The notes under the pieces: generated by a model
What the model saw: the letters and a program-made list of their open reading frames with translations, nothing else
What the model was told of the DNA's origin: nothing
Databases searched by the model: none
Translations under genes and position numbers: made by a program
Part shown: piece by piece, positions 1 through 64,000 of the stretch
How positions within the stretch are numbered: the first letter of the stretch is position 1
Layout of the letters: the number at the start of each line of letters is the position of its first letter
Assembly (NCBI GenBank): GCA_030157785.1
Contig: JAOAUC010000037.1
Location: 1-64,000, forward strand
Length of the DNA stretch: 64,000 nucleotides
Reading direction: 5' to 3'
DNA from: Zoogloea oleivorans
GTDB lineage: Bacteria; Pseudomonadota; Gammaproteobacteria; Burkholderiales; Rhodocyclaceae

Positions 1-2
1 AG

Positions 3-125
3 GGCACGGGTTACTCGGGCATCGAGAACGCGCTGTTCTACAAGGACAACACCCGGCTGTTGTATGGCTCAGCGCAGCAGGCGATTGGTGAAGTGATTCA
101 GCATGTGAAGGCGATGTCGGTCTGA
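3..125 (+). CDS. pntB: NAD(P) transhydrogenase subunit beta, C-terminal end (partial)
   Basis: This is the last 40 codons of a gene that starts outside the window. The readable tail contains GYSGIENALFYKDNTRLLYG followed by a short amphipathic end and a TGA stop. It matches the C-terminus of the PntB beta subunit, where the G-Y-x-G-I/V-[ED]-N-x-L-F-Y-x-D-N-T segment lies in the NADP(H)-binding domain III. PntB is an inner-membrane, proton-translocating subunit that couples hydride transfer from NADH to NADP+ to the proton gradient. The upstream pntA genes would lie to the left and cannot be seen. The call rests on this short conserved segment only. Confidence 0.8.
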   Translation, partial: GTGYSGIENALFYKDNTRLLYGSAQQAIGEVIQHVKAMSV

Positions 126-179
126 ACCTTGTTTGAAGCCAAAGAAAAAGCCACCTGCGGCTTTTGGCAGGATTTTCGC

Positions 180-551
180 TTAGTGTGTAGCGAGGTAGGC
201 CACTTTCAAATCGGTGCTGGCTGACAGCAGACGCTTGTCGCGCGTCCAAAGTCTTGTACCCGGCGTCAGTCGCACGGCAGCCAGGAGATGTGCATCTATG
301 TAACCAATGCCTCTGCCAAAGACTGCATTTGCTTCGATAAACTGAAGCACCTCATCGTCCGTTGCCACAAAAGCTTGGGGCAGGTCTTTCAACCCGCCCA
401 GAATAGCATTGCGATTTTTCAGGCTCCCGAGAGCCAGTTCACCGATTATGTACGGATGCGTCACGATCTGGCCCACTCTAAGCAAGTGGGCCAAGTGCTC
501 GTTGCCTTGACGAAGGTGGTCAACCCATACGGAGGTATCCACCAAAATCAT
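180..551 (-). CDS. vapC: PIN-domain ribonuclease toxin, VapC family
   Basis: This 123-residue protein has the layout of a VapC toxin, a Mg2+-dependent endoribonuclease that cuts tRNA or rRNA when its antitoxin is lost. The four acidic positions of a PIN active site can be placed: D5 in VDTSVWVD, E38 in IIGELALG, D86 in GYIDAHLLAA and D105 in TRDKRLL. Its start codon overlaps the end of the upstream antitoxin gene by 4 bases (ATGA), so the two are translationally coupled. The length is normal for the family and there is no sign of decay. The RNA target cannot be read from the sequence. Confidence 0.88.
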   Translation of the reverse strand: MILVDTSVWVDHLRQGNEHLAHLLRVGQIVTHPYIIGELALGSLKNRNAILGGLKDLPQAFVATDDEVLQFIEANAVFGRGIGYIDAHLLAAVRLTPGTRLWTRDKRLLSASTDLKVAYLATH

Positions 552-748
552 TCGTCGGTCTCCGACTGCCGTCTAGGCGTGTCTGATAGCCGGGGTTCAG
601 AGCCACCCAATAAGGCCAGTCGCTTTGCGCTTTCACGTTGAATCAGCGCCCGCAAAGCTTCCCGCACCAAGCTGGATTTTTCTGATAATCCCGTGAGAGC
701 TTGGGCTTTGGCGAGCAACTCATCATCAAGTGCCAGTGTTGTACGCAT
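548..748 (-). CDS. vapB: VapB-type antitoxin
   Basis: This 66-residue protein opens with MRTTLALDDELLAKAQALTG, a ribbon-helix-helix start typical of VapB antitoxins that bind their own promoter. The C-terminal part (QRESAKRLALLGGSEP) would wrap round the VapC toxin. A start 7 codons upstream is possible, but the ATG at 748 has AAGGAG about 7 bases ahead of it and gives the family-typical N-terminus, so I prefer it. The gene is first in a two-gene operon with vapC. A palindrome 34 to 49 bases upstream is a likely autoregulatory operator. Confidence 0.85.
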   Translation of the reverse strand: MRTTLALDDELLAKAQALTGLSEKSSLVREALRALIQRESAKRLALLGGSEPRLSDTPRRQSETDE

Positions 749-781
749 GCTAGTCTCCTTGGGCTTCAATGCACCAAGATT

Positions 782-797
782 AGCATCGATTGATGCT
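782..797. promoter_or_regulatory. Palindrome upstream of vapBC, probable antitoxin operator
   Basis: AGCATC-GATT-GATGCT is a perfect 6-bp inverted repeat with a 4-base spacer. It lies 34-49 bases before the vapB start codon, where VapB/VapC complexes usually bind to repress their own operon. The operator role is inferred from position and symmetry. Confidence 0.5.
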
Positions 798-996
798 CAC
801 TCCAATGCGTCCTCTAAGACGTGCAACACGTTACGTTACCGGCTAGCCGTCGCGGTGGCTTTTTCAATTTTTGGTACCGCGTTTCAGACCAGATCCGCGG
901 GCTGCACTCCGTGCAGCACGGATTGGGCTTCCCCTTTCCGGCCTCCGGTGGACGTGGTGGGGAGCAGAGGAGATGTTGCAGTGATTCATCCCTTGC
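798..996. other. Intergenic region with one short hairpin
   Basis: No convincing gene is present between the vapBC promoter and the end of the thioesterase gene. The only structure seen is GCTGCAC-TCC-GTGCAGC at 901-917, a 7-bp stem with a 3-base loop. It has no T-tract and its role is unknown. Confidence 0.4.
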
Positions 997-1428
997 TTAG
1001 GTTCCTTTCATTATTCGATTGATGAACGCCTTCGGTACCGGCTGCACCTTGCCCAAGGTGAAGTCGAAGAACAGCATCCCCGACTTGCCCCGGGCAACTT
1101 CACGTCCAGTGGCCTTGTTACTCATGCGCCAAACGAGGTCAAAGCCCTTGTCGTGCCACTCTGTCGGCATCATCTCCACCACCATCACGTCGCCGTAGAA
1201 ACCTTCCGACTTGTATTGAAGCGCCGCATCGGCCATGAGCATCCCTAGGCCCTCCACATCCCGCTCCGTATAACCCAGCGAGGCGTACAGACGTGCCCGC
1301 GCTTCGGAAACGATGGTGAGCAGCAGCGCATTGTCGAGGTGATTGCCATGGTTGATATGGCTTATGTACAGCGGTACTTCGGTGGCGAAGATGAAATGCT
1401 CGGGAAGCTCGATGTGGATGCGTGCCAT
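997..1428 (-). CDS. Thioesterase-family (hot-dog fold) protein
   Basis: This 143-residue protein looks like a 4-hydroxybenzoyl-CoA-thioesterase-type hot-dog enzyme, which hydrolyses acyl-CoA thioesters in the cytoplasm. The segment HINHGNHLDNALLLTIVSEA resembles the active-site helix region of this family (usually D-x-x-G-H-x-N-N), and residues near the C-terminus (EVARGKSGMLFFD) resemble its last strands. The Asp of the usual motif is replaced by Asn-His here, so catalysis is not certain. I place the start at ATG 1428, which gives a family-like N-terminus; an upstream extension to 1491 has no support. It follows the RND gene with a terminator-like hairpin in between, so it may be only partly cotranscribed. 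Confidence 0.65.
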   Translation of the reverse strand: MARIHIELPEHFIFATEVPLYISHINHGNHLDNALLLTIVSEARARLYASLGYTERDVEGLGMLMADAALQYKSEGFYGDVMVVEMMPTEWHDKGFDLVWRMSNKATGREVARGKSGMLFFDFTLGKVQPVPKAFINRIMKGT

Positions 1429-1454
1429 GATGAATCCGTTGGGTGAGGCGCAAT

Positions 1455-1489
1455 GAAAAAGGCGCGAGTCATGTTTCGACCCACGCCTC
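1455..1489 (-). terminator. Terminator-like hairpin after the RND exporter gene
   Basis: Read on the minus strand, an imperfect stem (AGGCG..GGGTC paired with GACTC..CGCCT, with G-U pairs) closes a 7-base loop and is followed by a run of Ts (AAAAA on the plus strand at 1456-1460). It sits between the RND gene stop and the thioesterase start. Confidence 0.5.
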
Positions 1490-1513
1490 AAGGAGTTCGT
1501 CCTGACGATTCAG

Positions 1514-3928
1514 TTACGCCCTTGCCTCACGAACGGTCGGCAGTCGTTTCTTGAAGGAGCCGGGCGTAAGCAGGAAGCACGCAAGGCTGGGAACGAGGAC
1601 CAGCGCACCGAGCATGTTCCATAGAAACATAAAGGCAAGCAGAACGCCCATGTCAGCCTGAAACTTGATGGGCGACCATACCCACGTGATGACTGCGGTG
1701 GCCAGGGTGATGCCCACCAAGGCGACGACCTTGCCCGTGAAGGCCAGTGCGCCCGAATAGGCGTCGCCGATACTTTGACCGCTGCGCTGCATGACCAGTT
1801 GAACTGTCAGCAGGTACAGGGAGTAGTCGACGCCGATGCCGACGCCCAGGGCAATCACCGGCAGGGTGGCGACTTTTACCCCAATACCGAGGATCACCAT
1901 CAGCGCTTCGGCAAGAATCGACGTCACCACCAGCGGCACTACGGCCACCACGACGGCGCGCCAGCTCCGGAACGTGATGTAGCAAAGTACGATCACCGCC
2001 GCATACACGTACAGCAGCATGGCACTGTTGGCTTTGGCCACTGCGATGTTCGTTGCAGCCTCAATGCCGGAGTTGCCGGCAGCCAGCAGGAACTTGCGTT
2101 CCGCTGTATTGTGTTCGGCGGCAAAAGTCTCTACCACCTTCACGACACGGTCGAGAGTCTCCGCCTTGTGGTCGGCAAGAAAGGCAATCACGGGTGCAAC
2201 GGAACGCGAGTCGTTGAACATCTCCGGGTTGGAGTCGTACACATTGTTGATCGCGTCCGACACCACGTAGGCGTCGCGATTGATCGTCAGCCACTTGGGC
2301 GAGCCCTCGAAACCAGCAGCCGTGTAACTGCGGCCGAGGCTGCCGACCGAGACAGTCGTTTGCACTCCTTGTACGTCGCGCAGGGCGTCTTCCAAACGGT
2401 CCATTTCCAGCATGGTTTCGAAGTTCACGAGCCCGTTGGGAGGTGTCGTGACGATGACCGCAAATTGGTCGCTGGACAGCTCATAGTGGCTGGTGATGAA
2501 GGCGTTGTCGCGGTTGTACTGGGAATCAGCCCGCAACTCGGGTGCACCAGGGTCTAGGTCGCCGATCTTCAGGTCATGGGAAACGATGGCTCCGGCTACC
2601 GAAAGCACCAGTGCGATGCCCAGCACGATCGATGCTGGTTTGCGCCGGGTGAAGCGAACGAACCAGCGGGCCATCACATGATCGCCCTGAGTACTGCGCC
2701 ATGCCCGCTGTGCTGCGGATGCACTCACGCCGGTGTAGGACAGTACGACCGGCAGCAGGATCAGGTTCGTGAAGATCAGGATGGCCACACCGAAACTGGC
2801 TTCGATTGCCAAGTCACGAATGACCGGGATGTCGACCACGGCGAGAACTGCAAAGCCGACCGCATCGGCGAGCAGGGCGGTCAGACCAGCCAGAAACAGG
2901 CGCCGGAAGGTGTAGCGCGCGGCGACATAGCGATGGGTGCCTTGCGCGATGTCCTGCATGATTCCGTTCATCTTTTGCGCACCATGGGATACCCCGATGG
3001 CAAAAATGAGGAAGGGCACGAGGATCGAATACGGATCAAGCACAAAGCCGAAGAAATGCATCATGCCCAACTGCCACAAGACGGCAATCAGGGAGCACAG
3101 CACCACTATCAGCGTGCTGCGTACACAACGCGTGTACAGGTAGATCACTACCGTGGCGATGAGTGCAGCAACGGCAAAATAGGCGAAGACCTCCATCAGG
3201 CCGTGAATGAGGTCGCCCACCAACTGCGCAAAACCAATGATGTGGATTTTGACACCACGCTGTTCGAACTCGCCGCGCAGGGTTTCCAACTGGTCACGAA
3301 AGCTACGGTAGTCGAGTGGCTTGCCGGTGGCTGCGTCCGAGTCCAGAAGGGGCACAAAGATCATACTGGAGTGCTGGTCATTGGCCACCAACGAACCCAC
3401 AATTCCCGCCCGCGCCACGTTGTGCCTCAGGGCATCCACACTGGCAGCAGACCCGTTGTAGGTGTCGGGCATGACGGATCCGCCCTTGTAGCCTTCTTCG
3501 GTGATTTCCGTCCAGCGCACGACCGGCATCCATAGCGACTTCATGAAGGAGCGGTCGACGCCAGGTATCAGGAATACCTTGTCGCTGATCTCACGCAATA
3601 CCGCCAGGTACTGAGGGTCATAGATGTCGCCGTTAGTGTTCTCAACGGCTATACGTACGGAGTTGCCCAGGCCCCGGAGGGAGCTAGCGTTGTCGCGGTA
3701 GTTCTGGATGAACGGATGCGACATCGGCATCATCTTCTCGAAGCTGGCGTTGACCTCCAGTTTGAACGCGGCAATACCAAGAGCAATGGTAATTGCGGCG
3801 CAGACGAGCGAAAGCAGTGCCCTATGATTGAATATCAGGCGCTCCAGGAGATTGCCGGAACGCTTGTCGAAGTCGCCTACCTGTGAAACCACAGGCATAG
3901 CATCCATTTGTGTGCTGGAAATGGCCAT
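1514..3928 (-). CDS. RND/MMPL-family exporter
   Basis: This 804-residue inner-membrane protein has the twofold RND layout. TM1 lies near residues 37-55, followed by a large periplasmic loop to about 235 and a TM bundle (about 240-410). A second TM at about 430-450 is followed by another periplasmic loop and a final TM bundle (about 635-780, with LPVIALGVGIGVDYSLYLL). It resembles the HAE3/MMPL branch, which moves lipids, hopanoids or other hydrophobic molecules using the proton gradient. No separate membrane-fusion protein is seen. It is the last of four minus-strand genes with the DUF1302, DUF1329 and YCF48-like proteins, which suggests a role in handling a hydrophobic substrate across the envelope. 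Substrate and direction are unknown. Confidence 0.85.
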   Translation of the reverse strand: MAISSTQMDAMPVVSQVGDFDKRSGNLLERLIFNHRALLSLVCAAITIALGIAAFKLEVNASFEKMMPMSHPFIQNYRDNASSLRGLGNSVRIAVENTNGDIYDPQYLAVLREISDKVFLIPGVDRSFMKSLWMPVVRWTEITEEGYKGGSVMPDTYNGSAASVDALRHNVARAGIVGSLVANDQHSSMIFVPLLDSDAATGKPLDYRSFRDQLETLRGEFEQRGVKIHIIGFAQLVGDLIHGLMEVFAYFAVAALIATVVIYLYTRCVRSTLIVVLCSLIAVLWQLGMMHFFGFVLDPYSILVPFLIFAIGVSHGAQKMNGIMQDIAQGTHRYVAARYTFRRLFLAGLTALLADAVGFAVLAVVDIPVIRDLAIEASFGVAILIFTNLILLPVVLSYTGVSASAAQRAWRSTQGDHVMARWFVRFTRRKPASIVLGIALVLSVAGAIVSHDLKIGDLDPGAPELRADSQYNRDNAFITSHYELSSDQFAVIVTTPPNGLVNFETMLEMDRLEDALRDVQGVQTTVSVGSLGRSYTAAGFEGSPKWLTINRDAYVVSDAINNVYDSNPEMFNDSRSVAPVIAFLADHKAETLDRVVKVVETFAAEHNTAERKFLLAAGNSGIEAATNIAVAKANSAMLLYVYAAVIVLCYITFRSWRAVVVAVVPLVVTSILAEALMVILGIGVKVATLPVIALGVGIGVDYSLYLLTVQLVMQRSGQSIGDAYSGALAFTGKVVALVGITLATAVITWVWSPIKFQADMGVLLAFMFLWNMLGALVLVPSLACFLLTPGSFKKRLPTVREARA

Positions 3929-3967
3929 GGGGTCGTGAATATAGTAAGGCGCTGAACAGCGCGCTGA

Positions 3968-5071
3968 TCATTGAAGAGACTGCGGAATGGCTTCCCGCTT
4001 GACACCCGCCGTGCTCGAAAGCAACAGGGTGTTGTCGGGTAGTGAGACGACGCCGGTGATTCGAGTGGGGGTCTTGAAGCTGAAGGGCCTGAAATCGCGC
4101 GCATCGGGTCCGCTGATCAAGGCCTGGCCGGAGCCGTTCATCAAGGCGAATTGCCCGCTGCCTTCAATGCGCAGACCACTGGTAATGGTGGCTTCGGATG
4201 GAGTTTTGAGCGCTACCCAGCTCTGGCCCTTGTCTTCGCTCCGATACACCACGCCCCGCAATCCGTAGGCGATCAGAACGCTGTCGGAGCCGGTTATTCC
4301 GAAGAAGCTTCCGGCGTATCCGGTTTCGACTTTTTTGAATGTGCTGCTCTTTCTGTCCAGCCGAAAAACGAGGCCGCGTTCGGCGGCAATATAGATCTCC
4401 CCGTTAATGCCGCGAACTGCATTGAGATTGAGAAACTGATCGTTCTCGATATGGTTAAGCCATGGCTCCCAGGAGTTTCCACCATCATGGGTGGCAATAA
4501 TCATTCCGAAAGAGCCCACGGCATAGCCGGTATGAGCGTCTTCAAACCACACATCCAGAAAGGGCAGCGTCGGCCCGGCCTTGAAGTTGGTGTTTATCTG
4601 TGCCAGCGCGCTTGCGGCGGCAGGGTCGCCCGCCTCGTTCTTCTGCTTGTAGTAATCGGTGAAAAGCTTGCCGGCGCCACGCCCGTCAAGCTGGCGCCGC
4701 CAGGATTTGCCGCCGTCGTCGCTAGCCAGGATCACCCCATCGTGCCCCACGGCCCACCCATTGCGTTGGGTCGGAAAGTGGACAGCCAGTAGGTCGCTCT
4801 GGACCGGTACGCTGGCCTGCGACCAGGACTTTCCACCGTCGCTGGACAAGATAATCAAGCCCCTTGAACCTACTGCCACCAAGCCCTTGCCGGCATTCAC
4901 GATGGCCATCAGGGGCCTTCCAGCAGGGCTGCTCTGCGTTTGTGCCGGGTTGTCCAGAGGATCCCTGAAGCCACTTTGGGCGAAGGCATCCGAATAGACG
5001 AAAACTGGAAAAACTAACGCGCAGGAGAGTCGAAGAAGCGTCCACCCCACACCATTTCGTAGCCTATGCAT
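3968..5071 (-). CDS. YCF48-like (BNR-repeat) periplasmic beta-propeller protein
   Basis: This 367-residue protein begins with a hydrophobic signal peptide ending near FAQS. It then carries several blade repeats of the type GGKSW....L.AVHF....GWAVG..G.IL.S.DGGKSW, which is the YCF48/photosystem II stability-factor HCF136 pattern. In non-photosynthetic bacteria such proteins are periplasmic, of unknown role, and often lie beside an RND/MMPL gene as here. The ATG at 5071 is preferred because AAGGATGG lies about 8 bases ahead of it; a TTG two codons upstream is the alternative. The gap to the RND gene is 39 bases, consistent with an operon. It could be an assembly or adaptor factor for the exporter (inference). 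Confidence 0.8.
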   Translation of the reverse strand: MHRLRNGVGWTLLRLSCALVFPVFVYSDAFAQSGFRDPLDNPAQTQSSPAGRPLMAIVNAGKGLVAVGSRGLIILSSDGGKSWSQASVPVQSDLLAVHFPTQRNGWAVGHDGVILASDDGGKSWRRQLDGRGAGKLFTDYYKQKNEAGDPAAASALAQINTNFKAGPTLPFLDVWFEDAHTGYAVGSFGMIIATHDGGNSWEPWLNHIENDQFLNLNAVRGINGEIYIAAERGLVFRLDRKSSTFKKVETGYAGSFFGITGSDSVLIAYGLRGVVYRSEDKGQSWVALKTPSEATITSGLRIEGSGQFALMNGSGQALISGPDARDFRPFSFKTPTRITGVVSLPDNTLLLSSTAGVKREAIPQSLQ

Positions 5072-5104
5072 TACCAACCCATCCTTATCGAAATTGACTG
5101 ATCT

Positions 5105-5171
5105 GACCGCTGGCGTCTCTTCAAGCGCCAGCGGTCCTGGAGCCGGCCCGGAGACAAGAGCCCCGGGCCGG
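5105..5171. repeat. Two tandem hairpins between the DUF1329 and YCF48-like genes
   Basis: The first is GACCGCTGGCG paired with CGCCAGCGGTC (5105-5115 with 5126-5136, 10-base loop). The second is CCGGCCCGG paired with CCGGGCCGG (5143-5151 with 5163-5171). Neither is followed by a T-tract, so they look more like mRNA-stabilising or expression-tuning stem-loops than terminators. Confidence 0.6.
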
Positions 5172-5178
5172 GCTGAAA

Positions 5179-6591
5179 TCAGCGCACGCCGCCGCCCGCA
5201 ACGGCTTGCGGCGTCATCTTGATGGGCAGGCCCTTTGCACTGTCATAGCTACGAACGTAGTGCCCCGGATCCTTCCGGCCGATGTTGGTGACGAAGTAAT
5301 TGCCCTTGATCAGATCGTGGTAATGCCAAGTGTCGGTGTTGACGCCACCAAAGTCATAGGTGGGGAAGGTATGGATAAAGCCCACACGATAGATATTGTT
5401 TGCGTTGTCGTAGGTCTCCGAAGCCACGATGCACCAGCAATCCTCCTCGACATAAAAGGTGCGTTTGCTGTACACGTGACGTGCGGATGCCTTGCGATCC
5501 GCTTCGACAACCCATACCCGGCGCTTTTCCCAGCGTACGACTTCCGGATTGAGGTGCTTGGCGCCCACCGCCTCCTTTGCCGTGCTTTGATTGGTCAGCG
5601 GAAAGGCGTTGTACGGCACGATCATTTCCTTCTTGCCGATCAGTTTGAAGTCGAACCGATCCATGCGGCCGACAAAACCGAAGATTTCGTCCCAAAGCAG
5701 CACACCGCCATAGGACGCAATCGGAATATCGTAGCTGAACTCGGGCGCTGCACGCACGCGTCGCTGACCCGGGGTATAGAACCAGACCTTCTGGCCACCT
5801 TCCGATGCGTCGGGCAGGTAGAAATTCAGAAAGTGCGTTCCGGCGGCTGAAGGCGGAGACATCAGTTCGGAGGAAATGGCCAGATAGGCGCCGAAGGTCT
5901 GCTTGCGCAGTGCGCCGCTTTGATCATAGAAGGGCGATACGTAATAGGAGTGCGATTCCGGCAGGCCGGTAATGTTTCCCGAGGCATCGACCAGCCAGCC
6001 CGAACTGTAGTTGTCTTTTACGGCCGGAGCATAGTGAAGCATGTGGTTCCACATGACTTCGTAGCCGTTCTTCGGAATCGGAAATGGTACGCCGGGAAGC
6101 GGCGTACCTTCGGGGTCGGCGCCGGAGACGCCATCACCTTCGCCAGTGCCAGACAGCTTGGCGGTAGTCGCATTCTTGGTGGTGTTCTGGATCACCCAGG
6201 CGGGGTAGGCCACCGAGCGTCGGGTCGGATATACATCTACCTTGTAGGTCGGGAAACGCTTCAGTAATGCCTTGTTGCCGGGAGTCAGCAGGGCGTCGTA
6301 CTGGGCCATGTTCTTGGCGTCAATCGAGAATACCGGCTTGTCGCCCTTGAAAGGGTCGACATACTGGTCCGCGTTCTTGGTGTAGCCGGCCGGCGCCTTG
6401 GTTAGGCCGCCGGTGTAGGCAGGAATGGAGCCATCTGCATTGCCGGCTTTTTCTGCGCCAAACTCGGTGAGTGTCGTTCCCAGCTTTTTCGCTTCATCGA
6501 CCGAAACCAGGGCGAATGCCGAACCGCAGCTTGCGGCGAGAATGCAGGCCAGAAAGGGCGGGCGAACGAGTGATATGATTTTCTTTGACAT
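5179..6591 (-). CDS. DUF1329-domain periplasmic protein
   Basis: This 470-residue protein has an N-terminal signal peptide (about residues 1-27, ending SAFA). The mature part starts VSVDEAKKLGTTLTEFGAEKAGN, a characteristic DUF1329 opening. Further features of the family are the repeated aromatic and charged patches such as RYPTRRSVAYPAW and KRTFYVEEDCW. DUF1329 is described as having a fold related to the LolA/LolB lipoprotein carriers, which would fit periplasmic carriage of a lipid-like ligand. The start is supported by AGGAG 8 bases upstream. It follows the DUF1302 barrel gene by 23 bases, and this pairing recurs in proteobacteria. The ligand is unknown; the carrier role is inference. Confidence 0.85.
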   Translation of the reverse strand: MSKKIISLVRPPFLACILAASCGSAFALVSVDEAKKLGTTLTEFGAEKAGNADGSIPAYTGGLTKAPAGYTKNADQYVDPFKGDKPVFSIDAKNMAQYDALLTPGNKALLKRFPTYKVDVYPTRRSVAYPAWVIQNTTKNATTAKLSGTGEGDGVSGADPEGTPLPGVPFPIPKNGYEVMWNHMLHYAPAVKDNYSSGWLVDASGNITGLPESHSYYVSPFYDQSGALRKQTFGAYLAISSELMSPPSAAGTHFLNFYLPDASEGGQKVWFYTPGQRRVRAAPEFSYDIPIASYGGVLLWDEIFGFVGRMDRFDFKLIGKKEMIVPYNAFPLTNQSTAKEAVGAKHLNPEVVRWEKRRVWVVEADRKASARHVYSKRTFYVEEDCWCIVASETYDNANNIYRVGFIHTFPTYDFGGVNTDTWHYHDLIKGNYFVTNIGRKDPGHYVRSYDSAKGLPIKMTPQAVAGGGVR

Positions 6592-6614
6592 TTTTTGTCT
6601 CCTGTTTTTTGTTA

Positions 6615-8312
6615 TCAGAATGAGGTCTTGAAAGTGAGCTGGACCCAGCCCTTGTCGTTCAGTGCGACAGGTCCGTTGCCGCCAAATCCAGAATACGACT
6701 GGCCCAGCCCGGGGACGTTATTGACCGGGCTGGTTTTCCAGTGATAACCGTTGTATTGGAGGGAAATGGTGTTCTTCGACTGGACAGTTGCCTTTACGCC
6801 TACCGAATACACTTGGGAGCTTTCCGCGTAGAAGGAGCCGGCTGTGTAGGCCGGGTTGCCGTTGAGGCCGCGCGTGTAGGAAACAGGCATGCTCAAATCA
6901 ATGCCGGGATATACCTGAAGCCATTGAGGTTCGAAGAGCATGGCGAAAGCCAGCGCATTTCGGGTTGCGCAGCCGTCCCACTTGTTGTTGGTCGTGCACG
7001 CCGAGTAGCCGACGCCGTTGTAGTACTCGGCGTTGTCACTGACCTTGGCCAGATGGGTAAAGCTGAACTCCCCGATCAGCACACCTGCATCGTAGAAAGG
7101 CGTAGTGCCGAGCTGCACCATCGCGTTGGCAATGACGTTGACGATGTCGCCCTTGGCCCCCTCGTTGTATGCCACTCCTGGCTTGCCGTTGAAGAATGAG
7201 CTGTTGAGCCCGGTCTTCTGGCGATAGGAAACCTCCATGCCGGTACTGACCTTGCCGAAAGCACGCTCATAGCTGAAGCCATAGAGCTTGGCTTTCTCGG
7301 CATAGGACAGATGCACGTCGCCACCACCCGCTGCCCCGATATTTCCGAGGGTCCACGGCTGGACTTCATCGAAAACCCGGTAGTAGAAACCCATGTCGCC
7401 ACCGGCCCAGGGCGGCGCCCAGGTCACCTTGACACCGAAATTTCCGTTGTTGTTGGCCGGCTTGTTATCAATGCCGGCATTGACCGGGCCGCCCAAGCTG
7501 CCTGCCAGGGCACCGCCGCTGTTAGGGCCGGAATAGAGAATGTCGAACGGCCCCAGATAGGTGCCGCCTTCCGGGTAGCGGTTGCCGCGGAACTCAAAGA
7601 AATACTGGGCTGCGATGGAGAGTTCAGGTGTCAGTTCGGCCGAGGCGAGTATCTGGGCCCGCGGCAGAAATAGCTCCTTCACCTCAGAGCCAGGCTGCGA
7701 GAAACCCTTGATGTAGTCGATCGGCGACTGGGAGTAAGCAATATTCGAGAAGCCGAAGAAGAACGCATTACCCCAGTATTGCGTAAGGCGGCCGACTTTT
7801 GCATAGACCGGCACATCGGCAATGTTCGTGTTGTGGAAGACAAAGGCATCCAGCAACTCGCCGCCCTGGATGTGGTATTTCTTGGTCGTACCCGAGTAGC
7901 GGCCGTCGGGATAAGAGAGGAATGTCGAGAAGGCGGGGTTGGGGTTTGTCTCGACCTTGTCACTGTAGGCGAAGTCGTTCCATCCCGAAGCTGACATGCG
8001 GAATCCAGTATTGCCTTTGTGGACACCCTGGAATTCGACAATGCCCTGAACGCGGTTGGTGACCAGATCGCCACGATTGAACTTGTAATCACCTTCCGCA
8101 AAGAAGGGATGGTTGCCGATGTTGTTGTCGCGCCCCTGGCCGCGCCAGCCCAGCGTGTATTGCAGGGACGTATCCAGGTTTACCTGCCAGTCGGGGTCGG
8201 TGTCGAACCGGTAGGCGTGGGCCCCCGCGCTGATCGCCAGGAGCGGCATTGCTGCAGCCAGCGGCTTCAACATGCAGGACCAGCGACGAGTTCTCTGTCT
8301 GTTTGCGTTCAT
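6615..8312 (-). CDS. DUF1302-family outer-membrane beta-barrel protein
   Basis: This 565-residue protein has a signal peptide (about 33 residues, ending AHA). The rest is rich in alternating aromatic beta strands (for example MGFYYRVFDEVQPW and GMEVSYRQKTG) and ends in phenylalanine, the C-terminal residue recognised by the BAM machinery. DUF1302 proteins are predicted porin-like barrels, often encoded next to DUF1329 and an RND exporter in bacteria that grow on hydrocarbons, terpenes or steroids. The ATG has GAGGAG 7 bases upstream. It is the first gene of the minus-strand operon, so its promoter lies in the 8.3-9.4 kb divergent region. An uptake channel for a hydrophobic substrate is the likely role (inference). 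Confidence 0.85.
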   Translation of the reverse strand: MNANRQRTRRWSCMLKPLAAAMPLLAISAGAHAYRFDTDPDWQVNLDTSLQYTLGWRGQGRDNNIGNHPFFAEGDYKFNRGDLVTNRVQGIVEFQGVHKGNTGFRMSASGWNDFAYSDKVETNPNPAFSTFLSYPDGRYSGTTKKYHIQGGELLDAFVFHNTNIADVPVYAKVGRLTQYWGNAFFFGFSNIAYSQSPIDYIKGFSQPGSEVKELFLPRAQILASAELTPELSIAAQYFFEFRGNRYPEGGTYLGPFDILYSGPNSGGALAGSLGGPVNAGIDNKPANNNGNFGVKVTWAPPWAGGDMGFYYRVFDEVQPWTLGNIGAAGGGDVHLSYAEKAKLYGFSYERAFGKVSTGMEVSYRQKTGLNSSFFNGKPGVAYNEGAKGDIVNVIANAMVQLGTTPFYDAGVLIGEFSFTHLAKVSDNAEYYNGVGYSACTTNNKWDGCATRNALAFAMLFEPQWLQVYPGIDLSMPVSYTRGLNGNPAYTAGSFYAESSQVYSVGVKATVQSKNTISLQYNGYHWKTSPVNNVPGLGQSYSGFGGNGPVALNDKGWVQLTFKTSF

Positions 8313-8513
8313 TTTGTCTCCTCTTGGTTTTAAGCAACTAACCGGGGGGTAGAACAGCGATCAATCCTCAAGACTCGCCGGCATCCGGCGAACTCATGCA
8401 GCAATCCTGGTCTTGACCCATCGCGCACAGTCCCCGGCGGCTGTGCGCAGATGACGCCTCCTCGGTGGGGTGGACAAGTTGGCAAGCAAGACCAACGACG
8501 GCCGAGTAAAGAA

Positions 8514-8527
8514 CGAGCGCTTGCTCG
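8514..8527. promoter_or_regulatory. Operator-like palindrome, copy A
   Basis: CGAGC-GCTT-GCTCG, about 200 bases upstream of the DUF1302 start on the minus strand. It shares the GAGC-N4-GCTC core with copies C and D. Its size and symmetry suit a TetR- or similar dimeric repressor; none is encoded in the window. Confidence 0.5.
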
Positions 8528-8735
8528 CATAATAAGCTTAAGTGGAGGGAGATTGTCAATCGCTACGACGCCTAGTTCTTGTCTTTGTGCGCAAGAAGGC
8601 TGCACGCAGCTTGGTTCAGGCTCCGTGGAAAATCAGAGCTTCAAGTTGAGATTTGTGGGATAACAGCGGTTCTGCGGACTTTTAGGGTCCTGTGCTCTCG
8701 GAGTGCAGGGCATCTTTCGGGCATTCCAAGGAAAC

Positions 8736-8788
8736 GAGTGAGTGTTCTTGATAGCAGATATTGCTCACAGATTTTGGAGCAAATACTC
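8736..8788. promoter_or_regulatory. Two degenerate operator-like palindromes, copies B1 and B2
   Basis: GAGTGAGTGTTC at 8736-8747 and GAGCAAATACTC at 8777-8788 each match the GAGCG-NN-TGCTC consensus at 8 of the 10 fixed positions, with mismatches placed symmetrically. They are weaker than copies A, C and D and could be chance. Confidence 0.3.
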
Positions 8789-9081
8789 GCTCTTTTTAGT
8801 CAAAAAATTTTTACACGCCCGCATCTCTGGAGGTCTTGGTGCCGACCGGCGTGCTCGTTCAGCAGATCGGGCTGCACGCTGAGTGCTTGATGCAGTACCA
8901 AGACCAGCAGGTGCTCCGCGCTAGCCGAGGCAAGGATGTGGGGTGCCAGAAGCACGGTACTTCTTGTCTGACTAAAGATGCCTGAGACCTCCGATTTGCA
9001 CTCCCTAGCTGGTCAGAACTGGTTCGTAGGGTTCGGCTCGTGATCTGAAGCCATGCTGATCATGTGGGGTCACATTTAATG

Positions 9082-9093
9082 GAGCGAATGCTC
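9082..9093. promoter_or_regulatory. Operator-like palindrome, copy C
   Basis: GAGCGAATGCTC has the same GAGC-N4-GCTC core as copies A and D. It lies about 280 bases upstream of the crotonase start. Confidence 0.5.
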
Positions 9094-9270
9094 ACCATTT
9101 TAATTCTTCGCCACTCGCCTTTCCTTTTATAGGGGCTTTTCGCTCGGAAGGGCGGGAGGAGGTGCAGATGCTGCTTGCAAGGCAGATTTTGTGCAGTAAT
9201 CACAACGAAGGCTAGCCCTTGCTCGAGATGGTTGACTTTTCATGGACAGCCTCTTACGATCAACACAAAT

Positions 9271-9286
9271 GCGAGCGATTGCTCGC
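9271..9286. promoter_or_regulatory. Operator-like palindrome, copy D
   Basis: GCGAGC-GATT-GCTCGC is the longest of the set, with 6-bp arms. It lies about 86-100 bases upstream of the crotonase start, where a repressor or activator of the plus-strand catabolic cluster would be expected. Confidence 0.55.
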
Positions 9287-9371
9287 TCTCAACGGCAAGG
9301 TTAAGGCGATGAAATTTTGCCAATTGATGACGCCGGCCGTATCGACAACCCTTTTGGATACCTGACCCGAA

Positions 9372-10184
9372 ATGAAGACCGAGATGACCTATCCCGCCTA
9401 CAGCAGCTTGAAACTCGATTGGCCGCTCGAACGCGTCCTGCGCGTCACCATATCTCGCGGTGCGATGAATTCGATGGACTACGAACTCCATCATGATCTG
9501 GGCGGAATCTGGCGCCTGATCGATGCCGACCCCAACGTCAGCGTCGTCGTTATTACAGGTGAAGGGCGGGCCTTCTCGGCCGGTGGTGACTTCGACATGG
9601 TCGACCGCATCATTAACGATCACACCTTTCGCATGCAGATGTGGAAGGACGGGCGGCAGCTTGTAGAAAACATGCTCGCCTGTGGCAAGCCGGTGATTTC
9701 TGCGATTAACGGTGCGGCTGCCGGCGGTGGTCTGGCAGCGGCTCTGCTGGCTGACATCTCGATTGCAGGGCGCACCGTAAAGCTGGTGGACGGACACACC
9801 ACGCTGGGTGTTGCCGCCGATGACCACGCCGTCGCCATCTGGCCGCTGCTCGTCGGCATGGCCAAGTCCAAGTACTACCTGATGACGAACGATCCCCTCA
9901 CCGGCGAGGAGGCAGAGCGGATTGGGCTGGTTAGTCTGTGTGTTGATAACGACAAGGTGATGGAAAAGGCCTTGGAGATCGCCGCGCGCTTGTCGAACGG
10001 TGCGCCTGAAGCCATCCGCTTCACCAAACATGCACTGAACAACTGGATTCGTTCCGCATGGCCGGCCTTCGAGGCCTCCCTGGCCTTCGGCATTCTGGGA
10101 TTTACCGGGCCGGAAGCGAGAGAGGGCTTGGCCGCCCTGCGGGAAAAGCGTCCGCCCAATTTCCCCCAGATCACCCACGTCTAA
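9372..10184 (+). CDS. Enoyl-CoA hydratase/isomerase-family (crotonase) protein
   Basis: This 270-residue protein has the crotonase fold. The oxyanion-hole loop is AFSAGGDFDMVD, the second loop INGAAAGGGLAAALLADISIAG, and a LGVAADDHAVAIWPLLVG segment follows. By comparison with rat mitochondrial hydratase, both catalytic glutamates appear replaced: E144 aligns with Ala in GGGLAAAL and E164 with His in DGHTTLG. It may therefore be an isomerase, hydrolase or lyase rather than a simple hydratase; the Asp pair in AADDHA could serve in catalysis. It is the first gene of the plus-strand catabolic cluster, 34 bases before the SDR gene. No strong ribosome-binding site is visible, and a second ATG 4 codons in is possible. 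Confidence 0.8.
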   Translation: MKTEMTYPAYSSLKLDWPLERVLRVTISRGAMNSMDYELHHDLGGIWRLIDADPNVSVVVITGEGRAFSAGGDFDMVDRIINDHTFRMQMWKDGRQLVENMLACGKPVISAINGAAAGGGLAAALLADISIAGRTVKLVDGHTTLGVAADDHAVAIWPLLVGMAKSKYYLMTNDPLTGEEAERIGLVSLCVDNDKVMEKALEIAARLSNGAPEAIRFTKHALNNWIRSAWPAFEASLAFGILGFTGPEAREGLAALREKRPPNFPQITHV

Positions 10185-10218
10185 TAACCAAATAATCATT
10201 TATCCGGAGACAAACACA

Positions 10219-10986
10219 ATGGCCCAAACTCAACGTTCTTATATTGTTACTGGCGGCGGCGGCGGTATCGGCGGTGCCACCGTGCTGCGCCTGCTGAGCA
10301 CAGGTGCAAACGTGCTCGCCATCGATATCAGCTCCAAGCGGCTCAATGGCGTCAAGGAGCAGGCGGTGGATCTACCCGGGCGCATGGAAATGCTGAAGGC
10401 CGACATCACGGCCGAGGAGCCGGCCGAACAATCCGTCAAATTTGCGTTGGAACTGTTCGGTGACTTGCACGGCGTGGCTAACGTGGCCGGTGGCATGCCG
10501 GACTATGTCGGCACCGACATGGATCGTCCGCTGGAGTCGATCAGTCTCGACTACTTCCACCGCATGTTCGCTCTAAACGTGGACAGCGCCTTCCTGATGA
10601 GCAAGGCCGCCACGCCGCACTTCAAGAAGAAGCAGTACGGCAAGATCGTCAATGTGGCCTCGCTGGCGGCTTTCGCCAACCGGCCGGAGCTAGGCAACGC
10701 TGCCTATAACCCGGCCAAGAAAGCCGTGATCGGCTTGGCCGAAACCCTGAGCCTGCTGCTCGGGCCGGATGGCATTCGCGTCAATACCATTGCCCCGGGC
10801 CTGGTGATGAGCGACAAGGCGCGCGGCACACTGGGCGACGAGTACACCCAGCGTCACCTCAAGAATGTGCCACTGGGTAAGCTGGCCAGCACCATCGACC
10901 TGGCCGAAGGTATTGCCTTCTTCCTTGAAGCAGCCTCTGACGGAATCACCGGCGAAACCCTCCGGGTCGCCGCCGGCGTGCGCTGA
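10219..10986 (+). CDS. Short-chain dehydrogenase/reductase (SDR)
   Basis: This 255-residue protein is a classical SDR. The cofactor-binding glycine motif TGGGGGIGGAT lies near residue 12, and an acidic residue ends the second strand (LAIDIS), which suggests NAD(H) preference. The NVAGG motif stands in place of NNAG. The catalytic Ser lies in VNVASLA, and the Tyr and Lys in YNPAKKAV. Such enzymes oxidise or reduce hydroxyl and keto groups, often on acyl-CoA or alicyclic substrates. CGGAGA lies about 8 bases upstream of the ATG. It sits just before an APH-type phosphotransferase and its small partner, an order like that of a 4-ketoacyl-CoA reductase in levulinate catabolism (lvaD); the substrate here is unknown. 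Confidence 0.88.
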   Translation: MAQTQRSYIVTGGGGGIGGATVLRLLSTGANVLAIDISSKRLNGVKEQAVDLPGRMEMLKADITAEEPAEQSVKFALELFGDLHGVANVAGGMPDYVGTDMDRPLESISLDYFHRMFALNVDSAFLMSKAATPHFKKKQYGKIVNVASLAAFANRPELGNAAYNPAKKAVIGLAETLSLLLGPDGIRVNTIAPGLVMSDKARGTLGDEYTQRHLKNVPLGKLASTIDLAEGIAFFLEAASDGITGETLRVAAGVR

Positions 10987-11006
10987 GAGCGGGACGGATT
11001 GAATTC

Positions 11007-12053
11007 GTGTCTGCCATGAACCCTATCCCTGTTTCAAACAGTGACGATCTGCCGGCACGCATTGTCCGGCTCATCCAGAGCACTGTGCCCGAGGCAAGCC
11101 ATGTCACGGTGGATGCATTGACGCCGATGTTCGGCGGCAATGCGCGCAAGGCTTGGTCTTTCGATCTGGCCTATTGCCTTGATGGTCGCACCCTGCAGTT
11201 GCCTTGCGTGATGTTGAGCCAGGGTGTCGGGCGGCAGATCGATACCGATGTGGCCCAGGAGTTTCATGTACTCCAGGGCTTGAATGGCAAGGGAGCACGC
11301 GTGCCTGCTGCCGTCGCCATGGACCCCGTCGGTGAGATCGTCGGCGCGCCGAGCATCGTGCTGGAGCGCCTGACCGGGAAGGCGAGCGCGGTGGATTTTC
11401 TCAATGCCCCAGAGAGCGTCGGCAGCTGCTTGACCACGGATCTGGTCGGGGTGGTGGCCAAGCTGCATTCAGTGGACTGGGATGCAACGGCTTTCGATCC
11501 GGCCTTGGCTGGGTTGCCTCCGCGCGACATTGCAGCCCGCCAGGTGACGCACTGGCAGCAGACTTTCCAGGGCCAGCGCATGGAGCCTCTGCCGGTCATG
11601 TCGTCCCTGTTTGGCTGGTTGCATGAACACTTGCCCGAGCCCGGGCGAATTTGCTTGGTCCATGGCGATCTGCGTCCGGGCAACTTCCTTTATGAGCACG
11701 AGCGAGTGAGTGGTTTGCTTGACTGGGAGATGGCTCATTTGGGCGATCCTCTTGAAGACCTGGGGTGGATCTACCGGCCTCTGTGGAGCCCCGAGCGCTT
11801 CGTGCCAATGTCCGACTTCGTGCGCCGCTACGGGGAACTGGCCGGACGGGAGATTGGCCTGGCAGATGTCCTTTATTACCGGGTTTTCAGCGAAATGAAG
11901 TTCGCCACCATTTCACTCACTGCTGCCCGTGCGTTCACCACGTCAGGGACCCGCAATATGCGCCATGCTGACCGCGCCGCCACCGTGGCGCCGTGCCTCA
12001 AGCGCTGTCTCGACTGGATCGAACTGCACGGCAAGGAGTCCTCTCATGTTTAG
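11007..12053 (+). CDS. APH-type phosphotransferase (LvaA/ACAD10-like kinase)
   Basis: This protein of up to 348 residues has the aminoglycoside-phosphotransferase kinase fold. The catalytic loop is HGDLRPGN (H219) and the Mg2+-binding motif is LLDWEMAHLGDP (D239). The nucleotide-binding lobe (residues 25-110) includes FGGNARKAWSFDL. Family members outside antibiotic resistance phosphorylate hydroxyacyl-CoAs so that the phosphate can leave and an enoyl-CoA can form, as in bacterial LvaA and mammalian ACAD10/11. The next gene overlaps it by 8 bases and resembles the DUF6285/LvaB partner, which supports this reading over drug resistance. The start is GTG 11007 or ATG 11016. The substrate is not known. 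Confidence 0.8.
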   Translation: MSAMNPIPVSNSDDLPARIVRLIQSTVPEASHVTVDALTPMFGGNARKAWSFDLAYCLDGRTLQLPCVMLSQGVGRQIDTDVAQEFHVLQGLNGKGARVPAAVAMDPVGEIVGAPSIVLERLTGKASAVDFLNAPESVGSCLTTDLVGVVAKLHSVDWDATAFDPALAGLPPRDIAARQVTHWQQTFQGQRMEPLPVMSSLFGWLHEHLPEPGRICLVHGDLRPGNFLYEHERVSGLLDWEMAHLGDPLEDLGWIYRPLWSPERFVPMSDFVRRYGELAGREIGLADVLYYRVFSEMKFATISLTAARAFTTSGTRNMRHADRAATVAPCLKRCLDWIELHGKESSHV

Positions 12054-12561
12054 GCCAACAGTCGGAGAGTTGCTGAGCGGTATCACCGACAGCCTGAGGG
12101 AATCAGTCATGCCGGCCGTGAGCGGGGGCGCGGCCCAGCGCCAGTTGAAAGCGGCCCTCCACGCCCTCGGTCGCCTGCAACGGTCGTGGGATCGCTGGCC
12201 TGCCTACCTCGAGGAGGACAATGAAGACATCAGACAGACCCTCGACGCCGTTTTGTCCGACCTGAGTCGTGAATTGTCTACGCTGCCGCCGCCTATCGAG
12301 GTTATTACGAGCCAGCTCAAGACCAGGATGTCTGATCTCCTGCCCGGCGCTCCCTGTTTCAATGATCGCGCCTTGTCCGTAGCCGGGGCGCGCAACCTCG
12401 AACTACAGGGCCTTCTTGTCGCGCTGGATGACTGGCTAAGAGCTTCCGGTCAGGCGGCCCAGCCAGCGGGAAAGTCCCGCCAGCAAATGCTTGACCGGCT
12501 TTACCGCCGGATGACTGAACGTGAATTGCAGGCTTGGGCTATCCAGGCCGAAGACGACTGA
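12046..12561 (+). CDS. Small DUF6285/LvaB-like protein, partner of the phosphotransferase
   Basis: This 171-residue protein starts inside the end of the phosphotransferase gene (8-base overlap), with ATG 12046 chosen because the ORF upstream of it is only read-through of that gene. The opening RPTVGELLSGITDSLRESVM, followed by a predicted helix with QLKAALHALGRLQR, resembles DUF6285 proteins, which are encoded beside or fused to APH-type kinases. In levulinate catabolism the small protein LvaB is needed with the kinase LvaA. There is no signal peptide or known catalytic motif; it looks all-helical and cytoplasmic. The family call is from memory of the pattern and is tentative. Confidence 0.5.
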   Translation: MFRPTVGELLSGITDSLRESVMPAVSGGAAQRQLKAALHALGRLQRSWDRWPAYLEEDNEDIRQTLDAVLSDLSRELSTLPPPIEVITSQLKTRMSDLLPGAPCFNDRALSVAGARNLELQGLLVALDDWLRASGQAAQPAGKSRQQMLDRLYRRMTERELQAWAIQAEDD

Positions 12562-12581
12562 CCATTACTGCAAGCCACACA

Positions 12582-13541
12582 ATGACCATGGACGCCGATC
12601 AAGAAAAAATCAATGTTGTTGTCAGGGCGATTACGTCGGAAGCAGATGGCGTAATCGGAGTGACTTTGGCTGCGCCCGACGGCGCAAGCCTGCCAAGCTG
12701 GACGCCGGGTGCACATATTGGCCTGCTTCTCGACGGGGGGCTGGAACGACAGTATTCCCTGTGCAGCGATCCCGCCGATCATGATCACTGGCGGGTCGCG
12801 GTGCTCAGGGAGCCAGCCAGCCGCGGCGGTTCGGAATGGCTGCACGCGCAGCTAAAAGTTGGCGACGTGCTACGGGCCAGTGGGCCGAGCAACCAGTTCC
12901 CGCTGGTTGATGCCGCGTCATATCTTTTTGTGGCCGGTGGCATCGGCATTACGCCGCTATTGCCGATGATCGGCGCCCTCGAGCAACGAGGAGCCTCGTG
13001 GCGCCTGCTTTACGGTGGGCGTCAGCTCGGCTCGATGGCTTTCGTGAAGGCCCTTGAGGGTTACGGCGAGCGCGTGCAGATCCGCCCGGAAGACCAGCAC
13101 GGCTTGCTCGACCTGCAGGGCTGGATTGGCGAGGCACAGCCAGGCATGGTGGTTTACTCCTGCGGCCCGGAGCGGCTCCTCGAAGCCGTCGAAGCCCAGT
13201 GCGCGAACTGGCCGGAGGGCGCCCTGCACATCGAGCGTTTCCGGGCTAAGCCGGGCGCACTGGAAGGCGCTCAGGACTCCTTCGAGGTCGTCCTCGCCAA
13301 GAGCCAGAAGAGCTTCCGCGTCAATGCCAACGAAACCATCATTGATGCGCTGGACAAGACCGGCATCCATGTGCCGCGCTCCTGTGGCGAGGGCACCTGT
13401 GGCACCTGCCTGACTCCGGTACTCGAAGGTATTCCCGATCACCGGGACTCTTTCTTGATGGGCAAGAAGCGGGCAGCCAACAAGACCATTTGCGTGTGCT
13501 GCTCCCGTTCACTCAGTCCCCGGCTGGTTCTGGACCTGTAA
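12582..13541 (+). CDS. PDR/VanB-family oxidoreductase (flavin, NAD, C-terminal 2Fe-2S)
   Basis: This 319-residue reductase has three parts in order. A flavin-binding barrel carries ERQYSLCSDP, an NAD-binding domain carries FVAGGIGITPLLPMI and LLYGGR, and a plant-type [2Fe-2S] ferredoxin domain carries C268-x4-C273-x2-C276 and a distal Cys near 306. This is the phthalate dioxygenase reductase/VanB order. Such proteins pass electrons from NAD(P)H to a partner oxygenase, usually a Rieske enzyme or a P450, but no such partner is encoded in the window. The BVMO in the cluster carries its own FAD and NADP sites and should not need it. ATG 12582 is preferred, with ATG 12588 as the alternative. Confidence 0.88.
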   Translation: MTMDADQEKINVVVRAITSEADGVIGVTLAAPDGASLPSWTPGAHIGLLLDGGLERQYSLCSDPADHDHWRVAVLREPASRGGSEWLHAQLKVGDVLRASGPSNQFPLVDAASYLFVAGGIGITPLLPMIGALEQRGASWRLLYGGRQLGSMAFVKALEGYGERVQIRPEDQHGLLDLQGWIGEAQPGMVVYSCGPERLLEAVEAQCANWPEGALHIERFRAKPGALEGAQDSFEVVLAKSQKSFRVNANETIIDALDKTGIHVPRSCGEGTCGTCLTPVLEGIPDHRDSFLMGKKRAANKTICVCCSRSLSPRLVLDL

Positions 13542-13553
13542 GGCGAGACAGCG

Positions 13554-15173
13554 ATGACCGAAAACCGTTATCCCGCCGACAGCGCTACCCCGACGCTCGA
13601 ACCCGGCTGGGCGCTGGATCATGCGCTGACCCCGAGCGCGATGTTCGGCGCCAATGGCCTGCGTTTCGGACCCAACGGCCATCTCTACGTGGCCCAGGCC
13701 TTCGGCAGTCAGATCAGCGAGGTCGATACGACCAGCGGCGCCGTCACCACGGTGTCGCCCGTTGGTGGCGCGATCATTGCACCAGACGACCTGTCTTTCG
13801 ATTCCGAGGGGGTGTTGTACGCCACCGAAGTGTTCAACGAGCGGGTCAGCGCCCGCCTGCCGGACGGCAGTACGCGCGTGCTGGCTGACCACCTGCCGGT
13901 GGCCAACGGCATCACCGTTCATCAGGATCGCATCTTCGTAGATGAATTCCGGGTGGGCGGGCGTGTGCTGGAGTTGTACCGGGACGGCAGCGCGCCGCGG
14001 GTTATCGCCCAGGATCTGGTCCTGCCAAATGCGCTTGCGGTGGGGCCGGACGGATTCCTGTACTTCCCGCTGGTGGCCACTGGCGAGATCGGTCGCGTGG
14101 CGATCGACGGTGGCCCGGTCGAGGTGTTTGCCGGCGGCCTGAATATTCCTACTGCCGTGAAGTTCGATGCCCTCGGCCGCCTCGTTGTCGTGCAGTCGGG
14201 CAGCGGTGATATCACCCGGATTGACCTGCAGACCCGCGAAGCCACTCGGATTGCCCGGGTTCGCACAGGAATCGACAACCTTGCCTTTTCGCCGTGCGGC
14301 GAGCTCTACGTGTCGAATTTTGCCGACGGGGGTATCTCGCGCATCGGCGTGGAAGGTCGTGAAGAGGTATTGATTGGACGTGGCTTACTTGGCCCCTACG
14401 GCCTGGCAGTCGGCTCTGGCGGCGATGTGTATATCGCCGATGGGATGAGCTACGCGGTGCTGTCCCGCAACGGTGAAGTAAGCCGCCCCTCGATGCTGCT
14501 GACCCACGGTTTTCCGGGCTATGTGCGCGGAGTTGCCGTTGGGCTGGAAGGTAACTTGTACTTCAGTAACAGCGCCGGTGCTGTTGCGAACTTCGTGCCT
14601 GGTCAGGAGGCGGTCTTTCTGGCAACGGAGCTCGACCAACTGATGGGCATCGCCGTCGGGCCCGGGGGCGAGTTGTTCGTCTGCGAGGCTGGAAGCGGGC
14701 GTGTTCTTGCGCTAGGGAAGGAGCGGAGCCAGCGCGTGGTGGTGCAGGGCTTGCTGCGCCCAACGGGCATCGCGCTTGCACCTGATGGTGCCTGTTATGT
14801 GTCGGAGGCGGCCGGTGGCCGGGTGGTGTGTTGCCGCGGCAGCGATAAGACCATCGTCCTCGAAGGCCTGGTTGAGCCCCATGGTGTAACGCTGGCCGGC
14901 GAGCACCTGTTCGTGGTCGATCGCGGCAACAAGAGTCTGCATGCAGTGTCGCTGCGTTCGGGCCGTGCGCAACTCGTTGCCCGCGGCCTGCCGGTGGGGC
15001 CGCCGCCGGGCATCGAGCCTCGGACCTTGCCCGGGATCGCAGGTGTGATGCCGGGGCCGTTGCTGCCGTTTTGCGATCTTGCCACCGGAATTGATGGCTC
15101 CGTCCTGATCGCCGGTGATGGCGAAGGCAGCCTGCTGCGCCTGTGGCCGCGCGCCGCCACACTCGTCCATTAA
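13554..15173 (+). CDS. SMP-30/NHL-type double beta-propeller protein, possible lactonase
   Basis: This 539-residue protein has no signal peptide. It carries about 12 blade repeats of the type NGLRFGPNGHLYVAQ, DDLSFDSEGVLYATE, NALAVGPDGFLYFP, DNLAFSPCGELYVSN and so on to the C-terminus. That number suggests two six-bladed propellers in tandem. The repeats resemble the SMP-30/gluconolactonase/LRE and virginiamycin-B-lyase groups, some of which hydrolyse or open lactones with a bound metal. Placed between a reductase and a Baeyer-Villiger monooxygenase that makes lactones, it could open the BVMO product (inference). The metal ligands could not be assigned. It starts 12 bases after the reductase stop, within the same operon. 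Confidence 0.7.
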   Translation: MTENRYPADSATPTLEPGWALDHALTPSAMFGANGLRFGPNGHLYVAQAFGSQISEVDTTSGAVTTVSPVGGAIIAPDDLSFDSEGVLYATEVFNERVSARLPDGSTRVLADHLPVANGITVHQDRIFVDEFRVGGRVLELYRDGSAPRVIAQDLVLPNALAVGPDGFLYFPLVATGEIGRVAIDGGPVEVFAGGLNIPTAVKFDALGRLVVVQSGSGDITRIDLQTREATRIARVRTGIDNLAFSPCGELYVSNFADGGISRIGVEGREEVLIGRGLLGPYGLAVGSGGDVYIADGMSYAVLSRNGEVSRPSMLLTHGFPGYVRGVAVGLEGNLYFSNSAGAVANFVPGQEAVFLATELDQLMGIAVGPGGELFVCEAGSGRVLALGKERSQRVVVQGLLRPTGIALAPDGACYVSEAAGGRVVCCRGSDKTIVLEGLVEPHGVTLAGEHLFVVDRGNKSLHAVSLRSGRAQLVARGLPVGPPPGIEPRTLPGIAGVMPGPLLPFCDLATGIDGSVLIAGDGEGSLLRLWPRAATLVH

Positions 15174-15207
15174 CGTCTCAACCGCAATTGCTGGTGTCCC
15201 TGAATCC

Positions 15208-16329
15208 ATGACTGAAACGTATTTCGACGAGCAGTTTCCGTTGGCCTCGGCCGACGATTACCTGATCCACCAGACTCCCGATCCGCTGCGTGTCGCCTGG
15301 ACGACGGACCCCCGTTTCTTCGAGCGCCACTGGAACGTGTTTCACGACGACAAGGGCGAAGTGATGGTCGCCACTGGTGGGAGCTTCTATCCCAACCTGG
15401 ATGTCGCTGAAGCCTATTCGATCGTTACCCTGCGGGGCGTCCAGACTTCTGTGCGTGCCTATCGGCGCCTGGGTGTAGACCGCATGGATCTGCATGTCGG
15501 GCCGATCCAGCCGACGATCACCGAGGGCCTGCGGGCTTGGCACCATGAACTCGTCGATAACGAGTGGGGTATCAGCTACTCCCTTGACTGGCACGACACC
15601 AAACGGCAGGTTTATCACGCAGCCTATTCTTCCCTGGACAAGGGGCAGCCTGCCGGCGGGCAACGCCACGTGACGGCCGGTTTCGAGAGTTTCGGTGAGG
15701 TCGAGGGCTGGGTGCAGGTCGGCGACGAACGTATCGCGCTGCGTGCCGGCCAAGCCCGCGGCACCCGCGATCGTCACTGGGGTATTGGCCGCGGGGTGGG
15801 TGGCGCGGCTCTGCAGCCCGGTGGGCGTCCGGTCAAAGCCGGCTGGATCGGCGGCAACTGGATCTGCTTCAAGGAGTTTGCCATCTGGGGCAACCAGGTG
15901 CTCTACAACTTCGGCGACGCCCGCCGCGGCATGGGCAAGGTACTTCACACCGAGCGTCGCCTGCGTTTCGACGAGAGCACGCAAATCTTCCTCGAAGGCG
16001 AGATCGACTACACCCTCTCTGACGGCAGTGTGAAGAAAGTGAAATTCGAGCGCCTCGGCCACCAGACCGCCTACATGTGCTGCGGGATGTACGGCGGAAC
16101 GCCGGAGGAGGGCCTGCATCACGGTATGTCGGGCGGCATCGAGCGTGTTGAAGGTGATCGCTATGACCTGCGCCTGCCCGAGGTGCAGTTGAAGCTGCGC
16201 GGTCTGGACGAGCATCACTGCCGCATCAGTTGCGATGGCGAAGTCACCACCGGCATTTTGCAGCCCCTTGAACCCGATGCCTACGAGGCCTGCTTGCGGG
16301 GCGATCCAGGATGGCGCTTTCTACGCTGA
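15208..16329 (+). CDS. Uncharacterised protein, DUF7064/AttH-CrtC-like
   Basis: This 373-residue protein has no known catalytic motif that I can name. The start is placed at ATG 15208, because upstream sequence only reads through the propeller gene. Its N-terminus (TDPRFFERHWNVFHDDKGEV) and repeated strand-rich segments with conserved W/H/R (HHELVDNEWGISYSLDW, RDRHWGIGRG, AGWIGGNWICFKEF) resemble proteins with the lipocalin-like AttH/CrtC fold and the DUF7064/DUF7065 families. These are found in steroid- and hydrocarbon-degrading bacteria, often beside phosphotransferases. It could be a hydratase-like or ligand-binding protein. It lies 34 bases after the propeller gene and before the BVMO, so a role in the same pathway is likely. 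Confidence 0.5.
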   Translation: MTETYFDEQFPLASADDYLIHQTPDPLRVAWTTDPRFFERHWNVFHDDKGEVMVATGGSFYPNLDVAEAYSIVTLRGVQTSVRAYRRLGVDRMDLHVGPIQPTITEGLRAWHHELVDNEWGISYSLDWHDTKRQVYHAAYSSLDKGQPAGGQRHVTAGFESFGEVEGWVQVGDERIALRAGQARGTRDRHWGIGRGVGGAALQPGGRPVKAGWIGGNWICFKEFAIWGNQVLYNFGDARRGMGKVLHTERRLRFDESTQIFLEGEIDYTLSDGSVKKVKFERLGHQTAYMCCGMYGGTPEEGLHHGMSGGIERVEGDRYDLRLPEVQLKLRGLDEHHCRISCDGEVTTGILQPLEPDAYEACLRGDPGWRFLR

Positions 16330-16456
16330 GTCAAGGGCAGAACCCGATAGCGAGCGAAATATTCATCTGAACGTCGAAGTCAGAATAAAGAGCAATTAGT
16401 TCATCAAACCAAGCGGGCGCGATCGATGCCTGAAGTTATCCAAAGGAGGAGCTGCA

Positions 16457-18100
16457 ATGTCTATTCACAGCACGCAGGAGTCAGAGAAGCAGATCGAAGT
16501 CGCCACCGACTTCGACGCAATCGTTATTGGTGCCGGTTTCGGCGGTATTCGGGCGCTTTACGAGCTTCGCAAAATGGGATTGTCGGTAAAGGTGTTCGAG
16601 GCGGCCACTGACGTGGGCGGCACTTGGTACTGGAATCGATATCCGGGCGCACGTACCGACACTGAAGCTTGGGCATATTGCTATTCGTTTTCGAAGGAGC
16701 TCCTGGATGAGTGGGACTGGGCCGACAGAATGCCGACCTGGGACCAAGTGCTTGCCTATCTGGCCCATGTAGTCGACCGGTTCGACATGCGCAAACACAT
16801 GGAATTCAGTACCCGGATCAAGTCGGCTATCTACAACGAGGCCACCAAAAAGTGGACTCTTACGACCGAAGCAGGCAAGGCTTATACGTGCAACTACTTC
16901 ATCAGCGCCGCCGGACTGCTCACCGTGGCCTACGAGCCGCCGTTCAAGGGGCTCGATTCGTTCAAGGGCAAGTGGTATCTGACATCACGCTGGCCGAAGG
17001 AGCCGGTGGATTTCAAGGGGAAGCGTGTCGGTATTGTCGGTTCCGGCTCCACTGCCGTGCAGATTCTGCCGATCGTCGCGCAGACCGCGGCGCACGTGTC
17101 AATTTTCCAGCGCACCCCAAATTACGTTGTGCCGGGTCGAAACTTTCCGCTTGATGATGCTCAGCGCCAGAGCATCAAAGCGAACTACGACGCCATCTGG
17201 GAGACCGTTCACAAGCAGGTCTTCGCATTTCCGATTGAGCGCCCCCATCGTACTTTTGACCAATTCAACTCGGAGGAGCGCGAGCGCATCTTCGAGGCAG
17301 GCTGGGAAACGGGTGGCTTCCGCTATTTCTTCGAGACTTTCGAGGATATTACGACCAACGAGGAAGCCAATGCCGCGGCGGGCGAGTTTGTGCGCAAGAA
17401 AATCCGGGCCATCGTCAAGGATCCCAAGACTGCCGAACTCCTGTGTCCGAATTACCCGTTTGCCATCAAGCGGCCTCCAGTCGGTAACTTCTACTACGAG
17501 GCGTTCAATCGCGACAATGTTTCCCTTGTCGATGTCAGCAAGGATCCCATCCGGGAAATCACGCCCAAAGGCGTGCGCACCGAAACGGAAGAGCATGAGT
17601 TCGATATCATTATTTTCGCGCTTGGCTTCGATGCCGTTACAGGAGCCCTGACCAACATGGATGTGCGCGGTAAAGGGGGCGAAACGGTCAAGAACAAATG
17701 GGAAGCCGGTCCGCGTACCCATCTGGGTATCACGATGGATGGTTTTCCGAACATGTTCATGCTGTCAGGTCCGCAGACCCCTTTCGCGAACATTCCTCCG
17801 GTTATCGAGGCTGCAGTCACCTGGTTCGGTACTGCTATTCAGCGTGCCCGTGACGGTGGTTATACAAGCATCGAGGCCACGCCGGCCGCTGTCGATACTT
17901 GGACTAACCATATGCAGGAATTACTTGATACAACCCTATTGGGCAAGGGTGTCGACGTCGGCTCATGGTATCTGGGGGCCAACATTCCCGGCAAAAAGCC
18001 CAGCGTGTTGTTCTATTTTGGAGGCGCCAACAACTACTTCAAGGAGCTCGATGAGTCGATCGCTCACGAGTTCAAGGGGGTGGCCTTCTCCAACGCCTAA
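16457..18100 (+). CDS. Type I Baeyer-Villiger monooxygenase (flavin-containing)
   Basis: This 547-residue enzyme inserts an oxygen atom next to a ketone to give an ester or lactone, using NADPH and bound FAD. Visible motifs are the FAD Rossmann loop VIGAGFGGIRALYELRKMG (from residue 23), GGTWYWNRYPGARTD (54-68), the NADP Rossmann loop GIVGSGSTAVQ (from about 192) and GPQTPFANIPPVIEA near 440. The BVMO fingerprint F-x-G-x3-H-x3-W-P reads FKGKWYLTSRWP (169-180), with Leu175 in place of the usual His. It resembles cyclohexanone monooxygenase-type enzymes of cyclic ketone and steroid pathways. AGGAGG lies about 8 bases upstream. It is separated by 127 bases from the preceding gene but is probably in the same transcription unit. 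Confidence 0.9.
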   Translation: MSIHSTQESEKQIEVATDFDAIVIGAGFGGIRALYELRKMGLSVKVFEAATDVGGTWYWNRYPGARTDTEAWAYCYSFSKELLDEWDWADRMPTWDQVLAYLAHVVDRFDMRKHMEFSTRIKSAIYNEATKKWTLTTEAGKAYTCNYFISAAGLLTVAYEPPFKGLDSFKGKWYLTSRWPKEPVDFKGKRVGIVGSGSTAVQILPIVAQTAAHVSIFQRTPNYVVPGRNFPLDDAQRQSIKANYDAIWETVHKQVFAFPIERPHRTFDQFNSEERERIFEAGWETGGFRYFFETFEDITTNEEANAAAGEFVRKKIRAIVKDPKTAELLCPNYPFAIKRPPVGNFYYEAFNRDNVSLVDVSKDPIREITPKGVRTETEEHEFDIIIFALGFDAVTGALTNMDVRGKGGETVKNKWEAGPRTHLGITMDGFPNMFMLSGPQTPFANIPPVIEAAVTWFGTAIQRARDGGYTSIEATPAAVDTWTNHMQELLDTTLLGKGVDVGSWYLGANIPGKKPSVLFYFGGANNYFKELDESIAHEFKGVAFSNA

Positions 18101-18514
18101 TCGTCCCTTACTCAAGGGGCGGTGGGTTGTAGACGGAGTAGCCGGGAATCAAGGCTCTTCGGAGCCTCCCCGTCTTCACGTCTTCATTTCATCAGGAGCT
18201 GCTCGCAGAGCACGGCAAGGCTACAGCCATCAGGGGCTGAGAGGATGCGCAGGGCCTCCTCGGTCAGGAGTCGAAGGTCCGCTTAGCCTGTTCTGCGTGC
18301 CTGAAGGCCCAGGAGCCAGCGCAAAATCACTTCAGGCCCAGGAAACGGGCGACCTTCTGAAGCGGCCTATCCGCACACCAAGCGTAGAGCGCGTCGTAGA
18401 CCACAATGCCGTGCCCGAGCATTGTAAGCGTCCAACCGGCCGACCTTGCGGGAGTCAGCGTGGGATGATCCGGGTGTCGATGATGTCCTTGGGGGTGGCA
18501 TCGACATTAATCAC

Positions 18515-18580
18515 CCGGCTGCCCAGCGGTAACAACTCATCGATTCGGCTGTGGGGCCAGAGTGGAAGTTTCTCCAGTGT
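18515..18580 (-). pseudogene. IS66-type transposase (TnpC) C-terminal remnant
   Basis: In the minus frame a short stretch reads TLEKLPLWPHSRIDELLPL, which resembles the C-terminal segment of IS66-family TnpC (…LPxxPxSRIxELLPhxW). The sequence on both sides does not fit the rest of a transposase. It is a fragment in a degraded mobile region. The region from 18101 to 18514 holds no gene I can recognise. Confidence 0.45.
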
Positions 18581-18780
18581 CCGTACCGGTTTAAAACTGA
18601 CCAACACGCCACCACGACCTAGACGGCCCGGGTGGACGCCTACCTCGCTGATCGTCGCAGCTTCGGCTTTGCCCTCTTGGTCGAGGGCGGCCAACTCGGA
18701 TCGTTTGCCCGCTTTGCTGACCAACGCGGAGCCGAACGGCTCACGCTGGAGCTCGCCACCGACTGGGCTCGCGCCTCGGC

Positions 18781-19242
18781 ACTGCCCACTCTCTCTAGGC
18801 GTGTGCCACAGACATTGAGCCCCGCCGACCGGGCAAGCTCCAGCGTCGCGTACTCAATACGTTGCATGTTGGCTTTGTCTCGCTTTTCTGGAAGCTTTGC
18901 CAGCCATATTTGGTGCTTGTCCTCGATTGTCACCTTAGGTCGAGCGCCCCCCATGCTCGTTCCAGGCTCCAGGGTTTCGAGGACTTCATAGGGCAAACGC
19001 CCCTCCTCTTCGAGAGCGTCAGCTGCTGCCGCCAGTGCTTCAAGCTGATGCGTCCGGTTAAAGGGACGTTCGGCCGGCACCCCGGTGGGACTGCGCTCAA
19101 ATCGAAGATTCCCGGCACCATCGTCAGGACCATTCAAAAGGTATTCAATCTCCGAAATATCTTCTTCTTTACGCTCAAGCTTGGCTTGGATGACTCGACG
19201 CCCCCAGTAATCAGGGCTTGCGTCGCGCAGGGCTCCTGGGAT
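18781..19242 (-). pseudogene. HipA-like kinase fragment (central part)
   Basis: About 154 codons on the minus strand read as the middle of a HipA-type serine kinase toxin. Visible are LRDASPDYWGRRVIQ, LEPGTSMGGARPKVTIED and LAKLPEKRD followed by RIEYATLELARSAGLNV and TRLERVG. HipA proteins phosphorylate aminoacyl-tRNA synthetases and are held by HipB. The N-terminal third is absent; just upstream (plus-strand 19285 on) lies an IS5-type transposase remnant. After the TRLERVG segment the frame loses all similarity, so the catalytic C-terminal kinase core is also gone. A HipA N-terminus is found separately at 20961-21053 on the other strand, next to an intact hipB-like gene. Confidence 0.75.
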
Positions 19243-19284
19243 GACCACATGCACAACCACGGCTTCCTGCACAGTGGCGGGGGG

Positions 19285-20416
19285 CAGTGGGCTAAGAAGC
19301 CGTACTGGCAGTTCTTTTGCGGCGGCGAGTACTTCGAGACCCGCCTACTCTGCGACCCGAGCGGCCTGACCCGCTTCCGTCGTGCGCTGGGGGATGCAGG
19401 GGTGGAAGAACTTCTGGCCAAGACCATCGAGGCCGCCGTGTCGATGCAGGCCATTGCCCCGAAGGACCTGGAGCGGGTCATCGTCGATTCCACGGTGCAG
19501 GAGAGGGCAATTGCCTTCCCCACGGACAGCCGGCTACTCGATGTGGCCCGGCGCAAGCTGGTGCTGATTGCCAAGCGGGCTGGACTCGTGCTGCGCCAGA
19601 CCTTCGAGAAGGAAGGGCGCAGCCTCAAGCGGCGGGCCGGTTGCTATGCCCACGCCAGACAGTTCCGGCGCCTGCGCAGGGGGGGGCTCAAGCGCCAGCG
19701 CACGATCCTGGGCCGGGTCATGCGTGATCTGCAACGCCGCCTGCCAGCGCTGGCTGACGGCATGTGGCTCGAACGTGCGCGGCGCATCCACACCCAGCGG
19801 TGGCCCAAGGACAAGAACAAGCTCTACGCGCTGCACGCACCGGAAGTGGAGTGCATCGGCCAAGGCAAGGCGCAGCAGCCCTACGAGTTCGGGGTCAAGG
19901 TAGGCATTGCCACCACCGAGAAAGGCAACCTGATCGTTGGCGCCCGGGCGTCTCCGGGAACCCCTACGACGGTCACACCCTGGCCAAGCAGATTGAGCAG
20001 GCGACGATCCTGATGCAGGACGTCAAAGGTGCACCGAAACCCCACACGGCCATCGTCGATCTGGGCTATCGGGGCGTCGACGTGCCCGGGGTCGAGATCA
20101 TCCACCGGGGCCGGATCAAGAGCCTGAGCGCCAAGGCCCGCCGACTGCTGAAACGACGTCAGGCGGTGGAGCCGGTGATCGGGCACCTGAAGGATGACTG
20201 CGGACTACGGCGGACCTGTTTGAAAGGGTCGGAAGGGGATGTGCTGCATCCGGTGCTGTGCGCAGCCAGTACAAGCTACGCTGGTTGATGCGGGCAGTTG
20301 CCCGCTTGGGGCTGAAAGCCCTTTTTGTGCTCTGGACTCTGGTTGGGATGCTTGGGCGGGTGCTCAGTGGAGACGGAGCCTGGCCGCCAAGAGGGCGGCT
20401 GGCTGCGGGGAATTGA
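19285..20416 (+). pseudogene. IS5-family transposase, truncated and twice frameshifted
   Basis: The frame from 19285 (QWAKKPYWQFFCGGEYFETR) continues with LERVIVDSTVQERAIAFPTD and on to about 19948. A missing base in a G run near 19955 (GARAsPG|NPYDGHTLAKQ) then shifts the frame, and the second frame runs through IVDLGYRGVDV, KARRLLKRRQAVEPVIGHLK and DCGLRRTCLKG. A second missing base near 20268 shifts it again, and the third frame reads YKLRWLMRAVARLGLKALF to a TGA at 20414-20416. The N-terminal part expected before QWAKKPYW is missing. The DDE-type catalytic regions are therefore split and the element cannot be active by itself. The family call (IS1478-like branch of IS5) is from motif memory. 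Confidence 0.8.
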
Positions 20417-20517
20417 ATATTTCAGGGCCGACAAGTTACGCAAAGTTCTGTCGGGCTCAGGAGCAGCAAGCAGCCAAGGTAAGCGAACCATCTGGACCAA
20501 ACGACATTTTTGGCTAC

Positions 20518-20579
20518 AAGTAACAATATATTGTGATTTATTGCGATATAGCGACATAAAAACCAATATTATGTTACTT
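20518..20579. repeat. AT-rich inverted repeat ahead of the hipB-like gene
   Basis: AAGTAACAATATATTG (20518-20533) pairs with CAATATTATGTTACTT (20564-20579), 14 of 16 positions matching across a 30-base spacer. It lies about 85 bases before the XRE gene in strongly AT-rich DNA and may be the promoter and operator region of that gene. Confidence 0.45.
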
Positions 20580-20664
20580 ATAACAAAGTCGGCTTAACGG
20601 CAAGTGACATAACTATCATAATAATTGTACTTGTATGACTGTTTGCCAACTTAACGTCAATATT

Positions 20665-20964
20665 ATGATGTTTGAGCTATCAACTTCTGCGGAGGTTTCA
20701 AAAGCGCTGGCTCAACGCCTGCGGACGCACAGACTGGCCCAGAACCTGACTCAGCTGGAGCTGGCCGGGCGTGCGGGCCTATCGAAAGGAATGATCGCCA
20801 ACTTCGAGAAAACCGGCACGGCATCGTTGGAAAACTTCATCAAGCTGGTCATGGCATTAGGCTTGATGGCAGAGCTCAATGACTTGCTGGTCTTCAAAGC
20901 ACTTTCCATCAAGCAGATGGAGGCTGCGAGCCAAAAACGGCAGCGTGCTCGGGGCTCTCGATGA
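20665..20964 (+). CDS. HipB-like XRE-family transcriptional regulator
   Basis: This 99-residue protein has a helix-turn-helix of the XRE type (KALAQRLRTHRLAQNLTQLELAGRAGLSKGMIANFE, residues about 12-47), followed by ASLENFIKLVMALGLMAEL. That pattern is typical of HipB-like antitoxins that bind the promoter and their HipA kinase. ATG 20665 or 20668 is preferred to the upstream ATG 20635, which adds residues unlike the family. Its stop codon overlaps the start of a HipA N-terminal fragment (ATGA), as in an intact hipBA operon. The gene is intact, though its toxin partner is broken, so it may now act only as a stand-alone regulator. Confidence 0.75.
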   Translation: MMFELSTSAEVSKALAQRLRTHRLAQNLTQLELAGRAGLSKGMIANFEKTGTASLENFIKLVMALGLMAELNDLLVFKALSIKQMEAASQKRQRARGSR

Positions 20965-21053
20965 AGAAACTGCATGTCATCTACGCGGGTTGGGGTGAGT
21001 GTATTGCTACGCACTTTGGTGCGTTGGATATAGACGGATGCATGAGAGGGTAG
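20961..21053 (+). pseudogene. HipA-like kinase fragment (N-terminus only)
   Basis: Thirty codons start at an ATG that overlaps the hipB-like stop. The opening MKKLHVIYAGWGE matches the start of HipA proteins of this class (MRRL.VLY.GWGE…). The frame then leaves the family and stops at TAG 21051-21053. The rest of the gene has been removed; a HipA middle section is found inverted about 1.7 kb to the left. Confidence 0.7.
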
Positions 21054-21120
21054 GCAGATTGATGTTGCTTTTCATGTGCATGATGTTCACCATGCATTAA
21101 TCTGAACGACGGGGGCTTCC

Positions 21121-21366
21121 ATGCGACCCACCACCTCTCAAAACAGTGTCCGCAAGCCGACCAACGTGACTCTCGGCGAAGCATTGCTAGCTGAAGCCAA
21201 GGCGCTGAACATCAACATTTCGCAGGCCGCTGAGGCGGGGCTTGCGCAGGCGGTGGCCGCGCGGCGTGCGGAGTGCTGGCTGGCCGAAAACAAGGCGGCG
21301 CTTGAGAGTTCGAACGCTTACGTTGAGACCCACGGGCTTCCGCTGGCCCGCTACAGGACGTTCTGA
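21121..21366 (+). CDS. ccdA: CcdA-family antitoxin
   Basis: This 81-residue antitoxin has a ribbon-helix-helix-like N-terminus (KPTNVTLGEALLAEAKALNI) followed by ISQAAEAGLAQAVAARRAE. Its C-terminal tail WLAENKAALESSNAYVETHG is the CcdA segment that binds and removes CcdB from gyrase. The final residues (GLPLARYRTF) also match the family end. It shares one base with the ccdB start, so the two form a coupled pair. Length is normal and the frame is intact. It lies among mobile-element remnants, consistent with acquisition by transfer. Confidence 0.88.
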   Translation: MRPTTSQNSVRKPTNVTLGEALLAEAKALNINISQAAEAGLAQAVAARRAECWLAENKAALESSNAYVETHGLPLARYRTF

Positions 21367-21665
21367 TGGCGCGCTTTGGTGTTTTCAGGAACCCCGATGC
21401 GGCTGGCTACCTGCTCGACGTTCAGGCCGATTTGCTCGGCCACCTCAACACTCGGGTGGTTGTTCCGCTCTTGCCATTGAATGTGGCGCCGACGCCAGCC
21501 AAGACGCTGAACCCGGTCTTTGAGGTGGATGGGGAGTCCGTGGTAATGGCAACCCAGTTTGTCGCCGCGGTGCCAGCCTCGCTCCTTCGAACTGGCGTTG
21601 CCAGTCTTGAAGGCCGGCGCCACGACATCACTGCCGCGCTGGACCTGTTGTTCCAGGGTTTTTAG
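21366..21665 (+). CDS. ccdB: CcdB-family gyrase-poisoning toxin
   Basis: This 99-residue toxin starts MARFGVFRNPDAAGYLLDVQ and keeps the CcdB features VVVPLLPL, NPVFEVDGE and VVMATQFVAAVPASLL. It ends ITAALDLLFQGF. CcdB traps DNA gyrase with cut DNA when CcdA is degraded. The C-terminal residues next to the end, which contact GyrA in the F-plasmid toxin (W-G-I), read Q-G-F here, so the gyrase contact may differ. The frame is complete and of normal size. Confidence 0.88.
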   Translation: MARFGVFRNPDAAGYLLDVQADLLGHLNTRVVVPLLPLNVAPTPAKTLNPVFEVDGESVVMATQFVAAVPASLLRTGVASLEGRRHDITAALDLLFQGF

Positions 21666-21867
21666 CCTGGTGCCAAAGCACGTTGTAGCCGTTTCTCCGA
21701 GACGAGGGATGCTTTGCAGCATGAGGTTGCAGAGCAGTTGGTGCGGGTAGGGCAGATGAGTGACCGGATCGTTCTCAGGTCTTGCATCACTCCTGTTAGG
21801 AGTTTCGCTTGGGAACTTCGCTGGGAACATCCAGCTAAAATCCGAGGATGAAAGCCGACAAGATGAC

Positions 21868-22068
21868 TCACCCCACGCTTGCCGGATTGAGCCAGACGAC
21901 TCCGGGTCTGGACCAGTCCCTCGTCGGGCCTCGCCAGCGCTCAGGTCGAGCCGCCTTGGCCTGCTGATAGAGACCGTCCAGGGCGAGCAGGACGGCAACG
22001 TCCTCGCCCCCGTGTCGTTGGGCGGGCGTCACGAACTTCATCGCTGAATGACGATGCTCGAAGTGGTA
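21868..22068 (-). pseudogene. IS3-type integrase (OrfB) C-terminal remnant
   Basis: Sixty-six codons before a stop at 21868 read YHFEHRHSAMKFVTPAQRHG, then a helix with LYQQAKAARPERW and an end VVWLNPASVG. This is the tail of an IS3-family rve integrase, which normally reads W-Y-N-x-E-H-R-H-S-A-I-x-F-V-T-P-x-Q-R-H. The DDE catalytic core upstream is missing; the frame there (22069-22200) has no similarity. It is a dead fragment between ccdB and tRNA-Leu. Confidence 0.75.
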
Positions 22069-22218
22069 CCTGCTGGTGATTGGTGCGGTGCTCTTCTCAC
22101 TGTCCCTGACGCGCTTTCGCAAGGCTATCGGGCAAATGGCCTGAGTGGCGGCCTTCGGGTTTTCAATCCTATCAGCGGGATTGTTGGTAGGAGGGGGCTG
22201 TGACGTGGATTGAGTAAA

Positions 22219-22255
22219 CGAAAAAGGCACTTGGCCTGATGTTCGCCAAGTGCCT
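22219..22255 (-). terminator. Terminator of the tRNA-Leu gene
   Basis: On the minus strand AGGCACTTGG pairs with CCAAGTGCCT across an 11-base loop and is followed by TTTTT. It lies just beyond the encoded CCA end of the tRNA. Confidence 0.75.
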
Positions 22256-22262
22256 GTTTTCA

Positions 22263-22347
22263 TGGTGCGGACAAAGGGACTCGAACCCCCACGCCTTTCG
22301 GCGCCAGAACCTAAATCTGGTGCGTCTACCAATTTCGCCACGTCCGC
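22263..22347 (-). tRNA. tRNA-Leu (anticodon UAG)
   Basis: The minus strand folds as a class II tRNA of 85 bases. The acceptor stem is GCGGACG with GTCCGC at the 3' end, discriminator A and an encoded CCA. The anticodon stem CCAGA/TCTGG holds loop TTTAGGT, giving UAG. The variable arm is CGCCGAAAGGCG and the T arm GGGGGTTCGAGTCCC. Its 3' end faces the degraded mobile region to the left, a common setting for integrated elements. Confidence 0.93.
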
Positions 22348-22403
22348 ACGCAAGCCGCGAATTGTAATTGCGGCCGTGCGTCTCGGCTAGTGCTTTCTGT
22401 GGG

Positions 22404-23663
22404 TCAGCCCCGACGCATCGCGTCGAAGAACTCTCCGTTGCTCTTGGTGGCCTTGATCTTGTCGAGCAGGAACTCCATCGCATCGATATCGTCCATGCCG
22501 TAGAGAAGCTTGCGCAGCACCCAAACCTTTTGCAGAACGTCGGCCTTGAGGAGGAGCTCCTCGCGACGTGTGCCTGAGCGGTTAACGTTGATGGCTGGAT
22601 AGACGCGCTTTTCAGCCATGCGTCGATCCAGGTGGATTTCCATGTTGCCGGTGCCCTTGAACTCTTCGTAGATCACCTCGTCCATGCGGCTGCCGGTGTC
22701 GATCAGGGCAGAGGCGATGATCGTCAGGGAGCCACCTTCTTCGATGTTCCGTGCAGCGCCGAAGAAGCGCTTGGGCTTCTGCAGTGCGTTGGCATCCACG
22801 CCGCCGGTGAGTACCTTGCCGGATGCAGGCACAACGGTGTTGTAGGCGCGGGCCAGGCGGGTCAGGGAGTCAAGGAGGATAACTACGTCCTTCTTGTGCT
22901 CGACCAGTCGCTTGGCTTTCTCGATGACCATTTCGGCCACCTGGACGTGGCGGATTGCCGGCTCGTCGAAGGTGGAGGCGACAACTTCGCCTTTCACCGA
23001 GCGCTGCATTTCGGTCACTTCTTCGGGGCGTTCGTCGATCAGCAGCACGATGACCACGATGTCCGGGTGATTGGACGTGATCGAGTGGGCGATGTGCTGG
23101 AGCATCACCGTCTTGCCGCTCTTCGGGGGGGCCACCAGCAGGCCGCGCTGGCCTTTGCCAATGGGCGCGATCATGTCGATCACGCGGGAGGTGATGTTTT
23201 CCTCGCCGCGGATGTCCCGCTCCAGCTTCATAACCTCGTTGGGGTGCAGCGGGGTGAGGTTTTCGAACAGGATCTTGTGCTTCGAGGCTTCGGGCGGCTC
23301 GAAGTTAACCTTGTCCACCTTCACCAGCGCAAAATAGCGTTCGCCATCCTTGGGTGTGCGGATTTCCCCCTCGACCGTATCACCTGTGTGCAGGTTGAAG
23401 CGGCGGATCTGGCTGGGCGACACATAGATGTCGTCGGTGCCTGCCAGGTAGGAGGCTTCCGGTGAGCGCAGGAAACCGAAGCCATCAGGCAGCACTTCCA
23501 TCACGCCGTCGCCGTAGATCGGCTCGCCTTTTTTGGCCCGGTTTTTTAGCAGCGCGAAAACCAGTTCCTGCTTGCGCAGGCGGTTGGCGCCTTCGATTTC
23601 GTTGGCGATTGCCATTTCAAGCAATTGGCCGACGTGGAGAGACTTGAGCTCCGAGAGTTGCAT
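22404..23663 (-). CDS. rho: Transcription termination factor Rho
   Basis: This 419-residue protein is full length for Rho, the hexameric RNA-dependent ATPase that ends transcription at Rho-dependent sites. The N-terminal part has [18 protein letters not shown] and the RNA-binding cold-shock-like fold with [16 protein letters not shown]. The Walker A motif is [10 protein letters not shown] and Walker B is [10 protein letters not shown]. The Q- and R-loop region follows [20 protein letters not shown]. It lies downstream of trxA, as in many beta- and gammaproteobacteria; the 172-base gap may be a leader used in Rho autoregulation (known for other bacteria, not shown here). Confidence 0.97.
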
Positions 23664-23835
23664 GGCAGGCAGCGGGGGGGAAGAGAAGAAGGGGAGTGGG
23701 AAAATCTGGACTACAGCGGATTCGCTACAGCAGGTACAGCAGCAGAAGTGCTCGGACTGTACGACGGCGCCGGGGTTACCGGTTGGATCACCCCGAAGGC
23801 GCCATCAATAACTTGCTCTTTTGACTTTAACCAGA

Positions 23836-24162
23836 TTACAGGTGGCTGTCAATGAATGCGGCGAGCTGGGACTTGGACAAGGCGCCGACCTTCGTGGCCT
23901 CGATATTGCCGCCCTTGAACAGCATCAGGGTCGGGATGCCGCGAATGCCGTACTTGGCCGGGGTTTCCTGGTTTTCGTCGATGTTCAGCTTGGCAACCTT
24001 GAGCTTGCCGTTGTATTCCTTCGCCACTTCGTCGAGGATCGGCGCAATCATCTTGCACGGACCACACCACTCGGCCCAGTAATCGACAAGCACCGGAGTC
24101 GGAGACTGCAGAACTTCAGCTTCGAAGCTCGCGTCGGTGACGTAATGGATATGTTCGCTCAT
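23836..24162 (-). CDS. trxA: Thioredoxin 1
   Basis: This 108-residue cytoplasmic thioredoxin has the redox site [13 protein letters not shown] (Cys near 34 and 37). The cis-proline follows in [13 protein letters not shown], and the C-terminal helix is [14 protein letters not shown]. It reduces protein disulfides and is kept reduced by thioredoxin reductase and NADPH. The length and motifs match E. coli TrxA. It is transcribed toward rho with a 172-base gap, an order that is widely conserved. Confidence 0.97.
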
Positions 24163-24507
24163 GTTTCCTCACGCATTCAGGGGGAGATTTGTAGGTATTG
24201 CCAGGGAGGGAGGACGCTTCCGGGTTGGCCGAAGTCGCGTAACCCATGCAACGATATGAAGGTGCATGGATCCTAGCGAATATTCTCCGTCAAGAAAAGC
24301 GGTTTCCTCGCTGGAGAAAACGATCTGTGGTAGCTATGGCACACTTCGGAACGATCCGCCGCCGGAACTGTCTCGTTTGTGGGCAGACCGTCTCGCGCGA
24401 GTTCTGGAGGTGGGGCTAATGGAGTATATTTCTGCCCCTTAACATTTCATAGAAGCCGGTATTGCAGCCCCTTTGGGGCTCTAGATGCCGCCAAACAGGA
24501 GCGCCCC
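24163..24507. other. Divergent intergenic region between trxA and fdxA
   Basis: This 345-base stretch holds the promoters of trxA (minus) and fdxA (plus). No open frame with family features or strong hairpin was seen in it. CAGGAG ahead of ATG 24508 is the ribosome-binding site of fdxA. Confidence 0.5.
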
Positions 24508-24831
24508 ATGACCTACGTTGTCACCGAAAACTGTATCCGCTGCAAGTACACCGACTGCGTCGATGTGTGTCCGGTGGATTGCTTCCGCGAGGGGCCCAAC
24601 TTTTTGGTCATTGATCCGGAAGAGTGTATCGATTGCACTCTTTGCGTGGCTGAATGTCCTGCTGAGGCAATTTTTGCCGAGGATGACGTTCCGGCGGATC
24701 AGCAGGCATTCATCGCCCTCAACGCCGAGTTGTCCGCTAAATGGGTGCCGATTGTCGAGCGCAAGGAGCCGCCGGCCGATGCGGACGACTGGCGTGGTGT
24801 GAAGGACAAGCTCAAGCTCCTCGAGCGCTGA
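24508..24831 (+). CDS. fdxA: 7Fe ferredoxin, FdxA family
   Basis: This 107-residue protein carries two iron-sulfur motifs. The first is [20 protein letters not shown], which holds the [3Fe-4S] site, and the second is [18 protein letters not shown], which holds the [4Fe-4S] site. The acidic C-terminal extension is typical of proteobacterial FdxA. It is a low-potential electron carrier in the cytoplasm. The start at ATG 24508 is set by CAGGAG and by the MTYVVTEN opening shared by the family. It stands alone with its own terminator downstream. Confidence 0.95.
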
Positions 24832-24875
24832 ACGCCTGTATGTCAAGGCCGCGAGTGGCGGCTTGCAGGCCGGTG

Positions 24876-24903
24876 TCGCCCTCCATTCGGAGGGCGATTT
24901 TCT
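24876..24903 (+). terminator. Terminator after fdxA
   Basis: TCGCCCTCC-ATTC-GGAGGGCGA followed by TTTTCTTTC, a 9-bp perfect stem with a 4-base loop and T-rich tail about 45 bases after the fdxA stop. Confidence 0.85.
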
Positions 24904-25125
24904 TTCCGTTGTGGCCGCGCGCGTTACGTATTGGCCCAGCCATTGAATACTTCGTTCCGTGGTGCTCACGATGTCTGATGTGCGATGCCTTGGTGCCGCC
25001 CGGTCGATAACTGCGCCAACTGGGGTAAGCCCTTATCCCGGCAGGCTTTGCGCGGGGCCTGCAATCGAATACCATCGTGGGCAGTATTGATTCAGGCGCA
25101 TTGACGCCACCACGAGGAAAACAAA

Positions 25126-25575
25126 ATGCTGGTCAGTGAAATTCTCGCGATCAAGGGCAAGGTCCTGTTCACGGTTGCTTCCAACAAGACGCTCGCCGAG
25201 GCCGTTGCTGTCATGACGGAGCAGGACGTTGGTTCCCTGGTGGTGTTCGACAAGGGCCGCATGGCAGGTCTGCTGACCTTCCGCGAGGTTCTCGTGGCAA
25301 CCCAGAAGGCCGGCGCCGACTGGCAGTCGCTGCCGGTTTCCGAGGCGATGCTCAAGGATCCGGTTGCCGCCGCGCTGAACATGGAAATGGACGAACTGCG
25401 CCGCCAGATGGTCGAGCATCACCAGCGTTATTTGCCGGTGATGGACGACACCACCCTGATGGGTGTGGTTTCCTTCCATGATGTGGCCAAGGCCGTGCTG
25501 GAAGAGCAAAGTTTTGAGAATCGCATGTTGAAGAATTACATCCGCAACTGGCCGGCTGAGGAAGATCAGGCCTGA
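25126..25575 (+). CDS. CBS-domain protein
   Basis: This 149-residue protein is built of two CBS motifs (about residues 8-65 and 75-135) that form a Bateman module. Segments such as [32 protein letters not shown] and [19 protein letters not shown] are characteristic. Such free-standing modules bind adenosyl ligands (AMP, ATP, SAM) and act as energy or metabolite sensors on partner proteins. There is no fused catalytic domain and no membrane segment. GAGGAAA precedes the ATG. The partner is unknown; neighbours fdxA and fadD are transcribed separately. Confidence 0.88.
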
Positions 25576-25798
25576 ACGAGTTTACGGTAGAAAAAAGTGG
25601 CAAACAGGCCGTTTTGCGCAGGGGGCGCAGCGGCCTGACACGATAAGGCGTACAAAACGCCAGTCAGGTAGTACGTTGGAGCCGATGCCTCAGGGTATAG
25701 GGCCGCCTCGGGAGGGCGGGTCTCCGGCAGGGCAGGGTGCTGCGTCGCGGCTTCCTGTCATCCGGCAGACCAGAACAACCAACGACGAAGGAGACAAA

Positions 25799-27472
25799 AT
25801 GGACAAGATCTGGCTGAAAAGCTATCCCCCCGGCGTGCCCGCAGAGGTCGATCTGAGCGAGTTTTCATCGCTTGCCGACCTGTTCGACAAAAGCGTCAGC
25901 AAGTTTGGTGAGCAGACTGCCTATATCAATATGGGCAAGTCCATCAGCTACGATACGCTGGAGGCGCTATCCCGCCAGTTCGCCGGCTACTTGCAGGGTG
26001 GGTTGCGCCTTGCCAAAGGGGCACGGGTTGCCCTGATGATGCCCAACTGCCTGCAGTACCCCATCGCGATGTTTGCGATTCTGCGAGCCGGCTATACCGT
26101 GGTGAACGTCAATCCTCTCTACACTGCCCGCGAACTGGAGCACCAGCTCTGCGATGCCGGTTGTGAGGCGATCGTCATCGTCGAAAATTTTGCCCATACG
26201 CTCCAGGAAGTCCTCCCCCGAACCTCCGTGCGTCACGTGGTGGTTACCGGGCTCGGCGACATGCTGGGTTTCCCCAAATCCTTGCTGGTCAATTTTGTCG
26301 TTCGGCACATCAAGAAGATGGTGCCCGCGTGGGATTTGCCGGGTCACGTTACCTTCCGGGAGGCGCTGGGGCTGGGTGCTGCACATGAATTGCAGGCTGT
26401 CACGCTTACCCATGACGATCTGGCGTATCTGCAATATACCGGTGGCACCACCGGCGTCGCCAAGGGGGCGATGCTGACCCATGGCAACATTGTGGCCAAC
26501 CTCCAGCAGGCCCACGCCTGGATCAGCCCCTACGTGCGGGAAGGGGAGGAGGTGATTATCACCGCCTTGCCGCTCTATCACATCTTCTCTCTCACCGCGA
26601 ACTGCCTGACTTTTTTCAAGATCGGCGCGAGCAACGTGCTGATTACCAATCCGCGGGATATCCCCGGGTTTGTCGCCGAGCTGGGCAAGTATCCGTTTAC
26701 CGTGATCACCGGCGTCAACACCCTCTTCAACGCCTTGCTCAATAACCCGGAATTCGAAAAACTGGATTTTTCGCCGCTCAAGGTGGCCCTGGGCGGCGGG
26801 ATGGCGGTGCAGCAGGCGGTGGCTGACAAGTGGAAGAAGGTTACCGGCAAGCCGCTGGCCGAAGCCTACGGCTTGACCGAGACATCGCCGGCGGTGTGCA
26901 TCAACCCTCTCGATCTGCCGGAGTTCAACCACGCCATTGGCCTGCCTATTTCGTCTACCGAAATCAGCCTGCGCGACGACGACGGGTATGAGGTTTCGCT
27001 GGGCATGCCGGGTGAGCTTTGTGTGCGTGGCCCGCAGGTGATGAAGGGCTACTACAAGCGGCCGGAGGACACCGTTCGGGCCTTTACCCATGATGGTTTT
27101 CTGCGTACCGGCGATGTGGCCACCATTGATGGCGATGGCTTCGTGCGCATCGTTGACCGCAAGAAGGACATGATTCTGGTGTCCGGCTTCAACGTGTACC
27201 CGAACGAGGTGGAGGACGTGGTGGCCAGCCATCCGGGCGTCCTGGAAGTGGCTGCGCTGGGTGTTCCCGATGAGCACTCTGGCGAGGCCGTGAAGATTTT
27301 TGTCGTACGGAAGGATCCGAAACTGACGGTCGAGGCTCTCATTGCCCACTGCCGGGAAGGCCTCACCGGGTACAAGGTGCCGCGTTTCGTCGAGTTTCGC
27401 GATGATCTGCCCAAAAGCAATGTGGGGAAGATCCTGCGCCGTGTCTTGCGTGACGCCCCGCCTTCTGCGTGA
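25799..27472 (+). CDS. fadD: Long-chain fatty acid-CoA ligase (FadD-like)
   Basis: This 557-residue AMP-forming ligase activates fatty acids to acyl-CoA in two steps via an acyl-adenylate. The P-loop motif is [16 protein letters not shown], the A5 region is [11 protein letters not shown], and the C-terminal hinge reads [20 protein letters not shown] with the GYKVPR and [10 protein letters not shown] ends. These match FadD of Proteobacteria. The start at ATG 25799 fits the family opening [10 protein letters not shown] with AAGGAG 8 bases ahead; the longer frame upstream is not supported. It is not next to the catabolic cluster at 9-18 kb, although it could serve it. Confidence 0.92.
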
Positions 27473-27577
27473 CAGAATGCGCCATCCGGGCATCGACCGG
27501 GTGGTGCGCTGCAAAATAGGGCTTGTGTTTTGGCCTCTTTATGAGAATAATTCGCCGCTAGTCTTGTAGATGACCCA

Positions 27578-27658
27578 ATGATCCTTTCCACATTCGCCCT
27601 GCCTGTCGACGTAGTAGTCGTAGTACGCGTAGTTAGCGTAGGTAAGCGCGCGTCGTAA
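27578..27658 (+). CDS. ivbL: Valine-rich leader peptide of the ilvBN operon
   Basis: This 26-codon reading frame (ATG 27578 to TAA 27658) encodes a peptide with 9 valines, including five in a row at positions 12-16, then Arg17 and Val18-Val19. The VVVVRVV block is very like that in the E. coli IvbL leader, which controls ilvBN by attenuation. A strong terminator hairpin follows 30 bases after its stop codon, and the acetolactate synthase gene comes next. Ribosome stalling when charged valine-tRNA is scarce would be expected to block terminator folding. Translation is inferred from these features and has not been shown. Confidence 0.85.
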   Translation: MILSTFALPVDVVVVVRVVSVGKRAS

Positions 27659-27688
27659 GGGTCCCAGGTAGTCGATAAAGAATTTCAG

Positions 27689-27726
27689 ACCCCCGCCGGC
27701 GCGCAACCGGCGGGGGTTTTTGTTTT
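27689..27726 (+). terminator. Attenuator terminator of the ilvBN operon
   Basis: ACCCCCGCCGG (27689-27699) pairs perfectly with CCGGCGGGGGT (27707-27717) across a 7-base loop, followed by TTTTTGTTTTTT. It lies between the leader peptide and ilvB. A short GGGTC (27659-27663) could pair with GACCC (27688-27692) as a competing structure, but that is weak. Confidence 0.88.
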
Positions 27727-27782
27727 TTGATATACCCCGGCCCGGCCTGCACTACGGCTCTCAAGCCCTTAGGAGAATCTCG

Positions 27783-29447
27783 ATGATGCAAATGACTGGA
27801 GCAGACCTGATCGTGAAGCTGCTCGAACGGCAAGGAATCAGCACTATCGCCGGCGTGCCCGGCGGTGCGGCCCTGCCGATGTATGACGCGCTCTCCAAGA
27901 GCGAGCAGATCCACCACGTTTTGTGTCGTCACGAACAAGGCGCCGGCTTCATCGCACAAGGCATGGCACGGGTTTCCGGCCGTCCGGAAGTCTGTCTGGC
28001 CTCCAGCGGCCCGGGTGCGACCAACCTGGTGACGGCCATTGCCGATGCCAAGCTGGATTCCATCCCGATGATCGCCCTGACCGGCCAGGTGCCGCTGTCG
28101 ATGATCGGCACCGATGCCTTCCAGGAAGTCGATACCTACGGCCTGACTATCCCGATCACCAAGCACAACTTCCTGGTCCGTTCGGCCAAGGATCTGCTGA
28201 CGGTCGTGCCGTCCGCCTTCCGTATTGCGATGTCCGACCGGCCCGGCCCGGTGCTCATCGATGTGCCGAAGGACGTGCAGAACCAGATGGTGAGCTTCGA
28301 GGAATTCCCCGATGTGGTGGTACCCGATACCGCACCCGTCTTCGACATTGCTGCGATTGAAGAAGCCGCGAAAATGATCGAGGCCGCCGAGCGCCCGGTG
28401 CTCTACCTCGGCGGTGGCGTGATCCATTCGGGCGCTGCCCACATGGCAGTCACCCTGGCCGAGCAGTCTTCGCTGCCTACCACCATGACCCTGATGGCCC
28501 TCGGCGCGATGCCCATGGATCATCCGCTGTCCATCGGCATGCTTGGCATGCACGGCGCGCGTTACACCAACTATGTGCTCGAAGAGGCCGACCTGCTGAT
28601 TTGCGTCGGCGCCCGTTTCGACGACCGCGCTATCGGCAAGACCGCCGAGTTCTGCCCGAACGCCAAGATCATCCACATCGATATCGACCGTTCCGAGCTG
28701 CACAAGGTGAAGAACGCCAATGTGGCCATCGCCGGCGACGTGGGGCAGGTGCTCTCCGAGTTGTTGCCGCGGGTCAAGCCGCAGTTGCGCAAGCGCTGGC
28801 TGTCCCACGTGGAAAGCCTCAAGGGGCGCTTCCCGCTGGCCATGCCGGGTGTGGATGATCCCCGTTCGCCCTACGGCCTGATCCATGCGGTGGCCAGCTG
28901 TCTGGACGACAGTGCAATCATCACCAGCGATGTGGGCCAGCATCAGATGTGGGTGGCCCAGGCCTATCCCTTCCGTCGTCCCCGTCAGTGGCTCAATTCC
29001 GGTGGTCTCGGCACCATGGGCTTCGGCTTTCCGGCGGCCATCGGCGCTGCGCTGGCCGCACCTGACCGCACCGTGGTGTGCTTCTCGGGTGACGGCAGCC
29101 TGAAGATGAACATTCAGGAGATGGCGACTGCTGCGCAGGAAGATGTGAACGTCAAGATCGTGCTGTTCAACAACCAGTCCCTCGGCCTGGTGCATCAGCA
29201 GCAGAGCATGTTCTACGGCAAGCGGATCATGGCTTCCCGTTACGAACGTCCTACCGACTTCCTGAAGATTGCTGAAGGTTTCGGCATGCGTGCAGTCGAT
29301 CTGGATCCGGCCGCGAATCCGCGTGCCGTCCTGGCCGAAGCCTTGCAGACGCGCGGCCCCTGCCTGATTCACGCGACGATCGACCCGAACGAATTCGTCT
29401 ACCCGATGGTGCCCCCGGGCGCCGCCAATTCCGAGATGATCGGCTGA
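27783..29447 (+). CDS. ilvB: Acetolactate synthase large subunit, IlvB type
   Basis: This 554-residue thiamine-diphosphate enzyme joins two pyruvates (or pyruvate and 2-ketobutyrate) at the start of valine, leucine and isoleucine synthesis. The catalytic glutamate is E51 in CRHEQGAGFIAQGMAR, and the ThDP/Mg2+ motif is SGDGSLKMN…FNNQSLG. FAD-contact segments such as GVPGGAALPMYDAL and GMLGMHGARYTNYV are present. ATG 27783 has AGGAG 9 bases ahead; ATG 27786 and 27792 are possible. With a short IlvN and a valine-rich leader it matches E. coli ilvBN rather than the more usual ilvIH pair of betaproteobacteria. Confidence 0.94.
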   Translation: MMQMTGADLIVKLLERQGISTIAGVPGGAALPMYDALSKSEQIHHVLCRHEQGAGFIAQGMARVSGRPEVCLASSGPGATNLVTAIADAKLDSIPMIALTGQVPLSMIGTDAFQEVDTYGLTIPITKHNFLVRSAKDLLTVVPSAFRIAMSDRPGPVLIDVPKDVQNQMVSFEEFPDVVVPDTAPVFDIAAIEEAAKMIEAAERPVLYLGGGVIHSGAAHMAVTLAEQSSLPTTMTLMALGAMPMDHPLSIGMLGMHGARYTNYVLEEADLLICVGARFDDRAIGKTAEFCPNAKIIHIDIDRSELHKVKNANVAIAGDVGQVLSELLPRVKPQLRKRWLSHVESLKGRFPLAMPGVDDPRSPYGLIHAVASCLDDSAIITSDVGQHQMWVAQAYPFRRPRQWLNSGGLGTMGFGFPAAIGAALAAPDRTVVCFSGDGSLKMNIQEMATAAQEDVNVKIVLFNNQSLGLVHQQQSMFYGKRIMASRYERPTDFLKIAEGFGMRAVDLDPAANPRAVLAEALQTRGPCLIHATIDPNEFVYPMVPPGAANSEMIG

Positions 29448-29466
29448 GCGCAGAGGAGAGAACACG

Positions 29467-29802
29467 ATGTCCGAGCAGAACACCAACCTTTCCGAGTTCA
29501 TTCCCGACGTTCCCGAGCACGCCGGTTTTCACAAGGTCGTGCTGGAACTGGGTGTGGCCAACCACCCGGGTGTGATGAGTCATATCTGCGGCCTGTTTGC
29601 CCGCCGCGCCTTCAACGTCGAAGGCATTCTCTGTATGCCGGTGGGCGGTGGCGACACCAGCCGCATCTGGCTGTTGATCTTCGAGGATGAGCGTCTCGAG
29701 AAAATGATCAAGCAGGTCGAAAAGCTGGAGGACGTGCTCTACGTCAACAAGCACGACGGCGAGCATCCGGTTTTCGGCCGTCTCGACGAGTTCTTCCAGT
29801 AA
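29467..29802 (+). CDS. ilvN: Acetolactate synthase small regulatory subunit, IlvN type
   Basis: This 111-residue protein is a single ACT domain (about residues 20-95), with the valine-feedback region GVANHPGVMSHICGLFARRA. That length matches the short IlvN type, whereas IlvH is about 160 residues. It binds valine and the large subunit IlvB, giving activity and feedback inhibition. It starts 19 bases after the ilvB stop with GAGGAG 8 bases ahead, so the two are cotranscribed and likely controlled by the upstream attenuator. Confidence 0.92.
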   Translation: MSEQNTNLSEFIPDVPEHAGFHKVVLELGVANHPGVMSHICGLFARRAFNVEGILCMPVGGGDTSRIWLLIFEDERLEKMIKQVEKLEDVLYVNKHDGEHPVFGRLDEFFQ

Positions 29803-29858
29803 TTCCGTAGCGCCCGCGCCGCCGGCTTCCTGTCGGCGGCGTGCTAGACTCCGGCGCT

Positions 29859-29884
29859 CGCCGGTCCTTCCGGACTGGCGTTTT
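29859..29884 (+). terminator. Terminator between ilvN and aroC
   Basis: CGCCGGTCC pairs with GGACTGGCG (one G-T pair) across a 4-base loop, followed by TTTTCCC. A second stem, GCCGCCG with CGGCGGC, lies just before it at 29818-29840. Confidence 0.65.
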
Positions 29885-29910
29885 CCCTCTTCCGTTTTTG
29901 CGAGTCTCCC

Positions 29911-31050
29911 ATGTCCGGTAATACGCTCGGCACGCTCTTCTGCGTCACTTCCTTCGGCGAATCCCATGGCCCGGCCATTGGTTGCGTGGTGGACGGCTGT
30001 CCGCCGGGGCTGGCGATCAGCGAGGCGGATATCCAGGCCGAACTTGATCGGCGCAAGCCGGGTACGTCCCGTCACGTCACCCAGCGGCGCGAGCCCGACA
30101 CGGTGGAGATTCTCTCCGGTGTCTTCGAGGGTGTGACTACCGGAACCCCGATTGCACTGCTGATCCGCAACCAGGATCAGCGCTCGAAGGACTACGGCAA
30201 CATTGCCGAGAGCTTCCGCCCGGGCCATGCCGACTATGCTTACTGGCAGAAGTACGGTGTCCGTGACCATCGTGGCGGTGGCCGTTCGTCGGCGCGGGAA
30301 ACCGCGGTGCGCGTGGCCGCCGGGGCGATCGCCCGCAAGTGGCTGTCCGAGCGCTATGGCATCGTGATCCGCGGCTACATGGCCCAACTCGGCCCGGTAG
30401 AGATTCCGTTTGCGTCATGGGATGACGTCGACGGCAACGCTTTCTTTGCACCGAACGAAGCCATCGTGCCACAGCTGGAAAGCTACATGGACGATCTGCG
30501 CAAGTCCGGCGACTCGGTCGGTGCGCGCATCAACGTGGTTGCCACCGGCGTGCCGGTGGGTTGGGGCGAGCCGGTGTTTGACCGCCTGGATGCTGACATC
30601 GCCTACGCGATGATGAGTATCAATGCGGTAAAGGGTGTCGAAGTTGGTGCCGGCTTTGCCAGCGTGTCCCAGCTGGGTACTGCGCACTCGGATGAGATGT
30701 CGCCGGAAGGTTTCCTGTCGAACAACGCCGGCGGTGTGCTGGGCGGGATCTCGACGGGGCAGGATGTGCTGGTGAGCATGGCGATCAAGCCGACATCGAG
30801 CACGCGCCTTGATCGCCGCACGATCGACAAGACGGGCAAGGCAGTGGTCGTCAATACCCACGGCCGTCACGACCCGTGTGTCGGCATTCGTGCCACGCCG
30901 ATTGCCGAATCCATGCTGGCCATCGTGCTGATGGATCACGCCCTGCGCCATCGGGCCCAGAACGGCGATGTCGTGTGCGGGACACCTAAAATTGCAGGTT
31001 TGGCACCGGATGGTGTGCAATCCGTCCCTTCATCACGGTCCAAGGCTTGA
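29911..31050 (+). CDS. aroC: Chorismate synthase
   Basis: This 379-residue enzyme turns 5-enolpyruvylshikimate-3-phosphate into chorismate using reduced FMN, the last shared step of aromatic amino acid synthesis. The family signatures are visible: [19 protein letters not shown] near the N-terminus, [20 protein letters not shown] in the middle and RHDPCVGIR near the C-terminus. The last 15 or so residues after GLAPDGVQ are less conserved and extend slightly beyond the usual end. It is separated from ilvBN by a terminator and is probably transcribed from its own promoter. Confidence 0.96.
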
Positions 31051-31136
31051 TTACGGTCAACTTTTAGCCTGGTGCAGCGGCGTAAAGTGGTTTCAAACGG
31101 GTTTCAAGAACCGATTTACGACGCCGGAGGTACTGC

Positions 31137-31379
31137 ATGGAGCAACACGACCTGAACCACGAATTCCCCGAGTACCGGGACCAGATTCACACGATGAAAA
31201 TGTCCAATGGCCGTTTTTCTCGTTTGTTCGATGAGTATCACGAGGTCAATCGTCACGTTGTCCGCGTCGAGGTGAATGCCGAGCTGGCAACGGATTTTGA
31301 ACTGGAAGACCTCAAGAAGCGCCGCCTGCAGTTGAAAGATGCCTTGTATGAATTGCTGAAGGGCGCTTCAGTTAACTGA
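31137..31379 (+). CDS. DUF465/YdcH-like small protein
   Basis: This 80-residue protein has the DUF465 pattern. FPEYRDQIHTMKMSNGRFSR lies near the N-terminus, followed by an HEVNRHVVRVEVN stretch and the helix LEDLKKRRLQLKDALYELL at the C-terminus. It is predicted to be a short helical-hairpin or coiled-coil cytoplasmic protein. The family is widespread in Proteobacteria and its role is not established. CGGAGG lies 6 bases before the ATG, and a strong terminator follows 20 bases after the stop, so it is a single-gene unit. Confidence 0.85.
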   Translation: MEQHDLNHEFPEYRDQIHTMKMSNGRFSRLFDEYHEVNRHVVRVEVNAELATDFELEDLKKRRLQLKDALYELLKGASVN

Positions 31380-31399
31380 CCCCCGCAGAGCTTGGCCAG

Positions 31400-31427
31400 A
31401 AAAAGAGCGCTTCCCGGCGCTCTTTTT
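31400..31427 (+). terminator. Terminator after the DUF465 gene
   Basis: AAAAGAGCGC pairs with GCGCTCTTTT (extended by A-T to 11 bp) across a TTCCCG loop, with a T run on the 3' arm. It is nearly symmetric and could act on both strands. Confidence 0.85.
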
Positions 31428-31463
31428 GCATTGGCGGGCCGAGCGCAACCTACAATCCCGTCG

Positions 31464-32615
31464 ATGATTCCTTACTGGCCCCTGTCCGGCTACTATTTTT
31501 TCTACTTTGCCTTTGTCGGCGCTTTCTCGCCGTACTTCGGGCTGTATCTCCAGTCCATCGGCAGTAGCGCGACGCAGATCGCCGTCTTGATGTCGCTGAT
31601 GTCGGTCATGCGGATGCTGGCGCCGACCCTGTGGGGCTGGCTGGCAGACCGGCTCGGTGTGCGCATACCCATCGTGCGTCTGTCGGCAGTGTTGTCCATG
31701 GCGGGTTTTGCCGGTTTTCTGGTGAGCGACGCGTATTCGATGCTGTTCGTCAGCATGGCATTCCTGGCGTTTTTCTGGAGCGCCGCGTTGCCCCTCGTGG
31801 AGACACTCACCTTTGCACATCTGGACGGTCAGGCGAGCCGTTACGGCAATATCCGGGTGTGGGGGTCGGTGGGCTTCATCCTTGCCGTGCTGATTCTGGG
31901 CTACGTCCTGGATGGCTTGCCGATCCGAGCGCTGCTGTGGATCACCCTGGCTTTGCTGGCCGGCATCCTGGGCTGCGCGATGGTGATTCCGGAGGCCGGC
32001 AAGCCACGGGCGCCGGCCGTGCCCGTGGCGCTAGGCGAAATCCTGCGTCGCCCGGAGGTGAGGGCGCTGATGGTGGCGTGTTTCTTCATGTCCGCCGCCC
32101 ACGGTGCGCTGTATGTTTTCTATTCCCTGCATCTGGTGGCCCACGGTTACAGCAAGTCCCTTGTCGGCTGGATGTGGACGCTCGGCGTGGTGGCGGAGAT
32201 CGCCGTGTTCATGGGCATGCCGCAGCTTCTGCGGGCGTTTTCGCTACGCGGTTTGCTGCTCTTCAGTTTTGCAGCCGCTGTGATTCGCTTCGTCCTGATT
32301 GGATGGGGTGCGGATTCTCTGGCAATACTGATCTTGGCCCAGGTGCTGCATGGCGCCACCTTCGGCTCCTATCATGCCGCTGCCGTGGCGGCCGTCAATC
32401 GCTGGTTCGGTGCCCAGCACCAGGCTCGCGGGCAGGCCTTGTACGGGAGTATTTCCTTCGGTGCCGGAGGCATGATCGGCGGGCTGCTGAGCGGCTACAC
32501 TTGGGACTTGATCGGACCGGCGTGGACTTACTCTTTCGGGTCCGTGTTTGCTTTTTGCGGGTTGGTGGCCTTGCTCCGCGGCTGGCCGGATCGTTCGACC
32601 GGGCAGATGGTCTGA
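31464..32615 (+). CDS. MFS transporter, 3-phenylpropionate/nucleoside-type group
   Basis: This 383-residue protein has about 12 transmembrane helices and starts MIPYWPLSGYYFFYFAFVGA. The segment FSPYFGLYLQSIGSSATQI and the later LAPTLWGWLADRLGVRIP match the MFS_1_like/PPP (HcaT) group of the major facilitator superfamily. These are inner-membrane symporters. ATG 31464 is preferred because the upstream frame reads through the terminator of the previous gene. The substrate cannot be told. The M48 peptidase gene follows 29 bases later, so the two may be cotranscribed. Confidence 0.88.
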   Translation: MIPYWPLSGYYFFYFAFVGAFSPYFGLYLQSIGSSATQIAVLMSLMSVMRMLAPTLWGWLADRLGVRIPIVRLSAVLSMAGFAGFLVSDAYSMLFVSMAFLAFFWSAALPLVETLTFAHLDGQASRYGNIRVWGSVGFILAVLILGYVLDGLPIRALLWITLALLAGILGCAMVIPEAGKPRAPAVPVALGEILRRPEVRALMVACFFMSAAHGALYVFYSLHLVAHGYSKSLVGWMWTLGVVAEIAVFMGMPQLLRAFSLRGLLLFSFAAAVIRFVLIGWGADSLAILILAQVLHGATFGSYHAAAVAAVNRWFGAQHQARGQALYGSISFGAGGMIGGLLSGYTWDLIGPAWTYSFGSVFAFCGLVALLRGWPDRSTGQMV

Positions 32616-32644
32616 GTGTTGAAACAATGGATTTCGGGAGAAGC

Positions 32645-33487
32645 ATGAAACTACGGTCTGGATGGTTGCGGGGTATGGTCCCGGTGTTGATGGCGGCAGG
32701 CTTGGTAACGGCCTGCCAGACGGTGGCGACGACGCAGACGGGTGCGGTCGGGATTGAGCGCCGGCAGATGATGATGGTTTCGTCTGGAGAGATGGAGCAG
32801 GCTTCCTCCCAGAGCTATCAGAAGATCATTCAGCAGGCCGGGCAGAAGAACGCCCTGAATCGGGACAAGGCACAGGTGGACCGGGTCCGCGGGATCGCCC
32901 GCCGATTGATTCCGGCCACGGGCGCATTTCGGACCGATGCGCCGGGCTGGAAGTGGGAGGTCAATGTGCTCAGCTCCGACGAGTTGAACGCCTGGTGCAT
33001 GGCTGGCGGCAAGATCGCCTTCTACACCGGGATCATCGACAAACTGAAGCTGACCGACGACGAGATCGCTGCAATCATGGGTCACGAAATTGCCCACGCT
33101 CTCCGTGAACACGCCCGGGAGCGGGCTTCCCAGGCGATGGTGACCAACATTGGCGTGAATGTTCTCGGCGCGGCGCTGGGCGTTGGCCGGGCCGGTACCG
33201 ACCTGATCGGAGGCGTTGCCAAGGTGAGTTTCGAGCTGCCGAACAGTCGCGAGCACGAGACGGAAGCTGACCGCATCGGTGTCGAGCTGGCGGCTCGCGG
33301 TGGCTATGATCCACGGGCGGCGGTGGTCTTGTGGCAGAAGATGGCCAAGGCCTCCAGCGGTGCGCCGCCCCAGTGGCTTTCGACCCACCCGTCCAACGAG
33401 ACGCGCCAGCAGGATCTCGCTGCATACGCGGCCCGCGTGATGCCCCTTTACGAGCAAGCTACTCAGCACGTAAAGCCTGTGAAATAA
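32645..33487 (+). CDS. M48-family metallopeptidase, lipoprotein
   Basis: This 280-residue protein begins with a lipoprotein signal peptide whose lipobox VTAC is near residue 28, so it should be anchored to the outer or inner membrane facing the periplasm. The zinc site is H147-EIAH, with the third ligand E207 in ETEADRIGVE. This matches the BepA/LoiP/YcaL type of M48 peptidases, which take part in outer-membrane protein quality control. GGGAGAAGC precedes the ATG. It ends 39 bases before leuC. The substrate is not known; no TPR domain like that of BepA is present, so it is closer to LoiP or YcaL in layout. Confidence 0.88.
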   Translation: MKLRSGWLRGMVPVLMAAGLVTACQTVATTQTGAVGIERRQMMMVSSGEMEQASSQSYQKIIQQAGQKNALNRDKAQVDRVRGIARRLIPATGAFRTDAPGWKWEVNVLSSDELNAWCMAGGKIAFYTGIIDKLKLTDDEIAAIMGHEIAHALREHARERASQAMVTNIGVNVLGAALGVGRAGTDLIGGVAKVSFELPNSREHETEADRIGVELAARGGYDPRAAVVLWQKMAKASSGAPPQWLSTHPSNETRQQDLAAYAARVMPLYEQATQHVKPVK

Positions 33488-33526
33488 TTGAAGTTTTCCC
33501 GCCCCTTACAGACCTTTCTATCGCCC

Positions 33527-34936
33527 ATGCAAGCGCAAACGCTTTACGAAAAACTGTGGTCGAACCACGTGGTGCACGTCGAGGATGACGGTACCGCGCT
33601 GATTTACATCGACCGTCACCTGGTTCACGAAGTCACCAGCCCGCAGGCTTTCGAAGGTCTGAAGCTGGCCGGCCGCAAGCTGTGGCGCGTCGATTCCGTC
33701 GTTGCGACGGCAGATCACAACACGCCGACCGATCATTGGGAGAAGGGCATTCTCGATCCGGTTTCCCGTCAGCAAGTGGAGACCCTCGACAGCAACATCC
33801 GCGAATCCGGAGCGCTGGCCTACTTTCCGTTCAAGGATGAGCGGCAGGGCATCGTGCATGTGATCGGGCCCGAAAACGGCGTGACGCTGCCGGGCATGAC
33901 CGTTGTCTGCGGTGACTCCCATACGTCCACCCATGGTGCCTTCGCCTGTCTGGCCCATGGTATCGGGACCTCGGAAGTCGAGCATGTCATGGCGACCCAG
34001 TGCCTGCTGCAGAAGAAGTCGAAGACCATGCTGGTCCGTGTCGAAGGCAAACTCGGTGCCGGCGTGACCGCCAAGGATGTGGTGCTGGCCATCATCGGCC
34101 GCATCGGTACGGCAGGCGGTACCGGCTACGCCATCGAGTTCGGCGGCAGCGCTATCCGCAGCCTGTCCCTGGAAGGCCGCATGACCATCTGCAACATGGC
34201 CATTGAAGCCGGCGCCCGCGCTGGCCTGGTGGCCGTGGACGACAAGACCATCGATTACCTGAAGGACCGTCCCTTCTCGCCGCGGGGCGATAACTGGGAT
34301 CGGGCGGTTGCTTACTGGCGCACCCTGCACTCGGATCAGGGCGCCAGCTTCGATGCGATTGTCGATCTCGACGCTGCCGCAATCCAGCCGCAGGTCACCT
34401 GGGGTACGTCTCCCGAGATGGTTGCCGCCATTGATGGCATCGTGCCGGACCCGACCCTCGAGAAGGATCCGGTCAAGCGCGAGGGCATGGAGCGTGCGCT
34501 GCAGTACATGGGCCTCACCCCGCGTACGCCAATCAAGGACATTGCCGTCGACGTGGTTTTCATCGGCTCCTGCACTAATTCTCGGATCGAAGATCTGCGT
34601 GCTGCGGCCGTGGTTGCCCGTGGCCGTCACAAGGCCGACAACGTCAAGCAGGTGCTGGTGGTGCCGGGTTCCGGCCTCGTCAAGCGCCAGGCTGAAGCCG
34701 AAGGCCTCGACAAGATCTTCGTTGCCGCCGGCTTCGAATGGCGTGAGCCGGGCTGCTCCATGTGTCTGGCCATGAACGCCGACCGGCTGGAGCCGGGCGA
34801 GCGCTGTGCGTCGACCTCGAACCGCAACTTCGAAGGCCGTCAGGGCGCCGGTGGCCGTACTCACCTGGTGAGCCCGGCCATGGCTGCGGCCGCTGCGATC
34901 GCTGGCCATTTCGCCGACGTGCGCGATCTGGCCTGA
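33527..34936 (+). CDS. leuC: 3-isopropylmalate dehydratase large subunit
   Basis: This 469-residue aconitase-family subunit carries the [4Fe-4S] cluster of isopropylmalate isomerase in leucine synthesis. The cluster cysteines lie in GSCTNSR and GCSMCLAMN, and the substrate region has [15 protein letters not shown] 33527 gives the family-typical [11 protein letters not shown] opening; a TTG at 33488 would extend it without support. It is followed by a tiny lipoprotein gene and leuD, the small subunit, and then leuB, giving the leuCDB cluster. Confidence 0.96.
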
Positions 34937-34953
34937 AGCGGAGGAGAGCGACA

Positions 34954-35079
34954 ATGCGTAAGTTTTCAGCGTTGATTGGCGTGTTCGCCGTGGTGCTCCT
35001 GAGCGGTTGCAACACCGTTCAGGGCTTCGGCAAGGATATTGAAAAGGGTGGCGAAGCCATCCAGAAGGCGGTCAAGTAA
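34954..35079 (+). CDS. Entericidin-like small lipoprotein
   Basis: This 41-residue peptide has a short signal sequence with a lipobox LSGC near residue 19, then [20 protein letters not shown]. That is the entericidin A/B pattern (C-N-T-x-x-G-x-G-x-D-I-x-x-G-G-x-x-I). It should be a small outer-membrane-anchored lipoprotein; in E. coli the EcnAB pair is tied to stationary-phase lysis, but the role in other bacteria is unclear. GGAGAG lies 6 bases ahead of the ATG. It sits 17 bases after leuC and 2 bases before leuD, so it is translated within the leucine operon. Confidence 0.88.
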
Positions 35080-35081
35080 GC

Positions 35082-35720
35082 ATGAAGCCCTTTACCAGAC
35101 TCGACGGACTCGTGGCGCCGATGGATCGCGCCAACGTGGATACCGACGCGATCATTCCCAAGCAGTTCCTCAAGTCGATCAAGCGCAGCGGCTTCGGCCC
35201 GAACCTGTTCGACGAATGGCGCTACCTGGACATCGGCCAGCCCGGCGTGGATAACACCGGTCGTCCGCAGAACCCGGACTTTGTCCTCAACCAGTCGCGT
35301 TACCAGGGCGCTCAGGTTTTGCTGACCCGCGACAATTTCGGTTGCGGCAGCTCCCGCGAGCACGCGCCGTGGGCGCTGGAGGATTTTGGCTTTCGCGTCA
35401 TCATCGGGCCGAGCTTTGCGGACATCTTCTTCAACAACTGCTTCAAGAACGGCCTGCTGCCGATCAAGCTGCCAGCGGCCGAGGTGGATGAGCTGTTCGC
35501 CCAGTGCCTTGGCGTGACCGGCTACCGACTCAACGTGGACCTGCAGGCGCGGACAATCACCCGGCCGGACGGCAAGGTGATCTCGTTTGACGTGGATGCC
35601 TTCCGCCGTGAATGCCTGCTTAACGGCTGGGACGATATCGGCCTGACGCTGCGTCATGCGGACAAGATCCGCGAGTTCGAAGCCCGCCGCCGTATCGACC
35701 AGCCCTGGCTGTTCGCCTGA
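35082..35720 (+). CDS. leuD: 3-isopropylmalate dehydratase small subunit
   Basis: This 212-residue swivel-domain subunit pairs with LeuC. The signatures [19 protein letters not shown] and [15 protein letters not shown] are visible and the length is normal. Together LeuC and LeuD isomerise 2-isopropylmalate to 3-isopropylmalate. It begins 2 bases after the entericidin-like gene and is followed by leuB after 24 bases. Confidence 0.96.
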
Positions 35721-35744
35721 TTGACTCCAACGAATCAATAGACA

Positions 35745-36812
35745 ATGACGATGAAGATTTGTGTTCTGCCGGGTGACGGCATCGGCCCCGAAATCATGGA
35801 GCAGGCGCTGCGCGTGCTCGAAGCCCTGCGTGGTGACGGCCTGGATTTCACGGTCGAGAAAGGCCTTATCGGCGGCTGTGCCGTCGACGCTACCGGCTCG
35901 CCCTATCCTGAAGCCACCAGCAAGCTCGCCCAGGAAGCCGACGCGATCCTGCTCGGCGCTGTCGGTGGTCCGCAGTGGGATACGCTGCCCCGTGACCAGC
36001 GCCCCGAGCGCGGCTTGCTGGCCATCCGCAAGCAGCTCAACCTGTTTGCCAACCTGCGTCCGGCAATCCTGTACCCGGAGCTGGCCAACGCGTCGACCCT
36101 CAAGCCGGAAGTGGTGGCCGGGCTGGACATCCTGATCGTGCGCGAACTGACCGGCGATATCTACTTCGGCCAGCCCCGCGGCATCCGTGAAGAAAACGGC
36201 GAGCGCGTCGGCTTCAACACCATGGTGTATTCCGAGTCCGAAATCCGCCGCATCGGCAAGGTGGCCTTCGAGGCAGCCCGCAAGCGCGGCAAGAAGCTCT
36301 GCTCGGTGGACAAGATGAACGTCCTCGAATGCACCCAGCTGTGGCGCGACGTGATGATCGAGCTGTCGGCCGAGTATCCGGACGTGGAGTTGTCCCACAT
36401 GCTGGTGGACAACGCTGCCATGCAACTCGTGCGGGCACCCAAGCAGTTTGATGTGATGGTTACCGGCAACATGTTCGGCGACATCCTGTCCGACGAAGCG
36501 TCAATGCTCACCGGCTCGATCGGCATGCTGCCCTCGGCTTCGCTCGACGCCAACAACAAGGGCCTCTATGAGCCCAGCCACGGTTCCGCGCCGGACATCG
36601 CCGGCAAGGGCGTCGCCAATCCGCTGGCGACCATTTTGTCGGTCGCGATGATGCTGCGCTATACCTTCAATCTCGAAGCGCCTGCTGCACGCATCGAGAC
36701 GGCCGTGAAGAAGGTTCTGGCTGCCGGTTACCGTACCGGCGATATCTACGAGGCGGGCACCCGTCGCGTGGGTACCAAGGAAATGGGCGACGCTGTCATC
36801 GCGTCGCTGTAA
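35745..36812 (+). CDS. leuB: 3-isopropylmalate dehydrogenase
   Basis: This 355-residue enzyme oxidises and decarboxylates 3-isopropylmalate with NAD+ in leucine synthesis. It starts at ATG 35745 (or ATG 35751), with [10 protein letters not shown] near the N-terminus. The metal and substrate site is in [20 protein letters not shown], and [17 protein letters not shown] and [20 protein letters not shown] are family markers. It completes the leuCDB cluster and is followed by asd after 37 bases. Confidence 0.96.
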
Positions 36813-36849
36813 GCATAAAAAAACAAATCAAGTCTGATCGGGGATCGAT

Positions 36850-37974
36850 ATGAAAAGAGTGGGTCTGGTTGGCTGGCGCGGCATGGTGGGTTCTGTCCTC
36901 ATGCAGCGCATGCGGGAAGAAAATGATTTTGCCCTGATCGAGCCGGTGTTCTTCACTACCTCCAATCCGGGTGGCAAGGCGCCGAACTTCGGCAAGGAAG
37001 CCCCCGCACTGAAGGACGCGAAGGACATCGACGAACTGAAGACGATGGACATCGTCATCACCTGTCAGGGCGGCGATTACACCAACGAGGTGTATCCGAA
37101 GCTGCGCGCAGCCGGCTGGAACGGTCACTGGATCGATGCCGCGTCGTCGCTGCGCATGGAGCCCCAGGCGGTCATCATCCTTGATCCGGTCAACCGCAAC
37201 GTGATCAAGGACGCACTGACCAAGGGCGGCCGTGACTGGGTTGGCGGCAACTGCACCGTGTCCCTGATGCTGATGGCGCTGGGCGGTCTGTTCCAGCGCG
37301 ACCTGGTGGAGTGGGCAACGTCCATGACCTATCAGGCTGCTTCCGGCGCCGGCGCACAGAACATGCGCGAGCTGCTGTCCCAGATGGGTGAGCTGAACCG
37401 TTCCGTGAAGGAGTTGCTCGACGATCCCGCTTCCGCCATCCTCGACATCGACCGCGAAGTCGCTGGCACCATGCGTGACGACGCTTTCCCGGCTTCCAAC
37501 TTCGGCGTACCGCTGGCCGGTTCACTGATTCCCTGGATCGACAAGGATCTGGGTAACGGTCAATCGAAGGAGGAGTGGAAGGGTGGCGTCGAGACCAACA
37601 AGATCCTCGGTCGTGGTGAAGGCTTCGGTACGCCGGCGGTGCCTATCGACGGTCTGTGCGTGCGCATCGGCGCCATGCGTTGCCATAGCCAGGCCCTGAC
37701 CCTGAAGCTGAAGAAGGACATCCCCATCGACGAAATCGAGGGCTTGCTGGCGAGTGCCAATGACTGGGTCAAGGTTGTTCCGAACCAGCGCGACATCACC
37801 ATGAAGGAGCTCACGCCGACCGCCGTTACCGGTACGCTGACGGTTCCGGTTGGCCGTCTGCGCAAGCTGGCCATGGGGGGGGAGTACCTTTCCGCTTTCA
37901 CTGTCGGCGATCAGCTGCTGTGGGGCGCAGCAGAGCCGCTGCGGCGCATGCTGCGGGTCCTCCTCGAGGATTGA
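36850..37974 (+). CDS. asd: Aspartate-semialdehyde dehydrogenase
   Basis: This 374-residue enzyme reduces aspartyl phosphate to aspartate semialdehyde, the branch point to lysine, threonine, methionine and the cell-wall diaminopimelate. The NADP-binding motif is [17 protein letters not shown] and the active-site cysteine lies in [13 protein letters not shown]. The long form with these motifs is the Gram-negative (E. coli-type) Asd. It ends with a clear terminator at 37985-38006. Confidence 0.96.
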
Positions 37975-37984
37975 TCTGAAAAAT

Positions 37985-38006
37985 GGCGGCTTCGGCCGCC
38001 TTTTTT
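37985..38006 (+). terminator. Terminator after asd
   Basis: GGCGGC-TTCG-GCCGCC followed by six Ts, 10 bases after the asd stop codon. Confidence 0.9.
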
Positions 38007-38111
38007 CATTTTCGGATGGCATGGATTGCAAGCTCAAACATTGCTTGAACTTGCCTCGTCAAACCCATGATGTTATGTTCATCAGCAACTCGATTTCGAT
38101 GATCAGCCTTC

Positions 38112-41027
38112 GTGCATAAGAACCTCGTGAATAGTCGGCTCAAACGCACCCTGCTCGCAGCAGCCATCAGCGCACTCTCTCTCGGTGCCCATGCTGCCGG
38201 TCTGGGACGCATTACCGTTCTAAGCGGTCTCGGTCAGCCCTTGCGTGCCGAGGTGGAAATCGCTGCTGCCCCTGAAGAACTCCAGAACATGACCGCGCGT
38301 CTCGCGTCGGCAGAGGCTTTCCGGCAGGCTGGGGTGGATTACGCCCCGTCAGTCAACGGACTGCGCATGTCGATCGAACGGAGGGGAAATGGGGCCGTCG
38401 TAAAGGTCAGCAGCGACAGGCCCATCAACGAACCTTTCGTCGATATGCTGGTTGAGCTCAACTGGGCATCCGGGCGGTTGATTCGGGAATATACTTTTCT
38501 TCTCGACCCGCCGGATACCGGCACCGGTCGCTATGCTGCTCCCGTGGCGGCTCCGGAGGTTCGTCCGGATCAATTCAGTCGCAGAGCCGAGTCCGCCATG
38601 GCCCGGCGTCCGGCTGCTGCGCGCGTTGCGCGACCAGCCGCTGCCACGGCGGGGGCTGGCCGGTCCTACATGGTTCAGCCTGGTGACACCCTGAACCGCA
38701 TCGCAGCAGAGAATCGTCCCGAAGGCGTATCGATGGAGCAGATGCTGTCGGCCCTGTTCCAGGGCAACCGCTCCGCCTTTGATGCCGAGAACGTAAACCG
38801 TCTGCAAGCCGGCAAGATTTTGCGTATCCCTGATGCCGACACCGTTCGTCAAATGGCCGGTGACGGAGGTCGTCAGCAGATTGCTGCCCACTCCTCCGAC
38901 TTCGGGCGCTACCGCCAGAAGCTTGCCGAGCAGGCGGCTGCAGCGCCGGCGAAGGACGCGCCGGCCCGGCAGGGGAGTGGTGGAAAGATCGGTGCAAAGA
39001 TTGAAGATCGGGCCCCGATTGCTGCTGGCTCTACTGATCAGTTGAAGGTTTCGAAGAGTGATGAAGGCCTGCGCGCCGGAGGCGCCGGTGGAGAGAAATC
39101 TGTCGCCCGTCTGCAGGCCCTCGAGGAAGATCTTGTTTCCCGGGACAAGGCCCTCAAGGAAGCCAATACGCGTTTGGCCGATCTCGAGAAGAGCATCAAG
39201 GAGCTCCAGCGCCTTATCGAACTGAAGAGCCAGGGGCTCGCTCAGGCACCGGCGGAAGCCCAGGCCCCGCCCGTTACCCCCCCGGCTCCTGAAGTTGCGC
39301 CGCCTGTGGCTGAAAAGCCCGAGTTGCCGAAAGAGCCGGAGCCCGTGGCTGAAGTCAAGCCGGCACCCTTGCCGGTTGCGCCGGAGCCGCAGCCTGCTAC
39401 TGTTCCGCCCGCGCCACCCGAGGCTCAGGTTACGTCCTCCGATGACATGCCTTTGCTGCTGGGCGGCGGGGGCATCCTGGCCTTGCTGCTTGGCTGGGGT
39501 GGCTACAAGCTTTATCAGCGTCGCTCGGGCCAGGGCGCGCCGACCACCACACCGGCCTTGTCCGAGTTCGGTGACGGTTCGAATTCCGTCTTCGGCAGCG
39601 CGGGTGGGCAGAGTGTCGATACAAGTAGCAGCAGCCAGATCCAGACCGATTTCAGCCAGTCCGGCTTGTCGTCCATCGATACCGACGAAGGTGTCGATCC
39701 CGTGGCGGAAGCCGATGTGTATATGGCTTACGGGCGTGATGCCCAGGCCGAAGAAATTCTTCTCGATGCGTTGAAGACCGACCCGGGTCGTACCGGCGTC
39801 CATCTGAAGCTGCTCGAGATTTACGCACAGCGCAAGAACATCAAGCAGTTTGAAACAACGGCCACCGAGCTTTATTCGCTTACTGGCGGTAACGGCCAGG
39901 ACTGGGAAAAGGCTGCCGCGCTCGGGCGAAAAGTTGACCCCGATAGTCCGTTGTACAGGATTCCAGCTCCGGGAAGTTCTCCTTCGGCGGCCGTACCAGC
40001 GGCTGCAGTTGCAGCCGCCCTGGGCCCGCAAACGGTTACTGGCGGTCCGGCCGCAGCGACTGGCTTCATCCAGGCTGGGGATTTGCGTCCCAAGGCTCCC
40101 GAGCTGGCGCGCCCGAACGAGTTGATGCCCATGGGAGGCGATGATCCGCTGGAGTCTCCCTCGCAGTTGAAGGATACCTGGGCTCTGCCTGGCGAGCTCA
40201 ATCAGTACGCAAGTCTTGAGGACATCGAGCGCGCGGCTTCCCCCTCTGCTCCGACGACAGTATTGCCGGCTATTCCCGACACCTCGGTGCTTGATTTCGA
40301 TCTTGACCTCACTGCAGAGGTCGATACCGGCACCGCAACTCCCGGGACTGTGTCGGCCGGCACGCAGTCAGTCGGCGCGCTGGACTTCGATCTCGGTTTT
40401 GACCAGCCCTCTGCACCGCCTGCGATGGGGGCGACGCTGGTGGCTGGCGACATGTTCTCGAGCAGTCTTGAGGCAACGTCGACTCGCCAGCAGCGTTTGA
40501 CTGACGATTTCAGCCTTCCCGATCCCAGCGATCTGGATTTTGAAATCAGTTCTGAGTTCGGTGAGCGTCAAGCGAATCCGGTTGCAGAGCCCACCGTCGA
40601 TGTCGATCTCACGGCTACTTTGGCGGAAGAAGGCTTGCGCTTCCCGGCTGACGCTGCCACCGTGGATCTTGAGCGGACCAGCTTTGACAGCAGCCTTCTC
40701 GATTTTGACTTCGAGCTTGACGAGAAGGCGGACGAAAACATCACTGCAACTCGTCCGTTTGCCCCGGCTTTCAATCTGAGCGACATTGATCTGGATCTCA
40801 AGAAACCCGTTGATGCGGGAACCGAGCTGCCCGATGCCGGGCCGCCTACCGAGCCGCCGCTTGACCTGGATCTGCAGCAAGAGGTTGCTACCAAGCTCGA
40901 ACTGGCACGTGCCTATGAAGAAATGGGCGACAAGGATGGCGCGCGGGAATTGGTTGAGGAAGTGCTGCGTGAAGGGTCGGGGCGTCAAAAGGACGATGCT
41001 CGCGCCATTCTTGCTCGCCTTTCCTGA
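38112..41027 (+). CDS. fimV: FimV-like polar hub protein
   Basis: This 971-residue protein has the FimV layout. A signal peptide ends near AHAA and is followed by the conserved GLGRITVLSGLGQPLRAEVE domain. A LysM motif (MVQPGDTLNRIAAENRPEGV) lies at about residues 190-240, then a coiled coil near 325-375, a proline-rich stretch and one membrane helix (LLLGGGGILALLLGWGGY, about residues 451-468). A long acidic cytoplasmic part ends in the FimV C-terminal repeat (KLELARAYEEMGDKDGARELVEEVL). FimV organises the cell pole and supports type IV pilus and twitching functions. GTG 38112 or GTG 38127 is the start. It lies between asd and truA, its usual place in beta- and gammaproteobacteria. Confidence 0.92.
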   Translation: MHKNLVNSRLKRTLLAAAISALSLGAHAAGLGRITVLSGLGQPLRAEVEIAAAPEELQNMTARLASAEAFRQAGVDYAPSVNGLRMSIERRGNGAVVKVSSDRPINEPFVDMLVELNWASGRLIREYTFLLDPPDTGTGRYAAPVAAPEVRPDQFSRRAESAMARRPAAARVARPAAATAGAGRSYMVQPGDTLNRIAAENRPEGVSMEQMLSALFQGNRSAFDAENVNRLQAGKILRIPDADTVRQMAGDGGRQQIAAHSSDFGRYRQKLAEQAAAAPAKDAPARQGSGGKIGAKIEDRAPIAAGSTDQLKVSKSDEGLRAGGAGGEKSVARLQALEEDLVSRDKALKEANTRLADLEKSIKELQRLIELKSQGLAQAPAEAQAPPVTPPAPEVAPPVAEKPELPKEPEPVAEVKPAPLPVAPEPQPATVPPAPPEAQVTSSDDMPLLLGGGGILALLLGWGGYKLYQRRSGQGAPTTTPALSEFGDGSNSVFGSAGGQSVDTSSSSQIQTDFSQSGLSSIDTDEGVDPVAEADVYMAYGRDAQAEEILLDALKTDPGRTGVHLKLLEIYAQRKNIKQFETTATELYSLTGGNGQDWEKAAALGRKVDPDSPLYRIPAPGSSPSAAVPAAAVAAALGPQTVTGGPAAATGFIQAGDLRPKAPELARPNELMPMGGDDPLESPSQLKDTWALPGELNQYASLEDIERAASPSAPTTVLPAIPDTSVLDFDLDLTAEVDTGTATPGTVSAGTQSVGALDFDLGFDQPSAPPAMGATLVAGDMFSSSLEATSTRQQRLTDDFSLPDPSDLDFEISSEFGERQANPVAEPTVDVDLTATLAEEGLRFPADAATVDLERTSFDSSLLDFDFELDEKADENITATRPFAPAFNLSDIDLDLKKPVDAGTELPDAGPPTEPPLDLDLQQEVATKLELARAYEEMGDKDGARELVEEVLREGSGRQKDDARAILARLS

Positions 41028-41076
41028 TTGAGCGTGGTGCGTTTGCCGAGCGTAGCCTGAATCCTTGGTTAGCCTG

Positions 41077-41673
41077 ATGCACCCGGCGACTCGATTGCTC
41101 GCCTGGGCGACATTGGTTGTTTTTGCACAACTGGCCCGAGGTCCCATTCTGTGGGGCCTCGGGTTTGTCGTTATTGCAGCGGCCGCTTTGTTCGCCCGTC
41201 AGCGGGCCTGGCGGCTGGTTCGCCGGATTCGCATCCTCTTGTTGGTCCTGCTGGTGCTGTTCGCTTTTTTCACCCCTGGTGAAGTGCTGTTGCCTTTTCT
41301 TGGCGGAGCAAGTCCTACTCGGGAGGGTGTCGTGCTGGCGCTTCTTCACAGCACGCAACTTCTGGTCGTTGTCTTGTTGGTGGCGCTGCTTCTTGAACTC
41401 ACCGATGAGAAATTGCTGGTGTCCGGTTTGATGTTCCTGGCGCGCCCCTTGGCGTTGGCGGGCTTGTCGGTCGAACGGATGGCTGTTCGCATGTTGCTTG
41501 TCTTCCGCTACGTGGAAGCACCTCCTGCGGGGGGGTGGCGAGCACTGCTTTCCTCTTCGGATGAGGGGGCGCGCGAGGGAACGCTGAGCGTGGCCCTTGT
41601 TCCCCTGCGTTGGTGGGATATCGTGGCTGTTTGTTGCTTTCTTTTCTTGGTGGTGTGGGGGGCGGTTTTGTGA
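41077..41673 (+). CDS. Small membrane protein, EcfT/CbiQ-like (tentative)
   Basis: This 198-residue protein has about five hydrophobic helices. One conserved-looking cytoplasmic stretch is RPLALAGLSVERMAVRMLLVFRYVE. It resembles a short EcfT/CbiQ transmembrane component of an energy-coupling-factor transporter, whose helical Ala-Arg-Gly coupling motifs contact the ATPases, but I see only the R-x-x-x-R-x-L-L-V-x-R part and not a full motif pair. No ATPase genes are nearby. ATG 41077 is preferred to TTG 41065. Its stop overlaps the truA start (GTGA), so translation is coupled. Similar unnamed membrane proteins occur at this place in related genomes, from memory. Confidence 0.5.
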   Translation: MHPATRLLAWATLVVFAQLARGPILWGLGFVVIAAAALFARQRAWRLVRRIRILLLVLLVLFAFFTPGEVLLPFLGGASPTREGVVLALLHSTQLLVVVLLVALLLELTDEKLLVSGLMFLARPLALAGLSVERMAVRMLLVFRYVEAPPAGGWRALLSSSDEGAREGTLSVALVPLRWWDIVAVCCFLFLVVWGAVL

Positions 41674-42464
41674 GAGTGGCGATTGGCATCGAGTATGCCG
41701 GTGATGCGTTCGACGGCTGGCAGACTCAGCCCGGGGGGCGGACGGTTCAGGATGCGCTTGAGCGTGCCCTCGCCGCGATTGCCCAGGAACCCGTGAAGCT
41801 CGTATGTGCCGGACGTACCGATGCCGGTGTGCATGCGACCACTCAGGTGGCCCATTTCGATACTGCGGCGAAGCGTCCTCTGGAGGCTTGGGTGCGTGGC
41901 GTCAACAGTCATCTGCCGGGCAGCGTGGGTGTTTTGTGGGCGGTGCAGGTCGATGACGAGTTTCACGCCCGTTTCAGTGCCGAATCACGACACTATCGTT
42001 ACGTGCTCCTCAATCGTCGGATCCGGCCGGCCCTGATGGAAGGGCGGGTGGGCTGGATTCATGGGCCGCTGGACCATGAACTCATGGCGCAGGCGGCGGC
42101 ATGCCTGCCCGGCGAGCATGACTTCACCTCGTTTCGGGCGGCTGCCTGCCAGGCAAAGTCACCTGTTCGTTTCATGCATTCCGTGACGGTTCAGCGTCAG
42201 GGAGACGTGGTGCTGTTCGATTTCCACGCCAACGCCTTCCTTCATCACATGATCCGCAATCTGGTGGGGTCGCTGGTATATGTGGGCATCGGGCGGCGTC
42301 CTGTCGAATGGATGGCGGAGGTGCTGGTGGTGCGTAACCGCACGCTTGCCGCGCCGACTTTTGCGCCGGGTGGCCTGTATCTGTGCGGTGTAGAGTATCC
42401 GCAGCGTTGGCCGCTGCCCGGTGGGGGGCGTATCATCGCGCCTCCGCAACTCCTCCTTTCGTGA
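41670..42464 (+). CDS. truA: tRNA pseudouridine(38-40) synthase
   Basis: This 264-residue enzyme makes pseudouridine at positions 38-40 of many tRNAs. The catalytic aspartate lies in AGRTDAGVHATTQVAHFDT near residue 52. VRGVNSHLPGSVGVLWAVQV and the ending with FHANAFLHHMIRNLVGSLVYVG also match. The start is GTG 41670, which overlaps the stop of the previous gene (GTGA) and gives the standard opening RVAIGIEYAG. The same kind of overlap links it to trpF downstream. Confidence 0.95.
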   Translation: MRVAIGIEYAGDAFDGWQTQPGGRTVQDALERALAAIAQEPVKLVCAGRTDAGVHATTQVAHFDTAAKRPLEAWVRGVNSHLPGSVGVLWAVQVDDEFHARFSAESRHYRYVLLNRRIRPALMEGRVGWIHGPLDHELMAQAAACLPGEHDFTSFRAAACQAKSPVRFMHSVTVQRQGDVVLFDFHANAFLHHMIRNLVGSLVYVGIGRRPVEWMAEVLVVRNRTLAAPTFAPGGLYLCGVEYPQRWPLPGGGRIIAPPQLLLS

Positions 42465-43093
42465 ATCCCGTGCATCGCACCCGTATCAAGATTTGCGGTT
42501 TGACCCGCGAGGAAGATGTTCTTGCTGCCGTTGAGGCTGGCGCCGACGCCATCGGATTTGTCTTCTATCCGCCGAGCGCTCGTTTCGTGAGTTTTGAGCG
42601 TGCAGCAGTGCTGGCACAGCTGGTGCCGCCTTTTGTGAGTATCGTTGGTCTGTTCGTCAATCCCGAGCGCAGCTACGTGGAGTCGGCACTCAAAGTGGTG
42701 CCGCTGCAGGTCCTTCAGTTTCACGGTGACGAGTCCGGAACTGATTGTCTAGGCTACGGTCTGCCCTTCATCAAGGCGGCGCGGATGCGACCGGGGCTTG
42801 ATCTGTTAAAATACGCGGCTTCCTTTCCGGGCGCCCAGGGTTTGCTTCTGGACGCCTTTGTTGAAGGCTATGGTGGTGGTGGTGAAACCTTCGACTGGTC
42901 CCTCATTCCGTCCCGACTGCCGATGCCCCTGATTTTGTCCGGCGGCCTGCACGCCGGAAATGTGGGTGAAGCTGTTAGGTGCGTCCAGCCTTGGGCTGTA
43001 GACGTGTCCAGCGGCGTGGAGTCGGCGAAGGGAATCAAGGATGCCGCCCGAATCATTGAATTTGTTGCCGGAGTCCGACATGCACATGGCTGA
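42461..43093 (+). CDS. trpF: Phosphoribosylanthranilate isomerase
   Basis: This 210-residue TIM-barrel enzyme catalyses the third step of tryptophan synthesis. [20 protein letters not shown] holds the catalytic Cys and the first strand, [17 protein letters not shown] follows, and the catalytic Asp is in [19 protein letters not shown]. The phosphate site is [16 protein letters not shown] 42461 overlaps the truA stop (GTGA); GTG 42470 is an alternative. It runs into trpB with a 14-base overlap. Confidence 0.95.
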
Positions 43094-44291
43094 TGCCCCT
43101 TACGATCTACCCGACGCACACGGCCATTTTGGTCCCTATGGTGGCGTTTTTGTCGCGGAGACCCTGATTCCGGCCCTGACCGAACTGCGGCTGGCTTACG
43201 AAGAAGCCCAGCAGGATCCGGCCTTCGTCGCCGAGTTCGAGTATGAGCTCAAGCATTACGTGGGTCGTCCCAGCCCGATTTACCACGCCAAGCGCTGGTC
43301 GGGCCTGCTGGGTGGAGCGCAGATCTACCTGAAGCGGGAAGATCTCAATCACACCGGCGCCCACAAGATCAACAACTCCATCGGCCAGGCCATGCTTGCC
43401 CGGCGGATGGGCAAGCCGCGCGTGATCGCCGAAACCGGCGCAGGGCAGCACGGCGTGGCCACGGCTACGGTTGCCGCCCGCTATGGTATGGAATGTGTTG
43501 TTTACATGGGCTCCGAAGATATCCGGCGCCAGGCGGCCAACGTTTACCGCATGAAGCTGCTGGGTGCGACGGTGGTTCCGGTGGAAAGCGGCTCCAAGAC
43601 GCTCAAGGATGCGCTGAACGAAGCCATGCGCGACTGGGTCACCAATATTGGCAACACCTTTTACATCATTGGCACGGTGGCGGGCCCGCACCCCTACCCG
43701 ATGATGGTGCGCGACTTTCAGGCTGTGATCGGCAAGGAGTGCATCGATCAGATGCCCGACATGGCCGGTCGTCAGCCCGATTACGTGATTGCCTGTGTTG
43801 GCGGTGGCTCCAATGCGATGGGGATCTTCCATCCGTACATTGAACACAAGGACGTGCGCCTGATCGGCGTAGAGGCCGCCGGAAGCGGCATCGACTCGGG
43901 GCATCACGCGGCATCGTTGACGGCCGGCAGTCCCGGCGTGCTGCACGGTAACCGCACCTACCTGCTGCAGAACGAAGACGGGCAGATCATCGAGACGCAC
44001 TCGATTTCTGCTGGCCTGGATTACCCCGGTGTTGGCCCCGAGCATGCTTGGCTGAAGGACATCAACCGCGCCGAGTATGTCGGGATCACCGATGCCGAAG
44101 CGCTGCAGGCTTTCCATGACCTGTGCCGTTTCGAGGGGATCATTCCAGCGCTCGAGTCGTCCCACGCCCTTGCTTACGCCGCCAAGCTGGCTCCGACCCT
44201 GTCCAGCGACAAGGTGCTGCTGGTCAATCTTTCCGGCCGTGGTGACAAGGATATGCATACCGTCGCCGAGAAATCCGGCATCCAGTTCTGA
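43080..44291 (+). CDS. trpB: Tryptophan synthase beta chain
   Basis: This 403-residue PLP enzyme joins indole and serine to make tryptophan. The PLP lysine lies in [18 protein letters not shown] (HTGAHKIN), the tunnel and closure segment is [20 protein letters not shown], and the phosphate-binding loop is [13 protein letters not shown] 43080, inside the end of trpF, is preferred because GGAG lies 6 bases ahead; ATG 43086 is possible. A 13-bp hairpin separates it from trpA. Confidence 0.97.
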
Positions 44292-44296
44292 TTTTC

Positions 44297-44328
44297 ACGG
44301 CCTTGCCGGCTTAGCCCGGCAAGGCCGT
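44297..44328 (+). repeat. Intercistronic stem-loop between trpB and trpA
   Basis: ACGGCCTTGCCGG pairs perfectly with CCGGCAAGGCCGT across a 6-base loop, 6 bases after the trpB stop. It has no T-tract, so it may tune or stabilise the mRNA rather than end it. Confidence 0.75.
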
Positions 44329-44347
44329 CGACCATTCATACGAATCC

Positions 44348-45163
44348 ATGTCCAGAATTCAAGAAACCTTCAAGCGGCTGGAGAGAGAAGGACGCAAGGC
44401 GCTCATTCCTTTCATTACCGCTGGCGACCCTGTACCCGAAATGACCTTCCCGCTGATGCAGGCGCTGGTAACCGGCGGCGCCGACATCATCGAGCTTGGT
44501 GTCCCCTTTTCGGATCCCATGGCTGATGGCCCGACCATTCAGCGAGCTTCGGAGCGGGCTCTGGCCGCCGGTATGAGCATGCGCAAGGTGCTCGATATCG
44601 TGCGCAGCTTCCGCGCCAGCGGTGACGAGACGCCGGTCGTGCTGATGGGCTATGCCAACCCTATCGAAGCCATGGGTGCCGAGCCTTTCGTTCGTGCGGC
44701 TGCGGATGCCGGAGTTGATGGCGTTCTGGTGGTTGATTACCCGCCCGAAGAGTGCCGCAGCTTTGCGCAAACCTGTCGCTCTGCCGGCCTCGATCCGGTC
44801 TTCCTGCTGGCGCCGACGTCTACCGAGCAGCGTTACGACGATGTGGCGGCCGTCGGCAGCGGGTACATCTACTATGTTTCGCTGAAGGGTGTAACCGGGT
44901 CTGCGACCCTCGATCTGGATGAGGTCGCGCAGCGTATCCCCTTGATTCGCGAGAAGGTCGGCATGCCGGTCGGCGTAGGCTTCGGTATCCGGGACGGCGC
45001 CACTGCTGCACGGATTGCCGGCATCGCGGACGCCGTCGTGATTGGCAGCCGGATCATCGAGGAAATCGAACAGAGCAGTCGCGAAGAGGCTCCCGGAAAA
45101 GTGACGGCCTTCCTGCGCGGCATTCGTGAGGCGATGGACAATGCGGGGGAGCACAAAGCATGA
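44348..45163 (+). CDS. trpA: Tryptophan synthase alpha chain
   Basis: This 271-residue TIM-barrel subunit splits indole-3-glycerol phosphate to indole, which passes to TrpB. The catalytic Glu lies in [20 protein letters not shown] and the catalytic Asp in [12 protein letters not shown]. Substrate-loop and phosphate motifs [14 protein letters not shown] and GVGFGIRDG are present. Its last base overlaps the accD start (ATGA), an arrangement also known in related bacteria. Confidence 0.97.
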
Positions 45164-46032
45164 GCTGGCTCAAGAAACTGCTGCCGCCGAAGATCAAGCG
45201 CGATGTTCCGTCGGCCCGGAAGTCTATTCCTGAAGGACTGTGGAGCAAGTGTCCGGCCTGCGAGGCCGTGCTCTACCGGTCCGATCTGGAAAGCAACCTG
45301 AACGTTTGTCCGAAGTGCGGCCACCATCAGCGCATCCGGGCCCGTCAGCGCATCGATTTCCTGCTCGATCCGGAAGGCCGCTTTGAAATCGGCGCTGAGG
45401 TCGTACCCGTTGATCCGCTGAAATTCAAGGACTCCAAGCGTTACTCCGACCGTCTCGCCGCTGCCAGCGAAGACACCGGCGAGACCGACGCGCTGGTGGT
45501 CGTGCAAGGGGCGATCAAGACCGTTCCGGTGATCGTCGCCTGTTTCGAGTTCGAGTTTCTGGGTGGTTCGATGGGGTCGGTGGTTGGCGAGCGTTTCGTG
45601 CGCGGCGTCAAGGCTGCGCTCGAGCAGCGCCTGCCTTTCATCTGCGTGACGGCCACGGGTGGCGCGCGGATGCAGGAGGGCCTGTTCTCGCTGATGCAGA
45701 TGGCCAAGACCACGGCGGCGATTACCCGCCTTGCCGAGCGCAAGCTGCCATTCATCACACTCCTGACGGATCCGACCATGGGCGGTGTGTCGGCCAGCTT
45801 CGCCTTCATGGGCGATCTGGTCATTGGTGAGCCGGGCGCACTGATCGGTTTTGCCGGCCCCCGCGTCATTGAGCAGACTGTTCGCGAGACGCTACCGGCG
45901 GGTTTCCAGCGTTCCGAGTTTCTCCTTGAGAAGGGCGCGCTCGACATGATTGTCGATCGTCGCGAACTGCGTGACCGCCTGTCTGAAATCATCACCCTCC
46001 TGACCCGGCAAGCTTCGGTCCGTAGCGCCTGA
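45160..46032 (+). CDS. accD: Acetyl-CoA carboxylase carboxyltransferase subunit beta
   Basis: This 290-residue subunit transfers the carboxyl group from biotin to acetyl-CoA to make malonyl-CoA, with AccA as partner. The zinc ribbon is [20 protein letters not shown] followed by CPKCGHHQR (about residues 28-52), and the crotonase-like core contains [19 protein letters not shown] and [20 protein letters not shown]. It overlaps trpA by 4 bases and ends 1 base before folC, which is the usual trpA-accD-folC order in Proteobacteria. Confidence 0.97.
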
Positions 46033-46033
46033 A

Positions 46034-47308
46034 ATGCAATTGCCTGAGACATTAGATGGCTGGCTTGGCCTGCTGGAAGCTCGCCATGGTCAGTCGATCC
46101 AGCTTGGTCTGGATCGGGTGCGCACGGTTCGCGATGCGCTGAATCTGCCCCAGATCTGCCCGGTATTCACGGTTGGCGGTACCAATGGCAAGGGCTCGAC
46201 CTGTGCCTTGCTCGAGGCGGTTCTGCTCGCTGCGGGCTATCGGGTTGGCCTGTACACCTCCCCGCATCTGCTGCGCTACAACGAACGCGTGCGGATTGGT
46301 GGTCGTGATGTGGACGACGCGGTGCTGGTGGAAGCCTTCGCCCAGGTGGAGCGGGCGCGTGGGGATGTTCCCCTGACTTACTTCGAGCATGGAACACTGG
46401 CTGCGTGGGTGGCTTTCTGCGGCGCCGAGCTGGACGCGATCATTCTCGAGGTCGGACTCGGTGGTCGTCTTGACGCGGTTAACGTCTTTGAGCCGGATTG
46501 CGCCATCGTCACCAGCGTGGCAATGGATCACATGGATTACCTGGGTGATGACCGGGAAGCCATTGGCTTTGAAAAGGCGGGGATCTTCCGCTCCGGGCGC
46601 CCGGCAATCTGCAGTGATCCGCTGCCGCCGGCCTCCCTGGTGGACCACGCCGAGGCCATCGGTGCACAGTTGTCGGTGAGCGGGCGGGACTTCGGTTTTT
46701 CCGGCGACCAGAATCAATGGGCTTTCTGGACAGCCGGCGGAAGCCGGCGGGGCGGTCTGGCCTACCCGTCTCTGCGCGGCACCAACCAGTTGCTGAACGC
46801 TGCTGCTGTGATGGCTGCCTGCGAGGCCGTGCGCGACCTTATCCCTGTGCCGATGCAGGCCATTCGCGAGGGCTTCATGCTGGTCGAACTGCCGGGGCGC
46901 TTCCAGGTCCTGCCCGGCCGACCGACCGTGGTCCTCGATGTCGCCCACAATCCGCAGGCTGCCGGGGTACTCAACGAGAACCTCGCCAGCATGGGATTCT
47001 TCCCGGAAACCTGGGCGGTGATCGGCATGCTGGCCGACAAGGATGTGGCTGGCGTCGTCCGCCTACTGCGGGATCGGGTCGATCACTGGCTGGTGGCAAC
47101 CCTGCCCGGTCCGCGTGGTCTGAGTGCGGCCAGCCTTGCTGCGATTGTCAGGGAGGCCGGGGTGACCGTGGATGTCGCGGAGTACGATTCGCCACGGGGT
47201 GCGTACGAGGTCGCGCGTGGTCGGGCGGCCGAGGGTGATAGAATCGTCGCCTTTGGCTCTTTTCTGACAGTAGCTGACGTTTTGGCTGCGCAGAAACTGC
47301 CGCAATAG
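46034..47308 (+). CDS. folC: Dihydrofolate synthase / folylpolyglutamate synthase
   Basis: This 424-residue Mur-ligase-type enzyme adds glutamate to dihydropteroate and to folates with ATP. The P-loop is VGGTNGKGSTCALLEAVLL, followed by YTSPHLLRYNERVRIGG. The later FQVLPGRPTVVLDVAHNPQA is the conserved C-domain motif. It starts 1 base after the accD stop and ends 13 bases before the SPOR-domain gene. Confidence 0.96.
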   Translation: MQLPETLDGWLGLLEARHGQSIQLGLDRVRTVRDALNLPQICPVFTVGGTNGKGSTCALLEAVLLAAGYRVGLYTSPHLLRYNERVRIGGRDVDDAVLVEAFAQVERARGDVPLTYFEHGTLAAWVAFCGAELDAIILEVGLGGRLDAVNVFEPDCAIVTSVAMDHMDYLGDDREAIGFEKAGIFRSGRPAICSDPLPPASLVDHAEAIGAQLSVSGRDFGFSGDQNQWAFWTAGGSRRGGLAYPSLRGTNQLLNAAAVMAACEAVRDLIPVPMQAIREGFMLVELPGRFQVLPGRPTVVLDVAHNPQAAGVLNENLASMGFFPETWAVIGMLADKDVAGVVRLLRDRVDHWLVATLPGPRGLSAASLAAIVREAGVTVDVAEYDSPRGAYEVARGRAAEGDRIVAFGSFLTVADVLAAQKLPQ

Positions 47309-47321
47309 GTGTTGCTGCAAG

Positions 47322-48068
47322 ATGGCGGATAACGATTCCCAGATCGACCTGAAGAAGCGCGCGCGCCGCCGCCTGGTAGGCTCCGCTGCGCTGGCCCTCG
47401 CGGCAGCCATCGTTTTGCCGATGGTGATGGATCACGAGCCTCGCCTTCCAACCCAGGATGTCCAGATTCGGATTCCCAGTCAGGAAGGCAGTAATTTCAC
47501 GTCCCGGGTGATTACCGGCAAGGCGCCCGCGCCGAGTCAGCCGGTTGCCGGTGCGGTGGCCGAGGAAAGTGCCGCTCCCGAGGTGGATGAGGCTGTAGTT
47601 CGCCGCAGGTCGCCGGATGCGGATGCGCCGAGTCCCGTCTTCAAGCCCGGTGAGGAACTGCTTCCTCCCCCGCCGAAGAAGGCCGAACTCGTCAAGCCGG
47701 AGCCCAAGCCTGAGCCGAAAAAAGCCGAGCCGAAACCCGAACCGAAGCCTGATCTGAAGCTCAAGCAAAAAGAGAAGGCTCAGGCCGAGGCCGAGCGGGC
47801 AAAGGCGCTACTGAGTGGGTCCACGCCAAAGGACGCAGCGGGCAGCGGCCATCATGTGGTGATGCTTGGCGCCTACCGGGAAACCGCAAACGTGGCGAGT
47901 TTGCGCGCCAAGTTGAAGGCTGAAGGCTATTCTTCATACACGGAACCCTTGGGCGACAAGGTGCGTGTGCGGGCGGGGCCCTTCCCGAACAAGGCTGCAG
48001 CAGACAAGGCGGCGGCGCGGATCAGCAAGGTGCTGGGCGTGTCGGCGTCGGTATCGGGCAAGCCCTGA
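47322..48068 (+). CDS. dedD: SPOR-domain protein (DedD-like)
   Basis: This 248-residue protein has one N-terminal membrane helix (about residues 17-33). A long linker rich in Pro, Lys and Glu (PEPKPEPKKAEPKPEPKPD at about 125-145) follows, and a C-terminal SPOR domain (about 175-246, starting HHVVMLGAYRETANVASLRA) ends it. SPOR domains bind denuded septal peptidoglycan, and DedD supports cell constriction in E. coli. The place after folC and before cvpA-purF is the dedD position in many Proteobacteria. The exact division role here is inferred from position and domain. Confidence 0.88.
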   Translation: MADNDSQIDLKKRARRRLVGSAALALAAAIVLPMVMDHEPRLPTQDVQIRIPSQEGSNFTSRVITGKAPAPSQPVAGAVAEESAAPEVDEAVVRRRSPDADAPSPVFKPGEELLPPPPKKAELVKPEPKPEPKKAEPKPEPKPDLKLKQKEKAQAEAERAKALLSGSTPKDAAGSGHHVVMLGAYRETANVASLRAKLKAEGYSSYTEPLGDKVRVRAGPFPNKAAADKAAARISKVLGVSASVSGKP

Positions 48069-48081
48069 GAGTCTTGAGCCT

Positions 48082-48573
48082 TTGAGCGGATTTGATTACG
48101 CGCTCCTCACCCTTGTCGGGCTTTCCGCCTTGCTCGGGTTCTGGCGGGGCCTTCTTTCCGAAATCGTGGCCCTGGGCGCCTGGTTGCTGGCCTTTCTGAT
48201 GGCAAAGGCGTTCATGCCACAGGTGCTGCCTTACGCTGCTGCCTGGGTCAAGGAGCCGCTGTTGCAAGGGCCCGCCGCGTTTCTGATTATTTTTGTTGCC
48301 GTACTGATTGTTGTGGCGATCCTACGCTGGGCCGTGAGCGAACTGATTCGCGCGGCTGGCCTGGGGGTCGCTGATCGCTTCCTTGGCGCGTGCTTCGGTG
48401 CCGTACGTGGAGGCGTGATCGTGTTTGCATTGGCGTTGCTCGTCGGCATCGGCGGCTTCGCAAAGGAAGCCTGGTGGCAGGAGGCGAGCCTTTCGGCACC
48501 TCTAGAGACTGCTGCGATGGCTTCCAAACCATGGCTCCCTGAGCTTCTGGCAAAAAGACTTAGATACCGATAG
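48082..48573 (+). CDS. cvpA: CvpA-family inner-membrane protein
   Basis: This 163-residue protein has about four membrane helices. The CvpA pattern is seen in [20 protein letters not shown] and, later, in [20 protein letters not shown], which hold the family's GxxRG-like turns. It starts at TTG 48082, since no ATG or GTG gives the family opening. CvpA was named for colicin V production but is now linked to envelope stress resistance. It lies directly before purF, as in E. coli, with a 10-base gap. Confidence 0.88.
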
Positions 48574-48583
48574 GTGGTTTGAA

Positions 48584-50113
48584 ATGTGTGGGATTCTGGG
48601 CGTAGTAGCAACATCACCCGTCAATCAGCTTCTTTATGACGGCCTGCAGGTGCTTCAGCACCGGGGGCAGGACGCAGCGGGCATTGCGACTGCGGAAGGC
48701 GGGCGCTTTCACATGCACAAGGCTTCCGGGCTGGTGCGTGATGCGTTCCGTACGCGCAACATGCGCGATCTGCCGGGCAACTGGGGCATTGCCCACGTGC
48801 GCTATCCTACCGCCGGTTCGGCTTCTGCCGCTGCGGAGGCTCAGCCGTTTTACGTGAATTCGCCTTTCGGGTTGATGCTGGCCCACAACGGCAACCTGAC
48901 CAACGCGGAAGAACTGAAGCGGGAGATGTTCCTCTCCGACCTTCGGCATATCAACACCAACTCCGATTCGGAAGTGCTGCTCAATGTGCTCGCCCATGAG
49001 CTTCAGGCCGCCGCCAAGAGTTTCCGTCTGGATGAGGAAACCGTGTTCACCGCTGTGGCTGGCGTGCATCGTCGTTGCCGGGGCGCTTATGCCGCTGTAG
49101 CGATGATCTCGGGTACCGGGCTGGTGGCTTTCCGCGATCCCTACGGCATTCGTCCGCTGGTGATCGGTCGTAACGACACGCCGAAGGGTACCGAGTGGCT
49201 GGTGGCTTCCGAAAGCGTGGCACTCGACGTGATGGGCTTCAAGCTGGTCCGCGACGTTGCGCCGGGTGAAGCGATCCTGATTGATACCGAAGGCCGCTTC
49301 CACAGTCGGCAGTGTGCTGCACACACTGTGCACGCGCCGTGCATGTTCGAATTTGTCTATCTGGCCCGCCCGGATTCGCTGATCGACGGCATTTCGGTGT
49401 ACGACGCCCGTATCAAGATGGGCGAGTTCCTGGCGCGCAAACTGCGCGCCACCATGCCGCACCTGAAGATCGATGTAGTCATTCCGATTCCCGACTCCAG
49501 CCGCCCGTCGGCCATGGAAATGGCCCACCAGCTGAACGTCCCGTACCGGGAAGGCTTCGTCAAGAACCGCTACATCGGCCGGACGTTCATCATGCCGGGC
49601 CAGGCAATCCGCCGGAAGTCGGTGCGTCAGAAGCTGAACACTATCCATCAGGAATTCAAGGGCAAGAGCGTACTGCTGGTGGATGACTCCATCGTGCGTG
49701 GTACGACCAGCCGCGAGATCGTCCAGATGGCCCGGGATGCCGGTGCGACCAAGGTTTTCATGGCCTCGGCGGCGCCTCCGGTACGTTACGCCAATGTGTA
49801 TGGCATCGATATGCCTACCAAGGGCGAGCTCATCGCCTGCGGCCGGACCGAAGAAGAAATCTGTGCCGAAATCGGTGCTGATGCGCTGATTTACCAGGAT
49901 CTCGACGATTTGAAGCTGGCTGTAAAGGCGCTGAATCCGGCCATCTCTGTATTCGAGACGTCGTGTTTCGACGGTACCTACGTGACTGGCGACGTGACTC
50001 AGGAATACCTTTCAGGAATCGAAAATCAGCGCAAGGATGCAGCGAGCAAGCCAAGTTCTGAAGACGGTGATGGGCAAATGGATCTGAACCTTGTTTCCCG
50101 GAGCGAAAGTTGA
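48584..50113 (+). CDS. purF: Amidophosphoribosyltransferase
   Basis: This 509-residue enzyme makes 5-phosphoribosylamine from PRPP and glutamine, the first step of purine synthesis. The N-terminal nucleophile is Cys2 (MCGILGVVA), which is free after Met removal and has no propeptide. [11 protein letters not shown] and [13 protein letters not shown] belong to the glutaminase half, and the PRPP loop is [18 protein letters not shown] in the phosphoribosyltransferase half. Its stop overlaps the TTG start of metZ. Confidence 0.97.
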
Positions 50114-51297
50114 GCACTGATCCCATGGATGGACTGTCTCTGGACACCCTCGCCGTCAGGGCCGGGATTGAGCGCAGCCAGTTCAACGAACACTCCGAGG
50201 CGCTCTACCTTACCTCCAGCTTCGTCTTTGAGAGCGCGGCCCAGGCGGCTGCGCGTTTCTCGGGCGAAGAGGAGGGCAACGTTTACGCCCGCTTCACGAA
50301 CCCCACCGTCACTGCAATGCAGCAGCGCCTGGCCGCCCTGGAGGGCGCAGAGGCCTGCGTGGCAACGGCGTCCGGGATGGCGGCAATCATGTCGACGGTG
50401 ATGGCCCTGATGCAGGCGGGCGATCACATCGTCGCTTCCCGCGGCTTGTTCGGGGCAACCCAGCAGCTCTTCGGCAATATCCTGTCCAAGTTCGGTATCG
50501 AGACGACATTCGTTCCGGCAACGGATCTGGATGCCTATCGGGCAGCCGTGACGCCCAAGACCAAACTGTTTTTTGTCGAGTCACCCTCGAATCCGCTGAC
50601 TGAACTGGTGGATATCGCCGCCGTGGCAGCCATTGCCCATGAGGCCGGCGCTGTACTGGCGGTGGACAACTGCTTCTGCTCACCGGCCCTGCAGCAACCC
50701 CTGAAGCTGGGTGCCGATCTGGTGATCCATTCGGCCACCAAGTATCTGGACGGGCAGGGGCGAGTGCTTGGCGGTGCGGTATGTGGCGACAAAAAGCTGA
50801 TCGACGAGGTGTTCAAGTTCCTGCGCACCGCCGGTCCGTGCATTTCACCGTTCAATGCGTGGATCATCCTGAAAGGGCTTGAAACCCTGCGCATTCGCAT
50901 GACTGCCCAGTCTGCCAGTGCGCTTGAGCTGGCTACGTGGCTGGAAGCACAGCCACAGGTGGCACGTGTTCATTACCCGGGTTTGCCGTCCCATCCGCAG
51001 CATGCGCTGGCCTTGCGCCAGCAAAGCAGTGGCGGGGCGATCGTCAGCTTTGAAGTAAAGGGTGGCCGCGAAGAAGCCTGGAAGGTCGTGGATGCGACTC
51101 GCGTCGTGTCGATTACCGCCAATCTTGGGGACACCAAGACGACCCTGACGCATCCGGCCTCGACCACTCACGGCCGTATTTCACCGGAAGCGCGGGAAGA
51201 CGCAGGCATTCGCGAAAGCCTGCTGCGGGTTGCTGTGGGCCTTGAGTCGGTTATCGACCTGAAGGCCGACCTGGCTCGCGGTCTGGCCTTGATCTAA
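50110..51297 (+). CDS. metZ: O-succinylhomoserine sulfhydrylase
   Basis: This 395-residue PLP enzyme of the Cys/Met metabolism family makes homocysteine from O-succinylhomoserine and sulfide. The PLP lysine is in [18 protein letters not shown] and the core has [22 protein letters not shown]. The form and its place after purF match MetZ of Pseudomonas and betaproteobacteria rather than MetB or MetC. The start is TTG 50110 overlapping the purF stop, or ATG 50125. It converges with lpxH, only 15 bases apart. Confidence 0.92.
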
Positions 51298-51312
51298 ACC
51301 GCGCTCGCGGTA

Positions 51313-52050
51313 TCAGTACAGGGGCTGACGGGACAGGTTTCCGTCGGCCCAAACCAGCACTTCCCCTTGTGCAGTCTGTGCTTCATCGCGCCAGTCGGCG
51401 AGCACCCAGCGCTCGCAGGCGTGGCCGTCTACGTCCATTCGGTGCATGGCGGGGCGATGGGTGTGACCATGGATGAGGCGCGGGAAACCGTTGTCGCGAA
51501 TCAGGGCAGCGACTGCATCCGCGTTTACGTCCATGATCTCGGCGGTTTTTTCTGACTTTGCCGCCTCGCTCTTCATGCGCAGGCCGGCGATGAACTGTTT
51601 GCGCGCGGCGAGAGGCTGGGACATGAATCCGGCCTGCCAGGCCGGGTTGCGCACCTGTGCGCGGAAGGCCTGATAGGCGACGTCGTCAGTGCACAGGTTG
51701 TCGCCGTGGCACAGGACAAAGCGTTCGTCACCGAGCTGAATCAAGCCCGGCTCGGGCAGGATCCTGAGATTGGCGCGCGTCGCAAAGCCTTCTCCGATCA
51801 GCAGATCCCGGTTTCCATGCATGAAGAAAATCTGGCAGCCGCCTTCGGCAAGGCTGGCGAGCTGGTCGGCGATGCGGGTATTCAGCGGATCGTCGAGATC
51901 GTCGTCCCCCGACCAGTATTCAAACAGGTCACCCAGAATGTAGAGGCGCTCGGCAGCCCTGGCCGGGCCGGTGAGGTAGCGCTCGAACACCTCGGTGAGG
52001 GCAGGGCGATCGGCTGTCAGGTGCAGATCGGAAATGAAGTGAACTTGCAT
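51313..52050 (-). CDS. lpxH: UDP-2,3-diacylglucosamine diphosphatase
   Basis: This 245-residue calcineurin-like phosphoesterase makes lipid X from UDP-2,3-diacylglucosamine in lipid A synthesis, at the inner face of the membrane. The metal-binding motifs are in order: FISDLHL, ILGDLFEYWSGDDD, MHGNRDLLIG, CHGDNLC and IHGHTHRPAM. ATG 52050 gives the family opening MQVHFISDLH; ATG 52065 is the alternative. It lies downstream of ppiB with a gap of a few bases and is probably cotranscribed. Confidence 0.94.
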   Translation of the reverse strand: MQVHFISDLHLTADRPALTEVFERYLTGPARAAERLYILGDLFEYWSGDDDLDDPLNTRIADQLASLAEGGCQIFFMHGNRDLLIGEGFATRANLRILPEPGLIQLGDERFVLCHGDNLCTDDVAYQAFRAQVRNPAWQAGFMSQPLAARKQFIAGLRMKSEAAKSEKTAEIMDVNADAVAALIRDNGFPRLIHGHTHRPAMHRMDVDGHACERWVLADWRDEAQTAQGEVLVWADGNLSRQPLY

Positions 52051-52071
52051 GTGCCGGTCGCCCATTTTTGC

Positions 52072-52566
52072 TTAGATGACTTCAGCGCGCTCGATGATCA
52101 CGTCTTCCTTCGGCACGTCCTGATGGAAGCCGCTGGAGCCGGTCTTGACGGCCTTGATCTTGTTGACCACATCCATACCTTCGGAAACCTTGCCGAATAC
52201 ACAGTAGCCCCAGCCCTGCATGTCGGGGGAGCGGTGGTTGAGGAACTCGTTGTCGCCGACGTTGATGAAGAACTGGGCGGTGGCGGAGTGGGGGGCCTGG
52301 GTGCGAGCCATGGCGATGGTGCCGATGTCGTTCTTGAGGCCGTTGCTGGCTTCGTTCTGGATCGGTTCGCCGCAGGGCTTTTGCTTCATGCCGGGTTCGA
52401 AGCCGCCGCCCTGGATCATGAAGCCGTCGATGACCCGGTGGAAAACGGTGTTGTTGTAATGACCGGCCTCCACGTAGGCGATGAAGTTCTTGACAGATTC
52501 GGGCGCCTTTTCGGCATCCAGTTCGATAACGATGTCGCCGTGATTGGTGGTGAGTTTGACAGCCAT
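52072..52566 (-). CDS. ppiB: Peptidyl-prolyl cis-trans isomerase B (cytoplasmic cyclophilin)
   Basis: This 164-residue cyclophilin speeds proline isomerisation during folding. It begins [20 protein letters not shown] with no signal peptide. The active-site segment is [19 protein letters not shown], and later [20 protein letters not shown] and [16 protein letters not shown] match E. coli PpiB. AGGAG lies 8 bases ahead of ATG 52566. It lies downstream of the related ppiA gene, 31 bases away. Confidence 0.95.
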
Positions 52567-52597
52567 GGAATGCTCCTGTGGGAAAGTGAGTGGATTT

Positions 52598-53167
52598 TTA
52601 CTTGGCTGCTTTTTCGGGCAGCTGGCGGGCGGACTGGATGAAGATCGGGGTGGCCGGCACATCACGCTGGTAGCCGCGGGTGGTGGTGGGTTCCTTGCCG
52701 ATCTTGCGGACCACGTCCATGCCTTCGGTGACCTTGCCGAACACGGCGTAGCCCCAGCCGTCGGGCGAGGGGTAGTTCAGTGAACGGTTGTCTTCAAGGT
52801 TGATGAAGAACTGAGCCGAGGCAGAGTGGGGGTCTTTTGTGCGGGCCATGGCGATGGTGCCAGCATCGTTCTTGAGGCCGTTCTTCGCCTCGTTTTCAAT
52901 AGGCGCGCGGGGGGCTTTCTCTTCCAGTTTGGCGTTCATGCCGCCGCCTTGGATCATGAAGCCGTCGATGACCCGGTGGAAGACGAGGCCGTCGTAGAAA
53001 CCGCTCTTGACGTATTCCAGGAAGTTGGCGACCGTCTTGGGGGCCTTCTCAGGGTAGAGTTCAAGCACGACAGTGCCGGAGCTTGTCTTCAGTTCTACCA
53101 AGGGGTTGGCCGCGTTGGCAAGCAAGGCCTGGCCGGCGAGGGCGACGGCAAGAAGGATCTTCTTCAT
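52598..53167 (-). CDS. ppiA: Peptidyl-prolyl cis-trans isomerase A (periplasmic cyclophilin)
   Basis: This 189-residue cyclophilin has a signal peptide ([19 protein letters not shown]) and should act in the periplasm. Active-site segments [17 protein letters not shown] and [20 protein letters not shown] match PpiA. It is a paralogue of the next gene, ppiB; the core segments are nearly the same, which suggests duplication of a common ancestor and different targeting. It lies 40 bases after the L,D-transpeptidase gene. Confidence 0.94.
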
Positions 53168-53207
53168 GGGTTTCCTGGGGCAGATTGCGTGGGGTGTGAG
53201 TGAGGGC

Positions 53208-54404
53208 TCAAGCGAAACCTTCATAGACGATCTTCCAGCGACCGCCTTCCTTGAGCCAGTACTGTCGTTTCTTGAGGACGTTGGACAGGTTGTTGCTGCG
53301 GTAATCCTGCTCGAAGGTGACGACGACCAGATCCTGCTTGCCCGGGTTGCGGAAGACGCTCATCTTCCCCAGTTCGACCTTGACCCAGCTCTTGCCGGCC
53401 GTTACCAGGCGCTTTTGCTCGGCCCAGCGCTCGTAGTCGCCTTCATTGTTGCGGAACTGTTTCGAGTAATGGGACAGATAGCGTTTGACGTCCCGGCTTT
53501 CCCAGTCCTTGCGCCAGGCCTCGATCTGATGATTGAGGCTGTTGCGTTCGGTAGCCCAGTCGTCCAGGCTCAGCCATTCGATGGTGTTGCTGATGATGAC
53601 CGGGGTGAGACCAACCTGCAGGTAGCCGGAAAGGGCGTTCAGGTCCTGGTTGGTCAGTACGACACAGCCATCGGAGGCGTGGGGGGGGCGGGAGTATGTG
53701 TCGCTCGGGGTGCCGTGCAGCCAGATGCCATGGCCATCGCGCCCCTGCTGGCGATCCCACTCGTTGGGGTAGCTGATCGGGAAGGCGCCGCTGCCGTAGA
53801 AGTCGGAAAGCCTCTGACGAGGCAGGTTAGCGGTGACGTGATAGACCCCGATCGGGGTGCGCTTGTCACCTTCGCGGGTCTTCTCGGCACCGAGTTTGCC
53901 GTGGGTAATGTAGTAATCGGCCACGAAACGAGGGCGGCCGTTGTCGTTCTGGTAGATGTATAGCCGGGCGCGCTGGGTGTCTACAACCACTGCGTATTTT
54001 TGTTCCGCCTCCATCTGCAGCAGGTAGCGCGGGACGTAGTTGCTAGGCGGGCGATTACGGTAAGCCTTGAGCCGGGCAATCGCCTCTTCGCGGAGGTCGG
54101 CGACTTTCTCGGCCGATCCCTCCGGCGAGTTGCCGAAGGCCGTTAGCGGGCGCGTCCGGGCCAGCAGCAGGTCGCCGCGGATGAGGTGCGCGAGGCGGAA
54201 GTTGGGATAGCCGACGAGCAGCGCGTCGACCTTGCTCAGCGCACTGCTCAGCTTGCTTTGTTCGATATCCCGGAATACGGCACCCAACGCCGCGTCCGGA
54301 TCGCTCTCGGACGCACGTTGATCTCCGGCACCAAAGGCCAAGAGAGGGCTACACGCCAGCAGCAGCGCGAGCCCCTTGCACAGTACTGCCAGTAGGTGAC
54401 GCAT
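53208..54404 (-). CDS. L,D-transpeptidase (YkuD) with C-terminal NTF2-like domain
   Basis: This 398-residue protein starts with a signal peptide (about residues 1-26). A YkuD/ErfK catalytic domain follows, with WLHGTPSD and the catalytic HASDGCVVLTNQ (His and Cys). The C-terminal about 110 residues (from WRKDWESRDVKRYLSHYSKQ to GGRWKIVYEGFA) resemble an NTF2/DUF4440-like fold, the pattern called Cds6 in L,D-transpeptidases. It should act on peptidoglycan stem peptides or attach proteins in the periplasm. The stop of the upstream TPR gene overlaps its ATG (TAATG), so the two are coupled. The same C-terminal domain is present in that TPR protein. Confidence 0.88.
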   Translation of the reverse strand: MRHLLAVLCKGLALLLACSPLLAFGAGDQRASESDPDAALGAVFRDIEQSKLSSALSKVDALLVGYPNFRLAHLIRGDLLLARTRPLTAFGNSPEGSAEKVADLREEAIARLKAYRNRPPSNYVPRYLLQMEAEQKYAVVVDTQRARLYIYQNDNGRPRFVADYYITHGKLGAEKTREGDKRTPIGVYHVTANLPRQRLSDFYGSGAFPISYPNEWDRQQGRDGHGIWLHGTPSDTYSRPPHASDGCVVLTNQDLNALSGYLQVGLTPVIISNTIEWLSLDDWATERNSLNHQIEAWRKDWESRDVKRYLSHYSKQFRNNEGDYERWAEQKRLVTAGKSWVKVELGKMSVFRNPGKQDLVVVTFEQDYRSNNLSNVLKKRQYWLKEGGRWKIVYEGFA

Positions 54405-55510
54405 TAACCGCCAACCCGCTCCTGCTGGATTACCCATTTTCCGTCCTGAAGGATAAGACCAATGGTCTTGTTCGAGGACGTGGACAGGTTTGCCGAACGA
54501 TAGTGCTGGCGGAGTTTGACGGTAGCGCGGTCGCCGTTGACGCTCACGACCTTGACGTTTTCAAGTTCGACCTCGATGTTGCCCGGCTTGGTGAGGCGCT
54601 GGCTACGCTCCTCTTCCCAGGCTTTGCGATTCAGCCCCTTGGGCGGTTCGAAATCGCGGCCGTAATGGGCAAGATAGGTTTTGACGTCCTTCTTGGACCA
54701 GGCGCTGGCCCAGCTCTGGACGGCCTTGCTGATGGCTGCTGCCTGGGGCGGCGTCTCGTCCTTGGGTTCGGGGCGCTTCACCACGGGCTTCGGCTCTTCC
54801 TTCACGACCGGAGCCACAACCGGGGCGGGCGGCGTTACAGGCTTGGTGTTCTGGGCCAGAACCACGGGCGTTGGGGTGACGGGCTTGGCGGGGGCGGGGG
54901 CCGGTACGGCAGGCGGCGGGGTGACTGCCGCAGGCGCCGCCGGCTTGACGGTGGCCTGAGGCGCGGCCGCAACGGCAGTGGGTGCCGTCGGACGTACGGC
55001 CTTGCCTGAAACGCTCATCATCTCGCGGATCATCGCGAGCTTGCTCTGGGCGCCCTGGTTGGACGAATCGAGCGCCAGCGCCTTGTCATAGGCCTGGCTC
55101 GCGAGGCGGGCGTAGATGTCACCCAGGTTCTCGTGGGCAGTCGCGTAGCTCGGATGGGTGCGAATCGCCATTTCGAGGGCGTTGCGTGCCTTGTCGTACT
55201 GGCGTTGCTGGGCGTAGAGCACGGCAAGATTGTTGTAGGGCTCGGGAAGCTCGGGATAGTCCTCGGTCAGCTTCTGGAAAACCGCGATGGCGTCGTTGCC
55301 GCGGTTGAGCTCGGACAAAACGACGCCCTTCAGAAAGCGGACCTGGGCGTCGCGTGGCTTCGATGCCAGCATCTGGTCGGCCCGTTCGAGGGCCTGAGTG
55401 AATTGCCCTTGTTTGACGAGGGCTTGCAGATCCTGGAGGGGCTCGGCCCGGACAGGGCCGCAGATCAGGCTTGCGAGGAGCAGGGAGGCGGCCAGAGCTC
55501 GTTTTGACAT
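54404..55510 (-). CDS. TPR-repeat periplasmic protein with NTF2-like C-terminus
   Basis: This 368-residue protein starts MSKRALAASLLLASL with a signal peptide ending near VRAE. It has about four TPR repeats (residues about 25-160, for example PYNNLAVLYAQQRQYDKARN), then a long Pro/Ala/Lys linker (about 175-260). A C-terminal domain (WASAWSKKDVKTYLAHYGRD to DGKWVIQQERVGG) is a paralogue of that in the L,D-transpeptidase downstream. The longer upstream ORF lacks support; ATG 55510 gives the signal peptide. Overlap with the next gene suggests the two proteins work together in the envelope. The function is not known. Confidence 0.82.
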   Translation of the reverse strand: MSKRALAASLLLASLICGPVRAEPLQDLQALVKQGQFTQALERADQMLASKPRDAQVRFLKGVVLSELNRGNDAIAVFQKLTEDYPELPEPYNNLAVLYAQQRQYDKARNALEMAIRTHPSYATAHENLGDIYARLASQAYDKALALDSSNQGAQSKLAMIREMMSVSGKAVRPTAPTAVAAAPQATVKPAAPAAVTPPPAVPAPAPAKPVTPTPVVLAQNTKPVTPPAPVVAPVVKEEPKPVVKRPEPKDETPPQAAAISKAVQSWASAWSKKDVKTYLAHYGRDFEPPKGLNRKAWEEERSQRLTKPGNIEVELENVKVVSVNGDRATVKLRQHYRSANLSTSSNKTIGLILQDGKWVIQQERVGG

Positions 55511-55721
55511 GTGATATGATTCGCCGGCGCACGCGGGCACGCAGGATCTGTGATGAGAGGTTTGACTACAAGCGAGCCATTTTATCAAGAAGCTCCGCCG
55601 CCGACCATGAGCGTTCCCCGATTCTCCGCTGTCAGGGTCTTTCATCGCTCCGGATACGTCCGTCGTCGGCCACTCCCCGTGACTTTTCCTTCTTCCATTC
55701 GGCTTCATTGCGGTCTTTCTC

Positions 55722-57104
55722 ATGTTGAAAATTCATAACTCCCTTTCGCGAAAAAAGGAGCAGTTCACCCCCATCGAGCCCGGCAAGGTGCGCATGTATG
55801 TTTGCGGGATGACCGTTTATGATTACTGTCACCTGGGCCACGCGCGGGTGATGGTGGTTTTTGACATGGTTGCGCGCTGGTTGCGGGCCAGCAGCTATAA
55901 CGTCACTTATGTGCGGAACATCACCGACATCGACGACAAAATCATCAAGCGTGCCGGTGAGAACGGCGAAAGCATCCGCGCGCTGACCGACCGCTTCATT
56001 GCTGCGATGCACGAAGACGCCGATGCGCTGGGAGTGCTGCGGCCGGATCATGAGCCGAGGGCTACCGAGTTTGTCGAATCGATGCAGAAGCTGATCGGTA
56101 ATCTGGTGGACAACGGCCTGGCCTACAAGGCCGCCAATGAAGACATGTGTTACGCGGTACGCAAGTTCGAGGGCTACGGCAAGCTGTCAGGCAAATCCGT
56201 GGACGAGCTGCGTGCCGGCGAGCGTGTCGAGGTGGCGGGTGGCAAGCACGATCCGCTGGATTTTGTGTTGTGGAAGCACGCCCGTCCGGAAGAGCCCGAC
56301 GAAGTGAAATGGGCGTCTCCCTGGGGGGCTGGCCGCCCGGGCTGGCACATCGAGTGCTCGGCGATGAGTTCCGAGCTGCTTGGCGATCACTTCGACATTC
56401 ACGGTGGCGGGGCAGATCTGCAGTTTCCGCATCACGAGAACGAGATCGCCCAGAGCGAAGGGGCCCATCAATGTTCCTTCGTCAATTACTGGATGCACAA
56501 CGGTTTCGTGCGCGTGGATGACGAGAAGATGTCGAAGAGTCTCGGCAACTTCTTCACCATTCGTGACGTGCTCAAGGAGTACGCGCCCGAGGTGGTGCGT
56601 TTCTTCATTCTGCGTGCCCATTACCGCAGCCCGCTGAATTATTCCGACGCCCATCTGGTGGATGCCCGCCATGCGCTGTCGCGTCTATACACCGCCCTGC
56701 GCAACGTGCCGCCGGTGGGCGCCGCCGACGTGGATTGGTCCGCGCCGATGGCGGCCCGTTTCAAGCTGGCGATGGACGACGACTTCAATACGGCCGAGGC
56801 GTTGGCCGTACTGTTCGATCTGGCCAACGAAGCTAACCGGAGCCAGTCTGCCGAGGCCGCCGGTTTGCTCAAGGCGCTTGGCAAGGTGCTGGGCCTGCTT
56901 GAGCAGGAGCCGCAGGCTTTCCTGCAGGGCGGTACGGAAGGCGCCGACGATGATACGGCGGTGATCGAGGCAAAGATTGCTGCGCGGATTGCGGCCAAGA
57001 AGGCGAAGAACTTTGCCGAGGCCGACCGCATTCGTGCGGAGCTGCTGGCGGACGGGATTGCGCTTGAAGATTCTGCCCAGGGTACGATCTGGCGCCGGGC
57101 TTGA
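55722..57104 (+). CDS. cysS: Cysteine-tRNA ligase
   Basis: This 460-residue class I synthetase charges tRNA-Cys. The zinc cysteine and HIGH-like motif lie in [18 protein letters not shown], with HIEC and [11 protein letters not shown] further on, and the KMSKS motif is [13 protein letters not shown]. The divergent TPR gene starts 211 bases upstream, so the shared region 55511-55721 should hold both promoters; I could not place their elements. A long hairpin terminator follows. Confidence 0.97.
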
Positions 57105-57117
57105 GTTCGGTGCTGTA

Positions 57118-57156
57118 AATGGAAAAGGGCGCCCGCTTGAGGCGCCCTTTTCCATT
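57118..57156. terminator. Bidirectional terminator between cysS and the ABC binding-protein gene
   Basis: AATGGAAAAGGGCGCC pairs perfectly with GGCGCCCTTTTCCATT across a 7-base loop. The A and T runs on the two arms let it act on both converging genes. Confidence 0.9.
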
Positions 57157-57170
57157 GGGTTGTGCTTTGC

Positions 57171-58325
57171 TCAGTGCAGAACGCGCCCGTCGCGACCCAG
57201 TACGGTGAGGTCTACGAAGCGCGAACCATTGTGGCTGGCCGGTGAGTAACCGACTTTGTAGCCGCCAAGGTCGAAGCTGTTGCCTTCGAGGGTATTGACC
57301 AGTTTTTCGCGGGTCAGGTCCTTGCCGCTCTTCTTGATGGCCTCGGCCATGAGCTTGGCGTTGATGAAGCCTTCAATCCCGTAGTAACTGTAACGGCTGT
57401 GCTTCGCAAAGGCCTGGAGGGCTTTCTGGTATTCCTTCACGACAGGCACCGTGTCGTTCCATGGGTAGGGCATGACCTGTGAAATGCCGATTCCGTGGGC
57501 TTCTTTGGCACCCATTTCGGTGACCAGGAGGTCGGCGCCGATGGGGGAAAGGGTGGAGAACTGGGGCATCTGGCCGGCCTTGCGCATCTGCTGGATGAAC
57601 GCGGCAGTCGGTTTGTAGAGGGTCACCATGATCACGGCCTGGGGGTTGGCCTTGGCAATCTGGACCACGGCAGGGCCGACTTCGAGGGAATTGCGCTCTA
57701 CGGAGCCAACGGCGACCGGCTTGAGCTTGTGGCGGGCGAGGGTGGTGACGACGCCGTCAAGGCCGGATTTGCCGAAGCCATCATTCTGGTAGAACACGGC
57801 GATGTTGGTGATGCCGAGTCCGACCAGATGATTGACGATGGATTCGGTTTCGTCGGCATAGCTCGCCCGCAGGTGGAACATGTAGCGATTGACCGGGCTG
57901 CGCAGGCTGCCGGCGCCGCTGATGGTGCCCAGCAGCGGGACTTTGGCTTCAGAAAAAACCTTCATCGATTCGGTCGTCGGTGACGAGCCATAGAAAGCCA
58001 TCAGCGCAAAAACCTTGTTGTCGTTGATTAGCTTGCGGGTATTGGTTACCGCCTTGTCTGTCTCGTAGCCATCGTCGAGGGTGATCAGTTCGACCTTCTT
58101 GCCGCCGATGCCACCGGCGGCGTTCAATTGCGCGAAGTAGGCCAGCGCGCCTTCCTTCATTTCCGTTCCGTAGGCCCCGTTGGGCCCGGATACGGGTGCC
58201 GACATGCCAAGGGTAATGGTGTTGTCGCCGATGCCCGGGTCGGCGGCCCGGGAGGCGTCCGGTGCGGCAATCATCAGGCCGGCTCCCAGGGAAGCAATCA
58301 GGGTCTTGATTGTGCGGATGAGCAT
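57171..58325 (-). CDS. ABC transporter substrate-binding protein, branched-chain amino acid type
   Basis: This 384-residue protein has a signal peptide (about residues 1-27, ending SRA) and a type I periplasmic-binding fold (peripl_BP_6). Typical segments are TLGMSAPVSGPNGAYGTEMK near the N-terminus, VELITLDDGYETDKAVTNTR and NIAVFYQNDGFGKSG. Members bind branched-chain or aromatic amino acids, amides or aromatic acids for an ABC importer. No permease or ATPase genes are adjacent, so its transporter partner lies elsewhere. ATG 58325 is chosen because the longer frame has no ribosome-binding site. The ligand is unknown. Confidence 0.88.
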   Translation of the reverse strand: MLIRTIKTLIASLGAGLMIAAPDASRAADPGIGDNTITLGMSAPVSGPNGAYGTEMKEGALAYFAQLNAAGGIGGKKVELITLDDGYETDKAVTNTRKLINDNKVFALMAFYGSSPTTESMKVFSEAKVPLLGTISGAGSLRSPVNRYMFHLRASYADETESIVNHLVGLGITNIAVFYQNDGFGKSGLDGVVTTLARHKLKPVAVGSVERNSLEVGPAVVQIAKANPQAVIMVTLYKPTAAFIQQMRKAGQMPQFSTLSPIGADLLVTEMGAKEAHGIGISQVMPYPWNDTVPVVKEYQKALQAFAKHSRYSYYGIEGFINAKLMAEAIKKSGKDLTREKLVNTLEGNSFDLGGYKVGYSPASHNGSRFVDLTVLGRDGRVLH

Positions 58326-58402
58326 GGTTGTCGTTATTTTATGGTGATGAAATGAATCGCGGTCCGAGTATAGGACAAAAGGAATGTGTTTCGGAAATGA
58401 CA

Positions 58403-58431
58403 CGGGCCGGCGTTGAAACAGCGCCGGCCCG
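58403..58431 (-). terminator. Stem-loop downstream of dnaJ
   Basis: CGGGCCGGCG pairs with CGCCGGCCCG across a 9-base loop, about 40 bases after the dnaJ stop on the minus strand. No clear T run follows, so it may be a weak or Rho-assisted end. Confidence 0.5.
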
Positions 58432-58469
58432 CGGGTATTTGTGTCGCAATGCAGCAAAAGCAGGGGTTT

Positions 58470-59606
58470 TCAGGTGCTGAAGAAACTCTTCACCTTATCC
58501 ATCCAGGATTTCGCCTTGGGGTTGTGGCGCTCGGCGTTGCTGGAGGCGATCTCACCGAATTCCCGCAGCAATTCCTTTTGACGATCGGTGAGCTTGACTG
58601 GTGTTTCGACGATCACGTGCACCATCAGGTCGCCCGGTGCGTGGGAACGCACGTTGCGGATGCCTTTGCCGCGAAGGCGGAACACCTTGGCGCTTTGGGT
58701 TTCTGCGGGGATCCGGATGTTGGCCGCGCCGTCGAGGGTCGGAATTTCGATTTCGCCGCCCAGTGCCGCCGTGGTGAAGCTGATCGGCATCTCGCAGTGC
58801 AGGTCGTCCCCGTCGCGCTGGAAGACCGCGTGCTGCTTGATGTGGATCTCCACGTAGAGATCGCCCGGAGGGCCGCCATTGACGCCCGGTTCCCCATGCC
58901 CGCTGTGACGCAGGCGCATGCCGTCGTCGATGCCGGTGGGGATCTTCACTTCCAGGGTCTTTTGACGCTTCACCCGGCCGGCACCGCCGCAGGACGTGCA
59001 CGGCTCGGGAATGATGCGGCCGCTGCCATGGCACTTCGGGCAGGTCTGCTGGATGGAGAAGAAGCCTTGCTGGATGCGTACCTGACCCGCGCCACCACAG
59101 GTGGGGCAGGTTTTGGGCTGGGTGCCGGCCTTGGCGCCGCTGCCGTGGCAGGGCGCGCATTCCTCGAGAGCCGGGATGCGAATCGTCTTGTCGGCGCCGC
59201 GGGCGGCTTCTTCGAGGGTGATCTCGAGGTTGTAGCGCAGGTCGGCGCCGCGATAGACGTTGGAACGCCCGCGTCCGCCACCGCCACCACCACCGAAGAT
59301 GTCGCCAAAGATGTCACCAAAGGCATCGCCGAAGCCGTCGAAGCCTTGGCCTCCGCCACCACCGCCGCCGCCCATCGACTGGTCGACACCGGCGTGGCCG
59401 TAGCGGTCGTAGGCGGCGCGCTTGTTGGCGTCGGTGAGGATCTCGTAGGCTTCCTTGGCCTCCTTGAACTTGTCTTCGGATTCCTTGTTGTCCGGATTAC
59501 GGTCCGGATGGTGCTTCATGGCCAGCTTGCGGTAGGCCTTTTTCAGCTCGTCCTCTGACGCGTCGCGATTGACGCCGAGGATCTCGTATAAATCCCGTTT
59601 CGCCAT
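58470..59606 (-). CDS. dnaJ: Chaperone DnaJ
   Basis: This 378-residue Hsp40 has the full type I layout. The J domain carries the HPD motif in [14 protein letters not shown], and a Gly/Phe-rich stretch with long glycine runs spans about residues 76-110. Four CxxCxGxG zinc motifs follow ([32 protein letters not shown]), then the C-terminal substrate domain. It activates the DnaK ATPase and delivers clients. It follows dnaK after about 108 bases that contain a stem-loop. Confidence 0.97.
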
Positions 59607-59635
59607 GTTTGGGTGCTCTGGCTATCTTGTGTAAA

Positions 59636-59677
59636 GGCCGAGCCGAGCGGCGCACAAGGCGCCGGCATGGCTCGGCC
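59636..59677 (-). repeat. Intercistronic stem-loop between dnaK and dnaJ
   Basis: GGCCGAGCC (59636-59644) pairs with GGCTCGGCC (59669-59677), and an inner CGGCGC pairs with GCGCCG. There is no T-tract, so it may reduce rather than stop read-through from dnaK to dnaJ. Confidence 0.65.
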
Positions 59678-59714
59678 GGATCCGTCGGGTCGGCTTTTCA
59701 GCCAGACAGGATGA

Positions 59715-61652
<1,938 letters not shown>

Positions 61653-61722
61653 GAAAGTTCCTTCAGTTCGAATTCTGTTTGACGTGGCGGCCGATCGTCT
61701 CGGCGCCCTGGCTTGCTAACGA

Positions 61723-61750
61723 ATATGGGGATGCTGTGGCCGGTTTCAAG
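61723..61750 (-). promoter_or_regulatory. Sigma-32 (heat-shock) promoter of dnaK
   Basis: On the minus strand CTTGAAA (61750-61744), a 13-base spacer and CCCCATAT (61730-61723) match the RpoH consensus CTTGAAA-N11/16-CCCCATnT perfectly. The -35 overlaps the stop codon of grpE. Confidence 0.88.
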
Positions 61751-62336
61751 CGGCGGGTTTTGCTTTTGAGACGATGACCAGTGCGGGGCGCATCGTGCGC
61801 TCATGGAGCAGGTAGCCCTTTTGTAGCACGGTGATCACGGTGTTCGGCTCACCGTCGGCCTCAAGGGCGCTGATGGCCTGGTGCTTGTTGGGGTCGAACT
61901 TTTCGCCGACCGGGTTGATTTCGGTGACGTTGGCGCTCTGGAACGCAGAAGCGAGCTGCTTGAGTGTGAGTTCGACGCCCTGGCGGAGGGTTTCGAGGGT
62001 GGCGTTGTCGGTGGCGAGGGCGGCTTCGAGGCTGTCCTTGACCGGCAGCATGGCCTGGGCGAACTTGTCGGCGGCAAACTTGCTGGCCTTGGCGATATCG
62101 TCCTGGGCACGGCGGCGGACGTTTTCCGTCTCGGCCTTGGCGCGCAGCCAGGCGTCGTGATGCTCGGAAGCCTTCAGTTCAGCGTCGCGGAGCAGCTCAG
62201 CCAGGCTGGGCAGCGTGTCAACGTTAGGCTCTGCAGCGGGGGATTCATTGGCGGCGCCAGCTGCGCCTGCAACGTTTTCCACAAGCTCCGGCGTGACTTT
62301 GCCTTCGGGGCTCAGAGGGGTGTCTTGATCTTGCAT
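61746..62336 (-). CDS. grpE: Nucleotide exchange factor GrpE
   Basis: This 196-residue protein drives ADP release from DnaK. The first 60 residues are acidic and disordered-looking. A long coiled-coil helix (about 65-110, with [20 protein letters not shown]) follows, and the C-terminal beta domain has [20 protein letters not shown] and [20 protein letters not shown]. It lies upstream of dnaK with its own sigma-32 promoter and ends just before the dnaK promoter. Confidence 0.95.
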
Positions 62337-62365
62337 GGGTAACGGCTCCTTTTTTGACTCGCTCT

Positions 62366-62393
62366 AACTGGGGGCACAGGATAAGATTTCAAG
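62366..62393 (-). promoter_or_regulatory. Sigma-32 (heat-shock) promoter of grpE
   Basis: On the minus strand CTTGAAA (62393-62387), a 13-base spacer and CCCCAGTT (62373-62366) match the RpoH consensus with one -10 mismatch. It is about 30-57 bases ahead of the grpE start, with AAGGAG as ribosome-binding site. Confidence 0.85.
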
Positions 62394-62497
62394 AGGGGAT
62401 TCTCGTTGCCGCCAGAAAAGCGGAGAACGGAGTGTAAAATCATAGTGATCCGGGCTTGTCCCGGTCATCTTTACGGACTCTGCGGCGTAAAGCAGAT

Positions 62498-63859
62498 ATG
62501 GAAAAAGCACCTGAGAAAATCGGCAAGTACAAGCTGATCCGTGAAGTCGGCCGCGGCGCGACGGCCACGGTCTATCTTGCAGAGCATCCGCAATATCCGG
62601 ATCCGGTGGCCCTCAAGCTCATTCGTTTCGACGACAAGTCGAAGGATGAAGCCAAGTGGAACCGGCGCCTGATGAAGCTGCTGCGGGCCGAGATGGACGT
62701 CTCCCGCCGGCTGGATCACCCCAACATCATCAAGATTTTCGATGCGACGGTGGAGAAGGACTACGCCTTCATCGTCATGGAGTACTTTCCAGGAACCACT
62801 CTGGAGCATTACTGCACCTTCCAGAACCTGCTGCCGCTGCACCGCACCATCGGCATGATTTTCAAGTGCAGCATGGCCCTCGACTACGCCTACCGGCAGG
62901 GCATCGTGCATCGGGACATCAAGCCGGCCAATATCCTGGTAGACGACCAGGATAACGTGAAGATCACCGATTTTGGCCTGGCACTGAACATCAGCAAGAA
63001 AAGCGCGTCGGATTCGACCTTCATCATGGGCGTTGGATCGCCGGCCTACATGAGCCCCGAGCAGATCAAGGGCTATCCGCTTAACCAGAAGACGGATCTG
63101 TTCTCGCTGGGCGTGGTCCTGTTCCACATGCTGACCGGGCGTTTGCCATTCCGCGCCAAAAACCCGGCCCAGTTGATCTACAAGATTCTCAACACCGAAC
63201 CACCCCTGGTTTCGCAGATCAATTCAGAGCTGCCCGAGCAACTGGACACGGTGATCCGCAAGTCTCTGGAGAAGGATCTCTACTCGCGCTACAAGAATGG
63301 TGCCGATTTTGCCAAGGATCTGTCTGCCGTCCGCTACAAGATCCTCGACGACGCCACGATTCCTGCCGACAACACGCGCTTCTCCATCTTGCGCAAGATG
63401 CCCTTCTTCACGGAGTTCGAGGATGTGGAAATGTGGGAGATTCTGCGCATCTCCCGCTGGCGGAAGGTGGACTCGAATACGCTGCTGATGCGCGAGGGAG
63501 ACTCTGACCAGCGTTTCGGCATCATTATCGATGGGCGTGTGGAGATCTCGGTGGAGGGGCATCGGGTGACAGAGTTGTCTTACGGTGAGGTTTTTGGTGA
63601 GCTGGCTTTCCTGGATCAGCAGGACCACAAGCATATGCACACGGCGGTGACCACGACGTCCACGATTTATCTGGAGTTGAACCCGGCTTCCCTGTCCCTG
63701 GCGACCGACGAGTGTCAGGACGCCTTTCGCTCCCGACTGGTGACTGTTGTGGCACGCCGGCTGGGGCATGCTTACCGTGAGTTGTCCAAGGATGGCCCGC
63801 CCGCCGAACGAATCACCGCGAGTGGGTTTGGCATGGAGCTCCAGTTGGTGGAAAACTAG
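62498..63859 (+). CDS. Ser/Thr protein kinase with C-terminal cyclic-nucleotide-binding-like domain
   Basis: This 453-residue protein is a eukaryotic-type (PknB-like) kinase over about residues 8-275. The glycine loop is VGRGATATVYLAE, the ATP lysine K40 is in VALKLI, the catalytic loop is HRDIKPANIL with D140, and DFGLA (D158) and GSPAYMSPEQ follow. A cNMP-binding-like domain covers about 300-430, with RFGIIIDGRVEISVEG and YGEVFGELAFLDQQ. The phosphate-binding Arg expected a few residues after FGELA (R-A/T-A) seems absent (HKHMHTAVT), so cAMP binding is uncertain. No membrane helix is visible. TAAAAT at 62435-62440 may be part of its promoter. It is divergent from grpE. Confidence 0.9.
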   Translation: MEKAPEKIGKYKLIREVGRGATATVYLAEHPQYPDPVALKLIRFDDKSKDEAKWNRRLMKLLRAEMDVSRRLDHPNIIKIFDATVEKDYAFIVMEYFPGTTLEHYCTFQNLLPLHRTIGMIFKCSMALDYAYRQGIVHRDIKPANILVDDQDNVKITDFGLALNISKKSASDSTFIMGVGSPAYMSPEQIKGYPLNQKTDLFSLGVVLFHMLTGRLPFRAKNPAQLIYKILNTEPPLVSQINSELPEQLDTVIRKSLEKDLYSRYKNGADFAKDLSAVRYKILDDATIPADNTRFSILRKMPFFTEFEDVEMWEILRISRWRKVDSNTLLMREGDSDQRFGIIIDGRVEISVEGHRVTELSYGEVFGELAFLDQQDHKHMHTAVTTTSTIYLELNPASLSLATDECQDAFRSRLVTVVARRLGHAYRELSKDGPPAERITASGFGMELQLVEN

Positions 63860-63872
63860 GCTGACTCTTGCT

Positions 63873-64000
63873 TCAGGATGCGGGTCGGCCAAGTTGGGCG
63901 AGCGCCCAGCGCCGGATCTCTTCGGCACCCATGGCACCCGACTGTCGTGCGATTTCGCTACCCCTGTGAATCAGTATCAGCGTCGGGATGCTTCTGATTG
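63873..64000 (-). CDS. Thioredoxin-like protein, C-terminal end (partial)
   Basis: The last 41 codons of a minus-strand gene read IRSIPTLILIHRGSEIARQ, then GAMGAEEIRRWALAQLGRP and a stop. The cis-proline segment SIPTL and the rest match the C-terminus of a thioredoxin, closest to the TrxC (thioredoxin 2) type. The active-site CGPC lies outside the window, so the type is not certain. It converges on the kinase gene, 13 bases apart. Confidence 0.7.
   Translation of the reverse strand, partial: IRSIPTLILIHRGSEIARQSGAMGAEEIRRWALAQLGRPAS

What the first reader, a model, noticed from the sequence alone, without database searches (positions are those of the whole stretch)
9372..18100. Catabolic cluster combining a Baeyer-Villiger monooxygenase, a lactonase-like propeller and a hydroxyacyl-CoA kinase module
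Seen: eight plus-strand genes in one direction with short gaps (crotonase, SDR, APH-type kinase, LvaB/DUF6285-like partner, PDR/VanB reductase, double propeller, DUF7064-like protein, BVMO). Known: BVMOs turn cyclic ketones into lactones; some SMP-30-type propellers open lactones; LvaA/LvaB- and ACAD10-type kinases phosphorylate hydroxyacyl-CoAs so that the phosphate leaves and an enoyl-CoA forms. Inference: ring ketone to lactone to hydroxy acid to hydroxyacyl-CoA to phospho-acyl-CoA to enoyl-CoA, with a CoA ligase supplied elsewhere (fadD at 25.8 kb is a candidate). I know of no described pathway that joins these steps. It is the best candidate in the window for an undescribed system.
Basis: partly seen in the sequence, partly recalled or inferred. 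Interest (0 to 1): 0.75.

Follow-up and report, generated by a model that had tools for sequence, protein, structure and literature searches.

The report
Catabolic cluster with kinase-lyase dehydration module
A set of bacterial genes, shared between distant soil bacteria, looks like half of a pathway for eating a ring-shaped, probably terpene-like compound, in which a stubborn alcohol group would be removed by first putting a phosphate on it and then kicking the phosphate off.

Summary

The pairing is not chance: 15 of 15 kinases of the clade have a lyase gene in the locus; in a sample of 398 phylum genomes 15 of 20 lyase genes have an APH/EcKL kinase within about 5 kb (about 0.4 expected). 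BVMO co-occurs in 8 of 8 members of one kinase subclade (Paraburkholderia xenovorans LB400, Frankia, Rhodococcus plasmids).

The window holds half the pathway: orthologues of LB400's P450, CoA ligase, CaiB-type enzyme, thiolase and beta-oxidation genes lie on contig C48; fadD at 25.8 kb is not the ligase. In LB400 all is one cluster. The propeller was found only in LB400. Substrate unknown; a cyclic isoprenoid is inferred. New variant of a known kind.

The parts
9372..10184 (+). crotonase-family protein (PRK07327 subfamily)
   Evidence: 90% to LB400
10219..10986 (+). short-chain dehydrogenase (SDR)
   Evidence: 91% to LB400
11007..12053 (+). APH-fold kinase of the dehydration module (GTG start, or ATG at 11016)
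   Evidence: PF01636; 70% to LB400; catalytic-loop residues invariant in 13 homologues
12046..12561 (+). divergent DUF6285 (LvaB-like) partner of the kinase
   Evidence: 54% to LB400
12582..13541 (+). PDR/VanB-type FAD/[2Fe-2S] reductase, proposed electron donor of the P450 on C48
   Evidence: beside the P450 in LB400; role inferred
13554..15173 (+). double beta-propeller, proposed lactone-opening enzyme
   Evidence: PF24684, PF08450; 54% homologue beyond the BVMO in LB400; role inferred
15208..16329 (+). 25-phosphosteroid-lyase-like phospholyase (Rv3169 family)
16457..18100 (+). Baeyer-Villiger monooxygenase lacking the fingerprint His
22263..22347 (-). tRNA-Leu at the edge of the variable region that holds the cluster

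Best explanation
The window carries one half of an aerobic catabolic pathway for a cyclic, probably isoprenoid (terpenoid-like) compound; the other half is on contig C48 of the same genome, and the whole set is contiguous in P. xenovorans LB400. Its distinctive step is an ATP-dependent dehydration: the APH-fold kinase with its DUF6285-type partner phosphorylates an alcohol, most likely tertiary, and the 25-PSL-like lyase eliminates phosphate to give an alkene. Around it a P450 (C48), fed by the window's reductase, hydroxylates; an SDR makes a ketone; the BVMO inserts oxygen; the propeller (an alpha/beta hydrolase in Rhodococcus) opens the lactone; ligase, CaiB/racemase-type enzyme, ACAD, hydratases, hydroxyacyl-CoA dehydrogenases and thiolase do beta-oxidation. 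Shown: gene content, orthology, co-occurrence, lyase family, fold and conserved Asp. Inferred: that the alcohol is tertiary, whether it comes from the P450 or from the opened lactone, the order of steps, and the substrate class.
Against: No activity or substrate is known for any member. By single-sequence search the kinase is closer to 9o56, 3dxp and ACAD11 (54 bits) than to 9fsg (36.5 bits), so a hydroxyacyl-CoA substrate is not excluded; 7 of the 15 clade loci have the lyase but no BVMO in the stretch read. 5 of 20 sampled lyase genes have no such kinase nearby. The propeller was found in 2 of 8 clusters, the reductase not in L027. The BVMO fingerprint His is missing in 8 of 8. The two halves lie on two contigs of a draft genome, not shown to be linked or co-regulated. 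Most lyase loci with a P450 are Phenylobacterium or close kin, so not independent.
Confidence: 0.7

Rival explanations
1. One reading: the kinase phosphorylates a hydroxyacyl-CoA (LvaA/ACAD10-like) made from the BVMO lactone, and phosphate is lost to an enoyl-CoA, with the 25-PSL-like protein or the ACAD doing the elimination on the CoA ester.
For: Kinase profile scores ACAD11 at 84 bits, 9fsg at 76; DUF6285-type partner; CoA ligase, CaiB and ACAD in the pathway; in Thermus an ACAD gene stands beside the APH-DUF6285 pair.
Against: A dedicated 25-PSL-type lyase is in the locus of every clade member seen (15 of 15); the C48 ACAD is nearest to 2pg0 and LCAD, not ACAD11; 25-PSL acts on a non-CoA alcohol phosphate.
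Confidence: 0.2
2. The kinase-lyase pair acts first, on a tertiary alcohol made directly by the P450 (an aerobic counterpart of the S25DH/25-HSK/25-PSL cascade), and the BVMO acts later on another ring.
For: P450 and lyase genes adjoin in most loci that have both (29 of 32 within 200 bp or overlapping as called), including Rhodococcus, Frankia and L027; Phenylobacterium-type loci have lyase, P450 and kinase without BVMO.
Against: In LB400 the P450 is 4.8 kb from the lyase, with the reductase, and in the window genome it is on another contig; a P450 could hydroxylate a methyl group directly. This is a different order of the same parts, not a different module.
Confidence: 0.3
3. Unrelated catabolic genes brought together by chance in a mobile island; kinase and lyase have a separate role (for example a lipid or detoxification).
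For: The region is variable beside tRNA-Leu with a transposase-like ORF; pathway split over two contigs.
Against: The same set recurs in LB400, Frankia, Sporichthya and Rhodococcus; the C48 and window genes are orthologous to one contiguous LB400 cluster.
Confidence: 0.07

Closest known systems
25-hydroxysteroid kinase / 25-phosphosteroid lyase (25-HSK/25-PSL) of Sterolibacterium denitrificans
   Same: Two-step ATP-dependent dehydration by a kinase and a lyase of this family; lyase fold, RDRxWG motif and the Asp are shared.
   Different: There anaerobic, with molybdenum hydroxylases, and with no lyase candidate near the kinase gene (PMC8449060, passages); here with P450, BVMO and CoA genes, kinase and lyase in one locus, and a DUF6285-type partner.
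LvaAB(C) levulinate pathway and ACAD10/ACAD11
   Same: Related APH-type kinase, DUF6285 partner (LvaB, recalled), phosphate as leaving group (ACAD10/11: start of abstracts in the listing).
   Different: There an acyl-CoA dehydrogenase-type part acts on the phosphorylated CoA ester; here a separate 25-PSL-type lyase is present and the C48 ACAD is not ACAD11-like. The window's genome also has a canonical APH-DUF6285 pair on C45.
BVMO pathways for cyclic ketones and monoterpenoids (cyclohexanone, camphor, 1,8-cineole; recalled)
   Same: Dehydrogenase, BVMO, lactone opening and CoA-dependent chain degradation; BVMO nearest to cyclohexanone monooxygenases.
   Different: No kinase-lyase dehydration in them as recalled; fingerprint His missing in 8 of 8 BVMOs here.
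Rv3168-Rv3169 operon of Mycobacterium tuberculosis (function unknown)
   Same: A gene pair of an APH-type kinase (3ats, recalled to be Rv3168) and the family's name-giving member (NF053593); described as an operon (PMC5340868, passages).
   Different: Compared by family name and PDB match only; no BVMO/P450 context examined.

Membership tests
25-phosphosteroid lyase (Rv3169) family | Sequence homology and whole-length fold of 25-PSL | tested here: met
25-phosphosteroid lyase (Rv3169) family | Asp of the RDRxWG motif that is Asn in variant crystal 9g4c | tested here: met
   that the Asp is catalytic is inferred from the variant
25-phosphosteroid lyase (Rv3169) family | Phosphate elimination from a tertiary alcohol phosphate | not testable with these tools
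   needs an assay
LvaA/ACAD10-type hydroxyacyl-CoA kinase | APH fold with HGDxxxxN and DxE-type loops, DUF6285 partner | tested here: met
   PF01636; H219, D221, N226, D239 invariant in 13; partner by profile
LvaA/ACAD10-type hydroxyacyl-CoA kinase | Hydroxyacyl-CoA as substrate | not testable with these tools
   needs an assay
LvaA/ACAD10-type hydroxyacyl-CoA kinase | ACAD-type phosphate-eliminating partner | tested here: inconclusive
   an ACAD is on C48, nearest to 2pg0 and LCAD; ACAD11 not among the 60 shown of 77
Pfam DUF6285 (PF19802) | Match to the Pfam model | tested here: not met
   no match; homology shown only by a profile from two members
Type I Baeyer-Villiger monooxygenase | Homology to cyclohexanone monooxygenase with its catalytic Asp, Arg and Trp | tested here: met
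   (which residues are catalytic is recalled)
Type I Baeyer-Villiger monooxygenase | Fingerprint FxGxxxHxxxW(P/D) (recalled) | tested here: not met
   His replaced in 8 of 8 cluster BVMOs; kept in 4 of 5 other flavoproteins examined, the fifth giving no motif, and in the Thermocrispum enzyme
SMP-30/Vgb-type propellers | Family match | tested here: met
   PF24684 68.6 bits over 50, PF08450 30.5 over 26.3
SMP-30/Vgb-type propellers | Metal and catalytic residues, lactone opening | not tested
   no structure of the propeller was predicted

The most novel reading that the evidence does not exclude
An undescribed aerobic pathway for cyclic isoprenoids, carried by plasmids and islands in Pseudomonadota and Actinomycetota, in which an otherwise dead-end tertiary alcohol, made by a P450 or by opening a BVMO lactone, is removed by a dedicated kinase-phospholyase pair; the same pair, with exchangeable kinases (APH or EcKL) and oxygenases, is a widespread general module for tertiary-alcohol removal that would also explain Rv3168-Rv3169-type operons.
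Probability: 0.45. Interest if true: 0.75.

Novelty: new variant of a known kind. Interest (0 to 1): 0.62.

Why it matters
Tertiary alcohols block beta-oxidation, and how aerobic bacteria get past them in terpenoid-like compounds is, to my knowledge, poorly understood (recalled). A complete cluster in a laboratory strain (LB400) makes the proposal directly testable, gives a reaction type to a family now named only 'Rv3169 family', and links it to kinases that are commonly annotated only as phosphotransferases.

Tried and rejected
Rejected: fadD at 25676-27472 as the cluster's ligase (26% to LB400's; 76% orthologue on C48). Rejected: antibiotic resistance as the kinase's role: NCBIfam resistance models stay far under their cut-offs (best 43.9 of 205 bits), and in the profile search they score 43 bits or less against 76-108 for 3dxp, 9o56, 3ats, ACAD11 and 9fsg; in the single-sequence search the gap is small (MphH 45, ACAD11 54, 9fsg 36.5 bits). 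Rejected: propeller as a core part: by profile it was not found in the 83 loci; LB400's copy appeared only when I read beyond the 10-kb flank, so more distant copies elsewhere are not excluded.

Led nowhere: Pfam scan of DUF6285-like proteins (chance matches only); P450 relatives in the PDB (no pointer to a substrate); paper searches for an aerobic kinase-lyase or BVMO-kinase pathway, for DUF6285, DUF7064/7065 and 25-PSL and for LB400 with BVMO, P450, terpenes (listing only): they gave the anaerobic sterol papers, ACAD10/11 and LvaA papers, and nothing on this system. The DUF6285-like protein could not be modelled and the Foldseek search with the lyase model was not accepted; the VIA-align comparison did run. 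The propeller was not modelled.

Full report
OBSERVATION. The window is the start of contig C37 of a 4.69 Mb draft genome (87 contigs, 87% complete). From the translations I corrected three starts: DUF6285-like 12046, reductase 12582, Rv3169-family protein 15208. The DUF6285-like protein misses Pfam's model, yet a profile from two annotated Thermus DUF6285 proteins finds it at E 6e-5 among 17,404 ORFs.

CO-OCCURRENCE. A genome-contig scan with the kinase kept 80 loci of 230 candidates. A plasmid search gave 272 records, six of them at about 46% identity over nearly the whole kinase, all Rhodococcus; I opened three of the six. Profiles over these 83 loci and a tree of 84 kinases show that the 8 kinases with a BVMO in the locus (window, LB400, Frankia, Sporichthya, an actinomycete MAG, three Rhodococcus plasmids) form one clade (100/98), and the enclosing clade of 15 (100/100) has a lyase gene in 15 of 15. 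Over all rows 52 of 84 have a lyase gene; some of the other loci are cut by contig ends, others are not. Gene content of the 8 is not uniform: DUF6285-like 8 of 8, reductase 7 (not L027), crotonase and SDR 7 (not L020, whose contig begins inside the kinase), P450 8 and ligase 7 counting contig C48 for the window genome, propeller 2. In an independent sample, 20 of 398 phylum genomes have the lyase; an APH- or EcKL-type kinase lies within about 5 kb in 15 of 20 (14 of 19 without the window), none in 5. These 20 genomes have 164 APH matches in about 80 Mb, so about 0.4 would be expected. On plasmids the lyase query gave 23 records; of five opened beyond the Rhodococcus clusters, four have an APH kinase beside it (L122-L125) and one (L126) has PEP-utilising enzymes instead. 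P450 genes are in 32 of 51 lyase loci and in 2 of 32 without; most of these are Phenylobacterium or close kin. In pROB02 a second lyase homologue (9fzn E 1e-35) stands beside an EcKL kinase, so the partner kinase can change.

THE OTHER HALF. LB400 chromosome 3 holds TetR, P450, reductase, SDR, crotonase, ligase, lyase, kinase, DUF6285-like, CaiB/racemase-type, thiolase, crotonase-HAD fusion, ACAD, HBDH, BVMO and propeller within about 21 kb, 298-319 kb. LB400's P450, ligase and CaiB have their best matches in the window's own genome at 79, 76 and 78%, all on contig C48:7537-12781. C48:1-20000 also has thiolase (86%), fusion, ACAD, crotonase, HBDH (75%), a further SDR and TetR (64%). The window has the rest (crotonase 90%, SDR 91%, reductase 75%, kinase 70%, lyase 63%, BVMO 61%, propeller 54%, DUF6285-like 54%). 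So the genome has a full set on two contigs; that they are physically linked is not shown. DNA identity to LB400 is 67-80%.

MOBILITY. In 18 same-genus genomes the kinase has matches only in 5, at 28-31% identity. In five relatives DNA synteny holds on the rho side (to about 28-29 kb in four, to 24.8 kb in one) and stops between 22.2 and 22.4 kb, at the tRNA-Leu/rho edge; for one of them only about 2.4 kb lies beyond. In the four pairs of relatives that I compared, their own flanks share nothing beyond a 109-bp match at the tRNA. The cluster thus sits in a variable region beside tRNA-Leu.

MECHANISM. Best reading: P450 with the window's reductase hydroxylates; SDR gives a ketone; BVMO gives a lactone or ester; propeller (alpha/beta hydrolase in Rhodococcus) opens it; kinase with its DUF6285-type partner and lyase turn the, probably tertiary, alcohol into an alkene; ligase, CaiB/racemase-type enzyme and beta-oxidation finish. 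Whether the alcohol comes from the P450 or from the lactone is open; BV insertion next to a quaternary carbon would give a tertiary alkoxy carbon (chemical inference). The substrate class is inferred from the racemase-type gene, the BVMO and the steroid precedent, not shown.

BVMO ANOMALY. In 8 of 8 cluster BVMOs the fingerprint His (motif recalled) is replaced (L, L, Q, Q, Q, V, S, S); four other BVMO-like proteins in fetched loci keep it and a fifth flavoprotein gave no motif. In the alignment to Thermocrispum CHMO, which keeps the His, the residues recalled as catalytic (Asp, Arg, Trp) are conserved. Activity needs an assay.

LIMITS. No function is measured for any member. The kinase alone does not tell alcohol from hydroxyacyl-CoA substrates; that 9fsg is the 25-hydroxysteroid kinase is my guess, not a result. 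The held open papers show no description of this aerobic system; closed papers were not searchable.

Noticed in passing
window 1514-8312 (-): Divergent block: MMPL exporter, YCF48/BNR protein, DUF1329, DUF1302, a set often seen near genes for hydrophobic substrates (recalled); not found in the LB400 stretches read.
   Followed up: partly
window 16457-18100: BVMO clade without the fingerprint His in 8 of 8 members.
   Followed up: partly
window 18862-20013 (+): IS5-type transposase-like ORF just downstream of the BVMO, below the model cut-off (261 of 275 bits), possibly degenerate.
   Followed up: no
window 22067-22152 and L116 (G000:C48) 14287-14372: 86-bp fragment, 92% identical, at the outer edges of both pathway halves; apparently the 3' end of an ABC permease gene.
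   Followed up: partly
L038, L040, L045, L068 and kin, e.g. L068:7421-8503: Phenylobacterium-type loci carry a lyase-P450-kinase trio without BVMO, an apparent aerobic counterpart of the anaerobic sterol cascade.
   Followed up: partly
L100:45242-47443 (pROB02); L126: Second 25-PSL-like gene next to an EcKL kinase on pROB02; in L126 a relative lies among PEP-utilising enzymes.
   Followed up: partly
G000:C45:273-1500 (L001, L014): Own genome has a second, canonical APH-DUF6285 pair; only one lyase gene was found in the genome.
   Followed up: no
L120, L121: Propeller relatives (42-43%) sit with a ThDP enzyme, a Rieske oxygenase and a BVMO-like flavoprotein, so this propeller may serve other BVMO pathways.
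   Followed up: no
L150-L154: Five sampled lyase genes without an APH/EcKL kinase nearby; three of the five (L150-L152) have a BVMO-like gene within about 5 kb, two of these with weak scores.
   Followed up: no
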